In this document: one piece after another, positions 1 through 47,811 of the stretch
Position numbering within the stretch: position 1 is the stretch's first letter
Layout: every line of letters begins with the position of its first letter
Assembly: GCA_003142935.1 (NCBI GenBank)
Contig: PLOG01000072.1
Location: forward strand, 1-47,811
Source: Acidobacteriaceae bacterium
Lineage (GTDB): Bacteria > Acidobacteriota > Terriglobia > Terriglobales > Acidobacteriaceae
DNA length: 47,811 nucleotides
Reading direction: 5' to 3'
Notes under the pieces: model-generated
What the model saw: only the letters and a program-made list of their open reading frames with translations
What the model was told of the DNA's origin: nothing
Databases searched by the model: none
Position numbers and translations under genes: made by a program

Positions 1-1484
1 GATCGCAGACCGTTCTCAAGGTTCAATCGCTCCATGACCTCCATATTCATCTGTTCGGTGAAGAAGCGGAAAGTATTGCACCCTTGTTCCTTGGCGGAGT
101 ACATTGCCGCATCGGCATTCTTGATCAGGGTCTCTCCATCCTCGCCGTGCTCGGGATAAACACTGATGCCAAGGCTGCAAGTGACGTTGACTGTGCGGCC
201 CTGAATGACAAATTCACCCACCACTGAATTCACAATGCGTGTGGCGATGGCCTCCACTTCGGCTAAATCCTTCACTTTGGCCAACACGATCAAAAATTCG
301 TCGCCACCCACCCGCGCCACAGTATCTTCCTGACGTATCTCGTTCTTGAGCCGGTTAGCAACCTGCTGTAGAAGCAGGTCGCCAAACGAGTGCCCAAGTG
401 AATCGTTGATGATCTTGAAACGATCGAGATCGAGGAATAAAAGCGCCGTGCCTCGCCCTCGCCGGCTGGCCGCTGCCACCGCCGCGTTCAAGTGATCGCA
501 CAGAAGCATCCGATTCGGCAGCCCGGTAAGGGCGTCGTAGTAGGCCAGATAGTCAGCCCGTTGCTGGGCGAGCTTGCGCTCGCTGATGTCCTGATTGATC
601 GCAATGAAGTGAGTGATGCAGCCTGGCCGCGATTCGACCGGAGTGATGGTCATATCTTCTGGGACCAAGCCCCCGTCTTTGCGGCGATTGACTATCTCTC
701 CGCGCCATGTTTTTCCCGAGGAAACGGCATCCCACATTTCTTTGTAGAATCCGTGATCCTGCACGCCCGACTCTAGCAAGCTGCGATTTACGCCCAGCAC
801 TTCAACAGCGGAGTAGCCAGAGAGAACCGAGAACGCCGGATTCGTCCAGACGATGTTTCCCTTCGCATCGGTGATGCATACGGAATTTGCCGCAGCTTCC
901 AACGCAGCCTCAAGCAGTTTGAGTCTTTCATTCGTCGCCGACAGTTTAGCAGTGCGCTCTGCAACTAGCCGATCGAGATCCTCCATTCGCATTCGGGCCT
1001 GGTGCATGGATGTCCACTTTGCAGTGAGCGCATGTGCAAGCTGGCTGACCTCAATGATGTCAAACGGCTTCTTGAGTACTACAAAACTGTCCGACACACC
1101 CAAACGATTGGAGATGTCATGCCAGTTGTAATCCGAATGCGCGGTGCAGATAACGATCTGAAGATCGGGGTCGGCCTCCCAAATGTGACCGATCGTTTCC
1201 ACACCGTCCCAACCAGGGGGCATTCGCACATCGACAAAGGCGAGCGCATAGGGACGGCCCGAGACCTTTGCCAACCGCACGCATTCTAGCCCGTCCTGGC
1301 CCTGGAATGCGGAGTCGATTTCAAAGACCACACCGGTCGCGGTTGTCGTGCCGAACAAGATCGCTTCATCGCTTGTCAGATCAAAGTCAGTCTCCGGGGA
1401 CAGCAGGATCTTCTTCAGATCGTCGTGAATGGCTTCGTTGTCATCCACGATGAGCAGCCGGTAGTTGTTGTTTGCGATCGTCAT
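1..1484 (-). CDS. Response regulator with REC, PAS and GGDEF domains (3' end outside window)
   Basis: Continuous minus-strand frame of about 494 codons from ATG at 1484 to the window edge. Residues about 8-130 form a receiver domain (LLIVDDNEAIHDDL with the acidic pair, FVDVRMPPGWDG around the phosphoacceptor Asp, VLKKPF with the conserved Lys). A coiled coil (MRMEDLDRLVAERTAKL) follows, then a PAS domain at about 175-295 (ANSVCITDAKGNIVWTNPAF) and a GGDEF domain with an intact RVGGDEF-type signature. The last visible residues (FFTEQMNMEVMERLNLENGL) are typical of the linker from GGDEF to EAL, so a cyclic-di-GMP phosphodiesterase domain probably continues beyond base 1. The ATG overlaps the stop codon of the kinase upstream (TAATG), so the two are translationally coupled and presumably form a cognate pair. 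It likely converts a periplasmic signal into a c-di-GMP change. Confidence 0.88.
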   Translation of the reverse strand, partial: MTIANNNYRLLIVDDNEAIHDDLKKILLSPETDFDLTSDEAILFGTTTATGVVFEIDSAFQGQDGLECVRLAKVSGRPYALAFVDVRMPPGWDGVETIGHIWEADPDLQIVICTAHSDYNWHDISNRLGVSDSFVVLKKPFDIIEVSQLAHALTAKWTSMHQARMRMEDLDRLVAERTAKLSATNERLKLLEAALEAAANSVCITDAKGNIVWTNPAFSVLSGYSAVEVLGVNRSLLESGVQDHGFYKEMWDAVSSGKTWRGEIVNRRKDGGLVPEDMTITPVESRPGCITHFIAINQDISERKLAQQRADYLAYYDALTGLPNRMLLCDHLNAAVAAASRRGRGTALLFLDLDRFKIINDSLGHSFGDLLLQQVANRLKNEIRQEDTVARVGGDEFLIVLAKVKDLAEVEAIATRIVNSVVGEFVIQGRTVNVTCSLGISVYPEHGEDGETLIKNADAAMYSAKEQGCNTFRFFTEQMNMEVMERLNLENGLR

Positions 1485-3190
1485 TAAGCCGCCGTTTCTC
1501 CAAAAGTCTCGCTGCACTTGATGGGTAGTTCGAGCGTAAAGGTCGCGCCGACATTCGTGCCTTCGCTCTCTACGGTCAGAGTGCCACCGAGCTGTTGGGC
1601 AGCCAAGGCGCCAGAGTGTAAGCCAAATCCGTGCCCGTCCTGTTTGGTTGTGAATCCGTGAGAGAAGATGCGCAACAGATTGGTCGGAAGAATGCCGATG
1701 CCATTGTCCGCTACTCGGATCGCAACACGCTCTTCGCCAACCCGTACCATGGTGATCGCGATTTGCCGGTCCGGATTGCCGGACTCCTTCACGGCATCCA
1801 TGGCATTTCGCATCAGGTTCAACAGAATCTGTAGCACTTTGTGCCGGTCGGTATTGACGAGCGGCAGTTCATCGCTCTCGATGTGCACAGCAATGTGGTG
1901 CCGATCCATACCCTGCCGCGCAATGTCCAACACATCTTTTAACAGATCGGTGAGCGCAAACTTCTCGAAGACTCCCGAGGATCGGGCGTAGGTCTGTTGC
2001 ATTGCTACGATCTCCTTGATGTGACCGACGTGTTCGACCAGGCTTGCCACTTCCCCGCCGAGCATGATGCGTTCCTGTTCCAGGTGAAGCGAGAGATTCT
2101 TCATGTAGGGAAGCACCCTCTGGCCACGCGTGTCATTTGCCAGGTAGTCGCTTAATCCGCTCTTGTGCTCTTCAAGCACACCCACCAGTTCGCCAATCTG
2201 GCTGATACGCAATGCGCGCAGATGATCGGCCACGATCGTGGCCGACACATTTACGCTGTTCAGTACATTGCCGACATTGTGCAGTACGCCGGTTGCCACT
2301 TCGGCCATTCCCGAGATGCGGGAGAGCTCGATCAATCGCTTCTGCGCATCCGCCAGTTCCACGAGGGCTTTGTCCCTGGCGACGATCTGCTCGCTGAGTT
2401 CTTGAGTTCGTTCGGTTACGCGCATTTCGAGGTCGCGCTTGGCCTCGGACAGTTCCTGATTGCGGTGCAGGATCATATCGGCCATCGTGTTGAAGGCGTT
2501 GGCCAACTGCTCGATCTCGTCATGGCTGCGGATGTCGGCACGGGCTCTCAGGTCTCCGCCGGCCACACGCTCGACCACCGATTGCAATTGCAGTATGGGT
2601 CTCACAAAGCGCCCAGCATAGGTGACAGAAACCATGAGGCTGAAGAGCACACACACGACTGCCAGAATGCCGGTCCGCAGATTTACCTGCCGAGAGCTTT
2701 CGTCGTAGGCATCGAGCGACAGCCCGACATGAATCCATCCCCACTGGATGCTTCTATAGTCGAATGGCACGGCGTAATGGAACACTCGCCGGTTGAACAT
2801 GGGCACGACCCCGAGTTCGCTCGAAGGTTGGCGCAACGCCGGATACCAATAACGATCGCTCTTCGGCTCCATACGCCACCCCTGACGGTCCACTACGATG
2901 GAGAGGCCGTCGTTTTTTGTGATCACCAGGAAGTCGACCGCTTTGTCGCCTTCCAGAACCTCCGTTGCGTGCTCGACGACGGAAGAGTAGTCCTCTGAAA
3001 TGGCAGCCTCGGCGACTTCACCCTGAAGCGCAACGGCGACGCCACTGGCCTTCGATTCCAATTCGACTCGTAGATCGCGCTTCTGTTCCGGAATCACCAC
3101 TGCCACGAAGATTCCCAAGGTGACCAGCGTGATAGTCCACGCCAGCATCACAGTGCGGCGCGCGATCCCGGTAACGATGGGAATGCGCAT
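1484..3190 (-). CDS. Membrane sensor histidine kinase
   Basis: 568-residue kinase. Transmembrane segment at about 12-34, a periplasmic sensor region, a second transmembrane segment at about 172-194, a HAMP linker to about 245, then a coiled coil. The histidine motif is [10 protein letters not shown] (His at about 304). The ATPase domain has the N box [23 protein letters not shown] and GHGFGLH. This HNVGN-type phosphoacceptor helix belongs to a recognisable kinase subgroup. The frame is open to an ATG at 3391, but that start has no Shine-Dalgarno sequence and would add 67 residues of low-complexity basic leader before the first membrane helix. The ATG at 3190 has GGAAAGGG upstream. The gene overlaps the response regulator by one base. 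The two PhnD-type binding proteins just upstream are plausible ligand presenters for its periplasmic domain (inference). Confidence 0.87.
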
Positions 3191-3673
3191 CAAACCGGCC
3201 CTTTCCGCGAGTGTGCCTGCAGCTCGGACAACCGGACCCGCGATTGCCGCCGCTTGATTCTTCCGCGTTGATACATCGTCAAATGCTTTCACCAACAAAG
3301 GGCCAGATCCCCGAACTTGTGTGTGAGAGCGCCTCTGCAATACAACATCGGCAAGAAACTGCTGCCTCTTTTGAAGAAAGCCATGTTGCATTGATTCAGG
3401 ACAGTACTTTTTGTCGGAGCGTGTGCTTATATTGATATTTAAACGGCGTGGCGCACGGACGGGGTGCAGCTTTTAAAGTTCTGCCCCGGCACGACGCAGG
3501 CCGCATTCAAAGAAGCGGTTATTTATCCAAAAGTCCCGAGTACTACAGTTGAATTTCATTCAAATCCTGGGAAGACGCCCAGGGGCCCGGGCCTGAATGC
3601 TCCGTAAAGTCGCCTCATTCAAAGGGTTGCCCCCCTGCTCCCTTCGAAAAAACCTCGATTTACAGTTGCAGTT
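3191..3673. other. Intergenic region upstream of the kinase
   Basis: 483 bases between the kinase start and the stop of the neighbouring binding-protein gene. The part to 3391 is open in the kinase frame and could be a longer kinase N-terminus. In the rest I see no convincing gene, and no promoter that I would defend. Confidence 0.4.
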
Positions 3674-4603
3674 CTAGTTGGACTGCCGTGCCTTTAGACG
3701 ATCGAACTGGCGCACCATCTCCAGGGTGCCCTTCATCACCGAGACTGGCCTCACAACGAATGCACTGGATTGGAACAAGGCGACGATCTGCCTTCCCGCG
3801 GGAACCGTGGAAACGCGCTCAATCGCATCGATCATAACCTTGCGGGCTTTCGCGCTCGTGTTGCGGCGGAAGCCGAACACAATCGGGATCACCTTGGGCG
3901 ACACTGCCAGCACCCGCAGATCCCGGCCAAGCTGGGGGTTCAGCTCCACTGCCGTCTCCCAGCTGCGGCGGGCCATGCAAGCCCCGTCCGCACGGTGAAA
4001 GAAGACCGGCAGAATGACCATATTCAGCTTGTCGGATTCTGCGTAGCCGCCAAAGAAGCGTTCGGGCGCAGGCAGGTTGTTTGTGGACAGCATGGTGTTC
4101 AGCCAGGCAGGCAGCAGAACCATGTCCCGATGCAGGTGCGACAGAATCTGCGCTCCCCGAAGATCGGCAAGCTGATTGAACCGGCCGCTCCTATGCACCA
4201 GCAGCACATAGTTGATCCCGTCGGCAAGAGACTCCTCAATCACCAGCGAATCCGGATCGGTTAAGTCGACAATTTTTGCGAACTCCAGGGCGGTCATTCC
4301 GTAACAGTCGAGCGTCCCCTGGCGGACACTCCGAACCAGATCTTCAGAAGCGATGAAGATTTCAGGTACAGGCTCCGCAGTGACATAGCCGAACTGTTCC
4401 TTGACCTCGCGGAGCCAAACCTTGTAGGCAGTCCGGGCGTCGTTGATATTGGCCCCGGCCAGCGTCTCCTGGCTGATCGCCAGCCGCAAAACAGGCTTTC
4501 CATCCTCGGCGTTGCAATATCCAGGCGCCAGTGCGCTGGCCGCAGTTCCGGCCATCAGAAACAAGTACTGGCGCCGCGTCATTTGCCTGTCAAAACATTC
4601 CAT
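3674..4603 (-). CDS. PhnD-type periplasmic substrate-binding protein (copy A)
   Basis: 309 residues. An N-terminal export signal contains an arginine pair (TRRQYLFLMAGTAASALAPG), so it may be Tat- or Sec-exported. The body is a phosphate/phosphonate-binding-like (PhnD family) type II binding protein: LRLAISQETLAGANINDARTA, a DCYGMTALEFAKI segment where family members approach the ligand, and ADLRGAQILSHLHRD before the hinge. ATG at 4603 is preferred because GGAAG lies upstream and the signal peptide then begins about 9 residues in, as in its paralogue. No ABC permease or ATPase gene is nearby. The neighbours are a kinase/response-regulator pair and a TolC protein, so a sensing role is at least as likely as uptake. 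It is about 60 percent identical by eye to the gene upstream, so the two are a tandem duplication. Confidence 0.8.
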   Translation of the reverse strand: MECFDRQMTRRQYLFLMAGTAASALAPGYCNAEDGKPVLRLAISQETLAGANINDARTAYKVWLREVKEQFGYVTAEPVPEIFIASEDLVRSVRQGTLDCYGMTALEFAKIVDLTDPDSLVIEESLADGINYVLLVHRSGRFNQLADLRGAQILSHLHRDMVLLPAWLNTMLSTNNLPAPERFFGGYAESDKLNMVILPVFFHRADGACMARRSWETAVELNPQLGRDLRVLAVSPKVIPIVFGFRRNTSAKARKVMIDAIERVSTVPAGRQIVALFQSSAFVVRPVSVMKGTLEMVRQFDRLKARQSN

Positions 4604-4637
4604 CTTGTTGCACTTCCATTCGGTCCCTTGGGGTGCC

Positions 4638-5585
4638 TCAGGGTTTTCCGTTCCGCGAGCCTGCCTGCGGTGCGGACAACCGCTCAAACTGGCGCACCAT
4701 TTCCACAGTGCTCTTCATGACCGAGGTCGGGCGCGTGACAAACCCGTGCGCCTGATACAAGTCGGAGATCTGCCTTCCCGCAGTCGAGTTGGAGATGGTC
4801 AGCATCGAATCCAGAAGCATCTTCTGGCCATTCGCATTGCAGCCGCGGCGAAATCCTATGGCAATTGGGATGATCTTTGGCGATACCTCCAAGGGCCGAA
4901 GATCGCGGCCAAGTTGGGGATTCAATTCCACGGCTGTCTCCCAGTTGCGGCGTGCCAGACAGGCTCCATCTGCGCGACCAAAGAAGACCGGCAGCACAAC
5001 CTGGTTTATCGTGTTGCGAGCCAGGAGGCTTGCGAAGAAGCGCTCCGGCATCGGAAGCTTGTTTGCGGCCAGCATGGTGCTCAACCAGGCAGGCAGCAGA
5101 ACCATATCGCGATGAAAGTGCGTCAGTATCTGCGCGCCCCGCAAGTCGGCAAGCTTGTTGAACCGGCTTGCGGTATGTACCAGCAGAACGTACTCGATAC
5201 CATCGGCCAGATAGTCTTGCAGCACCAGCACGTCGGGGTCGGTCAACTCGGCGATCTCTGTAAATTCCAGCGCGGTAACGCCAAAACAATCGATCGTGCC
5301 CTGACGAATCCCCCGAATCATCTCTTGGGAGGGGATAAAAACTCCGGGGACGACTTCCGCGGTGGGGTGTCCAAATCCATGGGTGATCTCGCTGATCCAG
5401 ACCTGATAGGCAGCCCGTGCGTCATTGATATTTGCGCCGGCAAGCGTCTCCACACTCACGGCGACGCGCAAGAGCCTGGTTTCACTTCCGGCCCGGCAGA
5501 TTTCAGGAGCAAGCGCGGAAGCGCCGGCCCCGGCAAGGAGAGCCAGGCATTGTCGCCGGGTTATTCGCTCGTCTGATCGGCCCAC
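4638..5585 (-). CDS. PhnD-type periplasmic substrate-binding protein (copy B)
   Basis: 315 residues and paralogous to copy A over the whole length (VETLAGANINDARAAYQVW, GTIDCFGVTALEFTEI, ADLRGAQILTHFHRDMVLLPAWL, FFGRADGACLARRNWETAVELN). The export signal is ITRRQCLALLAGAGASALAPEICRA; the Cys after the arginine pair is part of the hydrophobic core rather than a clear lipobox. The frame is open to an ATG at 5657. GTG at 5585 has GGAG 8 bases upstream and places TRRQ at residue 9, exactly as in copy A, so I chose GTG. The gap to copy A is 34 bases and to the TolC gene about 118, which suggests one transcript. Ligand unknown; the family binds phosphate, phosphonates and related oxyanions, but diverged members next to kinases often act as sensors. 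Confidence 0.8.
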   Translation of the reverse strand: MGRSDERITRRQCLALLAGAGASALAPEICRAGSETRLLRVAVSVETLAGANINDARAAYQVWISEITHGFGHPTAEVVPGVFIPSQEMIRGIRQGTIDCFGVTALEFTEIAELTDPDVLVLQDYLADGIEYVLLVHTASRFNKLADLRGAQILTHFHRDMVLLPAWLSTMLAANKLPMPERFFASLLARNTINQVVLPVFFGRADGACLARRNWETAVELNPQLGRDLRPLEVSPKIIPIAIGFRRGCNANGQKMLLDSMLTISNSTAGRQISDLYQAHGFVTRPTSVMKSTVEMVRQFERLSAPQAGSRNGKP

Positions 5586-5703
5586 AGCATCGTCTCCATC
5601 TTGGCCCAACGCAGTTCCAGGATTCTGAGAATCCCGCGGACCGAACCGATTGACCAAAAATCTCCCAAATCGCCAAGGAAGTCACGCCATTCCCAGGACA
5701 TCT

Positions 5704-7245
5704 TCAACGGGCCGGGTTCAACTCGGCCTGGACACTCTTTCCAACCATCAAATCGATCCTGGCTTGCAGGGCCATATGGTCGTAGACCGCTTTGTCGTGG
5801 GCCGCGGTAACCAGGGCCTCCTGCAGCTGCGCCCGAATCACTTTTTCCGTAGCTACCAATCCGGTTTGATAACCTCGCAACGTCAGTTCAGCGTCATCCT
5901 TGGCGGCAGTGTCGGCATCCTGCGTTGCCTGGACAACCTTTTCGCTGGCGCCCAGGTCCTGGAACATGCTGCGTAACTGCAGGCCCAGGCCCTCGGCCAG
6001 AAGCAGCTTCTTTTCCTTGAGCTGGTTGATCTTCGCGCGCGCTTCAGCAACCCTCTCGCGAGTGAGGAAACCGTCGAAGATCGGAACTTCCACTCCCAGA
6101 TCGACCGACCAGCCGTCCTTGTTGTTGGAGGTCGACAGGCCGCCTCCGTAGCTGTTCCACCGCTTGTGCAACTCGCCCTTGAGACCGATCTTCGGAAAAT
6201 AGCCGCTGGCCGCCGTGGCGCGTTCGCCTTCGAACGCCTTCAGGCCGGCATCGATCTCTGACCAGTCTGGATTGAATTCATAAGCCGTGGAGACCAGGTC
6301 GTCCAGATTCCCGCTATAAGGATTGAACGGCACTGTCTCGTCTTTGGGGATCACAGTCGATTTCCACGACAAGCCTATCGTGTAGGCCAGCGCAGCCTCG
6401 GCCGATGCCTCGTTGGCTTCCAGCGGTGCTACTATCGATCGCACCGTCTCCGTCACTACCTTGTTGTCAAGGTAGTCGGCCTTGTTCACTGTGCCGGAAC
6501 CATCTTTGTAGATCGACTCGGTCATCTTGAGGGTTGCTTCCATGCGCTCCAGGGTGTCATTGCCCAGTTGATGAAGCTGGCGGGCGAGCACCGCGCCGTA
6601 GTAAATCCGGATCACATTCTCTGTCAGTTCCAGATCTGTGCGGCGCGCCTCGGCTTTGGCCACGCTCACCGCGCCGAGCGATTGCTCGCTGTAGCCCTTG
6701 CGCATGCCGCCATCGAAGAGGAGCCACTTGAAGTCGCCTGAGATCGATTCCGTCGCCGGATTCATCAGCTTGACGTCTTGTGACGGAATGGGAAATACCT
6801 GTGTGCCAGTAGTCACCGTCTGGCCGGGAAAGCTCACGGGCATCTGCACAGCGACCGGCGGAAACCCTGGGCCGAACGTATTCGCGGGAATCGTGACAAT
6901 CGCTGCTCCACCGGGAACGGTGATCGACTGAGCCGGTATCTCCATGGCGCTGGCGGGATAGACAAAGTTGGGCGACGAACTCATCTCGTCGATTCCGCCC
7001 TGGGCGTTAATCTGCGGCCAATAGCCAGCCAGTGCCTGGCGGTGTTGGGCCTCGGCCACCGCGACGGCGAACTGGCTGGCGGGGCGGCTGTGGTTCTTCT
7101 CCATGGCGATGCGCAAACACTCGCTGAGCGACAGCACTTGGCTGCCTTCTGTTTGCGTCTGCCCAAATGCAGGCGGAATATCTGCCAATGGAAACACCGT
7201 AAGAACCGAAACAATGCAGATAATGGGCAACCTGATGCGTTTCAT
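5704..7245 (-). CDS. TolC-family outer-membrane efflux protein
   Basis: 513 residues with a Sec signal peptide (hydrophobic run IICIVSVLTVFPLA, cleavage near PAFGQ). The sequence is two repeats of the outer membrane efflux protein domain: ALAGYWPQINAQGG, FDGGMRKGYSEQ, then FNPDWSEIDAGLKAFEGERATAASGYFPKIGLKGE and the EVPIFDGFLTRERVAEARAKINQLKEKK helix. Between residues about 70 and 140 there is a Pro/Val/Thr-rich insertion (ASAMEIPAQSITVPGG and following) before the strand-forming part, longer than in textbook TolC and probably extracellular. No inner-membrane pump or periplasmic adaptor gene accompanies it here. Probably first gene of the leftward unit with the PhnD-type proteins and the two-component pair. 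Confidence 0.85.
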   Translation of the reverse strand: MKRIRLPIICIVSVLTVFPLADIPPAFGQTQTEGSQVLSLSECLRIAMEKNHSRPASQFAVAVAEAQHRQALAGYWPQINAQGGIDEMSSSPNFVYPASAMEIPAQSITVPGGAAIVTIPANTFGPGFPPVAVQMPVSFPGQTVTTGTQVFPIPSQDVKLMNPATESISGDFKWLLFDGGMRKGYSEQSLGAVSVAKAEARRTDLELTENVIRIYYGAVLARQLHQLGNDTLERMEATLKMTESIYKDGSGTVNKADYLDNKVVTETVRSIVAPLEANEASAEAALAYTIGLSWKSTVIPKDETVPFNPYSGNLDDLVSTAYEFNPDWSEIDAGLKAFEGERATAASGYFPKIGLKGELHKRWNSYGGGLSTSNNKDGWSVDLGVEVPIFDGFLTRERVAEARAKINQLKEKKLLLAEGLGLQLRSMFQDLGASEKVVQATQDADTAAKDDAELTLRGYQTGLVATEKVIRAQLQEALVTAAHDKAVYDHMALQARIDLMVGKSVQAELNPAR

Positions 7246-7952
7246 AGACTACTTATCGACCGTTCAAGCACAGAGTTCATTCCCCAAGTGCCCCCGGACC
7301 GCTTCACGATATATCGGCGCCTTGGTCGAATCGCGTCGCGAGCACTCGACGAGACATTCGCGTCGCAGTTTGCCAGCGAGTCTGTGGACTAACCGCAGAT
7401 GCCCTTGAGCACGGAATCAAACAAGCGAACACGTATATGCGACCGGGAAATCTTTCCAAGGATGGCCGAAATCCAGCACCTTTCGCGGAGATCTTCCAGA
7501 CCGCGATGAGGTGAAACATCTGATTTACCTGCAAGGTTACGTCTGTGTACTGTCCCGTTTTGAATCAAGCCATGGCCCTTTAAGCAAGGACAGAGCACTT
7601 TTGGCAGCAGTTCTAAATGAAAATGGGAACCCATCTAGCCATTTTCCCAAGGGTTGAACTGTGCTCTGTTGAGGCCTGGAGATATTCGAATCGCTTTTGG
7701 AGGGGTTGCGCAGGGTGTGCGCGGGATTGCCAGATAGACGGCTCGGTACGGACATGGACTACACGATGGCGGATATTGGGCCTCCGGCGTTTTCCTTGTT
7801 TTTTATGCAGAGTGAATCGTTTTTGTTCCATCAGCGTCGGCTGGAGCAAGGGCACGTTACCTCGAATTGTCACACCCTCTTCGGAATCAAGTAGATGCCC
7901 TCGCCTCCAGCAAAGCTCAACCCATTTAGAACTTCTGGGACTTACGCCATCG
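7246..7952. other. Gene-poor spacer between lipA and the TolC gene
   Basis: 707 bases in which the possible reading frames on both strands are short, overlap each other and resemble no family I recognise. It holds the promoter region of the TolC operon (right to left) and the end of the lipA transcript. I see no transposase, RNA gene or strong hairpin. It may be decayed sequence. Confidence 0.4.
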
Positions 7953-8882
7953 TCAGCCCGTTGATGCCGCTTGCTCATGCGCATTGTAACTCGATCGCAC
8001 CAGCGGCCCAGATTCCACGTGCCGGAAACCCATCCTGAGTGCCTCAGCTTTCAAGTCAGCGAATTCACCTGGCGTATAGAGGCGGGCTATGGGTAGGTGA
8101 TCGCGCGAAGGGCGAAGGTATTGGCCGATGGTCAGAATGTCGCAATGCACCACCGCCAGATCGCGGAAAACCTGGAGCAACTCGTCGATTTCCTCACCCA
8201 GCCCTACCATGACCCCAGACTTGGTCACCCCTTCGGGAATTAGCTCTTTGGAGTATCGCAACAACTCGATCGTCCTCTCGTAGCGAGCTCCAGAGCGCAC
8301 CATCCGGTAAAGGCGCGGGACAGACTCGGTGTTGTGGTTCAGGACCTCGGGCCGGGCCTCGACCACCATTCGGATTGCCTCCTGATTCCCCTGGAAATCG
8401 GGAATAAGCACCTCAATCCTGCACCCTGGAGCCTGGCGGCGAATCTCTTCAATTACCAGTGCGAACGCACGCGCACCACCCATTAGGTCGTCATCCCGAT
8501 TCACGCTGGTGATAACGGCGTGTTGCAAGCCAAGCGCGGCCACAGCCTCTGCTACGCGCCGCGGCTCGTCGAAGTCGATGGGCGCAGGCCTCCCCTTGGG
8601 CACAGCGCAAAACCCGCAGCGCCGCGTGCAAAGGTTGCCCAGCATCATGAAAGTCGCGGTCTTGTGATGCCAGCACTCGCCGATGTTGGGGCATTGCGCA
8701 CTCTCACACACCGTGTTGAGCCCCAATGATCGCGCCAGCCGCTTCAGGTCATGATGATTTTCGCCCGCAGGCGCCCGCGCCTTCAACCACTCGGGTTTGG
8801 GAACCGGAGTCTTGCGTATTGGTTCAATCTGTACCAATTCGGTGTCTTCGTGATTCTCTTGACAGTTAAGAGGTACCCTCAT
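7953..8882 (-). CDS. lipA: Lipoyl synthase
   Basis: Radical-SAM enzyme that inserts two sulfurs into protein-bound octanoyl chains to make lipoyl groups. 309 residues from ATG 8882, the normal family length. Both iron-sulfur clusters are visible: the auxiliary cluster CX4CX5C (C59, C64, C70, in CESAQCPNIGEC) and the radical-SAM CX3CX2C (C85, C89, C92, in CTRRCGFC). The C-terminal RSSY that ligates the auxiliary cluster is present (VRSSYNA). The frame is open for another 81 codons upstream, but that part is a truncated SDR, so the ATG at 8882 is the right start. It lies at the end of a 2-oxoacid dehydrogenase operon whose E2 needs this cofactor. No octanoyltransferase (lipB/lipM) is in the window. 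Confidence 0.93.
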   Translation of the reverse strand: MRVPLNCQENHEDTELVQIEPIRKTPVPKPEWLKARAPAGENHHDLKRLARSLGLNTVCESAQCPNIGECWHHKTATFMMLGNLCTRRCGFCAVPKGRPAPIDFDEPRRVAEAVAALGLQHAVITSVNRDDDLMGGARAFALVIEEIRRQAPGCRIEVLIPDFQGNQEAIRMVVEARPEVLNHNTESVPRLYRMVRSGARYERTIELLRYSKELIPEGVTKSGVMVGLGEEIDELLQVFRDLAVVHCDILTIGQYLRPSRDHLPIARLYTPGEFADLKAEALRMGFRHVESGPLVRSSYNAHEQAASTG

Positions 8883-9134
8883 TTCGCCCGGATCTAATTT
8901 GGCGGATGACGGCTGGCCTAACCGCTTCTGGAAACCTGGTCGTGGACAGAGCGGAGATTGCGAGCGAGAGCTGTCGAAGCTCGTGACGAATGACGCCTGT
9001 TCCCCGATATCGGCAGTCAGTTTTTGCGCTGCATCTCTCCGTCTTCCATGGATGATGACCTGCTCACCTTCGTGAGCAAAGAGTCGAGCCAAGGCCTCCC
9101 CCAATCCGGTGGTCGAGCCGGTCACCAGGATTAC
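8883..9134 (-). pseudogene. Truncated short-chain dehydrogenase fragment in front of lipA
   Basis: In the lipA frame, upstream of its ATG, the sequence reads VILVTGSTTGLGEALARLF and then EGEQVIIHGRRRDAAQKL, which is the first beta-alpha-beta unit of an SDR with the TGxxxGxG cofactor motif. It begins directly after a stop codon (9135-9137), lacks a start, and runs into unrelated sequence after about 50 residues. I read it as a leftover of a deleted SDR gene joined to the lipA leader by rearrangement, not a fusion protein. Confidence 0.7.
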
Positions 9135-9177
9135 TTATAGTCCTTCAAGCGCACACTGGCAGGAGTTCCCCGCTGGT

Positions 9178-10212
9178 TTATGGCTTGAGTACTCCTTTAA
9201 CGATTGCGCCTGAATGCATCTCTTCAAAGGCCTCGCGCCATTCGGAGAGGGGCGAAATCCGGCCGAGCAAAGGTTGGAGATCGATTTTTCCGCTCGCCAA
9301 GAGCAAAAGGACCTTCTCCCACATTAGCCAATTGTGAGAAAAGCTGCCCTGGAGAGTAACCGCCTTCTGGACGAGCTGATCCAGCGAAAAGTTGAACGGC
9401 TGCGGCCCCCATCCCACCTTCGTGATTTGGCCCGCCGGACGGACAATGTCGAGCCCGAGCTTGAGTGAAGCGGAAACGCCTGCGGCGTCGATCACCAGGT
9501 CCACTCCATAGCCATCGCCGAAATTCCTTACCCACTCGGTAACGTTCTCGCCTTGCGCGCCAAGAATCGTATCCGCACCCACCCGCTTCGCGATCTCGAG
9601 CCGTTTGGCATCGGCAGGCATGCCAATTACGATGAGGCGCCCGGCTCCGGAGAGGCTTGCCATCGCCGCACAAAGCAAACCGATTGGGCCCGGTCCGATC
9701 ACTGCGACTGTGTCACCGGGCCGTATGCGCGAATTGACGCAGACGGCGTTGTAAGCCACGCAACACGGCTCGGTCAGCGCGGCTTCTTCCAAGCTCAACG
9801 ATGCTGGGACGTGATGAAGACAGCGGGCCGGAACTTTGACAAAGGGCGCCATGGCTCCGTCGACTCCATACCCGAAACCAAGCCGCTTCGGCTCTAAATG
9901 ATAGAGACCCTGACGAATAAACGCCGAATCTGGAGGTAGCAGCGCGGCTGTTTCGCTAACTACGCGGTCGCCCTCCTTGAAGCCTTTTACGCGGTTGCCA
10001 AGTTTGGCGACAAAACCGGCGAACTCATGACCGAGGACGACTGGATAATTCACCGTCCAGCTCGGCTTGCCTGCGTATTGATGCAGATCGCTACCGCAGA
10101 TGGCTACGGCCTGCACCTTAAGCAGAACGTCCTCTTCGCCAACTTCGGGAACAGGAAGTTCCCGAAGCTCTACCGAGTGAGGCTCCTTTGCATAGTTAAC
10201 CAGTCCGATCAT
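9178..10212 (-). CDS. Zinc-type medium-chain alcohol/polyol dehydrogenase
   Basis: 344 residues from ATG 10212, which has a perfect AGGAGG 8 bases upstream; the longer open frame is an out-of-gene extension. MDR superfamily like threonine, sorbitol or 2,3-butanediol dehydrogenases: AICGSDLHQY with catalytic zinc ligand C39, GHEFAG with H62/E63, and the Rossmann motif VIGPGPIGLL. The lobe that normally carries four structural-zinc cysteines (about residues 87-110) has none, so the structural zinc is absent. Position between lipA and the E2 gene suggests it prepares or recycles a hydroxy-ketone or ketoacid used by the dehydrogenase complex; in acetoin clusters this position is often a butanediol dehydrogenase. 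Substrate is not readable from sequence. Confidence 0.82.
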   Translation of the reverse strand: MIGLVNYAKEPHSVELRELPVPEVGEEDVLLKVQAVAICGSDLHQYAGKPSWTVNYPVVLGHEFAGFVAKLGNRVKGFKEGDRVVSETAALLPPDSAFIRQGLYHLEPKRLGFGYGVDGAMAPFVKVPARCLHHVPASLSLEEAALTEPCCVAYNAVCVNSRIRPGDTVAVIGPGPIGLLCAAMASLSGAGRLIVIGMPADAKRLEIAKRVGADTILGAQGENVTEWVRNFGDGYGVDLVIDAAGVSASLKLGLDIVRPAGQITKVGWGPQPFNFSLDQLVQKAVTLQGSFSHNWLMWEKVLLLLASGKIDLQPLLGRISPLSEWREAFEEMHSGAIVKGVLKP

Positions 10213-10265
10213 ATTCTTGCCTCCTGCTTCTACCGTCATGGCACACTTTGGCAAGCCACAGCTCG

Positions 10266-11483
10266 CTATAGAATGAGCAGCGCCGGTTGCTCGAGCAGTT
10301 CTTTGATCCGGCTCAGAAATCTCGCGCCTGCCACGCCGTCGAGTACGCGATGATCGATGGATGCGCTGATCGTCACCGTCTCTCTGGCCGCCAGCGCGTC
10401 TCCGCAGACCACCGCGCGCTTTGCGATGCGCCCGGTCGCTACGATGATGCTTTGGGGAGGATTCAGGATGGCCTGGAACCAATCGACCGCGAAGGCGCCG
10501 AGGTTCGACAACGTCGCGCTTCCTCCCTCCATCTCCGCTAGCGTCAACTTTCCGGCGCGTGCTTTACCGGCCAGGCGAATCCGCTCACGGGCCACACCGA
10601 GCATCGTCAATTGATCCACGTTGCGAATCACGGGAACAAAGAGCATCTGATCGGTTTGAGCGGCGAATCCGATGTCGATCGACTGCCGGGCGAGGATTTT
10701 TCCATTTTGCCAGAAAGTATTCACCGACGGCATTTCGGATAACGACCGGGCCATGGCCTTGAGGAAGAAATCGGTGAAGGTGATGCGCGCCTCCTCCCCT
10801 TGCACGGCGGCCACGCAACTGGCGCGAAGTTCGACAAGCTGAGTGGCGTCGACCTCCACGCCCAGATAGAAATGGGGCGCTTGGTTGAAACTGGCCGTCA
10901 ACCGTTCCGCAAGCGCGGCGCGGCGCGGCGAAAGCTGGACATCGAGCGGAGCAACTGCGGCGGCTGGCACTGCAGGCGCCGCAGCCTCGGCTTGCGCGGC
11001 GTGAACTCGCCGCACGTCTTCAGCTTGAATTCTGCTCCCCTTCGCTGGCTTCAAACCGTGCAGATCGACGTCCAGTTCCCTGGCCATCCGCTTGGCCAGC
11101 GGAGTCGCGCTAAACTGCGGCGCTCCTTGCGTTTCCTTGGCCTCTTCGCCGCCCGTTGCGGGGTAAGCCTGCGGCTCGGTGGGCTCGATAACCGCCGCCC
11201 TCAAAGTGCCTGCCAACACAGCCGCTGCGGCCGCGATTTCGTCTTCGCGGTCCACAATTGCCGCGATCACCGTACCCGTCGCCACCATTTGTTTTGGCGC
11301 CACAGTCTCTGCCGCCACATATCCCGATACCGTCGCCTCTACTTCCATCTCGACTTTATCGGTCTCCACGCTGAACAACACTTCGCCTTTTTCGATCTTG
11401 TCGCCGGGCTGTTTGAACCAAACGGAAACTGAACCTTCCGTCATCGTCAGACCGAGTTGAGGCATTACCACATCATGAGTCAT
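10266..11483 (-). CDS. 2-oxoacid/acetoin dehydrogenase E2 (dihydrolipoamide acyltransferase)
   Basis: 405 residues with the full E2 layout: N-terminal lipoyl domain with the lipoyl-lysine K43 in ETDKVEMEVE, a flexible linker rich in Ala, Pro and Glu, a peripheral-subunit-binding domain (SATPLAKRMARELDVDL, GSRIQAEDVRRV), another Ala/Pro linker and the catalytic domain ending in IDHRVLDG with H378 and D382. It accepts the acyl group from E1 and passes it to CoA. One lipoyl domain only, as in acetoin dehydrogenase AcoC and Gram-positive type PDH. It begins 10 bases after the E1beta stop, so the operon is tight. The lipA gene two positions downstream probably serves this protein. Confidence 0.92.
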   Translation of the reverse strand: MTHDVVMPQLGLTMTEGSVSVWFKQPGDKIEKGEVLFSVETDKVEMEVEATVSGYVAAETVAPKQMVATGTVIAAIVDREDEIAAAAAVLAGTLRAAVIEPTEPQAYPATGGEEAKETQGAPQFSATPLAKRMARELDVDLHGLKPAKGSRIQAEDVRRVHAAQAEAAAPAVPAAAVAPLDVQLSPRRAALAERLTASFNQAPHFYLGVEVDATQLVELRASCVAAVQGEEARITFTDFFLKAMARSLSEMPSVNTFWQNGKILARQSIDIGFAAQTDQMLFVPVIRNVDQLTMLGVARERIRLAGKARAGKLTLAEMEGGSATLSNLGAFAVDWFQAILNPPQSIIVATGRIAKRAVVCGDALAARETVTISASIDHRVLDGVAGARFLSRIKELLEQPALLIL

Positions 11484-11493
11484 GGCGCACCTG

Positions 11494-12486
11494 TCAGGAG
11501 TTCATCCAATCTCGTATTTCGGTCACTACCCGCTCTACGTCGGGAAGAATCCGATTTTCCAACTTGGGGCTGAAGGCATTGGGCGCGGGACGCGCGCAGA
11601 TCCGCTTGGGAGGCGCGTCGAGGCTGTCGAAGCAATCCTCGCAGGCCACGGAAAAGACCTCGCCCGAAAAGCCGCACGACGCATGCGCCTCCTCTACCAC
11701 CGCCACGCGGGTAGTTTTCCGGATGGAGGCGGCGATGCCCTCCCGATCGAGAGGGGCGATCGTCCTGGGGTCCAAAACCTCGAGCGAGATGCCCTCCTGG
11801 TCGAGAATCCGCGCCGCATCCAGCGCCACATGCACCATGCGGCCCACCGCCACTAGCGTTGCCGTCGTTCCAGCCCGGCATATATTTGCCTTGCCGAAGG
11901 GAATCAGATACTCCTCGGCGGGTACGTTTCCCTTGATATTGTAAAGGGCCTTGTGCTCGATGAAGATCACCGGACAATCGTCGCGGAGCGCGGTCTTCAT
12001 CAGGCCCTTCACGTCGTACGGCGTCGCGGGAACGACCACCTTCAGGCCCGGAATGTGCGCGAACCATGCGTAAAAAGTATGCGAGTGCTGCACGCCGGCA
12101 TTGCGCACCGATCCCATTGAGCCGCGGACCATGAGCGGTACTTTCAACTCGCCGTTGGAGAGGAAATGTGCATTGGCGGCCTGTTGCACGATCTGCGTCA
12201 TGGCCTCCAGTGAGAAGTCGAGGAAGACATTATCGACGATGGCCCGATTGCCGGCCATCGCGGCTCCAATCGCCATGCCCGTTTCACCAAGCTCCGTGAT
12301 CGCGGTGTCGCGCAACCGGTGGTCGCCGAACTCGGCCCATAGCCCCTTGGTCTGGCGGAAGTTCCCGCCGCGTGGGCCGATGCCCTGGCCGATATAGACG
12401 ATGCTTGGGTCGCGGCGCATCTCTTCGCCTAGCGCCTCCACTCCGGCGTCTCCGTAGGTTATTTCTCGCTTTCCGTTCGTCACCAC
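11494..12486 (-). CDS. 2-oxoacid/acetoin dehydrogenase E1 beta subunit
   Basis: 330 residues with the transketolase-like pyrimidine-binding domain (REITYGDAGVEALGEEMRRDPSIVYIGQGIG) and the C-terminal transketolase domain (TLVAVGRMVHVALDAA, LEVLDPRTIAPLDREGI). GTG start at 12486 sits 6 bases after AGGAGG, an almost ideal site, so a GTG start is clear. It pairs with the E1alpha gene just upstream (10-base gap) to form the TPP-dependent decarboxylase that feeds acyl groups to E2. Closest family match by eye is the AcoB/PdhB type with separate alpha and beta subunits. Confidence 0.92.
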   Translation of the reverse strand: MVTNGKREITYGDAGVEALGEEMRRDPSIVYIGQGIGPRGGNFRQTKGLWAEFGDHRLRDTAITELGETGMAIGAAMAGNRAIVDNVFLDFSLEAMTQIVQQAANAHFLSNGELKVPLMVRGSMGSVRNAGVQHSHTFYAWFAHIPGLKVVVPATPYDVKGLMKTALRDDCPVIFIEHKALYNIKGNVPAEEYLIPFGKANICRAGTTATLVAVGRMVHVALDAARILDQEGISLEVLDPRTIAPLDREGIAASIRKTTRVAVVEEAHASCGFSGEVFSVACEDCFDSLDAPPKRICARPAPNAFSPKLENRILPDVERVVTEIRDWMNS

Positions 12487-12496
12487 GCAATTCCTC

Positions 12497-13456
12497 CTAC
12501 CAAACGAAATCCAGCGCCGTCTCAGGATCCGGTTCGGGACTCACGCGCCCGAACTCCACCGCGTCCTCCAACCACGCCTGGGTCTCCCTGTCTATGGCGT
12601 CGAATTCGTCCGCGCCGGCGACCTTCTCCGCCATCGAGCTTTCGCGCAGCGCCTTGATGGGATCCCGTTTCTTCCACGACTCAATCTCTTCCTTGGAGCG
12701 GTAATGAGTTCCCGGATCGCCCTCGTGATGACCATGGAAGCGGTACGTCTTGCACTCGATCAGCGTCGGACCACCGTCCTTGCGGGCGCGGGAGATTGCT
12801 TCTCCGGCGGCCTCGTAGACCCTCCGTGCGTCGCTGCCGTCCACTGTCACGCCGGGCATCTTAAAGATGGCCGCGCGCGCGGCGATATCCAGGCTCTTGG
12901 TAGCGCGCTCAAGCGACATTTCCGTGGCGTAGAGATTGTTCTCGCAGACATAAACAACGGGGAGATTCCACACCGAGGCCAGATTCAGTCCCTCATAAAA
13001 GGAGCCGCTGTTCGATGCGCCGTCGCCGAAGAAGCAAACTGTCACTTGCCCGCTCTTGCGCAACTGCGCGCTGAGCGCGCCGCCGGCCGACATCGTGATT
13101 CCCGATCCTACGATGCCATTGGTGCCCATGAATCCGCAGCCCGGAGCGTACATGTGCATGCTGCCGCCCCGGCCGGCGGAACATCCCGTCGCCTTGCCCC
13201 ATAACTCCGCCATCACCTGCCTGCCGGGGACGCCTTTGGCGAGCGCGTGGCCGTGACCGCGATGGGTGCTCCAGACCATGTCCGTCTTGCTCAAGTTGGC
13301 GCAAACTCCGGCCGCTACGGCCTCTTCGCCCACATACAAGTGAACGAATCCGGGAAGCACGCCCGACCGGTACAATTCCTGAATCTTCATCTCGAACTCG
13401 CGCAGACGCGTCATCGTACGGTAAAGCTCTAGAACTGTCTGTTTGTCAATCTTCAC
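12497..13456 (-). CDS. 2-oxoacid/acetoin dehydrogenase E1 alpha subunit (TPP-dependent)
   Basis: 319 residues. The TPP-binding motif begins at GDGASNSGSFYEG and ends at VCENN, about residues 143-173. The start of the fold (LELYRTMTRLREFEMKIQELY) and the phosphorylation-loop equivalent FHGHHEGD are typical for AcoA/PdhA. GTG start at 13456 with GGGAGG upstream at a slightly long spacing. Short length favours an acetoin dehydrogenase-like or acetoin-type PDH E1 over the long mitochondrial type. True substrate (acetoin, pyruvate or a branched/deoxy ketoacid) is not decided by the sequence; the sugar-acid context would also allow a 2-oxoacid product of sugar dehydration. Confidence 0.92.
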   Translation of the reverse strand: MKIDKQTVLELYRTMTRLREFEMKIQELYRSGVLPGFVHLYVGEEAVAAGVCANLSKTDMVWSTHRGHGHALAKGVPGRQVMAELWGKATGCSAGRGGSMHMYAPGCGFMGTNGIVGSGITMSAGGALSAQLRKSGQVTVCFFGDGASNSGSFYEGLNLASVWNLPVVYVCENNLYATEMSLERATKSLDIAARAAIFKMPGVTVDGSDARRVYEAAGEAISRARKDGGPTLIECKTYRFHGHHEGDPGTHYRSKEEIESWKKRDPIKALRESSMAEKVAGADEFDAIDRETQAWLEDAVEFGRVSPEPDPETALDFVW

Positions 13457-13560
13457 GTCCGTTCATACCTCCCAATCCAGAGAGCCCCCGGCAGGAATCC
13501 TGCCCTGCGAACCCAGTGGCCAGCTCGAACTGCTCTGCAGCTCCGTTCAATTCGCTCCGC

Positions 13561-14034
13561 TTATGAAATGGATGCGCCGTCGCTATCTCCGGGCCGATGC
13601 CGCAGTTCGAGTAGGAAACCCACCAGCGCCTGCGTGTCGAGCAGCGCCCAGCGAGTTCCCGGCCGAATCCCATCGCCGTTCTGGAGAACCTCGATCCCTT
13701 GTTCCTTCAGTTGGCTCACCGTATCGTCCATTGAGGGGGTCTCGAAAAGAATGTGATGAATACCCTCACCCCGCTCGTCGAGGAACTCCTTGAAAGCGTT
13801 GTTCTCGCCTTCCAGAGGCTGGATCAACTCCAGTTCCAACGCTCCCACTTGCACGAAGGCCTGCCGTAACTTGATCGGCTCCGGGCGGCCCCGGAAGAAG
13901 TACTTCGACTCCGGCCGGTTGGGCCATTCAATAAAATGGAACGGCCCGATGCCGAAGATTTTGCTTAGCAGTTCGGTGGTCCGGTCCAGATCCCGGACCA
14001 CGATACCGATCTGCACAGCGCGTTCAAGTTTCAC
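13561..14034 (-). CDS. VOC (glyoxalase/bleomycin-resistance) superfamily protein
   Basis: 157 residues with two beta-alpha-beta-beta-beta units: VQIGIVVRDLDRTTELLSKI at the start, LELELIQPL, then GIHHILFETPSMDDTVSQL and a closing LLDTQALVGFLLELRHR strand. The metal-type positions (His near the GIHH turn and Glu in LELR) are consistent with a methylmalonyl-CoA-epimerase or lactoylglutathione-lyase-like enzyme. The ATG at 14112 lies inside the neighbouring SDR gene. GTG at 14034 gives the right N-terminus for the fold and leaves a 16-base gap, so I chose it. Located between the SDR and E1alpha of one operon, so probably an epimerase or isomerase acting on the same substrate series. Confidence 0.75.
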   Translation of the reverse strand: MKLERAVQIGIVVRDLDRTTELLSKIFGIGPFHFIEWPNRPESKYFFRGRPEPIKLRQAFVQVGALELELIQPLEGENNAFKEFLDERGEGIHHILFETPSMDDTVSQLKEQGIEVLQNGDGIRPGTRWALLDTQALVGFLLELRHRPGDSDGASIS

Positions 14035-14050
14035 TCCACTTCTTGTTCCT

Positions 14051-14854
14051 TTAGCGGGCAAGATAGCCTCCGTCGACTGGCAGGGATACACCGGTGACCA
14101 TCGAGGATGCATCGGAGGCGAGAAACAACGCCGGTCCGACGATCTCCCAGGCCTCGCCCACCCGGCCGATGGGAATATTGTCGGTCCAGGTCTGCATCAG
14201 CTTCTCGGGGTCGAACTGCGGATCGTCCATCACCTCGCGGAGGCCCGGAGTCATAAACTGGCAAGGCGCAAGGGAGTTCACGCGAATTCCGCGCTTGGCC
14301 CATTCGATCGCCAGTTGCCGCGTGATGGCGTCCATGCCGCCTTTGCTCGCACTGTAGATGGCCGCGCCGCGCGGATAACCAGCTTGTCCGGAGATTGACG
14401 ATATATTGACGATCGAACCTTTGCCGCAAGGGAGCATCCGCCTCGCCGCCTCCTGGCAGCAGAGAAAAGCTCCGCGCAGGTTGATGTCGATGGCTCTATC
14501 CCATGTCGCGATGGCGGTGTCTTCCGCCGCTTCATGCGGCGAGACGCCCGCGCTGTTGACCAGGATATCCAACCCACCGAACCGTTCGGCGGCGCTCAGG
14601 AAACCTGCATGAATCTCCTCTGGCTGGCCCACGTCCATGCGCAATGCAAGCGCCTGGCGGCCCAGCTCTTCAACCCTCGAGGCCGTGTTTTTGGCCTTGT
14701 CGAAGGCGATATCCGCGGCCACGATGTTGCAGCCGAACTCGGCAAAACCCAGCGCCATGGCTTCACCGAAGCCCGATGCCGCCCCTGTAATCAACGCGGT
14801 GCGTCCGCTCAGGTCGAAAAGATCGCGCATGAACCTCTTGCTGGCAACAATCAT
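14051..14854 (-). CDS. Short-chain dehydrogenase/reductase (first gene of the dehydrogenase operon)
   Basis: 267 residues, classical SDR: cofactor loop TGAASGFGEA, NSAG in place of NNAG, ISSISG with the catalytic Ser, and YSASK with Tyr and Lys, ending in the usual PVDGGYLAR. The acidic residue after strand 2 (VAADI) favours NAD over NADP. ATG 14854 has GGAGGA upstream at 12-13 bases; a second ATG eight codons later (RDLFDLSG) is possible. It is preceded by a good leftward promoter and the shared operator motif, so it heads the SDR-VOC-E1-E2-ADH-lipA unit. Likely oxidises a sugar or polyol to feed the ketoacid dehydrogenase (inference). Confidence 0.87.
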   Translation of the reverse strand: MIVASKRFMRDLFDLSGRTALITGAASGFGEAMALGFAEFGCNIVAADIAFDKAKNTASRVEELGRQALALRMDVGQPEEIHAGFLSAAERFGGLDILVNSAGVSPHEAAEDTAIATWDRAIDINLRGAFLCCQEAARRMLPCGKGSIVNISSISGQAGYPRGAAIYSASKGGMDAITRQLAIEWAKRGIRVNSLAPCQFMTPGLREVMDDPQFDPEKLMQTWTDNIPIGRVGEAWEIVGPALFLASDASSMVTGVSLPVDGGYLAR

Positions 14855-14897
14855 CGCGGTGATTCCTCCATTGATCGTTGTTTCAAAAGCTAAAAAC

Positions 14898-14941
14898 ACT
14901 ATACACGCACTCGGCACATTTGTCATCTATATTGTCAACAA
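14898..14941 (-). promoter_or_regulatory. Promoter with shared two-part operator before the SDR-dehydrogenase operon
   Basis: Read leftward: operator half TTGTTGACAA (plus-strand 14932-14941), then 5 bases, then -35 ATGACA (14921-14926), 17 bases, -10 TATAGT (14898-14903). The -35 also forms the end of the second operator half, whose start lies 12 bases from the first. The same arrangement is seen at 29961, 39228 and 47450. A FadR-type GntR regulator recognises TTGTNNACAA-like sites, so the local GntR is the first candidate. Confidence 0.7.
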
Positions 14942-15059
14942 ATGCTCTCGACACAATAGATTCTTACCCCACAAATCGTAAATCCGAATACTTCAACATT
15001 TGTGGTGGGTAACATCGCGCGGCGGCGAGCAGGTCAACCATGTTCTGAATGCCAGCATC

Positions 15060-15482
15060 GGCCTTGCGATATGCGGCTTCGAGTTTACTGTTGGGCCGGT
15101 GTTGCGGATCGGGCCGGTGGTGGAAGCGGCTGTTAGCCAAGCCACGCTCGCCGAGGTCCGCGTCCCACGCCCCAAAGGCCAGACGTGGCAAAAGCCGAAA
15201 CGGGTGATCGCCGATGCCGGCTACGACTCCGATCCGCTACGTGAGCGATTGAAAAGGCGGGTCATCGAGTTGATTGCATCCTACCGCAAGAACAACAAAC
15301 GGCGGCGCTATGAAGACGGAAGCTAACTGCGCCGCTACAAACGCCGCTGGATCGTAGAGCGCACCAACGCTTGGCTGGGCCAATTCCGCCGATTGCTGGT
15401 TCGCCACAAATATTTGCTCTCCACCTACCAGGCCTTCTTCTATCTCGCTTGCCTCTGGATTACCCTGAGGCACTGTTTATGA
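15060..15482 (+). pseudogene. IS5-type transposase C-terminal remnant with in-frame stop
   Basis: Plus-strand frame reads KPKRVIADAGYDSDPLRERLKRR, then KNNKRRRYEDGS, a TAA at 15324-15326, and continues in the same frame with RRYKRRWIVERTNAWLGQF and RRLLVRHKYLLSTYQAFFYL to a stop at 15480-15482. The DAGYDSD and ERTNAWLGQFRRL blocks are the DDE domain end of IS5/IS427-like transposases. The N-terminal half and the IS ends are missing. The upstream limit of homology is uncertain (about 15060-15110). It lies between lpd and the rest of the dehydrogenase operon, opposite in direction. Confidence 0.75.
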
Positions 15483-15490
15483 AACACGCT

Positions 15491-16918
15491 CTACGCATTG
15501 ATCGCCATCCCCTGCACCGCCCCATAAGCATCCAGCATTGACTCTGCCAACGTGGGATGAGCGTGGATGGTAAACATCATCTCCTCCACTGTACCCTCCA
15601 ACTCCAGCACCGCAACCGCCTCCGCAATCAGCTCCGTGGCCTGCGGTCCCACGATATGGACGCCAAGAATCTCACCAAATCTCGCATCGGAAACGATCTT
15701 CACAAATCCGTCGTGGCTGTCCACGATGGTCGCCTTTGAGTTGCCGGCGAAGGGGAACTTGCCCACCTTCACTCCATAACCCATTTCCTTCGCTTGCGCC
15801 TCGGTGAGCCCCACCGACCCAATTTGCGGGTTGGTGTAGGTACAACCGGGGATGCGGTCGCGCCGCACCGACCGGAAGGCGCGCCCGGCGATTTTGGCCA
15901 CGGCTATCATCCCGCTCATCGAACCCACGTGCGCCAGTTGCGGCAGCCCGAACACAATGTCGCCAATAGCAAACACGCCTGGCTCCGCCGTCTCCTGCGC
16001 TTCATTGACCTTTATAAAGCCGTGATCAAGCTTGATCTTCGTCTTCTCGAGACCGATATTGCCCGTCCGCCCCGAGCGGCCTACCGCGACCAGCGCCTTC
16101 TCCGCTTTCCTGACTTGCTTCTTGCCGTTCGCGTCGATAAAAGTCACCTCCACGCCGTCTTCGGTCCTCTCTACTGCCTCCACTCTGGCGCCAGCATTCA
16201 CGTCGATGCCTTGCTTCTTGAAGGTCCGAGCCAACTCCTTTGAAACGTCTTCGTCTTCCACAGGCACCACACGCGGCAGGAACTCGATGATGGAAACCTC
16301 AGTACCGAAGCTGCGGAAGATGGAGCTGAATTCCATTCCAACGGCCCCCGCGCCGATCACCACGAGCGACTTGGGCACCTGGTTGATGTCCAGAATCTCC
16401 ACATTCGTCAGAACGCGGCTGTTGACTTCCAGCCCTGGCAGCATCTTTGCCTCAGATCCAGTCGCGAGGATCACATTCTTCGCCTTGACGTGGCTCACTT
16501 CTCCCGCAGCCCCCTCCGTGGTCACTTCAATAGTATGCACACCATCCTTTGCCGGCCCGGTCAGCCGCGCATAGCCCTTGATCGTCGTGATTTTGTGCTT
16601 CCGCATCAGGAACTCGAGGCCCTTGGTGTGTTTGCTCACGATGGCATTCTTGCGTTTGAGCACCGCCGCCCAATTCAACTTGGGCGTACCGATTTCATCG
16701 ATGCCGTACTCGGCCGCGTGCTTCAGATGGTCCCAGATTTCCGCGGCGAAGAGCAGCGCCTTGGTCGGAATGCAGCCCACGTGCAGGCAGGTCCCGCCAA
16801 GCTTGTCGCTCTTCTCGATCAGCGCCACTTTCAGCCCATACTCCGCGCCGCGGATGGCCGCCGTATAACCAGCTGGTCCTCCGCCAACGATCGTCACATC
16901 AAAGATCATTTCAGCCAA
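15491..16918 (-). CDS. lpdA: Dihydrolipoyl dehydrogenase (E3)
   Basis: 475 residues. FAD motif GGGPAGYTAAIRGAEYG at the N-terminus, redox-active disulfide GGTCLHVGCIPTK, NAD-binding VIGAGAVGMEFSSIF, and the C-terminal HAHPTLAES with the catalytic His-Glu pair that works across the dimer. It re-oxidises dihydrolipoamide on E2 with NAD+. TTG at 16918 has AAAGGA at 7-base spacing, whereas the ATG three codons later would be too far from it, so I kept TTG. It was presumably once part of the same operon as E1 and E2; the IS5 remnant now separates it, and it needs its own promoter. Confidence 0.94.
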   Translation of the reverse strand: MAEMIFDVTIVGGGPAGYTAAIRGAEYGLKVALIEKSDKLGGTCLHVGCIPTKALLFAAEIWDHLKHAAEYGIDEIGTPKLNWAAVLKRKNAIVSKHTKGLEFLMRKHKITTIKGYARLTGPAKDGVHTIEVTTEGAAGEVSHVKAKNVILATGSEAKMLPGLEVNSRVLTNVEILDINQVPKSLVVIGAGAVGMEFSSIFRSFGTEVSIIEFLPRVVPVEDEDVSKELARTFKKQGIDVNAGARVEAVERTEDGVEVTFIDANGKKQVRKAEKALVAVGRSGRTGNIGLEKTKIKLDHGFIKVNEAQETAEPGVFAIGDIVFGLPQLAHVGSMSGMIAVAKIAGRAFRSVRRDRIPGCTYTNPQIGSVGLTEAQAKEMGYGVKVGKFPFAGNSKATIVDSHDGFVKIVSDARFGEILGVHIVGPQATELIAEAVAVLELEGTVEEMMFTIHAHPTLAESMLDAYGAVQGMAINA

Positions 16919-17156
16919 GATAAGTCCTTTCCTAACGCTCCATTGTTTACCAGTAGCAGTTCACTCCACCGTTGAGTCTAACGAATCCGTGGAGCATCTA
17001 TGCCGCTTGACTTGCGCCGACACCTATCCACCCCCTTTAGCTTTCCTGATTTGGATTCGCTGCTCTGCGGCCCGTCGGCTAGCTTGAAGCCCAACCGAGG
17101 GAACAATTCAGCAGGACAGCGGTTCGGCATTTGAGCATGGTGCCGGCGCCTTTCCG
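16919..17156. repeat. Spacer carrying one copy of a 29-bp dispersed repeat (17007-17035)
   Basis: At 17007-17035 the sequence reads TTGACTTGCGCCGACACC followed by TATCCACCCCC. The same 29 bases with two changes occur at 36454-36482. Neither copy is in a gene. I cannot tell whether it is an IS end, a REP-like element or a coding remnant. The rest of the spacer is featureless. Confidence 0.5.
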
Positions 17157-19307
17157 TCAGCCCTCGAAAACGACCGCAGCCGATCCAGGCGCCATCTCCA
17201 ATTTGCCGGCCCAGGCACTTGGTTCAGGTTGCTCAGGAGTGATCAACTTCAGGGCAATCGACTTGGGACCGTCGAGAGTAACCTGGCAAACGATGTGATC
17301 CGTTGTGCTCATGTTGGCGATGGCCACGGCACGGCGCCCGTCCTTGCGCAGATAGACAGAATATGTGCTTAGCGGCTTTCCGTCAGAGAACACCTTGGCT
17401 CCTCGCGTGTCTTGGAATTCCGCTTCCCATATCCATTCACGGTATCTGCGCCGGAGATCGTCCACCGCGTTGCCATAGCTGAGTGTCGTCGGCATCTCGT
17501 CGAGTTCGCCGTGGAAGTCGCGCGGCTCATAGCTCATAACAAAGCGATAAAGCAAGCAGGCGTTGATCGTCTGCCGGTCGTTCCATCCGGTGATGGCAAC
17601 CGACATCGGGGCGAAAGGGTCGATGTATCTACCGAACGGTACAAAGCCACGTTCGATGCGGAAATAGGACATGTTATAGGTTTGCAATTGGATATCGTAC
17701 GGCGATTCACCCGCGAACAGAAACTGCTCTGGATCGATGATGGTCCTGAATCCTTCAATAAGCGGCACATCGCCAGAGAAGACGGCTCCCGGAATGGGAT
17801 GGCCGTGGGTTTTCGAGAAACAATAGGGACAGATATGCCAAAAACACTCGTCATATAGGATGCCGCTTGCGCCCAATGCAACGCTCTTACGGAACTCTTC
17901 AATCGCGCGCTTCCTCCAGGCCGGACTCGCCTGGCACATCCCGACTCCATGCCGCGTATTGATTCTGGCGATTTGCGTCGGTGTGTCGTAGTCGTAAGCG
18001 TGAAACTGGTATGGATCTCCGTACGGGTCCACCGTGGCAAACTGCTCGAATTCGCTACGATAAGCTGGAGCTGTTACGTCTGCCCAAGCATACTTGTTGA
18101 AGAGCACGATCTCCACGCCCATCTTCCTGCTTGCGGCGATGGCGTCTTTGAACTCCTGCGCGGTGCCCAGCCTGGGATCGGTGTCGTGCAGGGGAAAGTC
18201 CCGGTCCTGGCCGCCGATCTGCCATCCGGTCAACTGAATGGCCTTGACTCCCCAGCGTTTGCACGCTTCAGCGTACTTAACCAGGTCCTTGTACGGGAAG
18301 GACAACCTGTCTTCCGATGAGTTGATCTGGATCTGCTGCCAGGAATGGACGTCCTCGACCCACGCAGGCTTCTTTTCTGGCTTGAACCAGGTCCGCCTCC
18401 ACGCCTTGTATATGTCCGCTCCTCCATGCCAGTCGCCGCTGAAGGGTTCCAACACGAGCGCCTCGGAGCGCTGACTGGCGCCCGGCTGAACAAAGCACAA
18501 GTGATTCGGATCGATGCCGATTGTTGCATCGGCAACTTTGGCAGAGGAATCGGTGGCGCTGGAGTTGAAGGAATCGGCATAGGCAGGAGACAAGAAGTAG
18601 CAGATCTGCACAGCCTGCTTCTGGCCCTGATCGTGGTAACCGATATAGATTCCGCGTGTGTCGCCGAGGAGCAGACAGAACTGCGTGTCGGTGCCGAGGC
18701 TGCGCAATTGCGCCGGCGTGTCGTAGCCGTAGTAGCCCACCTGGTTTCCAAACGCGGGCCAGAGGCTCGCCAAACTGATCCCGCTATAGCCCCACGACGC
18801 CTGCGTCAAGCGGCCTTCGCCGCGGGGCGGCTTGAGTCCCTTCAGGCGCGGATACGTGTAGCTTTCAATCACCGCCTCACTTCCGTTGCGAATCTCGTAG
18901 CTGAAGTGGACGCCCGCTCCTTCCAGCCGGATCGACTCTTTCACCTCAATGTCGAGCTTCCCCATCCGGTCGCTCTCGAAGCCGGCCCAGCCAATGGTTG
19001 CATGGTTGCCATCCGATTCGATCTGCGGCTTGGATGCATGGCGCTCGGTGAGATAGTGAAAGCGATGCTCCGGGGCGGGCACGTGCAAACGAAGTCCCGC
19101 GCCTTCGAGCTTCCAGGATTGGTCCCTTGACTCGATTTTCGCAACGCAGCCCGTCTCTCGATCTATAGCGACAAGCAAGTACTCGTTTTCCAGCAATAGC
19201 AGATCGGAAGCGGCTGCGACGGCACTGGGCGTGGCGGCATTGACGATTAGCCCCGAGGCACTCGCGGTGAGTACCCCGCCTAGAAATTTGCGGCGTGAAA
19301 GAGTCAT
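17157..19307 (-). CDS. Tat-exported glycoside-hydrolase-like TIM-barrel protein
   Basis: 716 residues from ATG 19307, preceded by AGGAGGG. The N-terminus has a Tat signal (SRRKFLGG, hydrophobic run, Ala-rich cleavage region VAAAS). An N-terminal beta-sandwich (ENEYLLVAIDRETGCVAKI) is followed by a barrel: WQIGGQDRDFPLHDTDPRLG, FNKYAWADV, an ASGILYDECFWHICPYC strand with likely catalytic or binding acids, and FAGESPYD; a C-terminal beta domain has VYLRKDGRRAVAIANMS. The layout resembles the DUF6259 group of putative glycosidases, recalled from memory rather than searched. Predicted to act in the periplasm on an oligosaccharide. It is divergent from the sugar cluster starting at 19950 and ends close to lpd. 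Confidence 0.65.
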   Translation of the reverse strand: MTLSRRKFLGGVLTASASGLIVNAATPSAVAAASDLLLLENEYLLVAIDRETGCVAKIESRDQSWKLEGAGLRLHVPAPEHRFHYLTERHASKPQIESDGNHATIGWAGFESDRMGKLDIEVKESIRLEGAGVHFSYEIRNGSEAVIESYTYPRLKGLKPPRGEGRLTQASWGYSGISLASLWPAFGNQVGYYGYDTPAQLRSLGTDTQFCLLLGDTRGIYIGYHDQGQKQAVQICYFLSPAYADSFNSSATDSSAKVADATIGIDPNHLCFVQPGASQRSEALVLEPFSGDWHGGADIYKAWRRTWFKPEKKPAWVEDVHSWQQIQINSSEDRLSFPYKDLVKYAEACKRWGVKAIQLTGWQIGGQDRDFPLHDTDPRLGTAQEFKDAIAASRKMGVEIVLFNKYAWADVTAPAYRSEFEQFATVDPYGDPYQFHAYDYDTPTQIARINTRHGVGMCQASPAWRKRAIEEFRKSVALGASGILYDECFWHICPYCFSKTHGHPIPGAVFSGDVPLIEGFRTIIDPEQFLFAGESPYDIQLQTYNMSYFRIERGFVPFGRYIDPFAPMSVAITGWNDRQTINACLLYRFVMSYEPRDFHGELDEMPTTLSYGNAVDDLRRRYREWIWEAEFQDTRGAKVFSDGKPLSTYSVYLRKDGRRAVAIANMSTTDHIVCQVTLDGPKSIALKLITPEQPEPSAWAGKLEMAPGSAAVVFEG

Positions 19308-19949
19308 GTGGAATTCCCTCCTTGTAAATCTCAGACAGGAATCCGGTCGGGTAACGATCTCCACCGAGGTCCACTCAACCAATAAATGGAAAACTTGCTG
19401 GGACACTGAGTCTGTGTACGGCCTGGGGCAAAATAAGATCCATCTGAGAAGTGAGTTGTCGGCGCCACGATTGTCGCGAAGCAATCCCGAATATCGCTAT
19501 AATCTGCGTCGTTCACCTGGGCCTCACTCGACTCTCGGATTCCCGATCGATGCAAAAGGCACGAGATTCAATTTCAATTGCGATGCATTCGCGACGGTAT
19601 GGCAAAGGGTGATTGCCAAATGGAGATGCCTGGAGCAAAAGATCCCTCACGAACCTTTGAACTGTCTCTTACGCAATTCGAACAAGCACATCTGCATCCT
19701 TTGAAATTTGACCGCGCATGAATTCTCGACCAGATAACCCTCAGCCCTTCTGGCCAAGAAAGACCGCTCTCTAATTTCTCGCCAATGGTATCCACAAGGA
19801 GATGTCAGTGTCAAGAAATTATGTTGAAAATACTGCCTTGACACGGCGATTAATCGAGTGCTACCGTTTTCCTTCATCGCTGAGAGATCGATCTCTCAAA
19901 TTGAAGAAACGAAGTCCCAGGATTGATTGGTTATGGAAAGGACAACTAC
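19308..19949. other. Divergent intergenic region with an inverted repeat (19808-19844)
   Basis: 642 bases between the Tat glycosidase and the cupin gene, transcribed in opposite directions. GTGTCAAG (19808-19815) and CTTGACAC (19837-19844) form a perfect 8-bp inverted repeat, and the right arm contains a TTGACA that could be a -35 for the cupin operon, though the -10 is poor. TGTCAAGA and TGTTGAAA here are 13, not 12, bases apart, so it only loosely resembles the operator found elsewhere. A LacI site for the regulator at 25229 is an alternative. Nothing else recognised. Confidence 0.45.
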
Positions 19950-21188
19950 ATGACGATTGGAGCGAAATCTGCGGGCCAGGCGACCCGTGAAGCCTTAGAG
20001 GCAGGTGAAGGAATCCTTCGCCTTGCCCCAACATGGGTGCCGCGAGTTTATCTCCAGCCTGGACGAAGGCTGAAACTCGATTCGAGCGACCTATACGCTT
20101 TTGGTGCCCATCGCGGGGGCATAGACGAGCGGTGGTTTGCCTCCACTACGCCGGCCATGAACGATGGCCGCACTCCCGACGAAGGGTTTAGCTATGTGGT
20201 CTCCGGGGACGAGCGCTTCACTCTTAAGGACGCCGTTGAGGCCGAAGGGGCTCGCTTGGTCGGCAAGGCAATCTGGGACAAGTATCACCGCTGGCCTGTC
20301 TACAGTAAATTCTTCGATAACTCCGGTCCCATCATGCACCATCTTCATCAAAGCGAGGAACAGGCAAAACTCGTTGGCCGCGAAGGCAAGCCGGAGGGCT
20401 ATTATTTCCCTCCTCAGTTGAACGCGACATTGGGCAATTTTCCTCATACCTACTTTGGGCTCGAGCCTGGAACCACGAAAGAAGACATTCGTCGGTGCCT
20501 TGATCGTTGGGACCAGGGCGACAACGGGATTCTCGATTTTTCGAAGGCCTACAGGCTTAAGCCGGGGACAGGTTGGCTTGTACCGCCGCGGATTCTCCAT
20601 GCGCCGGGTTCGCTGCTCACTTATGAACCTCAGTGGGGCAGCGATGTCTTGGCGATGTTTCAATCCATGGTGGAAGGGCGTCCCGTTCCCAGGAGCCTGC
20701 TTACCCAGGATGTGCCGGAAGAGAAGCACTATGACCTGGATTTCATTGTCGACCTTGTCGATTGGCCAGCGAACGTAGAATCGGAGTTCAAGAAACACCA
20801 CTATCTTGAGCCCATCCCGGTAGATGATTCGACGAGTGAAGGTTACATCGACAGGTGGATTGTCTACGGGTTGATCGAGGGCCAGCAGAGGTTCAGCGCG
20901 AAAGAGCTCACAGTGATGCCGGGCGCACGCTGCACACTCCGCGATCCGGGTGCCTCGGGCGTCATCGTGACGCAGGGCCACGGCACTATCGGCAAACTCA
21001 AGGTCGACTGCCCTTCTCTGATCCGCTTCGGAGAGATGACGCAGGACGAGGTCTTCATATCTCATGAGGCGGCGGTGACAGGCGTGACATTCGAGAACCA
21101 TTCCAAGACAGACCCTCTGGTCACGCTGCGCTATTTTGGGCCGGATGTCCATCCGGCTATGCCGGTAGTTGGCGACCATAGACGCTGA
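19950..21188 (+). CDS. Cupin-fold protein, mannose-6-phosphate-isomerase-like
   Basis: 412 residues from ATG 19950 with AAAGGA 8 bases upstream. Metal-binding cupin features: MHHLHQSEEQAKL supplies two His and a Glu, and a second domain has GLIEGQQRFSAKEL and VIVTQGHGTIGKLKV, a typical cupin turn. The size and the two-cupin layout fit class I phosphomannose isomerase relatives, but the LEPGTTKEDIRRCLDRWD helix region is divergent, so a sugar-phosphate or free-sugar isomerase of another specificity is possible. First gene of a plus-strand series with an epimerase-like protein, a mutarotase and a sodium symporter, so it probably isomerises the imported sugar. Inference on substrate; fold call moderately sure. 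Confidence 0.65.
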   Translation: MTIGAKSAGQATREALEAGEGILRLAPTWVPRVYLQPGRRLKLDSSDLYAFGAHRGGIDERWFASTTPAMNDGRTPDEGFSYVVSGDERFTLKDAVEAEGARLVGKAIWDKYHRWPVYSKFFDNSGPIMHHLHQSEEQAKLVGREGKPEGYYFPPQLNATLGNFPHTYFGLEPGTTKEDIRRCLDRWDQGDNGILDFSKAYRLKPGTGWLVPPRILHAPGSLLTYEPQWGSDVLAMFQSMVEGRPVPRSLLTQDVPEEKHYDLDFIVDLVDWPANVESEFKKHHYLEPIPVDDSTSEGYIDRWIVYGLIEGQQRFSAKELTVMPGARCTLRDPGASGVIVTQGHGTIGKLKVDCPSLIRFGEMTQDEVFISHEAAVTGVTFENHSKTDPLVTLRYFGPDVHPAMPVVGDHRR

Positions 21189-21265
21189 ATCCTCGCGGCA
21201 GAACTTAGGCACGAGCCGAATCCAATTCAGTCTTTACGCGGACTCGCGGAAAGGGGAGTTAGACA

Positions 21266-22207
21266 TTGAAACAGCACTTTGAAGAGAAGAATGCCCAGAT
21301 CGAGGCACGTTTCCTGGAACTCAAGAAGTCGCCGGAAAAGGTCAAGTCTCGTCTTAACTTGTCATGGAGCAACTGGGGTTTTGGCCTTGAGACACTGGCT
21401 GATTCCGCTGCCCGTCTTCAGAAGGCGGAGGTAACCTTTATTGAACTGCATGGAAATCACTATGGTACCGACCTCGGCTACAAAGTCGATGAGACGTTGG
21501 AGATACTTGCGGATCACGGCTTGCGCGTTTCGGGTGTCTGTGGAATGTTCTCCGCTGATAACGACCTCTCCAGCAATCGCGCGATTTGCCGACAGGCAGC
21601 GATCGATTATCTCCGGCGCGAAATTCCGTTCACTAGAGAAGTAGGAGGCAGCTATCTTCTCGTAGTGCCCGGCGCCGTTGGCAGGCCGAAGGCCTACGAT
21701 GACATGGAATTCGAGCGTTCCGCCGGAACTCTGGGACAGTGCGCTGATTGGTTTGTCAAGCATGGCGTGAAGGGCGCGATCGAGCCGATCCGCTCCGCGG
21801 AGATAAGCTTCATCCATACCGTCGCCGACGCCAAACGGTATATCGAAGCTATAGACCATCCAGGAATTGCCCACATCAACGGCGACGTCTATCACATGCA
21901 GTCGGAGGAGAGCCATATAGGCGAAGCCATCCTCAATGCGGGAGACAGTTTGGTTAATTTGCATTTCGCCGACAGCAACCGCTGCGCCTTGGGCGAAGGA
22001 TCGATGGACGTCTCCACAATCATTCGCGCCCTTTACCTGATCGGTCACAACCAGGAGGGCCGGTTCGTAACATTCGAGCCGCTTGGCCCGGGAGGGGATC
22101 CCTATCCGGCAATGTACGGCAAACCGGACAAGCCGAAGCTGGACGCGCTGGTACATGACAGCATTCGGTATTTCCGCGAATGCGAGGAGTCGGTGCTTGC
22201 GGAATAA
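21266..22207 (+). CDS. Sugar isomerase/epimerase (D-tagatose 3-epimerase-like TIM barrel)
   Basis: 313 residues. TTG start at 21266 with AGGGGAG upstream; no in-frame ATG fits. The AP-endonuclease-2/xylose-isomerase-like barrel is marked by FIELHGNHYG, a metal-ligand series of Glu in GAIEPIRSAE, Asp in HINGDVYHM, His in LHFADSN and Glu in VTFEPLGPG, the four-residue site of ketose 3-epimerases and rhamnose-isomerase relatives. It would interconvert ketoses or an aldose/ketose pair in the cytoplasm. It follows the cupin gene by 77 bases and precedes a COG3254 mutarotase by 47, so the three are one operon. Rare-sugar specificity cannot be read off. Confidence 0.82.
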   Translation: MKQHFEEKNAQIEARFLELKKSPEKVKSRLNLSWSNWGFGLETLADSAARLQKAEVTFIELHGNHYGTDLGYKVDETLEILADHGLRVSGVCGMFSADNDLSSNRAICRQAAIDYLRREIPFTREVGGSYLLVVPGAVGRPKAYDDMEFERSAGTLGQCADWFVKHGVKGAIEPIRSAEISFIHTVADAKRYIEAIDHPGIAHINGDVYHMQSEESHIGEAILNAGDSLVNLHFADSNRCALGEGSMDVSTIIRALYLIGHNQEGRFVTFEPLGPGGDPYPAMYGKPDKPKLDALVHDSIRYFRECEESVLAE

Positions 22208-22254
22208 CTCCGCGAAGGCGACGCTGTTTTCTGAAATGGATGAGAGGATTTGGA

Positions 22255-22593
22255 ATGAAGACATACTGCCTCACCTTGGACCTCCAGGAGGACCGAAGTC
22301 TTATTGAGGAATACAAGCGGCATCATCGGAGGGAAAACATTTGGCCGGAGGTGATCGAAAGCATCCTGAGCCAGGGAGTCCTAAGTGAAAGTATCTACCT
22401 GCTCGGTTCACGGCTTGTAATGATCCTTCAGACCACGGACGAGTTCGACCTCGAAGCCAAAGTTGCCGCGGATGCAGAGAACGCCAAGATGCGTGAATGG
22501 GAATCGCTGATGTGGAAGTATCAGAAACTGCTGCCCAGCAGTCGGTCCGGCGAGAAATGGGTTTTGATGGAGAATATTTTCGAACTCCCGTAA
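22255..22593 (+). CDS. COG3254 (L-rhamnose/L-fucose type) mutarotase
   Basis: 112 residues from ATG 22255 (GAGAGGATT upstream). Ferredoxin-like small protein of the DUF718 family: LTLDLQEDRSLIEEYKRHH, NIWPEVIESILSQGV, SIYLLGSRLVMILQT, then the WESLMWKYQ helix and an MENIFEL end. The catalytic His of the YxRRH segment is present. Family members interconvert the anomers of 6-deoxy-hexoses (L-rhamnose, L-fucose), which suggests the cluster handles such a sugar. A second, broken relative lies at 47081. The frame extends upstream to 22180, inside the epimerase gene, but without a start signal. Confidence 0.82.
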   Translation: MKTYCLTLDLQEDRSLIEEYKRHHRRENIWPEVIESILSQGVLSESIYLLGSRLVMILQTTDEFDLEAKVAADAENAKMREWESLMWKYQKLLPSSRSGEKWVLMENIFELP

Positions 22594-23116
22594 CTATCCT
22601 CTGGCAAAGCCGGAGGCTTTACTTATGCCGTCATCAAAGGGACCTATTGCAACCGCCGAAAAGCAACGGAAACTGGAGCGACATTAGGATCTCCGATCAA
22701 CCGACTTCAGAAAAACAAAGCGACTGCCCGGGATATAGTCCCGCAATTCTCAAAGTCTGACTGCCTCCCCGGCAGAGGCGGGGGAACTCCCGATCTGAAT
22801 AGCCGGCGAAGGGGAGATTGATGTCGCCGAGAACCATAGCGTGAATGAAGAGTGCCAATAAAGATGGATCGCAGCGCGTTTCTAACGAAGACCGGCAGCG
22901 CTACCCATGCCTCTGAGTTCATCCATCGCATGGCGTCGTTGAGGGACGCCACGGGAGCTTGCAATGAATACCACAGTGGCGCAACTCCAGTGACGCACTG
23001 TACTCGGTGCAGACCGTGGGAGAGCAGTCTAAGCTTGTTGGCGCTAATTGAATATGCGGCCAGCACTTCTAGCAATAAATCAGGACAGGCAAAAAATGCA
23101 TGGTAAGGATAATTGA
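22594..23116. other. Gene-poor spacer with a small hairpin (22606-22620)
   Basis: 523 bases between the mutarotase and the symporter. AAAGCC-GGA-GGCTTT at 22606-22620 forms a 6-bp stem just after the mutarotase stop; without a following T-run it is a weak terminator at best. A 158-codon minus-strand frame (22707-23183) covers most of the rest, but its composition is protein-unlike and it runs into the symporter gene, so I do not call it. Confidence 0.4.
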
Positions 23117-24835
23117 ATGACCCTGACTCTTCTTGCCGCATCCGCAGTGCAACAGAGCGCGACCAGACTGATCTCCCTCTCACCGGCAGATATTCTGATC
23201 ATCGTGATTTATTTTGTCATGGTTTTGGGTATCGGCATTTATCTCAGGAGCTACGCAAACACCTCGAACGATTTCTTCATGGCGGGCCGCGAGATGACGG
23301 CATGGGTCGCGGGACTCAGCTTCCTCTCAGCAAACCTCGGAGCCCTCGAACTGATGGGTTGGGCTGCTTCCACCTACCAGTACGGCATCCTGGCAGCTCA
23401 CTTCTATTGGATTGCTGCCTTCCCATCCATGGTGTTTCTCGCGCTGGTGATGATGCCCTTCTATTACATCTCGAAAACGCATTCAGTGCCCGGGTATCTT
23501 CGACTGCGCTATAACGAGGCGACCCGCGCTCTGAGCGGCATCTCATTCGCATGCATGACAGTCATGATGTCTGGCATCAACATGTATGCCATGGCCATCG
23601 TGATGAAGGTGGTTCTTGGCTGGAACATCCACTTCAGCATCTGGGTATCCTCCTTGACCGTAGCGGCCTATGTTACACTCGGCGGCCTGTTCTCAGCCAT
23701 CTTCAATGAAGTGCTGCAGTTCTTCCTCATATGGCTTGGAGTTCTGGTCGTCCCCATACTTGGCATGATCGAGGCAGGAGGATGGACCGGACTCGTGCTA
23801 AAGATTCACCAGAGAGTTCACAGCGACGACTATGTTCATCTCTGGAAAACCTTGGGAACTTTTTCCGGCAATCCGATGGGAGTCCATTGGACTGGAATTG
23901 TCTTCGGCCTTGGTGGCGCCATTGCCTGCGGTTACTGGACCACGGACTTTCTTGTCGTGCAGCGTGCAATGGCTGCGAAAGATCTGCGGTCCGCGCAGTT
24001 GGCTCCCATCATCGCATCCTATTTCAAGATGATCGTTCCTCTTATTGTCATCCTTCCAGGGCTATTGGCTTTGGCTGTACTTCCGTACCGGCTGGTGCCG
24101 GAAAGCGCAGCAGGCCCCGGTATGCACAGCTATAACGAGGTGCTTCCCCTGATGCTCGCGCGATACTGCGGCCCCGGACTTCTCGGCTTGGGGGTCACGG
24201 CGTTGATCGCCGGCTTCATGTCCGGCATGGCGGGAAATGTGAGCGCCTTCGCCACAGTTTGGACATATGACATTTATCAGCCCTACATCCGCAAATGGGA
24301 AACGGACGCTCACTATCTCAAAGTGGGCCGATGGTGCACAATCCTTGGGGTCCTGTTAAGCATCGGAACCGCCTATTTTGTAACCCAGTTTCAGAGCATT
24401 ATGGATTATATGCAGGCGCTGGTGAGCTTTTTCATCGCTCCACTGTTCGGCACGGTAATAACAGGGATGATGTGGAGGAGGGCTACACCGAAGGGCGGCT
24501 TCTGGGGGCTTCTCGCCGGCACCGGTTCGTCGATCGCGATGTATACGCTGGTGAAAATCAAGCCAGCCTATCTGGCCGTGATCGCTCTCTCTCCGAATGC
24601 AAAGGATATGGCAGAGAATCTTTATCGCGCGCTTTGGTCTCTGATTATCTGTGTACTGGTGACCGTGGCTGTCAGTCTATTCACCACTCCCAGACCCGCC
24701 AATGAACTCGTGGGTCTGGTGTACGGTTATTCCGGCATCCCCACCGACAGATCATTGCCGATCTACAAGCGGCCGGTGTTCTGGGCTTGTGGTGTCGCGA
24801 TCTTCTTCGTCATCTTGCAGTGGATTTTTTGGTAA
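23117..24835 (+). CDS. Sodium:solute symporter (SSS family)
   Basis: 572 residues, about 13-14 transmembrane helices. Typical SSS segments: YFVMVLGIGIYLRSY, NDFFMAGREMTAWVAGLSF, LSANLGALELMGW around the ion site, GGLFSAIFNEVLQFFLIWLG, and YWTTDFLVVQRAMAAKD, the strongly conserved cytoplasmic/gate motif of SGLT-like carriers. ATG 23117 has AAGGA at 8 bases. It probably carries the sugar (or its oligomer) processed by the upstream isomerase genes across the inner membrane. A 73-residue membrane protein follows immediately. Confidence 0.9.
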   Translation: MTLTLLAASAVQQSATRLISLSPADILIIVIYFVMVLGIGIYLRSYANTSNDFFMAGREMTAWVAGLSFLSANLGALELMGWAASTYQYGILAAHFYWIAAFPSMVFLALVMMPFYYISKTHSVPGYLRLRYNEATRALSGISFACMTVMMSGINMYAMAIVMKVVLGWNIHFSIWVSSLTVAAYVTLGGLFSAIFNEVLQFFLIWLGVLVVPILGMIEAGGWTGLVLKIHQRVHSDDYVHLWKTLGTFSGNPMGVHWTGIVFGLGGAIACGYWTTDFLVVQRAMAAKDLRSAQLAPIIASYFKMIVPLIVILPGLLALAVLPYRLVPESAAGPGMHSYNEVLPLMLARYCGPGLLGLGVTALIAGFMSGMAGNVSAFATVWTYDIYQPYIRKWETDAHYLKVGRWCTILGVLLSIGTAYFVTQFQSIMDYMQALVSFFIAPLFGTVITGMMWRRATPKGGFWGLLAGTGSSIAMYTLVKIKPAYLAVIALSPNAKDMAENLYRALWSLIICVLVTVAVSLFTTPRPANELVGLVYGYSGIPTDRSLPIYKRPVFWACGVAIFFVILQWIFW

Positions 24836-24873
24836 ACCTAAGAGTAGGCTATGCATTGCCCCGGAGGTACACC

Positions 24874-25095
24874 ATGAGTAGAGAAACTCACATGTTGCCG
24901 GTATGGTTCTTCATCGGAGTCTTGCTCACCATATACGGAGTCATCATTTTCGTTACCGCTTTGGTGGACTATTCACAGCCAACCGCGGTCGTTCTCGCGA
25001 AATTCCATCCCGGGCTCTTTGGAGGTGTTTTCTTGTTATTGATCGGAGGCTTCTACGCGTTCTGGTTTTGGCCTGGGCGCCGCAAGAATCGGTAG
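24874..25095 (+). CDS. Small two-helix membrane protein accompanying the symporter
   Basis: 73 residues from ATG 24874 with CGGAGG upstream. Two hydrophobic segments, FFIGVLLTIYGVIIFVTAL and LFGGVFLLLIGGFYAFWFW, separated by a short polar loop, and a basic tail (GRRKNR). It starts 38 bases after the symporter stop, so it is probably a partner or accessory subunit of that carrier. No enzymatic motif; I do not recognise a named family. Confidence 0.7.
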   Translation: MSRETHMLPVWFFIGVLLTIYGVIIFVTALVDYSQPTAVVLAKFHPGLFGGVFLLLIGGFYAFWFWPGRRKNR

Positions 25096-25228
25096 GTTTT
25101 GCCTCCGTGCCATCGTGACCTGGGTAGCGATGCACATGCACAATCGGAAACTTTGATCCGGCAAGGTGTTAAGTGCAAAAACGGTCGTGGAATAGGCTCG
25201 AAATCCTATCTGGAAAGCTCGTTTGGTG

Positions 25229-26242
25229 ATGCCAATGAACATTCGAGAAATCGCGCGCCTCGCTCGTGTTTCGCGTTCAACCGTATCGCGAGTGATCAAT
25301 GACGTCGAAACTGTCGATCCAAAGTTAAGCCGCCGCGTGCAGGCAATCATCAAACAAGTGGGCTACAGGCCAAACTTTCAGGCTCAGGCTCTGGCACGTG
25401 GCAGAAGCCATACGGTTGGGCTGATCGTCTCGGAACTGAGCGGCGGCAACCCGTTTTTCTCTGAAATCATCCTCTTTTTCGAACGGGCCGCCGTGGAAGC
25501 GGGATACGAGGTGCTCATCAGCTTTGCGGACGTTGAAGCGCACCCCGACAGTGTTACAACTTGCGCAATCCGTATGCAGGAACGGCAGGTTGAGGGTATT
25601 GCCGTTCTCACTTTTGGAATAGAAAAGTATCTCAATACTTTGTCTATCGATATCCCTATGATTTACGCCGGCGCTGACGAGGATCTTCCTGGCACGAGAA
25701 ATGTCCGCATCGATTATCTGGCGGGAATGCAAGAAGCGGTGAAGCACTTGATTGACTTCGGTCATCGACGGATCGGATACCTGAGTGGACAACTGAATTG
25801 GAGCAGCATGCGCACCCGCTATGAGGCTTTGCGGAAAGCAATCGAGGACGCCGGACTTGAGTTGGAGAAGGAACTGGTGGTCGAATGCGCCCATACTTGG
25901 GAAGGTGGAGCACAGGGCATTCCGGATCTGTTGAATCTCCCCAAGCCGCCCACGGCCGTTATGTGCTGCAACGACGTCGCCGCGATCGGTGCGATGAAGA
26001 CAATGAGCGGGAGGGGAATTCGCGTTGGAAAGGATATAGCCCTGATTGGGTTCGATGACCTTCCCATATGCCGATACACCCATCCTTCTTTGTCTACAAT
26101 TCGCTTCTCTCCAAGAGAATTATCCAGCCTGGCATTTCAGGCTCTTCTTGAAGAGCTTCAAGGAGATGATCGCGAGAGTTTGCAACGTGAGTATAAGACC
26201 CGTTTTGTGCTTAGGGAATCGACCTGTGCGCCGAAGGTGTAA
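25229..26242 (+). CDS. LacI-family transcriptional regulator
   Basis: 337 residues. The N-terminal helix-turn-helix is clear (NIREIARLARVSRSTVSRVIND, then the hinge-proximal RRVQAIIKQVGYRPN and QALARGRSH). The periplasmic-binding-protein-like effector domain follows (VGLIVSELSGGNPFFSEI, DYLAGMQEAVKHLIDFGHRRIGYLSG, PTAVMCCNDVAAIGAMKTM, DIALIGFDDLPICRYTHPSLSTI). ATG 25229 fits the GGAAAG at 25211; ATG 25235 two codons on is also possible. It follows the sugar operon and likely controls it in response to the sugar. LacI operators normally have a CpG centre, which the TGTNNACA-type sites in this window lack. Confidence 0.93.
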   Translation: MPMNIREIARLARVSRSTVSRVINDVETVDPKLSRRVQAIIKQVGYRPNFQAQALARGRSHTVGLIVSELSGGNPFFSEIILFFERAAVEAGYEVLISFADVEAHPDSVTTCAIRMQERQVEGIAVLTFGIEKYLNTLSIDIPMIYAGADEDLPGTRNVRIDYLAGMQEAVKHLIDFGHRRIGYLSGQLNWSSMRTRYEALRKAIEDAGLELEKELVVECAHTWEGGAQGIPDLLNLPKPPTAVMCCNDVAAIGAMKTMSGRGIRVGKDIALIGFDDLPICRYTHPSLSTIRFSPRELSSLAFQALLEELQGDDRESLQREYKTRFVLRESTCAPKV

Positions 26243-26416
26243 TTTGGAGCGCGATGAAGACCAGATCGAACGGTGGAAACAAAAGGAGTGGCCGCGCATA
26301 AAAAAACGCTGCAAGGCTGGGTGCCTATCTCGTCTTTGCCGATGAATCGGGTTTCCTGCCGCTTCCCCGCTCATTTTTTTGCCTGAAATCTAAGTAAGAT
26401 AAATTGCAGTTCCAGT

Positions 26417-26452
26417 GCTATCCCAGATTTCAAGATCGGAACCTGGGATAGC
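26417..26452. terminator. Bidirectional terminator-like hairpin
   Basis: GCTATCCCAG (26417-26426) and CTGGGATAGC (26443-26452) form a perfect 10-bp stem with a 16-base loop between the convergent lacI gene and the TonB receptor gene. There is no strong T-run, so factor-independent termination is not certain. Confidence 0.5.
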
Positions 26453-26489
26453 GCCCAGAATTTAGTGTAAGACCAAGCAGTCCAGAGAC

Positions 26490-29400
26490 CTAGAAGCTGA
26501 TCTTTCCGGATAACTGGATGATGCGCGCATTCCCGTTGACGCTCGTAATCTGTCCAAACGTCGAGGGACTCTGGAGGTTACTGCTAAATGAGCCGTAGTT
26601 GGTGTGGTTGAAAAGGTTGAAGAACTCGGACCTGAACTGGAAGTTGACACTCTCCCAGATTGAGAAATTCTTCTGGAGAGAGAAATCGACGTCTTTGTAA
26701 GCCGGCCCCACCAGGTCGTCCCGTTTCCCGTTGCCGAATGTATAGGGCAGAGGCTCGGTAAACGCATAAGTAGAGACGTCCGGTAGCGTGGCACTCGTGT
26801 AAGTGGTCGGCGCAGCCAGCCATTGTTTAAGACCGTTCGCGCCGCCCGCCGACTGTTTATACGGACTCACGAGCCCTCGCTGCGCGGGCTGAAAGCCCCA
26901 ACCGGTATTGGCGATGTCCCCGCCAGCAGACGCCCACGCCGGCAGTCCGGAGTGCATGGAAACGATGCCGGCAGCCTGCCAGCCGCCTAATGTCTCCTGG
27001 ACGAACTTATTCGGCGTCTGCAGGAACATCCTGCCCTGTCCGAACGGCAACTGGTAGACTCCGCTAAATACGAACATCTGCGAAATGTTGTATTCCGACG
27101 GCCCCCAGGACGTCCTCGAATTGTACCAATTGGGCGATGCGTCTCCGCCCTCGGGATCGGACTGGATGTCCATCGACTTCGAATACGTATAGGAGGCAGT
27201 AAAAGTCGCTCCCGAGGCAAAGGGCCGCATCAGCTTGGCCTGCAGCCCATTGTAAGATGTGGGGTCCATGGCTCCGTAAGCGTCAAAGAGTCCGTATTGC
27301 GGGTATTGGGCGCGCGCCTGAACGGGCCCGGGCCCAGCGTACTCCGCTGCATTGCCGGAGTAATCATTAACCCACTGGTGCCGCCCGAGCGAGCCGACAT
27401 AGTCCAGATTCAGCGAGAGATGATCGGCCAGTTGCTGCTGAACGCCCGCGTTGAATTCCATGACGTAGCTGATTGGCGTATTTTGAAGATAGGCCTCGCC
27501 GAACGACGGATTCCCCGTGCTCAACAGCGATGCCTCGGTCGGAAGACTGTTGAGGTAGACCTTTGGCTTTCCGATGTCGAGGTTGGACAGAAGCTGCCCG
27601 TCCCCATTCGGCCAATTCAGGGCGAGGTTCTCATCTCCTTGGGTGAGCTGGTTGTCGTGCTGGTCGATCACGGCAACGGCTACGTGAGCCACGGTGTTTT
27701 GCTCGATCTCGTAGGTGGCCCCAAAGCGCGGCTCCCAGCCGTTCTTTTTGGCAGTGAAGTATCCTTGGCCACCGTTGTAGAGCGTGGGGTTGTTCACAGG
27801 CAGGAACGAGGTGGGGACGGTGAAGGGGGTGCCGACCGCAAACATTTTCCCCGTTGTCGGATCGAAGGTGAGCCCTTGCCTATGGTAGTTGCCGGGGGCG
27901 ATATAGTCCCACCTGGTCCCAAAGGTCAGCACCAGCTTTCTGTTCACCTGCCACTGGTCCTGGCCGTAGAAGCCCCACCAGGGTATCGTAAAGTCGAGGT
28001 TTTTTATTAGGTTGTATGTATAAAATGAGTCGATGATGCCTGCCAGATAGCTCGCGGGGCCGAATCCGGTTACACCGCTTGTTTCTCCATTGACGGAAGT
28101 GCCAGCCTGGTTAGCATTGGCCTGTGCGATCACAACATCTGCAACTTGCCGGAGAGGAAAGAACATTCCTCCGCCGCTGACGGTGTGATGCCCCATGGTT
28201 TTGGAACCATCGACATTGTATTCGTAGAACGTCGAAGGCCCTAGAGGATTGGAAATGTTGGCCACTTCGGTTACGCCATTCCCAATGGTGCCATAGATCG
28301 GCACGTTAGCGCCGAGCCTTGGCACCGACACTAATTGGGTGCCCATGGCTGCGGTCAGCGTTGGATCGTATGTTATTCCACTATCCGCGATGAGGTTCTC
28401 ATAAACATACGCCGCGCGCACATTGAGGATCGTCTTGGGGTTGAAAACGTGCGTGTATCCAAGCTCGATCTCGTCCGCAAAATTAGTGATGATGCTTCCA
28501 GGATATGTGGGGAATGCTCCCGGGCTAACCGCGTGGATATTGTTACGCGCAAGCCTGACAAAGACGGTATTATTGTCGTTCAACCGATGATCGAACCGGG
28601 CCCCAAACTGGTCGCCCCTTCTCGTCGACGTGCCATTGTATTCAAAGTTGGGGAATACACCTGGCGCAACATTCAAGTTCGGAGCCGGGTAAAACGCCTT
28701 GAGGTAAGCCAGGGCCTGTTGGCTGATATAGCTAGTTGGAACCTGACTGCCGGGTGAGCCGCTGGGAGCAGCCGGGAAAGGATCGCGGATGGTCAGCGCG
28801 GAATTCACCGGGTCGGGGCGACTGGTGGTCGCGTCATAGATCTCGTTCGCGTACATCGGCCTTCCCAGGTCGTCGGTGCCAACCGGCGTGGTCCCCACAA
28901 ACTGGGAAAAATTGCCGGCTATTTCGTTCGCAGTTAAAGTGTTTCCGAACTGCACCGAAGCCTGGTTGAACCGGTATCCTTCCCAGTATCCGGAGAAAAA
29001 TGTGCGGTTGCTGATGATCGGTCCGCCCACGAAAAGGCCGTATTGGTTTTGGTGATAAAAGGGCCGAGTGGTGTTGGGATACTGGGTCGCGTCAAAATCG
29101 TTGTTTCGGACAAACTCCCATGCGTCGCCGTGAAAACTGTTGGTGCCGGTTCGAGTCTCCACGTTAATGTTGGAGCCGGAACTCACGGCGAACTGCGCGT
29201 CCGTCATGTGCGCCTGCACGTTAAACTCCTCGGTTGCGTCCGGGGGGGGCGAGATCGCCCAGGCGTTATCGAACAGCTCGTTATTTTCAATGCCATCAAT
29301 GGTGAAGTTGTTCTCTTCGCCCCTCTGCCCATTGGTCGAAGGGCTGATGCCGCCCCCGCCTTCAGGAATTGCGAATGTGTACTGTTGGCCGTTTTCTACG

Positions 29401-29897
29401 GGTGCTGCGCCGGGCGACAGTAACGCCAGTTGCGTGAACTCGCGGCCGTTCAGCGGCAGGTCTACAACCTCCTGATGGTCTACGATCGTACTCAACGTCG
29501 CCGAGGTGGTATTTAGAAGCGGGGGGGCGGTGGTCACTTGAATGGTCTCGTTGTGTGCCGCCACATTGAGCTTGAAATCGAGCGTAACGCTCTGGTTCAC
29601 ATCGAGCTGAGCATTGTTTTGGACGATGGTTGCGAAGCCCTGTCTGGCCGCAGTCACCTTGTACATTCCCGGCGGCAACTGGGGAATAAGCCACACTCCC
29701 AGGTCGTTTGTAACTGCCGTGCGGGTCGCACCTGTCCCAAGATTTACGGCCGTGATTTGCACACCGGGCACAATCGCGCCATTGGGGTCGGTAATCGTTC
29801 CCGTCAGGAGCCCGTTGAGCGTTTGAGCCGAAACTTGCTGCGCCAGAAACCAGCCTGACAACAACAGCATCACCAACCACAAACTCCTCTTGAACAT
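26490..29897 (-). CDS. TonB-dependent receptor with N-terminal carboxypeptidase-regulatory-like domain
   Basis: 1135 residues, outer membrane. Signal peptide (hydrophobic LWLVMLLLSGWFLA, cleavage near VSAQ). A carboxypeptidase-regulatory-like beta-sandwich at about 28-110 (LTGTITDPNGAIVPGVQITA, VWLIPQLPPGMYKVTAARQGF), a plug region (VVDLPLNGREFTQLALLSPGA, NGQRGEENNFTIDGIENN) and a long beta-barrel ending in SGKISF with a C-terminal Phe as expected for outer-membrane barrels. This Oar-like type is greatly expanded in Acidobacteriota and is thought to import plant- or microbe-derived glycans. ATG 29897 is preceded by AGGAGG. Its promoter overlaps a near-perfect palindromic operator of the type found at five other places, so its expression is probably tied to the catabolic operons. 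Confidence 0.9.
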   Translation of the reverse strand: MFKRSLWLVMLLLSGWFLAQQVSAQTLNGLLTGTITDPNGAIVPGVQITAVNLGTGATRTAVTNDLGVWLIPQLPPGMYKVTAARQGFATIVQNNAQLDVNQSVTLDFKLNVAAHNETIQVTTAPPLLNTTSATLSTIVDHQEVVDLPLNGREFTQLALLSPGAAPVENGQQYTFAIPEGGGGISPSTNGQRGEENNFTIDGIENNELFDNAWAISPPPDATEEFNVQAHMTDAQFAVSSGSNINVETRTGTNSFHGDAWEFVRNNDFDATQYPNTTRPFYHQNQYGLFVGGPIISNRTFFSGYWEGYRFNQASVQFGNTLTANEIAGNFSQFVGTTPVGTDDLGRPMYANEIYDATTSRPDPVNSALTIRDPFPAAPSGSPGSQVPTSYISQQALAYLKAFYPAPNLNVAPGVFPNFEYNGTSTRRGDQFGARFDHRLNDNNTVFVRLARNNIHAVSPGAFPTYPGSIITNFADEIELGYTHVFNPKTILNVRAAYVYENLIADSGITYDPTLTAAMGTQLVSVPRLGANVPIYGTIGNGVTEVANISNPLGPSTFYEYNVDGSKTMGHHTVSGGGMFFPLRQVADVVIAQANANQAGTSVNGETSGVTGFGPASYLAGIIDSFYTYNLIKNLDFTIPWWGFYGQDQWQVNRKLVLTFGTRWDYIAPGNYHRQGLTFDPTTGKMFAVGTPFTVPTSFLPVNNPTLYNGGQGYFTAKKNGWEPRFGATYEIEQNTVAHVAVAVIDQHDNQLTQGDENLALNWPNGDGQLLSNLDIGKPKVYLNSLPTEASLLSTGNPSFGEAYLQNTPISYVMEFNAGVQQQLADHLSLNLDYVGSLGRHQWVNDYSGNAAEYAGPGPVQARAQYPQYGLFDAYGAMDPTSYNGLQAKLMRPFASGATFTASYTYSKSMDIQSDPEGGDASPNWYNSRTSWGPSEYNISQMFVFSGVYQLPFGQGRMFLQTPNKFVQETLGGWQAAGIVSMHSGLPAWASAGGDIANTGWGFQPAQRGLVSPYKQSAGGANGLKQWLAAPTTYTSATLPDVSTYAFTEPLPYTFGNGKRDDLVGPAYKDVDFSLQKNFSIWESVNFQFRSEFFNLFNHTNYGSFSSNLQSPSTFGQITSVNGNARIIQLSGKISF

Positions 29898-29960
29898 TTG
29901 GTCCTCCTTCGAAAGACAACTTTCTCTGTGTCGTTACCGCAGCTTTGATGTTGCGGAACC

Positions 29961-30006
29961 CTTATACGCCAACAGCAAGAAATCTGTCAACATCAATGTT
30001 GACAAC
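29961..30006 (-). promoter_or_regulatory. Promoter with palindromic operator for the TonB receptor
   Basis: Read leftward: -35 TTGACA (plus-strand 29985-29990), 18 bases, -10 TATAAG (29961-29966). The -35 is inside the 20-bp dyad TGTCAACATCAATGTTGACA (29985-30004), 9-bp arms around CA. Both halves fit TGTNNACA and start 12 bases apart. A repressor bound here would cover the -35. Confidence 0.75.
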
Positions 30007-30048
30007 TACAGACGAAATCAGATCTGTTAAGCACGCTGAAACAACTTT

Positions 30049-30291
30049 CTAAGGCCAGGATGGTGTCTGTTTGCAGGTCAAAAGCCAAGCTTCTACCCAG
30101 TTGCGGTAACCCTCGGTGCGCCGGCTGAGCACCTCCTTGCTCACCAACGGCAGGCCCAGAACCTGGCGAAAGAAATGCACCACCTGCTCGGGCCGGGACA
30201 GGCCACTGAGGTAACTGTGAATGAACATGCGGTCGAAGCAGTGGTATACAAAGAGCAACAGGCTGCCAAACAGCTTAGTGAACGTCTCCAA
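30049..30291 (-). pseudogene. N-terminal fragment of an unnamed hypothetical protein
   Basis: 80 codons reading FTKLFGSLLLFVYHCFDRMF, LSGLSRPEQVVHFFRQVLGL and SRRTEGYRNWVEAW, then a short unrelated tail and stop. From memory this looks like the start of a longer, often multi-copy protein seen in acidobacterial genomes, cut off after the first 70 residues; I cannot name the family. It starts 5 bases from the 10-bp direct repeat that borders the MITE-like element, so insertion and deletion events may explain its truncated state. Confidence 0.4.
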
Positions 30292-30305
30292 CGGTCGTCT
30301 CCTCT

Positions 30306-30550
30306 TAGGGCAATCGCATTTGAATTTTCATGGCAAGCGAACGTCTCAGGCTGCTGCAACGACTCCATCGAAGCGAGCTTTGTAAAAGGGCATGACTTCA
30401 GTCAGGCCGCAAAACGAACACAAAAAGAAGCCGGGCTTTAGCCCCTGCCATATTTCGAGCCGCCTGGGGTGTCTCTTTCGACCTTTTCCGTGCCTCGCAT
30501 GTAGCTTTTCGCCAAATCCCAACGCAGGTTTTTCAAATGCGATTGCCCTG
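30306..30550. mobile_element. MITE-like element with 18-bp terminal inverted repeats
   Basis: AGGGCAATCGCATTTGAA (30307-30324) and its exact reverse complement (30532-30549) end a segment of about 245 bases. Directly outside, CGTCTCCTCT occurs at both 30296-30305 and 30551-30560, as expected for a 10-base (or slightly shorter) target duplication. The interior has no transposase-sized frame. Non-autonomous transposable element by structure; the parent family is not identified. Confidence 0.8.
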
Positions 30551-30682
30551 CGTCTCCTCTGGTCTCGCCTTGGCAACAAGCGCATGGGACAGACGACCGG
30601 TGGTTTCAAAATCTCAAATGTGTTTGCCTAGGCTTGCTCCGGGAAAACCGCGAATTCATTGCAGAGTATTTTGTGGGGCAGA

Positions 30683-30739
30683 TTGACAAAGAAGGAGTGA
30701 TGCCCGTATTTTATCATTTGTCGACATTTATGTGAACAT
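30683..30739 (+). promoter_or_regulatory. Promoter and two-part operator before the SDR-transketolase operon
   Basis: -35 TTGACA (30683-30688), 18 bases, weak -10 TATTTT (30707-30712). Downstream, TGTCGACA (30719-30726) and TGTGAACA (30731-30738) start 12 bases apart and fall at the expected transcription start, where a repressor would block initiation. An 11-residue frame starts at ATG 30700, but its Shine-Dalgarno sequence is too close, so I do not call a leader peptide. Confidence 0.6.
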
Positions 30740-30740
30740 T

Positions 30741-31514
30741 ATGAAATTGAAGCAACGTATTGCTGTAGTCGTGGGCGGGGGCAAGGGACTGGGCCGAGCC
30801 ATCGCCCAGGCCTTTTTCAACGAGGGCGCAAGCGTCTGCGTCGCCGACATCGATTTGGCGGCGGCAGAGGCTGTCCTGGCGCACTGCGGAGGCACGAGCC
30901 GGGGACTGGCCCTCCATTTGGATGTGAGCCAACCCGAGGCGATCAGGCAACAGTTCGCGGCTGTCGGCCAAAAGTTTGGCCGCCTGGATATCATGGTGAA
31001 TTGCGCGGCAATCTGCCTCGTGGACAGGCTGAATGAGCTTTCTCCCGAACGTTGGGACCGGGTCTTCGCCATCAACGCGCGCGGCGCGTTTTTCTGCATG
31101 CAAGCGGCGGCGGAACAAATGCTGCCAAATAACTTTGGGCGCATCATCACCATCTCAACTCCGGCGGCGAAGATGGCCTTCCCCCTCTTTGCCACTTATG
31201 GAGCAAGCAAAGCCGTGGTGGACAGTCTGACCCAGGCTGCCGCGGTGGCTTGGGCGCCCCACGGCATCACCGTCAACACCATTGTTCCCGGCCGCATGAC
31301 CGGCGGCATGGTCGATGTTTTGGAGCAGGACCTGGCCCGGATTTCAGGTGAATCCGCAGGCGCGCTGGCCGCCGACCGAACCAAAGGCCTGCCGATAGGA
31401 CGGCGGGTCGACGCAGCCGAAGTGGCCGCCGCCGCCGTTTGGCTAGCCTCCGATGAGGCCAATTACGTGACCGCCGAGCGGCTGAACTTCACTGGAGGAA
31501 TGGAATTGCAATGA
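30741..31514 (+). CDS. Short-chain dehydrogenase/reductase, first gene of the transketolase operon
   Basis: 257 residues. SDR motifs: GGGKGLGRA cofactor loop, VADID after strand 2 (NAD-type acidic residue), NCAA for NNAG, ITISTPAA with the catalytic Ser, YGASK with Tyr and Lys, and FTGGMEL at the end. ATG 30741 is used; GTG at 30732 is in frame. Neither has a Shine-Dalgarno sequence, so a very short leader is likely given the promoter position. The stop overlaps the next start by 4 bases (ATGA). Probably oxidises a sugar lactol or sugar-acid hydroxyl as the first step of the pathway. Confidence 0.85.
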   Translation: MKLKQRIAVVVGGGKGLGRAIAQAFFNEGASVCVADIDLAAAEAVLAHCGGTSRGLALHLDVSQPEAIRQQFAAVGQKFGRLDIMVNCAAICLVDRLNELSPERWDRVFAINARGAFFCMQAAAEQMLPNNFGRIITISTPAAKMAFPLFATYGASKAVVDSLTQAAAVAWAPHGITVNTIVPGRMTGGMVDVLEQDLARISGESAGALAADRTKGLPIGRRVDAAEVAAAAVWLASDEANYVTAERLNFTGGMELQ

Positions 31515-32362
31515 ATGCGCAATCGGAGGCAATCTCCTCAGCCACACAGGAAATTCGTCTCAAAGAAACGGCCCGCGCCCTGCGTAGGCATGTGCTCGAG
31601 ATGGCGGAAATCGTCGGCCAGGGCTACGTCGGCCAGGGTCTCGGTATCTCGGACCTGCTGGCGGTGCTGTATTTCCGTGAGATGCGTTATGACCCCAAGA
31701 ATCCCTCCTGGCAAGATCGGGACCGGTTCATACTATCTACCGGTCATTATGCCATCGGGCTGTATGCGGCCCTCGCGGAGGCAGGCATCATCCCTTTGCA
31801 TGAGATCGGCACTTATGGGACCGATGGTTCCCGCCTGGAGATGGCCGCCCCAGAAACCACGCCGGGAGTGGAAATCACGGGGGGATCGCTGGGGCATGGG
31901 TTGCCTCAATCCGTGGGCATGGCTATCGGGTTGAGATATCAGGGAAGACCGTCGCGGATATTCAATCTGCTTTCGGATGGCGAATGCCAAGAGGGAGCTA
32001 CCTGGGAAGCCGCCATGGCCGGCGCCCACTATAAACTGGGCAATCTTTACGCGTTCATAGACTGCAACAATCAACAGGCAGACGGTCCTCCCGCGGCCAT
32101 TATGAACATCGAGCCGCTGGACAAGAAATGGGAGGCCTTCGGCTGGCATACGCAACGCATCGACGGCAACGACGTTGCCGCCATTCTGGGCGCGCTCGCC
32201 GCCGCGCGCAAGGTAGAGGATCGGCCGCACGCCATCGTGCTCGATACCCTGATGGGCAAGGGAGTGGCCACATTCGAACAGCGCGAAAAGAATCATTTTA
32301 TTCGCGTGGGCGCGGAGGAGTGGAGCGTCGCCCGGCAGCAACTGGAGGAAAGAGCGTTATGA
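31511..32362 (+). CDS. Transketolase, N-terminal (TPP-binding) subunit
   Basis: 283 residues, equal to the N-terminal third of a full transketolase. ILSTGHYAIGLYAAL, GSLGHGLPQSVGMAIG and the TPP motif from SDGECQEGATWEA to IDCNNQQADG are intact. Split transketolases are encoded as adjacent N and C subunits that assemble to the normal enzyme. The stop overlaps the start of the C subunit by 4 bases, and the start overlaps the SDR stop by 4, so the three are translationally coupled. Known split transketolases serve special pathways (for example apulose-phosphate or sulfofructose cleavage) as well as pentose metabolism; there is no kinase here to supply a phosphorylated ketose. Confidence 0.92.
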   Translation: MNAQSEAISSATQEIRLKETARALRRHVLEMAEIVGQGYVGQGLGISDLLAVLYFREMRYDPKNPSWQDRDRFILSTGHYAIGLYAALAEAGIIPLHEIGTYGTDGSRLEMAAPETTPGVEITGGSLGHGLPQSVGMAIGLRYQGRPSRIFNLLSDGECQEGATWEAAMAGAHYKLGNLYAFIDCNNQQADGPPAAIMNIEPLDKKWEAFGWHTQRIDGNDVAAILGALAAARKVEDRPHAIVLDTLMGKGVATFEQREKNHFIRVGAEEWSVARQQLEERAL

Positions 32363-33360
32363 ACCCCAAGCTTGCCAAGCTCCCGCCCCGCGGAGTGGCG
32401 GGGAACATTTTGGCTTCCGATACCGGCGCCGCCACGCATATTGCTTCGGCGCCATTTGGCCATGCCCTGGTGCGCGCGGCGGAGAATAATCCGCGCATTG
32501 TCGGCCTCACCGCCGACCTCGGCAAGTACACTGACATCCATCTCTTCGCGGAAAAATTCCCGGAGCGTTTTTTTCAGATGGGCATGGCGGAACAAAGTCT
32601 TATCGGCTGCGCCGCTGGAATGGCGCGAGCCGGCTTGATTCCCTTTGCAACCACCTATTGCGTCTTTGCCACGCGGAGAGCCTACGATTTTATCGCCATT
32701 GGCGTCGCGCTGGGGCGGGCCAACGTGAAGATCATCGCCGGCTTGCCTGGCCTCACTACGGGCTACGGGGGCACGCATCAAGGAATTGAGGATCTGGCCC
32801 TGATGTGCTCCGTTCCCAACCTGACCGTGATCGATCCGTGCGACGCCACGGAAATCGAACAGGCTATCCAGGCGATTGCCGATTATGATGGACCGGTTTA
32901 CATGCGCTTGCTGCGTGGGCAAGTTCCCGTCGTATTGGATCCGGAACACTACCAATTTGAGATTGGCAAAGCCAAGATGTTGACCGAGGGCGGGGATGTC
33001 GCCATCATCAGCACCGGCTTGATGACCGGGCGAGCGCTCGACGCCGCCAAAGCGCTCGATGCCGAGGGTATTCGAGCCAGCGTCCTGCATCTTTCCACGC
33101 TGAAGCCATTCGATCGGGAGACGGTGGAGGCCTTGATCGGCCGCGTGCCAGCGGTGGTAACGGCCGAGAATCATATGCAGCATGGCGGCCTGGCAAGCGC
33201 CGTGGCCGATCTCGCGGTCGACTCCGGTCTGAAGATTCGGCTGAGGCGCGTGGGAATCCCGGATTGCTTCTGCGACAGCGGCTCTCTTCCCTATCTGGTC
33301 GATCGGTATTCCATGGGAGCGACACACATTGCCCAGGCGGCGCGTGAAGCGCTACATTAG
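32359..33360 (+). CDS. Transketolase, C-terminal subunit
   Basis: 333 residues: pyrimidine-binding domain (GHALVRAAENNPRIVGLTADLG, FFQMGMAEQSLIGCAAGMA with the catalytic Glu that activates TPP, TTYCVFATRRAYDF) and the C-terminal transketolase domain (DVAIISTGLMTGRALDA, LKPFDRETVEALI, TAENHMQHGGLASAV). ATG 32359 overlaps the TK-N stop. The unusual N-terminal 40 residues (PPRGVAGNILASDTGAATHIAS) are longer than in many C subunits. Together with TK-N it should transfer a two-carbon unit from a ketose donor to an aldehyde acceptor. Confidence 0.92.
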   Translation: MNPKLAKLPPRGVAGNILASDTGAATHIASAPFGHALVRAAENNPRIVGLTADLGKYTDIHLFAEKFPERFFQMGMAEQSLIGCAAGMARAGLIPFATTYCVFATRRAYDFIAIGVALGRANVKIIAGLPGLTTGYGGTHQGIEDLALMCSVPNLTVIDPCDATEIEQAIQAIADYDGPVYMRLLRGQVPVVLDPEHYQFEIGKAKMLTEGGDVAIISTGLMTGRALDAAKALDAEGIRASVLHLSTLKPFDRETVEALIGRVPAVVTAENHMQHGGLASAVADLAVDSGLKIRLRRVGIPDCFCDSGSLPYLVDRYSMGATHIAQAAREALH

Positions 33361-33378
33361 TTTCCCATTGGAGGTCAT

Positions 33379-34569
33379 ATGAAAATAACGGGCATAGAGA
33401 CGATCCGTTGGAGCGAGCATCCTCAAATACTCTGGGTGCGCATCCATACCGATGACGGAGCTGCGGGCCTGGGAGAAACATACTATCTTCCCTCCGCGGT
33501 CGAGGCGGTGATTCATGATTTTGCCGCCCCTTTGCTGCTCGGCCAGTCAGCTTTCGATCGCGAGCGGCACTGGCAGACGTTGTTTTCCTACGCCAATTTT
33601 TTCGGGTATGCGGGCGCGGAGATGCGCGCCATTTCAGCTCTGGACATCGCCCTATGGGATTTGCTTGGGAAGCACGCGGGATTGCCCGTTTTCGTCCTTC
33701 TCGGCGGCCAGACCCGCGATGTCATTCGCATCTATAACACCTGCGTGGATACGCCGCTGTACGACGATCGGAAGAGCTTTCTGGAGCGGCCTGGAGAACT
33801 CGCGCAATCTCTCCTGGCGCAGGGTATTACAGCGATGAAGGTTTGGCCATGGGATCGCTTCGCTCCCCAGATGGCCAGTAACACAATGACCGGCCCGGCC
33901 GGCTTGTCGGCGGTGGGCCCGGTGGGACACGACCTCACGCTCGAGCAACTCAAGCAGGGCCTATGGATCGTACAGGAGATTCGGCGGGTCGCGGGCGACC
34001 GCATGCAAATCGCGATCGAAGGCCATTCTCGCTGGGACATCAACTGCGCTCTGCAAATTGGCCGCGCGCTGGAGCCCTACGATGTGCTTTGGATGGAGGA
34101 TATGATCCAGCCCGATAGCTCATCGGATCTGGCGCGGCTGGCGCGCGAAACTCGCGTTCCCCAGGCGGTGAGCGAGCGTCTCTTTACCAGTCACGCCTTC
34201 CGGCGTATTCTCGTATCCGATGCCGCCCATATCGTCATGCCCGACGTCATCTGGACCGGAGGTCTCAGCGAAGCGTTGAAGATCGCGGCGCTCGCCGAAA
34301 CCCACCATCTCTCCGTTGCGCCGCACGACTGCACCGGACCGGTCAACGTGATTGCCTGCCTGCACCTCTGCGCCGCCATTCCCAACGCCATGATCATGGA
34401 AACGGTGCGCGGATTTTACGAAGGATATTATCGGGATGTTTTGACGGATCCCATGCCCATTCGCGATGGCCGCGCTCTGCTCGACCAATTTGGACCTGGG
34501 TTAGGCGTGAGCTTGCGGCCGGAGTTTCTGAATCGCTCCGATATCACCCGGCGCATCTCCGGGAAATGA
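33379..34569 (+). CDS. Enolase-superfamily sugar-acid dehydratase (mandelate racemase group)
   Basis: 396 residues. N-terminal capping domain (MKITGIETIRWSEHPQILWVRIHTDDGAAGLGET, DIALWDLLGKHAGLPVFVLLGG) and barrel with ITAMKVWPWD (the KxK position reads K-V-W), metal ligands Glu in IEGHSRW, Glu in WMEDMIQP and Glu in VSERLF, and the base SVAPHDCTGP with His. The pattern resembles galactonate/mannonate/gluconate dehydratase relatives that remove water from an aldonic acid to give a 2-keto-3-deoxy acid. The altered KxK suggests only the His serves as general base. It starts 18 bases after TK-C, inside the same operon. Substrate not assigned. Confidence 0.85.
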   Translation: MKITGIETIRWSEHPQILWVRIHTDDGAAGLGETYYLPSAVEAVIHDFAAPLLLGQSAFDRERHWQTLFSYANFFGYAGAEMRAISALDIALWDLLGKHAGLPVFVLLGGQTRDVIRIYNTCVDTPLYDDRKSFLERPGELAQSLLAQGITAMKVWPWDRFAPQMASNTMTGPAGLSAVGPVGHDLTLEQLKQGLWIVQEIRRVAGDRMQIAIEGHSRWDINCALQIGRALEPYDVLWMEDMIQPDSSSDLARLARETRVPQAVSERLFTSHAFRRILVSDAAHIVMPDVIWTGGLSEALKIAALAETHHLSVAPHDCTGPVNVIACLHLCAAIPNAMIMETVRGFYEGYYRDVLTDPMPIRDGRALLDQFGPGLGVSLRPEFLNRSDITRRISGK

Positions 34570-34581
34570 GGATTGTAACCT

Positions 34582-35385
34582 ATGGCAACTTTAGCCCAAC
34601 GCATAGCAGCGCGCAGCGTGACGCCCGGTCATTTGAGCGCCTGGTGGCTCGGCGGCGCCGGATTCATCTTCAAGGCCGCCAGTGGACGCGAGGTCTGGAT
34701 CGATCCCTACCTCTCCGATGCCGCCTACGACCTCTTCGGCCTCAAGCGCGCCTTCGCCGCGCCGATTGCCGTGGGGGAGGCGAATCCCGATCTCGTCATC
34801 GTTACCCACTGGCATGAAGATCATCTCGATCTGGGTTCAATTCCGGCGCTGGCCAAGGCTCGTCCAAACGCGAAATTCCTCATGCCGCCGAGCGCCATGG
34901 CGCGTACGCTGAGCTGGGGCGTCTCGCGCGCCCAAATCATTCCGTTGTCGCACGGGCAAACCGTGAGTCTGGGTGACACGGCTGTCACTTCGGTTCCGGC
35001 GAGGCACGTAGTGGAAATAGCGGGCTGGGAGGTTCCGGATGCAATGGGCATCATCCTGGAGATGGACGGCATCCGCATCTATCACACGGGAGATACCGAA
35101 TACGACAACCGGCTGCGGAGGCTCAAGAACCAGCCGCTCGCCTTTGCCACTTTTTGCATCAACGGCTCAGGCGGCAATATGAACGCCCACGAAGCGGCGC
35201 TGCTGGCCTGGCAGCTCGACGTCAAGATTGCAGCGCCCCATCATCACTATCTCTGGGATAAGGAGACTGTCGATCCGGAAGAGACCCTGGATGCGAAACT
35301 CTTCGAGCGGACCTATCGCAATTTGGGAGGAAAGGCCGCGGTAATATTGCCCCAGATTGGCGTCGAAATCGACATCCCGCTATAG
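34582..35385 (+). CDS. UlaG-like metallo-beta-lactamase-fold hydrolase
   Basis: 267 residues. The THWHEDHLD motif gives metal ligands H76, H78, D80 and H81; further ligands come from PARHVVE, the HTGDTEYD turn with Asp and the APHHHYLW His cluster near the end. This is the layout of UlaG (L-ascorbate-6-phosphate lactonase) and related cytosolic lactonases rather than true beta-lactamases. Being last in an SDR-transketolase-dehydratase operon, the natural role is opening a sugar lactone made by the SDR. It converges with the gntR gene 94 bases downstream. Confidence 0.82.
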   Translation: MATLAQRIAARSVTPGHLSAWWLGGAGFIFKAASGREVWIDPYLSDAAYDLFGLKRAFAAPIAVGEANPDLVIVTHWHEDHLDLGSIPALAKARPNAKFLMPPSAMARTLSWGVSRAQIIPLSHGQTVSLGDTAVTSVPARHVVEIAGWEVPDAMGIILEMDGIRIYHTGDTEYDNRLRRLKNQPLAFATFCINGSGGNMNAHEAALLAWQLDVKIAAPHHHYLWDKETVDPEETLDAKLFERTYRNLGGKAAVILPQIGVEIDIPL

Positions 35386-35478
35386 TCCTGCAGCCTCGCA
35401 TTTTGCGCCGCCGGGGAAGCACCGTTGGATAACTTGCCGCGGCGCGAGGTTCTATTTCGCTTTGCGAGATTCAAGTCT

Positions 35479-36207
35479 TTAGCTATCTTCGTCCAGCTCC
35501 AGGCCGCCCTCGTTCTCATCGTCAAAGAAAGAGACCGATGCCGCCGGACGATGAAACACGGACTTGTCGAGATTCTTGTAAAGAGTCGAAAAATAGAGTT
35601 CAACCTCGTGCTCGACAAGCGCAATTGGAGTCTCGATTATGGTTTTGACATAGTTCTTGTGGTTCCGGTAGGACCGATCAAGGGTAATAAACCCCGATGA
35701 GTAGGCGCGAGCGATCAGGAAAAACAGCGGATTCATTGCCGTGTTCAGAGTGCGGCTGAGATGCTGCTTGCCGGAAAGCTTCCAAATTGTTTGGTGCAGC
35801 CGCATATCGGCCTGAAGGAATCGCTCGTTATCCTGGGAAGCGGATGCTGCTCTTATCGCATCCAGCGCCTTCATCAGAACGGCTTTCTTGGCGCCCGTGA
35901 ACTCTTCCCGCATGTAGCGGACGCAAAGGCCCTCCAACTTTCCGCGGATGCTGAAGACGACTTCGATCTCGTCGGGAGAGAGGTCGCGGATAAACGTGCC
36001 TTTCCGCGGCGTTATCGCGATCAGGCCGTCGCGCTCCAGCCGCAGGACGGCTTCGCGCACGGGTCCCCTGCTGCACGCCAGCTGATGGGCTATGTCATCC
36101 TCGATGAGCCGCTCGCGGGGTTTCAGTACTCCTCGATAAATGGCGTCGCGGATAAAAGCTTCCACCTTTTGACTAGTAGAAAGTCCGCCCTTGACGGCCT
36201 TTGGCAT
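35479..36207 (-). CDS. GntR-family (FadR/FCD type) transcriptional regulator
   Basis: 242 residues. Winged helix (SQKVEAFIRDAIYRGVLKPRERL, DIAHQLACSRGPVREAVLRL, RDGLIAITPRKGTFI) and an all-helical FCD effector domain (VVFSIRGKLEGLCVRYM, ADMRLHQTIWKLSG with the metal-binding Asp-His, SYRNHKNYVKTI and VEHEVELYF). The C-terminal tail is unusually acidic (FDDENEGGLELDED). FCD regulators respond to small carboxylates, often sugar acids. ATG 36207 has GAGGAGA upstream. A two-part TGTNNACA site lies 12 bases upstream of the ATG, so autoregulation is likely, and the same motif occurs in five other intergenic regions of this window. Confidence 0.92.
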   Translation of the reverse strand: MPKAVKGGLSTSQKVEAFIRDAIYRGVLKPRERLIEDDIAHQLACSRGPVREAVLRLERDGLIAITPRKGTFIRDLSPDEIEVVFSIRGKLEGLCVRYMREEFTGAKKAVLMKALDAIRAASASQDNERFLQADMRLHQTIWKLSGKQHLSRTLNTAMNPLFFLIARAYSSGFITLDRSYRNHKNYVKTIIETPIALVEHEVELYFSTLYKNLDKSVFHRPAASVSFFDDENEGGLELDEDS

Positions 36208-36218
36208 TGCTCTCCTCG

Positions 36219-36238
36219 GTAAACATGACTGTTAACAA
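36219..36238 (-). promoter_or_regulatory. Two-part operator before gntR
   Basis: Read leftward: TTGTTAACAGTCATGTTTAC. TGTTAACA and the imperfect TGTTTACC start 12 bases apart. It is too close to the start codon to include a -35, so the motif here stands on its own, not as a by-product of promoter sequence. Confidence 0.65.
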
Positions 36239-36640
36239 AATACTACATTTTGCGGGCTTCGAAAGTCGATGATTCGAGAAATACTTTATCCGGAATCTCC
36301 TCTTTCGACACCGGGTTGATGGAATTGTATCGCGCCTGAAGCAGAGTGCGAAACCAAAAGAACGTTTGCCCCGAAAAAGCCAGCGTTTGCGGAAGAAACG
36401 CTGGACGATTCGCTACCGTCCTTGCTTCGCCCGCCTCATCGAGAGCCCTCCAGTTGACTTGCGCCGGCACCTATCCATCCCCGTGCCGGCGTCCAACTGC
36501 CTGCCCGATAGAGGAAGCCCTTGCGCATTTGCCGATGCCGGCCAGGAGTTCGGAGTTTATTGACGGCGCATATCTGTCGATTCATTCCAGCAGAGAGCCA
36601 TCGCGGTCTTTAAATGTGTTTGAGTCGTTGAATGGCTCGC
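36239..36640. other. Spacer with hairpin (36380-36404) and second copy of a 29-bp repeat (36454-36482)
   Basis: About 400 bases between the UroD gene and gntR. CCAGCGTTT and AAACGCTGG form a 9-bp stem with a 7-base loop at 36380-36404, possibly terminating the UroD transcript (minus strand) although no clear T-run follows. At 36454-36482 there is the partner of the repeat at 17007. The reading frames here are short and unlike proteins. Confidence 0.45.
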
Positions 36641-37738
36641 TCAAATCGTGGCTCTCTCTTCGCGCCGCTGCCAAAGCTCCATCGCGCGCCCCCAGATGCG
36701 ATGCGCCTCTTCCGCCGACGCGACGATGAGATTGATCGCCAGGCCCTCGGCGGGGAGTTCCGAAAGCATGAACTCCAGGTCGGAGGCCTGTACGTCTCCC
36801 CACACCAGGAGCGGCTTGGATTTCAGCGTTGTCCGGTGATGCGGCGCGAGCGCCTTCGCGCGCGGGCCGTCAAAATCGATGTGCAATTCCACAACGTCGA
36901 TCGCGCTCTCGCTGAGCAGTTTTGAAGGAATGTAGCGCGTGGGATGGAGGTGAATCGCGACATGCTCCAAGGCCTCGACGATTCTGACATCGGCGGGAAA
37001 GATGTAGCGATCAAAGAGATCCGGAGAAAGCAGAGCGACAGCATCCTCCTGGAGCCAGATGGTCTTGCCCGGGCACCATTGCGAATACATGTAGCAGCCG
37101 GTCCCGCCGTGGAAGAGCGGCAAGCGATCGAGCAGGCAGCGTCCGAATGCGATCCAGAACTCGGTCAGGCCGTCGATCATGGCCTGGATCTCTTGCGGAT
37201 CGTCGTGCATCTTCAGCACGAAATCCGCGCCGCCGTAGAGCGCGGAGAGCAGGTCCGAAATGCCGCGCATCAGGGTTGCGCCCACCGGATAGCGGCCGGC
37301 GCTTCGCTCTTCGAGGGCGGGAATGAACTCCAGCAATTTCTCCACCCAAGGATTGGCGGCGGAGAAAACAGGGATGCGCGGGTGGTCCGCAAATCCGGGC
37401 GGCGGTGTCGAGCGTGAGGAGCCCGTGCCGAGATCGGCGATGACTCCGCAGCCCAGCGCCGCCTCCAACCACGGGATGCCGATAAACGGCGCCGCCGACC
37501 AGATCAGGTCTCCGCCCGCCTCTTCGTGCAGACGGTACAGCTCGTCCGTGTCGTCGAGAAATTGCGCTACGTGGATGTCGTCAGGGCCGATGGGACCGGA
37601 GGGCAGATTGCGAACGCCGTTCGAGTAGCGGCGCAGCGGATAGTACGAGCCGAGCGTGAAGCCGATCAGCGGACGCTCGTTCCGCCGCTCGAACCAGCGG
37701 GTCAGCCCTGCAATGCGTTGTTCCAGTGGAATGATCAT
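36641..37738 (-). CDS. UroD-superfamily protein with altered metal motif
   Basis: 365 residues, TIM-barrel relative of uroporphyrinogen decarboxylase/MtaA/CmuA. Aligning it by eye with the next gene, the zinc motif HTC becomes HLH (VAIHLHPTRYIPSKL) and the distal Cys falls at an ELHID segment, so ligands would be His-His-(His/Asp) instead of His-Cys-Cys. The barrel is otherwise intact (FIGIPWLEAALGCGVIADLGTG, LMRGISDLLSALYGG). ATG 37738 has GAGG upstream. Cotranscribed with the larger UroD gene before it (64-base gap). It may be a methyltransferase with another chemistry or a non-methyl-transfer enzyme; I cannot assign a reaction. Confidence 0.75.
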   Translation of the reverse strand: MIIPLEQRIAGLTRWFERRNERPLIGFTLGSYYPLRRYSNGVRNLPSGPIGPDDIHVAQFLDDTDELYRLHEEAGGDLIWSAAPFIGIPWLEAALGCGVIADLGTGSSRSTPPPGFADHPRIPVFSAANPWVEKLLEFIPALEERSAGRYPVGATLMRGISDLLSALYGGADFVLKMHDDPQEIQAMIDGLTEFWIAFGRCLLDRLPLFHGGTGCYMYSQWCPGKTIWLQEDAVALLSPDLFDRYIFPADVRIVEALEHVAIHLHPTRYIPSKLLSESAIDVVELHIDFDGPRAKALAPHHRTTLKSKPLLVWGDVQASDLEFMLSELPAEGLAINLIVASAEEAHRIWGRAMELWQRREERATI

Positions 37739-37802
37739 TAGCGAGCCTCAACCATTGTTGTGAGTTTATCGAATTGAAGTGGCGGCCACTGAACTCAGGC
37801 AG

Positions 37803-39080
37803 CTATCGCACCCCGTTGAATTCATGCACGGCGTCGATCATGGCCACAATGTTCTCGACGGGGGTCTCCGCCTGAATGCTGTGAATCGCGTTGAAGACGA
37901 ACCCTCCGCCGGGCGCGAAAACCTCGCACCTGCGAAGAACCTGCTCCCGGATCTCCGCGGGGGTTCCGAAGGGCAAAACATGCTGAGTATCCACGCCTCC
38001 GCCCCAAAAGACTATCTGATCGCCGAAGTTGGCCTTCAACTGCTCCGGTTCCATTCCCGTCGCGGAGCACTGCACAGGATTCAAAATGTCGAACCCGGCT
38101 TCGATCAACGAAGGAATGAACTTTGAAACCGCGCCGCAGGTATGCTTGAAGGTCTTCCACGGCGTGTGGGCGTGAATCCAGTCGTTGATCTGTTTGTAGT
38201 GGGGATAGTACAAGTTTCGGAAGGTTTTGACCGAGCAGAATGAAGAGGTCTGCGTTCCGAAATCCGTGCCACAGAGGTAAACCGCATCGATGCGATCCCC
38301 GACTTCGGAGTTGATGCGCTCAAGGTTCCCAATGGCAATCTCGTATTGCCGCTCGAAGACCTTGTGAATATAGTCTTGGCGGCTGGTTGTGGAAACATAC
38401 CATTCCGCAATGTCGCGTATGCCCTTGGGATGTTTCAGGGATGCTCCCGGAACATTGGCGATATCTCCAAGTCCGGTTCCACCAAAGGCGGCAATGACAC
38501 CGCGGCCAGTGGCCCAGACATCGTTCGCCGCGCGCACAAGGTAATCGAGACTCTCTCGCGAGATGGGGCTGAACTCCTCCAGGTTGTCTTCCGGATTCAA
38601 CTTCTCTTCCTCGATCGGATCCTGGCGGACGATGTTATCGAAGAACAAACCGCCGCGCGGCATTCGGCCGCTGGCCGCAGCCGTCGTATCGCCTTCTGGG
38701 TAGATCAGAGTGTCGCCGTTATCGTTGACAGTGATATTGAACTTCTCAGGAACCAGCACTTCAAGTCCGTTCAACTGCCAGCATTTCCACCGCTCTGCGG
38801 GGATTCCGAACTTGCCGACTCTAGGAAAAACACCGGCGACATCGATACCCATCGCTTCTCTCAGGTCGTCATCCAGTGTGCCTAGCATATGGAACGGCTC
38901 GGGAATGCGGATTGGGCGCTTCTCAAGCCCGTAATAAGCGCGCAGTTCCGCCACGCAACTGACGTGCACTCCGGAGACGGAAGTTCCGCCGATGTCGATC
39001 GGGACACGGTCCGGTTGTTTGTGATTCAACGCTGCGACGAGCCGTTCGCGGCTGGTCGACCTCCCCATTGAAGTTGTCAT
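37803..39080 (-). CDS. UroD-superfamily (MtaA/CmuA-like) putative methyltransferase
   Basis: 425 residues. Start: RERLVAALNHKQPDRVPIDIGG, the standard beginning of UroD-like methyltransferases. Predicted zinc ligands H313, C315 and C338 (FKHTCGAVSKF and NPVQCSATG), and IVFWGGGVDTQHVLPFGTPAEI follows as in corrinoid-dependent family members. In this superfamily zinc activates a thiol or other methyl acceptor/donor next to a methyl-corrinoid. The canonical haem-pathway enzyme (HemE) is shorter and lacks this HxC motif, so this is not HemE. ATG 39080 with GAGG upstream. Operator and promoter at 39228-39271 drive it and the downstream gene. Confidence 0.82.
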   Translation of the reverse strand: MTTSMGRSTSRERLVAALNHKQPDRVPIDIGGTSVSGVHVSCVAELRAYYGLEKRPIRIPEPFHMLGTLDDDLREAMGIDVAGVFPRVGKFGIPAERWKCWQLNGLEVLVPEKFNITVNDNGDTLIYPEGDTTAAASGRMPRGGLFFDNIVRQDPIEEEKLNPEDNLEEFSPISRESLDYLVRAANDVWATGRGVIAAFGGTGLGDIANVPGASLKHPKGIRDIAEWYVSTTSRQDYIHKVFERQYEIAIGNLERINSEVGDRIDAVYLCGTDFGTQTSSFCSVKTFRNLYYPHYKQINDWIHAHTPWKTFKHTCGAVSKFIPSLIEAGFDILNPVQCSATGMEPEQLKANFGDQIVFWGGGVDTQHVLPFGTPAEIREQVLRRCEVFAPGGGFVFNAIHSIQAETPVENIVAMIDAVHEFNGVR

Positions 39081-39227
39081 GCTTGCCTCGTCGATTCGTT
39101 CTGCGGATGCCGTAATAGGATAGCCGTCTCAGTCGCTCGCGCGGCATTCGATATCGCCCGACATCGGCGTCATCCGGCCACCGGAAGTTACCATGACACG
39201 CTGTCTGTGCGTTGTTTGCATAGGAAA

Positions 39228-39271
39228 TTTATACCACTGCATGGGTAACTTATCAACATTATTGTCAACAA
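39228..39271 (-). promoter_or_regulatory. Promoter and operator of the UroD pair
   Basis: Read leftward: TTGTTGACAA (39262-39271), 5 bases, -35 TTGATA (39251-39256), 17 bases, -10 TATAAA (39228-39233). Same register as the promoters at 14898 and 29961. The rest of the 265-base spacer up to 39345 has no gene. Confidence 0.7.
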
Positions 39272-39345
39272 TTAAGCTGACCACACGCATCCGCATCGCA
39301 TACGAGCGAATGATTGCAGCACATGACCGCGCTGCTCTTTGACCG

Positions 39346-40395
39346 CTACTCCGGCGAGCTGAGCAGCGCGGCCATCACTCGGTCGATGGCCTCCGCCGGG
39401 CCGCGGAAGCCCCATACCTGGCTGACATCCTCGCAACGGTCGCGCCCCGTGCCCGCCCCGATGGCCGGCATATGATATTCGAGTTCGCTGAACTCGCCCC
39501 AATGGCTGTTCACATTGCAGGCCTGAACGCAGTACCCCGGATCGTCAGGCGCGTTGAAGGGCACATCGACGTACTCACCCGAGGGGTTAACCGCGAAGTT
39601 GCGGACGATCAGCGTGACCGCTCCATCCACTGCATAACGATAGCCCACGCGGCCCGTGGTCGCCGTGGCGCGGACGCCGATCTTCTGTTGACCCTGCGCC
39701 GCCATCCTCCAGCGAATCGCCCCCTGGGTCACGTGCAGATCGTTCTCGGCAATCGCTCCGAAGTAGATGTGCGGCTCGCTCCGGGTGTAGACCGGAATGG
39801 TCAGCAGACCCCGGTGTGGCATCTGGATCAGGTTCCAAAGACCCACAGCCGCATCTCCGGCGAGCATGGCCAGCACCGTGTGCTGGGTGTACCCGGCATA
39901 GACGACGCTGGGCGGCAACGGCGAGTCCTTCTCATAGCGCAGCGGATTGGCGGCCGGCGTCACCCATTTCCGAATCTCCAGATCGACGCTGGTTTTCATC
40001 CGGTGCAACACAACCGAGAGACGGTTGACCATGCACACCGTTCCATCGCCATCTTCGATCGTGTAGTTGCCCGGATCGAGTTGGCGCGGCTGGAAGTATC
40101 CGGAGAAGTCGATATCCGGATAGTTGGGGAAGAAAATATCCAGTTCGGGAGCCAGCCAGGTGCGATCCCCGCCCGAGTTCTGCCAGTCGCCACTGGCATA
40201 GAAGGCCTCGGCCGTTGCCGCGGAGGCGAGCGCCGGATGGGTCCAATAATAGTTTTCTTCGTCGCCCGCGCCAAACAACCCCAGCACCCGGCCGCCGTGC
40301 GGGAGAAGCAAAATCCGCGCGCCTCCCGGCATCTCCACCGTGCGCGCCGGCTTGCCGATTGCTTCCAGCGTTCCCGTCAAAGTTTCGTAATTCAT
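39346..40395 (-). CDS. Mutarotase-fold (DUF6786-like) protein
   Basis: 349 residues from ATG 40395 with GAGGAG upstream. The sequence is beta-rich: VEMPGGARILLLPHGGRVLGLFG at the start resembles the entry strands of galactose-mutarotase-like sandwiches, followed by NYYWTHPAL, GDWQNSGGDRTWLAPE and YAGYTQHTVLAMLAG. From memory it fits the DUF6786 group; no catalytic role is established for it. No signal peptide, so cytoplasmic. It begins 10 bases after the SDR stop and the two form one leftward unit. Likely binds or epimerises a sugar. Confidence 0.6.
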   Translation of the reverse strand: MNYETLTGTLEAIGKPARTVEMPGGARILLLPHGGRVLGLFGAGDEENYYWTHPALASAATAEAFYASGDWQNSGGDRTWLAPELDIFFPNYPDIDFSGYFQPRQLDPGNYTIEDGDGTVCMVNRLSVVLHRMKTSVDLEIRKWVTPAANPLRYEKDSPLPPSVVYAGYTQHTVLAMLAGDAAVGLWNLIQMPHRGLLTIPVYTRSEPHIYFGAIAENDLHVTQGAIRWRMAAQGQQKIGVRATATTGRVGYRYAVDGAVTLIVRNFAVNPSGEYVDVPFNAPDDPGYCVQACNVNSHWGEFSELEYHMPAIGAGTGRDRCEDVSQVWGFRGPAEAIDRVMAALLSSPE

Positions 40396-40405
40396 CGGTT
40401 CTCCT

Positions 40406-41248
40406 CTAAACGCCGGGCACGTAGCCGATGCCGCACTTCGCCGCCGATTCATGGCGAAAATCGCGGATCAGCGACATCAGGGCCGTCGTGCCGCCATCGG
40501 CCACAATGGTCTGGCCCACAATGTACTGTGCATCGTCCGAGCCAAGGAAGCAGGCAAGCTTGGCGATATCGGCGGGGAATCCGGGTCGGCCCAGAGGCAC
40601 GGTGTCCTTTGCGTCCTCGATGGCCGATTCAACCGTGTACCCCTCAAAAGCGTCGCTGTGGCTTTCCACAACCACCCAACCCGGTGCGATGGCATTGATG
40701 CGAACGCCCTTGTGGGCCAGTTCGATGCCCAATGTGCGCGTTTGCGCAATGATCGCGCCTTTGGTCCCCGCGTAAACCGAGTGCTCGGGCGCTCCGGAGA
40801 TGCCGTGTACCGAGGTGAGGTTCACGATGGCCCCGCCCCCGTGCTCGACCATATACGCCACCGCCTTTTGCATCATGAAGAACTGCGCACGGACGTTGAC
40901 GTGGTAGATGAGGTCGAACTGCTCTGGAGAGACCTTCAGAAGAGGCTTGTTGAAGGTGATGCCGGCGTTGTTGATCAGGCAATCGACGCCGCCCAGAAAG
41001 GCGATGGCGCGATCCGCAAAGCCAAGAACCTCGTCGATCTTGTCGAAGTTCGCCGCAAATGCCTCTGCCTTCCGGCCCATCGCCTGTATCTGCTCTACCG
41101 CGGACTTAGCTCCGCCGCCGCTGTGCGCGTAGTGAAGCACTACGTCCGCGCCCTGGCGTCCAAATTCCAATGCGACCTCCCGGCCGATACCGGTGCCCGA
41201 CCCGGTGACGATCACTTTCTTTGCGGCAAATCTCAGATCGCTGCCCAT
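40406..41248 (-). CDS. Short-chain dehydrogenase/reductase
   Basis: 280 residues. TGSGTGIGRE cofactor loop, INNAGITFN, NLTSVHG with Ser, YAGTK with Tyr and Lys (one residue shorter than the usual YxxxK reading SVYAGTKGA), and VADGGTTALMS near the end plus a 25-residue C-terminal extension (FRHESAAKCGIGYVPGV). LHYAH after strand 2 has no acidic residue, so NADP is plausible. ATG 41248 has AAGGAG 6 bases upstream, overlapping the stop of the truncated dehydratase. A sugar or sugar-acid dehydrogenase by context. Confidence 0.82.
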   Translation of the reverse strand: MGSDLRFAAKKVIVTGSGTGIGREVALEFGRQGADVVLHYAHSGGGAKSAVEQIQAMGRKAEAFAANFDKIDEVLGFADRAIAFLGGVDCLINNAGITFNKPLLKVSPEQFDLIYHVNVRAQFFMMQKAVAYMVEHGGGAIVNLTSVHGISGAPEHSVYAGTKGAIIAQTRTLGIELAHKGVRINAIAPGWVVVESHSDAFEGYTVESAIEDAKDTVPLGRPGFPADIAKLACFLGSDDAQYIVGQTIVADGGTTALMSLIRDFRHESAAKCGIGYVPGV

Positions 41249-41256
41249 CGCTCTCC

Positions 41257-41574
41257 TTAACCGATTGCTATTTGTCTTCCACTTGGCGAAGCGGCCGCAG
41301 TCAAGGACTGCGCGGCCTCCATCCCTCTGAATGGTAGTGTTTGCACGAGTGCGCGGCCCATTCGGACGATCAGACTCTCGATATCGAATGGATTGGCGCT
41401 CAGAATATACCTATCTTCAAGGAACTCATGAATCGGCGAACGGACTGCTTCCTCCTGCCATTCCAGAGACGCCTCCCGAACGCCGGTTAGACCGTTGTCG
41501 GTATGCAGGCGCAGAAACTGATAGTTCCGCTGTCCGGCGTTACGGAGAAATGTTTCTACTTTAGTTAACTTCAT
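41257..41574 (-). pseudogene. Truncated enolase-superfamily dehydratase (N-terminal domain only)
   Basis: 105 codons. Residues 1-75 are a capping domain of the mandelate racemase group (MKLTKVETFLRNAGQRNYQFL, HTDNGLTGVREASLEWQEE, FLEDRYILSANPFDIE). The sequence then turns into an unrelated tail and stops; the whole catalytic barrel is missing. It starts 4 bases after the transporter stop and its own stop sits in the Shine-Dalgarno of the SDR, so the deletion preserved operon spacing. Probably a broken paralogue of the dehydratase at 33379. It could be expressed but cannot be active. Confidence 0.75.
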
Positions 41575-41578
41575 TCGC

Positions 41579-42604
41579 TTATCCCTGATTTCCCATGCTA
41601 AGCACGCAGACCGCGACAACCAACAAACCAAGCGCGGCAAAGTTCAACCGCAAGGTTAAAGAATCCGAGTTGCGCCACTCTCCGCGGAGCAGCCCCCAGA
41701 GCGAAGAGCTCACGATCATGGTGGCTTGAAACACGGGCCAGCCGATTACCGCTCCCAGGCTTCCCAAAGCGGTTGCTCCCCATCCGTAAAGAAGCACGCC
41801 ACCGATCCATAAAACACCCATAACCGAGGCCAAGAACCAGTGATTCAAGGCATCCTTCCTCCCGAACCCGCCCCAGGTTTTTCCGCGGGTGAGTTTCACG
41901 ATGCAATAACCCGCATTGCTAATAAATCCACCAATCAGAGCTAACGCCCAGACCGCATTGGTAGCGACGGCCGGATGGGTGCCGTGTTCTATTGCGGATG
42001 TCACGATATCGGAGCCAAAAGCAAAGCTGAAATTCAGCATCGGTGCCAGCGTTCCCGCTATGACGCAGAGCAAGAGTCCTTCTGCCATTGCGGAACTTTG
42101 CTTGATTTCAAGATTCTTGGGCGCCTCCGCTTTTTCACGGCGTCTCCCCGCCACGCCCAAAAGCGCCACTCCGCAGAGCGTTAAAGCCACCCCCAAAAGC
42201 ACCAGATGCCCAGATCTCTGGTTCATGCGCTGCGGTTCCAGCATAAGGAACGGTATTAAGCAGCCCAGCGCGGCGCTCATGCCCACAACAATGGCAATGC
42301 TGATTGCCATGCCGATCGAATCAATGGCCAATCCACACAAAACGTTGGCAACGCCCCACGCGAAACCGAAGAGAATCGTCAGCAACAACCTTTCCGTGGC
42401 GACGGATCGGTATACATCCAATAGATTGGGCACTGAAACGATTGCGGCGATCCAGGGAACGATGAGCAATGCGACTATGCTGTACACAGCCCATGAATTT
42501 TCCCAGCTCCAGCGCCGGGCGTACTTGAGCGGCAAAGCGAAACTGCCCCCCATAAACCCGCCGAGAAGGACAACAAGCGCACCCAGCAAAACTCCAGTGG
42601 TCAT
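41579..42604 (-). CDS. rhaT: RhaT-like L-rhamnose/sugar:proton symporter
   Basis: 341 residues with about 10 transmembrane helices, close to the 344 of enterobacterial RhaT. Marker segments: LLGGFMGGSFALPLKYARRWSWEN, WGVANVLCGLAIDSIGMAIS, a central basic cytoplasmic loop (GRRREKAEAPKN), NFSFAFGSD and GGVLLYGWGATALGSLGAVIGWP. RhaT is the family name; specificity for L-rhamnose here is not proven, but a decayed L-rhamnose mutarotase lies in the same leftward block, which supports a 6-deoxy-hexose. Downstream of the mta genes by about 330 bases. Confidence 0.8.
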   Translation of the reverse strand: MTTGVLLGALVVLLGGFMGGSFALPLKYARRWSWENSWAVYSIVALLIVPWIAAIVSVPNLLDVYRSVATERLLLTILFGFAWGVANVLCGLAIDSIGMAISIAIVVGMSAALGCLIPFLMLEPQRMNQRSGHLVLLGVALTLCGVALLGVAGRRREKAEAPKNLEIKQSSAMAEGLLLCVIAGTLAPMLNFSFAFGSDIVTSAIEHGTHPAVATNAVWALALIGGFISNAGYCIVKLTRGKTWGGFGRKDALNHWFLASVMGVLWIGGVLLYGWGATALGSLGAVIGWPVFQATMIVSSSLWGLLRGEWRNSDSLTLRLNFAALGLLVVAVCVLSMGNQG

Positions 42605-42933
42605 CTTAGTATGGACCGGCAGGTCTGGGTTTTAACCCGACCGGAACTTCCCGGCGCTCTCCTATCGCACAATATTCGCTCTTTGGTATCGGATCAAAAC
42701 GCTTTTTGGCGCCGTGCCGATTTCGACGCGCAGATGCTTGAGTTGTTCCCCGTTTATGGTGCACTTCTCCGTCACGTCGCAGGTCTTGGCGAACGGCCTC
42801 GAATTCGCGAGTGAAGACCTGGCAGATGATTGCTTTGAATCGCATGGTCAGAGTGCGTCTTCGATTGCGAGCGCATGGCAGCGATCGATCCGCGGATGGG
42901 CGGAAACAAACAGAAGACACGCTCCGGCGCTGG
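42605..42933 (-). pseudogene. Possible DUF1638 remnant between mtaB and the transporter
   Basis: Spacer of about 330 bases. Within it, minus strand near 42790-42842, an ATG opens MRFKAIICQVFTREFEAV, which resembles the start of DUF1638 proteins that commonly sit beside corrinoid methyltransferases. After about 18 residues the similarity ends in both possible frames, so I read it as a truncated leftover. Low confidence because the match is short and from memory. Confidence 0.35.
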
Positions 42934-44325
42934 CTATAATCCATAGCTCGCTTTGTCGTAGAGGTTACCATATTGCGATTCCAGCTCGATCGTCAGCGCC
43001 TTTTCGTCCGCTGGAAATGCTCCCAGCGCATCGTCGATGCGCGTTAACCACTCCTGCTCCTTCCGGGAGAGATGGAGTTTCTCAAGCGCAACGCCGTCCT
43101 TCAGCAGTTCAACAGCGGCCCGGCCGGCGGCGATGACGCGATGGTAAGGCGTATCAGCGGCGACGATTGCACTGGCGATACGGATGGTGGCGTCCGCCGA
43201 TAATACCGCCGCCTGCGGGCTCAGCCACTCGTCGGATGCGATCATCCAGTTGCGCATTTGCAGAGCGCCGCCTTGACTGGCGGCTGCGATATTCATTAGA
43301 CGGCAGTCGTAGGCAAGCAACTCGGTGTAGACTTCTGGAGCATTGCCGGAGAGCAGACGCACATTCTGTACCGACTCGTTGCTCCAAAGATCGCACATGG
43401 CGGCGGCAATGTTGCCGAGTGGACTGAAGTGCGCACAGCTGGCCGACTTGCCTTCCATGGAAATCGGACAACCGGTGATCGCCTTGATGACCGGCCCCTC
43501 GTAGGCGCAGTCCTTTGATGGGCCGACAGCCCCCTGCTCGAAGGCTGACAGGCTGCGGACGGCGCTCATGGCGCGCACGACCGCGGCCAGCACCTCGGGC
43601 AGCATTTTCTGGTGTGCAAGCTGCATGGCGGTATTGGCGAATCCGCAGGCAGAGTCGCCGCCACTCACAACCCCTGGATGCGCGGCACATATTGAACCAA
43701 TCTGGGCCCACAGCCAGGACATGTCTCTGGGCGCAAGCACTCCCAGCGCAAAGACGATGCCCGAGAAATCTCCATACATCAGGGCCTGGTCGTGGACTTC
43801 TTTGCCACCGATGGACTCGATGGAGAGGATGTCTGCGCCGGCCTCTGCGCACAGTTCCAGCGAACGCTTGAGCCGCTGCCACGGCTCGCCGGTGCGCATC
43901 AGCGGTGGTTTCTGCTGGTCGCGAATGTCGGTGGGGGTGACGCGGAGAGCAGAAGGCAGATGGTGTTTTTCGTAGCAGGCTTTGAGGTGGCTCTTCAAAA
44001 CCGCGGTAATCTCCGCACCCCACTCCGGATTATCTGTCATGGGCGGCAGAAGCTCAAACTCCAGCACGATGCCGGGAACGCCCAGCGAGACCGCCCGACG
44101 CAGAATCTGCGCGGCCATCTCCTCATAGTGATCTACGACTTCAGTCCACGTGCCCCGCTCGATATTCATGGCGGGCAGGGTGAAGTTGACTTCGGGGAAG
44201 ACCATGCCTGCACCAATCGTCAATCCGAGCCCGCAAGCAAGGGGATTCGGGCTCACGCCATACAACAGGCCTTCTGAATCCGGAATCGCAAGAGTGGAAT
44301 ACTTTCGCACTTTCTGTTTCATCAT
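42934..44325 (-). CDS. mtaB: Methanol:corrinoid methyltransferase-type protein MtaB
   Basis: 463 residues (archaeal MtaB has about 461). Substrate-side methyltransferase that moves the methyl of methanol to the Co(I) of MtaC. The predicted zinc ligands E170 (SIESIGGKEVHDQ), C227 (GGDSACGFANTAM) and C273 (KDCAYEGPVIKA) match the order and spacing of E164, C220 and C269 in the Methanosarcina enzyme (57 and 46 residues apart here, 56 and 49 there). ATG ATG at 44325, five bases after mtaA. Zinc-site conservation supports a methyltransferase acting on an alcohol or ether oxygen; methanol is the known substrate, a methyl ether in sugars is my alternative. Confidence 0.9.
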   Translation of the reverse strand: MMKQKVRKYSTLAIPDSEGLLYGVSPNPLACGLGLTIGAGMVFPEVNFTLPAMNIERGTWTEVVDHYEEMAAQILRRAVSLGVPGIVLEFELLPPMTDNPEWGAEITAVLKSHLKACYEKHHLPSALRVTPTDIRDQQKPPLMRTGEPWQRLKRSLELCAEAGADILSIESIGGKEVHDQALMYGDFSGIVFALGVLAPRDMSWLWAQIGSICAAHPGVVSGGDSACGFANTAMQLAHQKMLPEVLAAVVRAMSAVRSLSAFEQGAVGPSKDCAYEGPVIKAITGCPISMEGKSASCAHFSPLGNIAAAMCDLWSNESVQNVRLLSGNAPEVYTELLAYDCRLMNIAAASQGGALQMRNWMIASDEWLSPQAAVLSADATIRIASAIVAADTPYHRVIAAGRAAVELLKDGVALEKLHLSRKEQEWLTRIDDALGAFPADEKALTIELESQYGNLYDKASYGL

Positions 44326-44329
44326 GGTT

Positions 44330-45424
44330 TTATATCCTTGCAAGAAGATCGCCAGCCGCAACTGCTGCTGAACCAGCCATCATCGCATCCACTTTTCTTC
44401 TGATCGTTTCCTGGGCTTCAGGCACGAACAGAACGTCGCACTCCGAACCTACGATATGTGGATGGCCGCAGGCTTTCATATTTGCAACCAATTCGTCTCT
44501 GCGGCGAATCACTTCCTCGATCGGCATGGCGCCATCGGAGTAGAACGACTTGGTCGGGAGATTGCCATAGAGTACAACATCCTCAGGTACAAGGCGGGCA
44601 TCCTCCCAGAGCTTGCGCGAGCTGCCCAGACTGAGGATGACGGGATGGAGCTGGTTGGCGAAGGCTTCCACCATCGGATCGATCAGTTCTCCGCAGTCGT
44701 GGAAGATCAGGTCGCAGCCGGCGTCTTCAAGCGCGGCCTTCAGGCGCAGGTTGGGTTCCATTACCAGGCGCTCGAACAGGTTTGAGCCTGCCTTGAGTTG
44801 CCGGGGCGAGATGAATGCGCTGCATGCTGTGGGCTCGCAGATCATGATGGCCCTGGCGCCATGCAGGATCTGGCTGCGCAGGGACCGCAGAACCGCGGCC
44901 TCCGACACGCGCAAGCATTGCCACAGGAGCTTTACTTCGTCCGAATCCCCTGCTTCGACTCCCGATCCAGCCATCGCCGTTAACGTTATGGGGTCTGCCA
45001 GGAGGCGCGTCGTTAATGAGAAGGGCCCGATTGCCATTCCCACCGGGACCAAATCCGGCAGAGTGTCAATGTAGGCGAGCGCTTCGTCGCGGGCGGTGCT
45101 TCCGGCGCAAAGTGGCACAGCCTGTGCACCAAGCAAGGTGGCGAGGACCGTTTCGTCCAAAGGCGAAGTAAAGTGAAAGCGCTCTGCCTCGGTTTCAGCA
45201 ACTCCCGCGAGCGCCAGCAGATCGATCTTTTCCAGTCGCAGGTCCATGAGTGGAACCGCGAGCGGCGTACCCCAGCGCCGCGCTGCCCGCTCAATCACGC
45301 GTCCCAGCGCCACACCATCGTTACGAACCATTTCGGGCTCGCGCTCTTCATGCATTACCAGGTCAGTGCCGATGGGCATGCACAACCCGCGCGCTGCAAG
45401 ATCAAGATAAAACTGGCGATTCAT
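44330..45424 (-). CDS. mtaA: MtaA-type UroD-superfamily methyltransferase
   Basis: 364 residues. Zinc ligands H242, C244 (LIFHDCGELIDP) and C329 (GSECDVLFVPEA), spacing 2 and 85, very close to MtaA (H239, C241, C316). MtaA moves the methyl from MtaC to coenzyme M in methanogens; in bacteria the acceptor is usually tetrahydrofolate or another thiol. ATG 45424 has AAGGAG 8 bases upstream; the frame is open further but without a ribosome site. Located between mtaC and mtaB in one leftward operon, which supports function in the same cycle. Confidence 0.85.
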   Translation of the reverse strand: MNRQFYLDLAARGLCMPIGTDLVMHEEREPEMVRNDGVALGRVIERAARRWGTPLAVPLMDLRLEKIDLLALAGVAETEAERFHFTSPLDETVLATLLGAQAVPLCAGSTARDEALAYIDTLPDLVPVGMAIGPFSLTTRLLADPITLTAMAGSGVEAGDSDEVKLLWQCLRVSEAAVLRSLRSQILHGARAIMICEPTACSAFISPRQLKAGSNLFERLVMEPNLRLKAALEDAGCDLIFHDCGELIDPMVEAFANQLHPVILSLGSSRKLWEDARLVPEDVVLYGNLPTKSFYSDGAMPIEEVIRRRDELVANMKACGHPHIVGSECDVLFVPEAQETIRRKVDAMMAGSAAVAAGDLLARI

Positions 45425-45547
45425 CAGGCTGCTCCTTCCGCTTGACAGGCCCGCGGATTGCAGCCTTGACCGGCGGTTATTTTGATGGCCGGAAGCGCAG
45501 TTTGTGAGGCTTCCGAACGGTCTTTCCAATTTCGCTCCAATGCCGTT

Positions 45548-46186
45548 TCAGGCTGTAGCGAGAAGTGTCTTGACTAAGCTAACTGCTCCGCTTGCGTTCT
45601 CGCTGTAGCCGTCCGCGCCGATCTCTCTCGCGTACTGGCTAGTGACGGGCGCGCCGCCGATGAGCACCTTCACATTGGTGCGCACGCCTGCATTTGTGAG
45701 TGCGTCGATGGTCGTCCTCATGGCGGGCATGGTCACAGTGAGCAGCGCCGACATGCAGACGATATGGGGCTCGCGCTCCACAACCGCGGCCACAAAGTTC
45801 TCGGGCGAGACATCGGTGCCGAGGTCGATGACCTCGAATCCGCTGCCTTCCAGCATGGACGCGACAATATTCTTTCCGATGTCGTGCAGATCTCCCTTCA
45901 CCGTCCCGATCACCACACGCACCGCCAATCTCTGTCCCGAAGCGACCAGAAGCGGCCGGAGCAGTTCCATCGCGCTTTTCATAGCACGACCTGCCAACAG
46001 TAACTCGGGAACGAAGTATTCTTCCGCTTCGAACAGGCGGCCCACTTCGTCCATTGCCGGCACCATGGAGTCGGCAATTAGCTCCATCGGCGGGGTACCC
46101 GCCGCAAGCGCGGCCTCGGTAGCGGCGTGCGCCTGTTTCGCATTGCCATTCAAAATTGCGTCGTAGAGTTCGTTCAATTGCGCCAT
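45548..46186 (-). CDS. mtaC: Corrinoid protein MtaC-type
   Basis: 212 residues: helical N-terminal cap domain (NELYDAILNGNAKQAHAATEAAL, MVPAMDEVGRLFEAEEYFVPELL) and Rossmann-like B12-binding domain with the base-off motif GDLHDIGKN (D99, H101), GFEVIDLGTDV and IGGAP. The His provides the lower axial ligand of cobalt. ATG 46186 with GAGGA upstream; an in-frame TTG at 46219 would overlap the membrane-protein gene and lacks support. Methyl carrier between MtaB and MtaA. The only corrinoid protein in the window, so the three UroD-type proteins may all use it. Confidence 0.93.
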   Translation of the reverse strand: MAQLNELYDAILNGNAKQAHAATEAALAAGTPPMELIADSMVPAMDEVGRLFEAEEYFVPELLLAGRAMKSAMELLRPLLVASGQRLAVRVVIGTVKGDLHDIGKNIVASMLEGSGFEVIDLGTDVSPENFVAAVVEREPHIVCMSALLTVTMPAMRTTIDALTNAGVRTNVKVLIGGAPVTSQYAREIGADGYSENASGAVSLVKTLLATA

Positions 46187-46215
46187 GTTTTCCAATCCTC
46201 GGAACTGCGTTGGAT

Positions 46216-46773
46216 TCAAGAGCAGGTACTCTGCATCTGTTTGGCCGGCATGAATGCTTTGCCGTACTGGGCGACAGCAAAAATCAGCAGGCTGAATACT
46301 GTTTCGGAGACAATGCTGTTACGGAAAAACGGCAGCGCGGCAATGTAGCAGGTCCAAAGACCGCTCCATGTCTTTGGATACATGCCCCATGCAGTCCACA
46401 CGGCGAGGTTGCTGGCCAGGAAGAACGACACCGACGCCAGCAGTGATGCACCCATGACACGTGGAATGGAAACAAAAGTCCCCAGCACCGCCGCGCCGAG
46501 CAGCATCACCGCCAGATACCAAATCCAGGTCACGGCGTGATCGCTACTGAGCGCAAAGCCGTACCGGTGCGTGGTAAGAAAAATATCCGTTCCCACCAGG
46601 GCAAGGAATGGTATCGGAAACTCTCGCTTTGGTCTGCTCGCTCCAAAGAAGAGTATGCAGGAGAATACGGGTATGGAATTAAAAGGTTGACTCACCGTGA
46701 GGCGCAGGACCGCTGCGACCAGGATGAGAAGGTACGGCCATAGAATCGAGTTCCTGTTTTGCGTCCATTTCAT
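46216..46773 (-). CDS. DUF6580-like membrane protein (ECF S-component-like)
   Basis: 185 residues, five to six transmembrane helices (ILWPYLLILVAAVLRLTV, FPIPFLALVGTDIFL, WIWYLAVMLLGAAVLGTFV, ASLLASVSFFLASNLAVW, CYIAALPFFRNSIVSETVFSLLIFAVA). ATG 46773 preceded by AGGAGG. The size and helix layout match small membrane proteins of DUF6580, recalled from memory, which resemble substrate-binding subunits of energy-coupling-factor transporters. It begins the mtaCAB unit and overlaps nothing essential, so import of cobalamin precursor or cobalt for MtaC is a reasonable guess; no direct evidence. Confidence 0.65.
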   Translation of the reverse strand: MKWTQNRNSILWPYLLILVAAVLRLTVSQPFNSIPVFSCILFFGASRPKREFPIPFLALVGTDIFLTTHRYGFALSSDHAVTWIWYLAVMLLGAAVLGTFVSIPRVMGASLLASVSFFLASNLAVWTAWGMYPKTWSGLWTCYIAALPFFRNSIVSETVFSLLIFAVAQYGKAFMPAKQMQSTCS

Positions 46774-46789
46774 GGATACGCCTCCTGAT

Positions 46790-47041
46790 TTATCTCATCG
46801 AGAAGAAACTGCAATTGCATCCTTCACAGTTATGCATTTGTATTTGCCTCACCGTCTTTGTGGCTTCTTGGCACGTGGTCAAGGCCGTGATTACGTCTTC
46901 GACTAAACCTCTTTGCATCACTTCTACTGCGGCGACATTTCCCAGTATCACTTGATAATGCATTTGCGACCGGGCTTCCGCTATCGAGACCATCGCATTC
47001 ACGTCCGTTATCTCGCACCTAAGTTCTCCTGTTTCTTTCAA
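46790..47041 (-). CDS. Possible small hypothetical protein
   Basis: 83 codons from a TTG at 47041, without a good Shine-Dalgarno sequence. It reads like a protein (EITDVNAMVSIAEARSQMHYQ, VILGNVAAVEVMQRGLVEDV) and ends with a Cys-rich stretch HNCEGCNCSFF. No family recognised. It occupies the 300-base gap between the rhaM remnant and the DUF6580 gene, ends 16 bases from the latter, and could be expressed with it. It may also be chance or decayed sequence. Confidence 0.4.
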   Translation of the reverse strand: MKETGELRCEITDVNAMVSIAEARSQMHYQVILGNVAAVEVMQRGLVEDVITALTTCQEATKTVRQIQMHNCEGCNCSFFSMR

Positions 47042-47080
47042 TATCCATCGCGTAATTCCGCGGCAAGGAAGATCGCGATA

Positions 47081-47398
47081 TTACGGCATACAAAATACCT
47101 CTTGCATCATAGGAAGGCGCTCTCCAGCACGTAGGCCCTCCGGCGGTGCAAAGAAGGGCGCCATCGCTTGTTGCCAGCGCAGGTTCACGGAATGACTGTC
47201 GAGTTGGCTCCAGGTCGCCTCAAAGTCAGCCGCCCTCGGCGCGAGGACCGGCAGTTCGTCCCTTCGGTAGATTGAATACTCGCTGATACCCACACTCTTG
47301 AGCAGCGCCATCATCTCGGGCCAAACCCCACGGTGAGCCTTCTAATAAGCTACTGCCGCGCCAAGGCGGAGGCATAGGATGAAGGCGAAGCACTTCAA
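47081..47398 (-). pseudogene. rhaM: L-rhamnose mutarotase with in-frame TAG
   Basis: The frame from TTG 47398 reads KCFAFILCLRLGAAVAY, then TAG (47342-47344), then KAHRGVWPEMMALLKSVGISE and YSIYRRDE, continuing to QDSHSVN-like ATWSQLDSHSVNLRWQQAMAP and ending MMQEVFCMP. This is L-rhamnose mutarotase over its full 104-residue length with a Glu-to-stop change between Tyr and Lys of the usual AYEKAH segment, and a poor start. The catalytic His and Trp-rich helix remain. As written the protein is broken; the part after ATG 47314 lacks the His segment. It lies first behind the promoter at 47450. Confidence 0.8.
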
Positions 47399-47449
47399 TG
47401 GCTCGCCGTCAGGAGATTGAGACTTCAGATCGGTATTCATCAACGCCCC

Positions 47450-47492
47450 ATTATGCGTCTGAATATAGAGAACTGTCAACAATTTTGTTCAC
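47450..47492 (-). promoter_or_regulatory. Promoter and operator before the rhaM-mta block
   Basis: Read leftward: -35 TTGACA (plus-strand 47473-47478), 17 bases, -10 CATAAT (47450-47455). The -35 is part of TGTCAACA (47473-47480), and the second half TGTTCACT (47485-47492) starts 12 bases on, the spacing of the other five sites. Downstream genes: rhaM remnant, small ORF, DUF6580 gene, mtaC, mtaA, mtaB. Confidence 0.7.
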
Positions 47493-47811
47493 TATATTCT
47501 GAAACGCGATCTGACCTTGCAGGAGCATCATCCGATGACGGCGCTCCTTCGAGCCAGCACGGGATCGAACGCGCGTTGGACGAAGCTCCACACTGCTTGC
47601 TGTACAGCCTACTAAAGGAGGAAGAAATCTTGTCTAAGCTTCCTTCTCCTCTCCTAGCCGAAGCCGATGCTTTAGGTCCGAACTCCCCCGTTCCGGTTCC
47701 TTGTGCAAATAGGCTGAGGTCGGGACACGTTCCTACTGAATTTTGAAGCTCCCGCGTTTTCCCCAAGAAACTCTGCGTTGCCCTAAAACAAAGAAGCCAG
47801 CGACTTGCTAA
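47493..47811. other. Right end of the window, no gene assigned
   Basis: 319 bases. A plus-strand TTG at 47630 follows AAAGGAGG and opens 38 codons (LPSPLLAEADALGPNSPVPV) that stop at 47746; I do not recognise it and it may be chance. The sequence beyond may be upstream region of a gene outside the window. Confidence 0.3.

What the first reader, a model, noticed from the sequence alone, without database searches (positions are those of the whole stretch)
42934..46186. Complete MtaA-MtaB-MtaC corrinoid methyltransferase set in a sugar-catabolic, TonB-dependent bacterium
All three proteins keep their key residues: MtaB E170/C227/C273, MtaA H242/C244/C329, MtaC D99/H101. Such systems are best known from methanogens and acetogens. 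Here they sit with a RhaT-like transporter, a rhamnose mutarotase remnant and two more UroD-family proteins, under a promoter of the shared operator type. No coenzyme M biosynthesis, reductive activator (RamA-like) or methyl-tetrahydrofolate partner is seen in the window. This may be a system for O-demethylation of methylated sugars, or of methanol freed from methyl esters, not described in Acidobacteriota to my knowledge.
Basis: partly seen in the sequence, partly recalled or inferred. Interest (0 to 1): 0.8.

Follow-up and report, generated by a model that had tools for sequence, protein, structure and literature searches.

The report
Acidobacterial MtaB system in sugar regulon
A soil bacterium carries an intact vitamin-B12-dependent system for pulling methyl groups off small molecules, wired into its sugar-eating genes, so it may strip methyl groups from plant sugars rather than use methanol as such genes are usually read.

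Summary
In detail: window 42934-46186 (-) encodes intact MtaB (E170/C227/C273), a UroD-superfamily methyltransferase (H242/C244/C329) and a corrinoid protein (D99/H101), under purifying selection (dN/dS about 0.03-0.1). The operon starts at a promoter with an operator shared by nearby sugar genes (9 sites, 1.5 expected) and is flanked by an L-rhamnose mutarotase remnant and a RhaT-like symporter. The 'missing' activator exists elsewhere: the genome has two RACE genes and three MtaBs. 'MtaA' holds only at superfamily level; its His-Cys-Cys site suggests a thiol acceptor. mtaB in Acidobacteriota is not new: it is expressed in Stordalen Mire, read there as methanol use (PMC10805028). New is the sugar linkage: among 80 related loci GH2 lies near MtaB in 7, a sugar symporter in 5, and a same-genus relative has an alpha-L-rhamnosidase-type gene after the operon. 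I favour O-demethylation of methylated deoxysugars, such as moss 3-O-methyl-L-rhamnose, with the methyl going to homocysteine; methanol is a close rival. The substrate is untested, 58 of 80 loci show no such sugar gene, and the enrichment test was post hoc.

The parts
42934..44325 (-). MtaB-family methyl donor:corrinoid methyltransferase, 463 aa, Zn ligands E170/C227/C273
   Evidence: PF12176 E 3.1e-154; 39% identity to M. barkeri MtaB; residues
44330..45424 (-). UroD-superfamily methyltransferase with His-Cys-Cys site, likely methyl-corrinoid:thiol methyltransferase ('MtaA' position), 364 aa
   Evidence: PF01208 E 1.2e-8; motif invariant in 11 sequences; model pLDDT 86.5, Foldseek ties UroD (2.5e-8) and MtaA 4ay7 (4.4e-8)
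45548..46186 (-). Corrinoid protein MtaC, 212 aa, DxHxxG motif
   Evidence: PF02607 and PF02310; nearest PDB chain 1y80, E 6.6e-55
46216..46773 (-). DUF6580 protein at the head of the cassette
   Evidence: PF20221 E 4e-32; same place in own C13 and C165, L029 and L077
47081..47326 (-). L-rhamnose mutarotase (rhaM) remnant between promoter and DUF6580
   Evidence: PF05336 E 7.8e-13
47450..47493 (-). Promoter-like TTGACA-18-CATAAT overlapped by the shared operator (47474-47493)
   Evidence: consensus matches only
42792..42845 (-). Stub, about 18 codons, of the DUF1638-like gene that is intact beside RACE in own C13
   Evidence: sequence; intact copy; family name recalled, not scanned
41579..42604 (-). 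RhaT-like sugar:proton symporter
   Evidence: PF06379 E 1e-31; NF010022 267.4 bits, cut-off 369
41257..41640 (-). N-terminal fragment of a mandelate-racemase/dehydratase-family protein
   Evidence: PF02746 E 4.9e-4, 20.7 bits against cut-off 22; NF010624 E 3.5e-7
40406..41248 (-). SDR dehydrogenase
   Evidence: PF13561 E 9e-54
39346..40452 (-). DUF6786 protein
   Evidence: PF20583 E 1.4e-12
37803..39080 (-). UroD425: UroD-superfamily protein with His-Cys but no third Cys; candidate second O-demethylase
   Evidence: PF01208 E 6.3e-17; family alignment; relatives in the MtaC operons of own C13 and C169
36641..37738 (-). UroD365: UroD-superfamily protein without an HxC motif
   Evidence: PF01208 E 4.1e-6; only HLH found
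35479..36207 (-). Regulator, called GntR-type by eye, with an operator-like site at 36218-36237 just upstream
   Evidence: 32% identity over 81 residues to the GntR/FCD protein of L040; site; not scanned against Pfam
29985..30004 (+). Perfect operator copy between the divergent genes 26490-29897 (called TonB receptor by eye, not scanned) and the SDR operon from 30732
   Evidence: SDR

Best explanation
It is a working corrinoid O-demethylation module. Shown: intact catalytic residues, purifying selection, activator genes elsewhere in the genome, and an operator shared with sugar genes. Inferred mechanism: RACE (from C13 or C202) reduces MtaC to Co(I); MtaB uses Zn(II) to activate the oxygen of R-O-CH3 and Co(I) takes the methyl; the UroD protein with the His-Cys-Cys site passes the methyl from MtaC to a thiol, most likely homocysteine, giving methionine, from which MetH and MetF could move one-carbon units to folate. 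Inferred substrate: a methyl ether on a sugar brought in for catabolism, with 3-O-methyl-L-rhamnose (acofriose) of moss arabinogalactan proteins as first candidate. UroD425 may be a second O-demethylase using the same corrinoid protein.
For: Residues intact; dN/dS 0.03-0.1 for MtaB, MtaC and UroD_A including the window copies. RACE twice, MtaB three times, corrinoid proteins four times besides MetH. Operator at the 26490-29897/SDR pair, the regulator, UroD425 and on the operon's promoter. Rhamnose-type genes: rhaM remnant, RhaT in the window and at the head of the L044 run, an alpha-L-rhamnosidase-type gene (Bac_rhamnosid6H E 1.8e-11) directly after MtaC-MtaB-RACE-UroD425 in L031, same genus. 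Other lineages: GH2 near MtaB in 7 loci; sugar symporter in own C13, L030, L034, L041, L077, L078; L078 also has aldose-epimerase and D-lyxose-isomerase-type genes. The gene after MtaB in 11 loci (family c5) fold-matches GH138, GH115 and GH67, on a low-confidence model. Own-genome background: 0 of 20 stretches hit by 25 sugar-gene queries, against 22 of 80 named loci and 2 of 5 own stretches, same-locus queries left out. Thiol acceptor: His-Cys-Cys rule in PMC10418091 (passage); homocysteine-methyltransferase or MetE-type gene clusters within about 5 kb of MtaB in 8 named loci. Acofriose occurs in Sphagnum and other moss AGPs (PMC6918356, passages).
Against: Methanol is the only established MtaB-family substrate that I know of (recalled). 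34 of 80 loci show no MtaC by my query, some because contigs end, and 58 of 80 show none of the sugar genes sought. The queries were picked after looking, so that test is biased; 8 of the 20 background stretches are under 7 kb. In the near/far test sugar genes were also common far from MtaB. The operator was not found upstream of the MtaC operons of C13, C165 or C169. No L-rhamnose isomerase PF06134 in the genome. rhaM is broken and was found in no other locus held. In L029 and L033 the operon lies by genes that look like tyrS or a phosphohexomutase (by eye), not sugar loci.
Confidence: 0.42

Rival explanations
1. A methanol:corrinoid methyltransferase system: MtaB takes the methyl of methanol released from plant matter and by other microbes, and the cell uses it as a one-carbon supplement while growing on sugars.
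For: MtaB family hit far above the Pfam cut-off and conserved Glu-Cys-Cys Zn site; Acidobacteriota mtaB expression in peat was read as methanol use (PMC10805028); co-regulation with plant-sugar use fits plant methanol.
Against: Score 426.8 against the methanogen MtaB equivalog cut-off of 720; no pectinesterase PF01095 and no PF03598 of CODH/ACS in the genome; sugar symporters and mutarotases near the operons are not needed for methanol.
Confidence: 0.35
2. The methyl donor is another O-methyl compound met during plant decay, such as a methoxylated aromatic, a methyl ester or a methyl glycoside, and the sugar neighbours are incidental.
For: The UroD superfamily holds aryl O-demethylases MtvB, OdmB, VdmB and MtoB (PMC13222342, passages); UroD425 accompanies MtaC without MtaB at C169. 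Copy C165 lies by an MttB-family and a Rieske gene.
Against: MtaB is a different family from those; I saw no aromatic ring-cleavage gene among the window proteins scanned; C169 lies with GH30 and an outer-membrane receptor-type gene.
Confidence: 0.15
3. The window copy is a decaying duplicate: it lacks RACE and most of the DUF1638-like gene and sits in a broken rhamnose operon.
For: Stub and no RACE next to MtaB in the window; rhaM and MR/MLE fragments; an MtaB remnant with a stop at C202 and a UroD_A remnant at C165.
Against: MtaB, MtaC and UroD_A are full length with dN/dS about 0.03-0.1; activators are available in trans.
Confidence: 0.08

Closest known systems
MtaABC methanol:coenzyme M methyltransferase of Methanosarcina (PDB 2i2x, 4ay7)
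   Same: MtaB Zn ligands, MtaC type, UroD-type third protein with His-Cys-Cys
   Different: MtaB 39% identical, under the methanogen equivalog cut-off; third protein scores 18.6 and 21.9 bits against MtaA-type models
MtaABC of acetogens (Moorella, Acetobacterium)
   Same: MtaB plus corrinoid protein; 1y80, the nearest PDB chain to MtaC, is from Moorella (organism recalled)
   Different: Moorella MtaA is a 29.7 kDa protein said to pass methyl to folate (PMC13391211, passages), here a 364-aa UroD-type protein; no PF03598
Acidobacteriota mtaB of Stordalen Mire (PMC10805028)
   Same: Same phylum and gene family; two same-genus loci are MAGs named bog_373 and bog_218 (L033, L034), a naming I take, from recall, for Stordalen
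   Different: That paper infers methanol; the term 'sugar' does not occur in its main text
UroD-superfamily O-demethylases MtvB, OdmB, VdmB, MtoB and dehalogenase CdmB
   Same: UroD425 is about as long as MtoB (47-48 kDa, PMC8630106 passage) and lacks the third Cys, as O-type members may
   Different: No reference sequence was compared; relation to UroD425 is untested
MtgBCD glycine betaine demethylation tied to methionine synthesis in aerobic Ruegeria (PMC12478193, abstract)
   Same: Corrinoid demethylation in an aerobe tied to methionine synthesis, as proposed here
   Different: Different donor enzyme and substrate

Membership tests
MtaB family (PF12176) | Full-length profile match with Glu-Cys-Cys Zn ligands | tested here: met
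   514.7 bits, profile 2-449 of 460; ligands aligned to 2i2x_A
Methanogen methanol MtaB equivalog (NF040651) | Score over the curated cut-off of 720 | tested here: not met
   426.8 bits
Methanol:corrinoid methyltransferase (function) | Methylation of Co(I)-MtaC from methanol | not testable with these tools
   needs an assay
MtaA/CmuA or MtbA-type methyltransferase (TIGR01463, NF004889) | Score over the curated cut-off | tested here: not met
   18.6 against 235.4 and 21.9 against 244 bits
UroD-superfamily S-methyltransferase (rule in PMC10418091) | His-Cys-Cys Zn coordination | tested here: met
   H242/C244/C329 invariant in 11 sequences; by sequence only, substrate not shown
UroD-superfamily O-methyltransferase (UroD425, same rule) | One or both Cys ligands replaced | tested here: met
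   HTCG/HSCG present in 8 aligned sequences, no conserved third Cys
Corrinoid protein of three-component methyltransferases | Helical cap plus B12-binding domain with DxHxxG | tested here: met
   below the cut-offs of all 16 NCBIfam models matched
Corrinoid methyltransferase system with reductive activator | RACE/RamA-like activator in the genome | tested here: met
   PF14574 at C13 and C202, over the cut-off
Acetogenic methanol use | CODH/ACS present | tested here: not met
   PF03598, 0 matches in a 97% complete genome; of 14 control genomes two archaea match, no acetogen control
Methylotrophic CoM system | Coenzyme M synthesis | not tested
   no search made

The most novel reading that the evidence does not exclude
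A branch of the MtaB family across Acidobacteriota, Ignavibacteria/Bacteroidota and others is not a methanol enzyme but a B12-dependent demethylase of O-methylated sugars (3-O-methyl-L-rhamnose in peat; perhaps 4-O-methylglucuronate-type uronides in the Ignavibacteria branch with a uronidase-fold neighbour), handing the methyl to homocysteine, so part of the bacterial 'methanol methylotrophy' inferred from mtaB in wetlands is sugar demethylation.
Probability: 0.35. Interest if true: 0.82.

Novelty: new variant of a known kind. Interest (0 to 1): 0.5.

Why it matters
mtaB was used as a marker of methanol use in a wetland carbon study (PMC10805028). If this branch acts on sugar methyl ethers, such inferences need revising, and a B12-dependent route for methylated plant sugars, which my paper searches did not find described, would be added to carbohydrate metabolism. 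It also gives a concrete test: moss acofriose against methanol.

Tried and rejected
Considered and set aside: (1) A missing activator as evidence against function: two RACE genes found. (2) Contamination: the own stretches with the copies have GC 54.4-60.6% and tetranucleotide correlations 0.86-0.99; other Acidobacteriota loci correlate about as well, so this does not settle it. (3) A B12 riboswitch on the operon: the only Rfam hits in six sources are two tRNAs, in L113 and L013. (4) I first took the 'mutarotase remnant' for a misreading of the MR/MLE fragment; the rhaM piece was then found. (5) Profiles of UroD_A and UroD425 against solved-structure sequences: none for UroD_A, one weak UroD hit (E 0.073) for UroD425. 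(6) The c5 protein against solved-structure sequences: none; its model has mean pLDDT 61 and the full-length fold alignments have rmsd of 25-29, so they are leads only. (7) MtaB tree (91 rows, two loci with MtaB pieces under 400 aa left out): the window falls in an 11-row set (SH-aLRT 100) within a 40-row, mostly Acidobacteriota set (96). M. barkeri is a 4.4-long branch, and no acetogen MtaB of shown function was in it, so the tree cannot say which branch is methanol-specific. (8) Phylum search: 3 of 396 genomes match, but the two beyond the own genome are fragments at E 3e-5 and 3e-4; in the genus 6 of 59 genomes have MtaB. (9) Near/far Pfam test: 100 of 250 near genes and 114 of 220 far genes scanned, L012, L014, L015 and L101 left out. 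GH2 in 5 near; in the far set it is not among the 25 families shown, so at most 2. SSF 2 near and 3 far; GH10 3 and aldose epimerase 2 far. Not a clear enrichment.

Papers: ten searches of the PMC library. None of the titles and abstracts listed reports corrinoid-dependent demethylation of sugars, but lists were capped (for example 10 of 5,730, 20 of 101) and most subscription papers are not held.

Names from recall or by eye, from no call: DUF1638, tyrS, phosphohexomutase, TonB and LacI and GntR labels where no Pfam call is cited, Stordalen as source of the bog MAGs. 
Full report
1. What is there. The window is contig C46 of a 5.2 Mb draft genome (219 contigs, 97% complete, 4% contamination). 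On the minus strand lie, in order of transcription, a promoter-like site overlapped by an operator (47493-47450), a remnant of the L-rhamnose mutarotase gene rhaM (47326-47081), DUF6580 (46773-46216), the corrinoid protein MtaC (46186-45548), a UroD-superfamily protein (45424-44330; 'UroD_A'), MtaB (44325-42934), a stub of a DUF1638-like gene (name recalled) and a RhaT-like symporter (42604-41579). The starts used are those that relatives share (MtaB 463 and UroD_A 364 aa; MtaC 212 aa).

2. It does not look dead. dN/dS is about 0.05-0.10 for MtaB, 0.03-0.09 for MtaC and 0.09-0.10 for UroD_A (one pair); YN00 failed for several pairs and synonymous change is near saturation. The window lacks RACE next to MtaB, but the genome holds two RACE genes. 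At C13 the operon is complete: DUF6580, MtaC, MtaB, DUF1638-like, RACE, UroD425. C165 has DUF6580, MtaC, a UroD_A remnant and MtaB; C169 has MtaC and UroD425 without MtaB; C202 has RACE, a DUF1638-like gene and an MtaB remnant with a stop.

3. Distribution. In the named genome collection 180 relatives were found and the best 80 kept, nearly all MAGs, of Acidobacteriota, Ignavibacteriota, Bacteroidota, Planctomycetota and smaller groups. In the window's own genus 6 of 59 genomes have MtaB. Equal contig lengths show that L030, L031, L033, L034 and L077 are of that genus. Some NCBI names for 80-82% identical proteins are Terracidiphilus, so the genus may be that; not shown.

4. Not new to the phylum. 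PMC10805028 (passages) reports that Acidobacteriota in Stordalen Mire exclusively expressed mtaB and genes for methoxylated compounds, and infers competition for methanol.

5. The sugar link. In the window the operator occurs by the divergent pair 26490-29897/SDR operon (29985, 30719), the regulator (36218), UroD425 (39251, 39263) and the MtaB operon (47474); the other three of the nine sites (8929, 14921, 38711) may be chance. In L031 an alpha-L-rhamnosidase-type gene follows MtaC-MtaB-DUF1638-like-RACE-UroD425 on the same strand. In L044 a RhaT homologue heads a RhaT-UroD-DUF1638-like-MtaC-MtaB run. A sugar symporter of the XylE type lies next to MtaB or its operon in own C13, L030, L034 and L041, and farther off in L077 and L078 (Pfam or NCBIfam on three). 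GH2 genes lie near MtaB in L041, L042, L060, L061, L089, L090 and L093 (Pfam on five of the seven). L077 has a GH59 gene between its symporter and the cassette. Own C13 continues, beyond a 760-aa protein without Pfam match, into genes with cellulase-like, GH63-like and GH42-type domains, and own C169 has a GH30 gene. In 11 loci of the Ignavibacteria/Bacteroidota/Kryptoniota branch the next gene belongs to a 777-aa family whose model matches GH138, GH115 and GH67 best, at low model confidence.

6. Control and its limits. 25 sugar-gene queries taken from these loci hit 0 of 20 own-genome stretches (starts of every tenth contig, one skipped, 284 kb, 8 of them under 7 kb), 2 of 5 own MtaC-bearing stretches (78.6 kb, two of the five from C13) and 22 of 80 named loci (1235 kb), same-locus queries left out. 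The queries were chosen after seeing the loci and the background is one genome, so this is support, not proof. The near/far comparison showed no clear enrichment.

7. Methyl acceptor. PMC10418091 (passage) states that UroD-superfamily S-methyltransferases have His-Cys-Cys zinc sites, while in O-methyltransferases one or both Cys are replaced. UroD_A has His-Cys-Cys in all 11 sequences aligned; UroD425 lacks a conserved third Cys in 8 aligned. Genes of a homocysteine S-methyltransferase cluster lie with MtaB in L050, L054, L079, L105 and L107, and of a MetE-type cluster in L069, L072 and L091, with a longer member in L039 (one of each checked; two near genes match PF02574). The genome has MetH, two further homocysteine methyltransferase domains, two MTHFR domains, two COX1 genes over the cut-off and no PF03598. 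So the methyl group probably enters methionine and folate in a respiring heterotroph. This chain is inferred.

8. Substrate. Methanol is the family's known substrate (recalled). The rhamnose-type neighbours and the occurrence of 3-O-methyl-rhamnose in Sphagnum and other moss arabinogalactan proteins (PMC6918356, passages) make acofriose the first candidate. The genome lacks RhaA, so rhamnose would need another route; the window has SDR, MR/MLE-dehydratase and metallo-beta-lactamase-fold genes that could form an oxidative one, but none passes a rhamnose-specific cut-off.

9. Verdict. Real, functional-looking, already known in its phylum as mtaB. What is new and testable is the sugar association, the thiol-type third component and the resulting doubt about calling it methanol use.

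Noticed in passing
L014 (own C169) 7592-9826: MtaC followed by UroD425 without MtaB, on a stretch with an outer-membrane receptor-type gene and a GH30 gene: perhaps a UroD-type O-demethylase on its own.
   Followed up: partly
L013 (own C165) 4941-7675: MttB-family gene beside a Rieske oxygenase gene just upstream of an MtaB/MtaC copy.
   Followed up: partly
L040, L048, L057, L074, L075: MtaB genes with a regulator of one cluster directly upstream or nearly so (Pfam on L040: GntR/FCD); in four of the five no MtaC was found in view.
   Followed up: partly
L056 10001-11374: Aquisphaera insulae JC669, a named strain, carries an MtaB (66% identity) without MtaC in view: a possible laboratory strain for tests.
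   Followed up: no
L067 11475-13808 and 10 relatives: 777-aa family without Pfam match, directly after MtaB in 11 loci; model resembles GH138/GH115/GH67 at low confidence.
   Followed up: partly
L067 5101-7344 and 6 relatives: 747-aa conserved protein without Pfam or PDB match in the same clusters.
   Followed up: no
own C202 23837-24055 (L113 4838-5056): MtaB C-terminal remnant with a stop, beside RACE, at a site where relatives L029, L032, L033 and L077 have the same downstream gene after their RACE.
   Followed up: partly
window 17157-19484; L032 10316-12664: DUF6259 proteins recur in MtaB-bearing contigs (also tblastn hits in L054).
   Followed up: no
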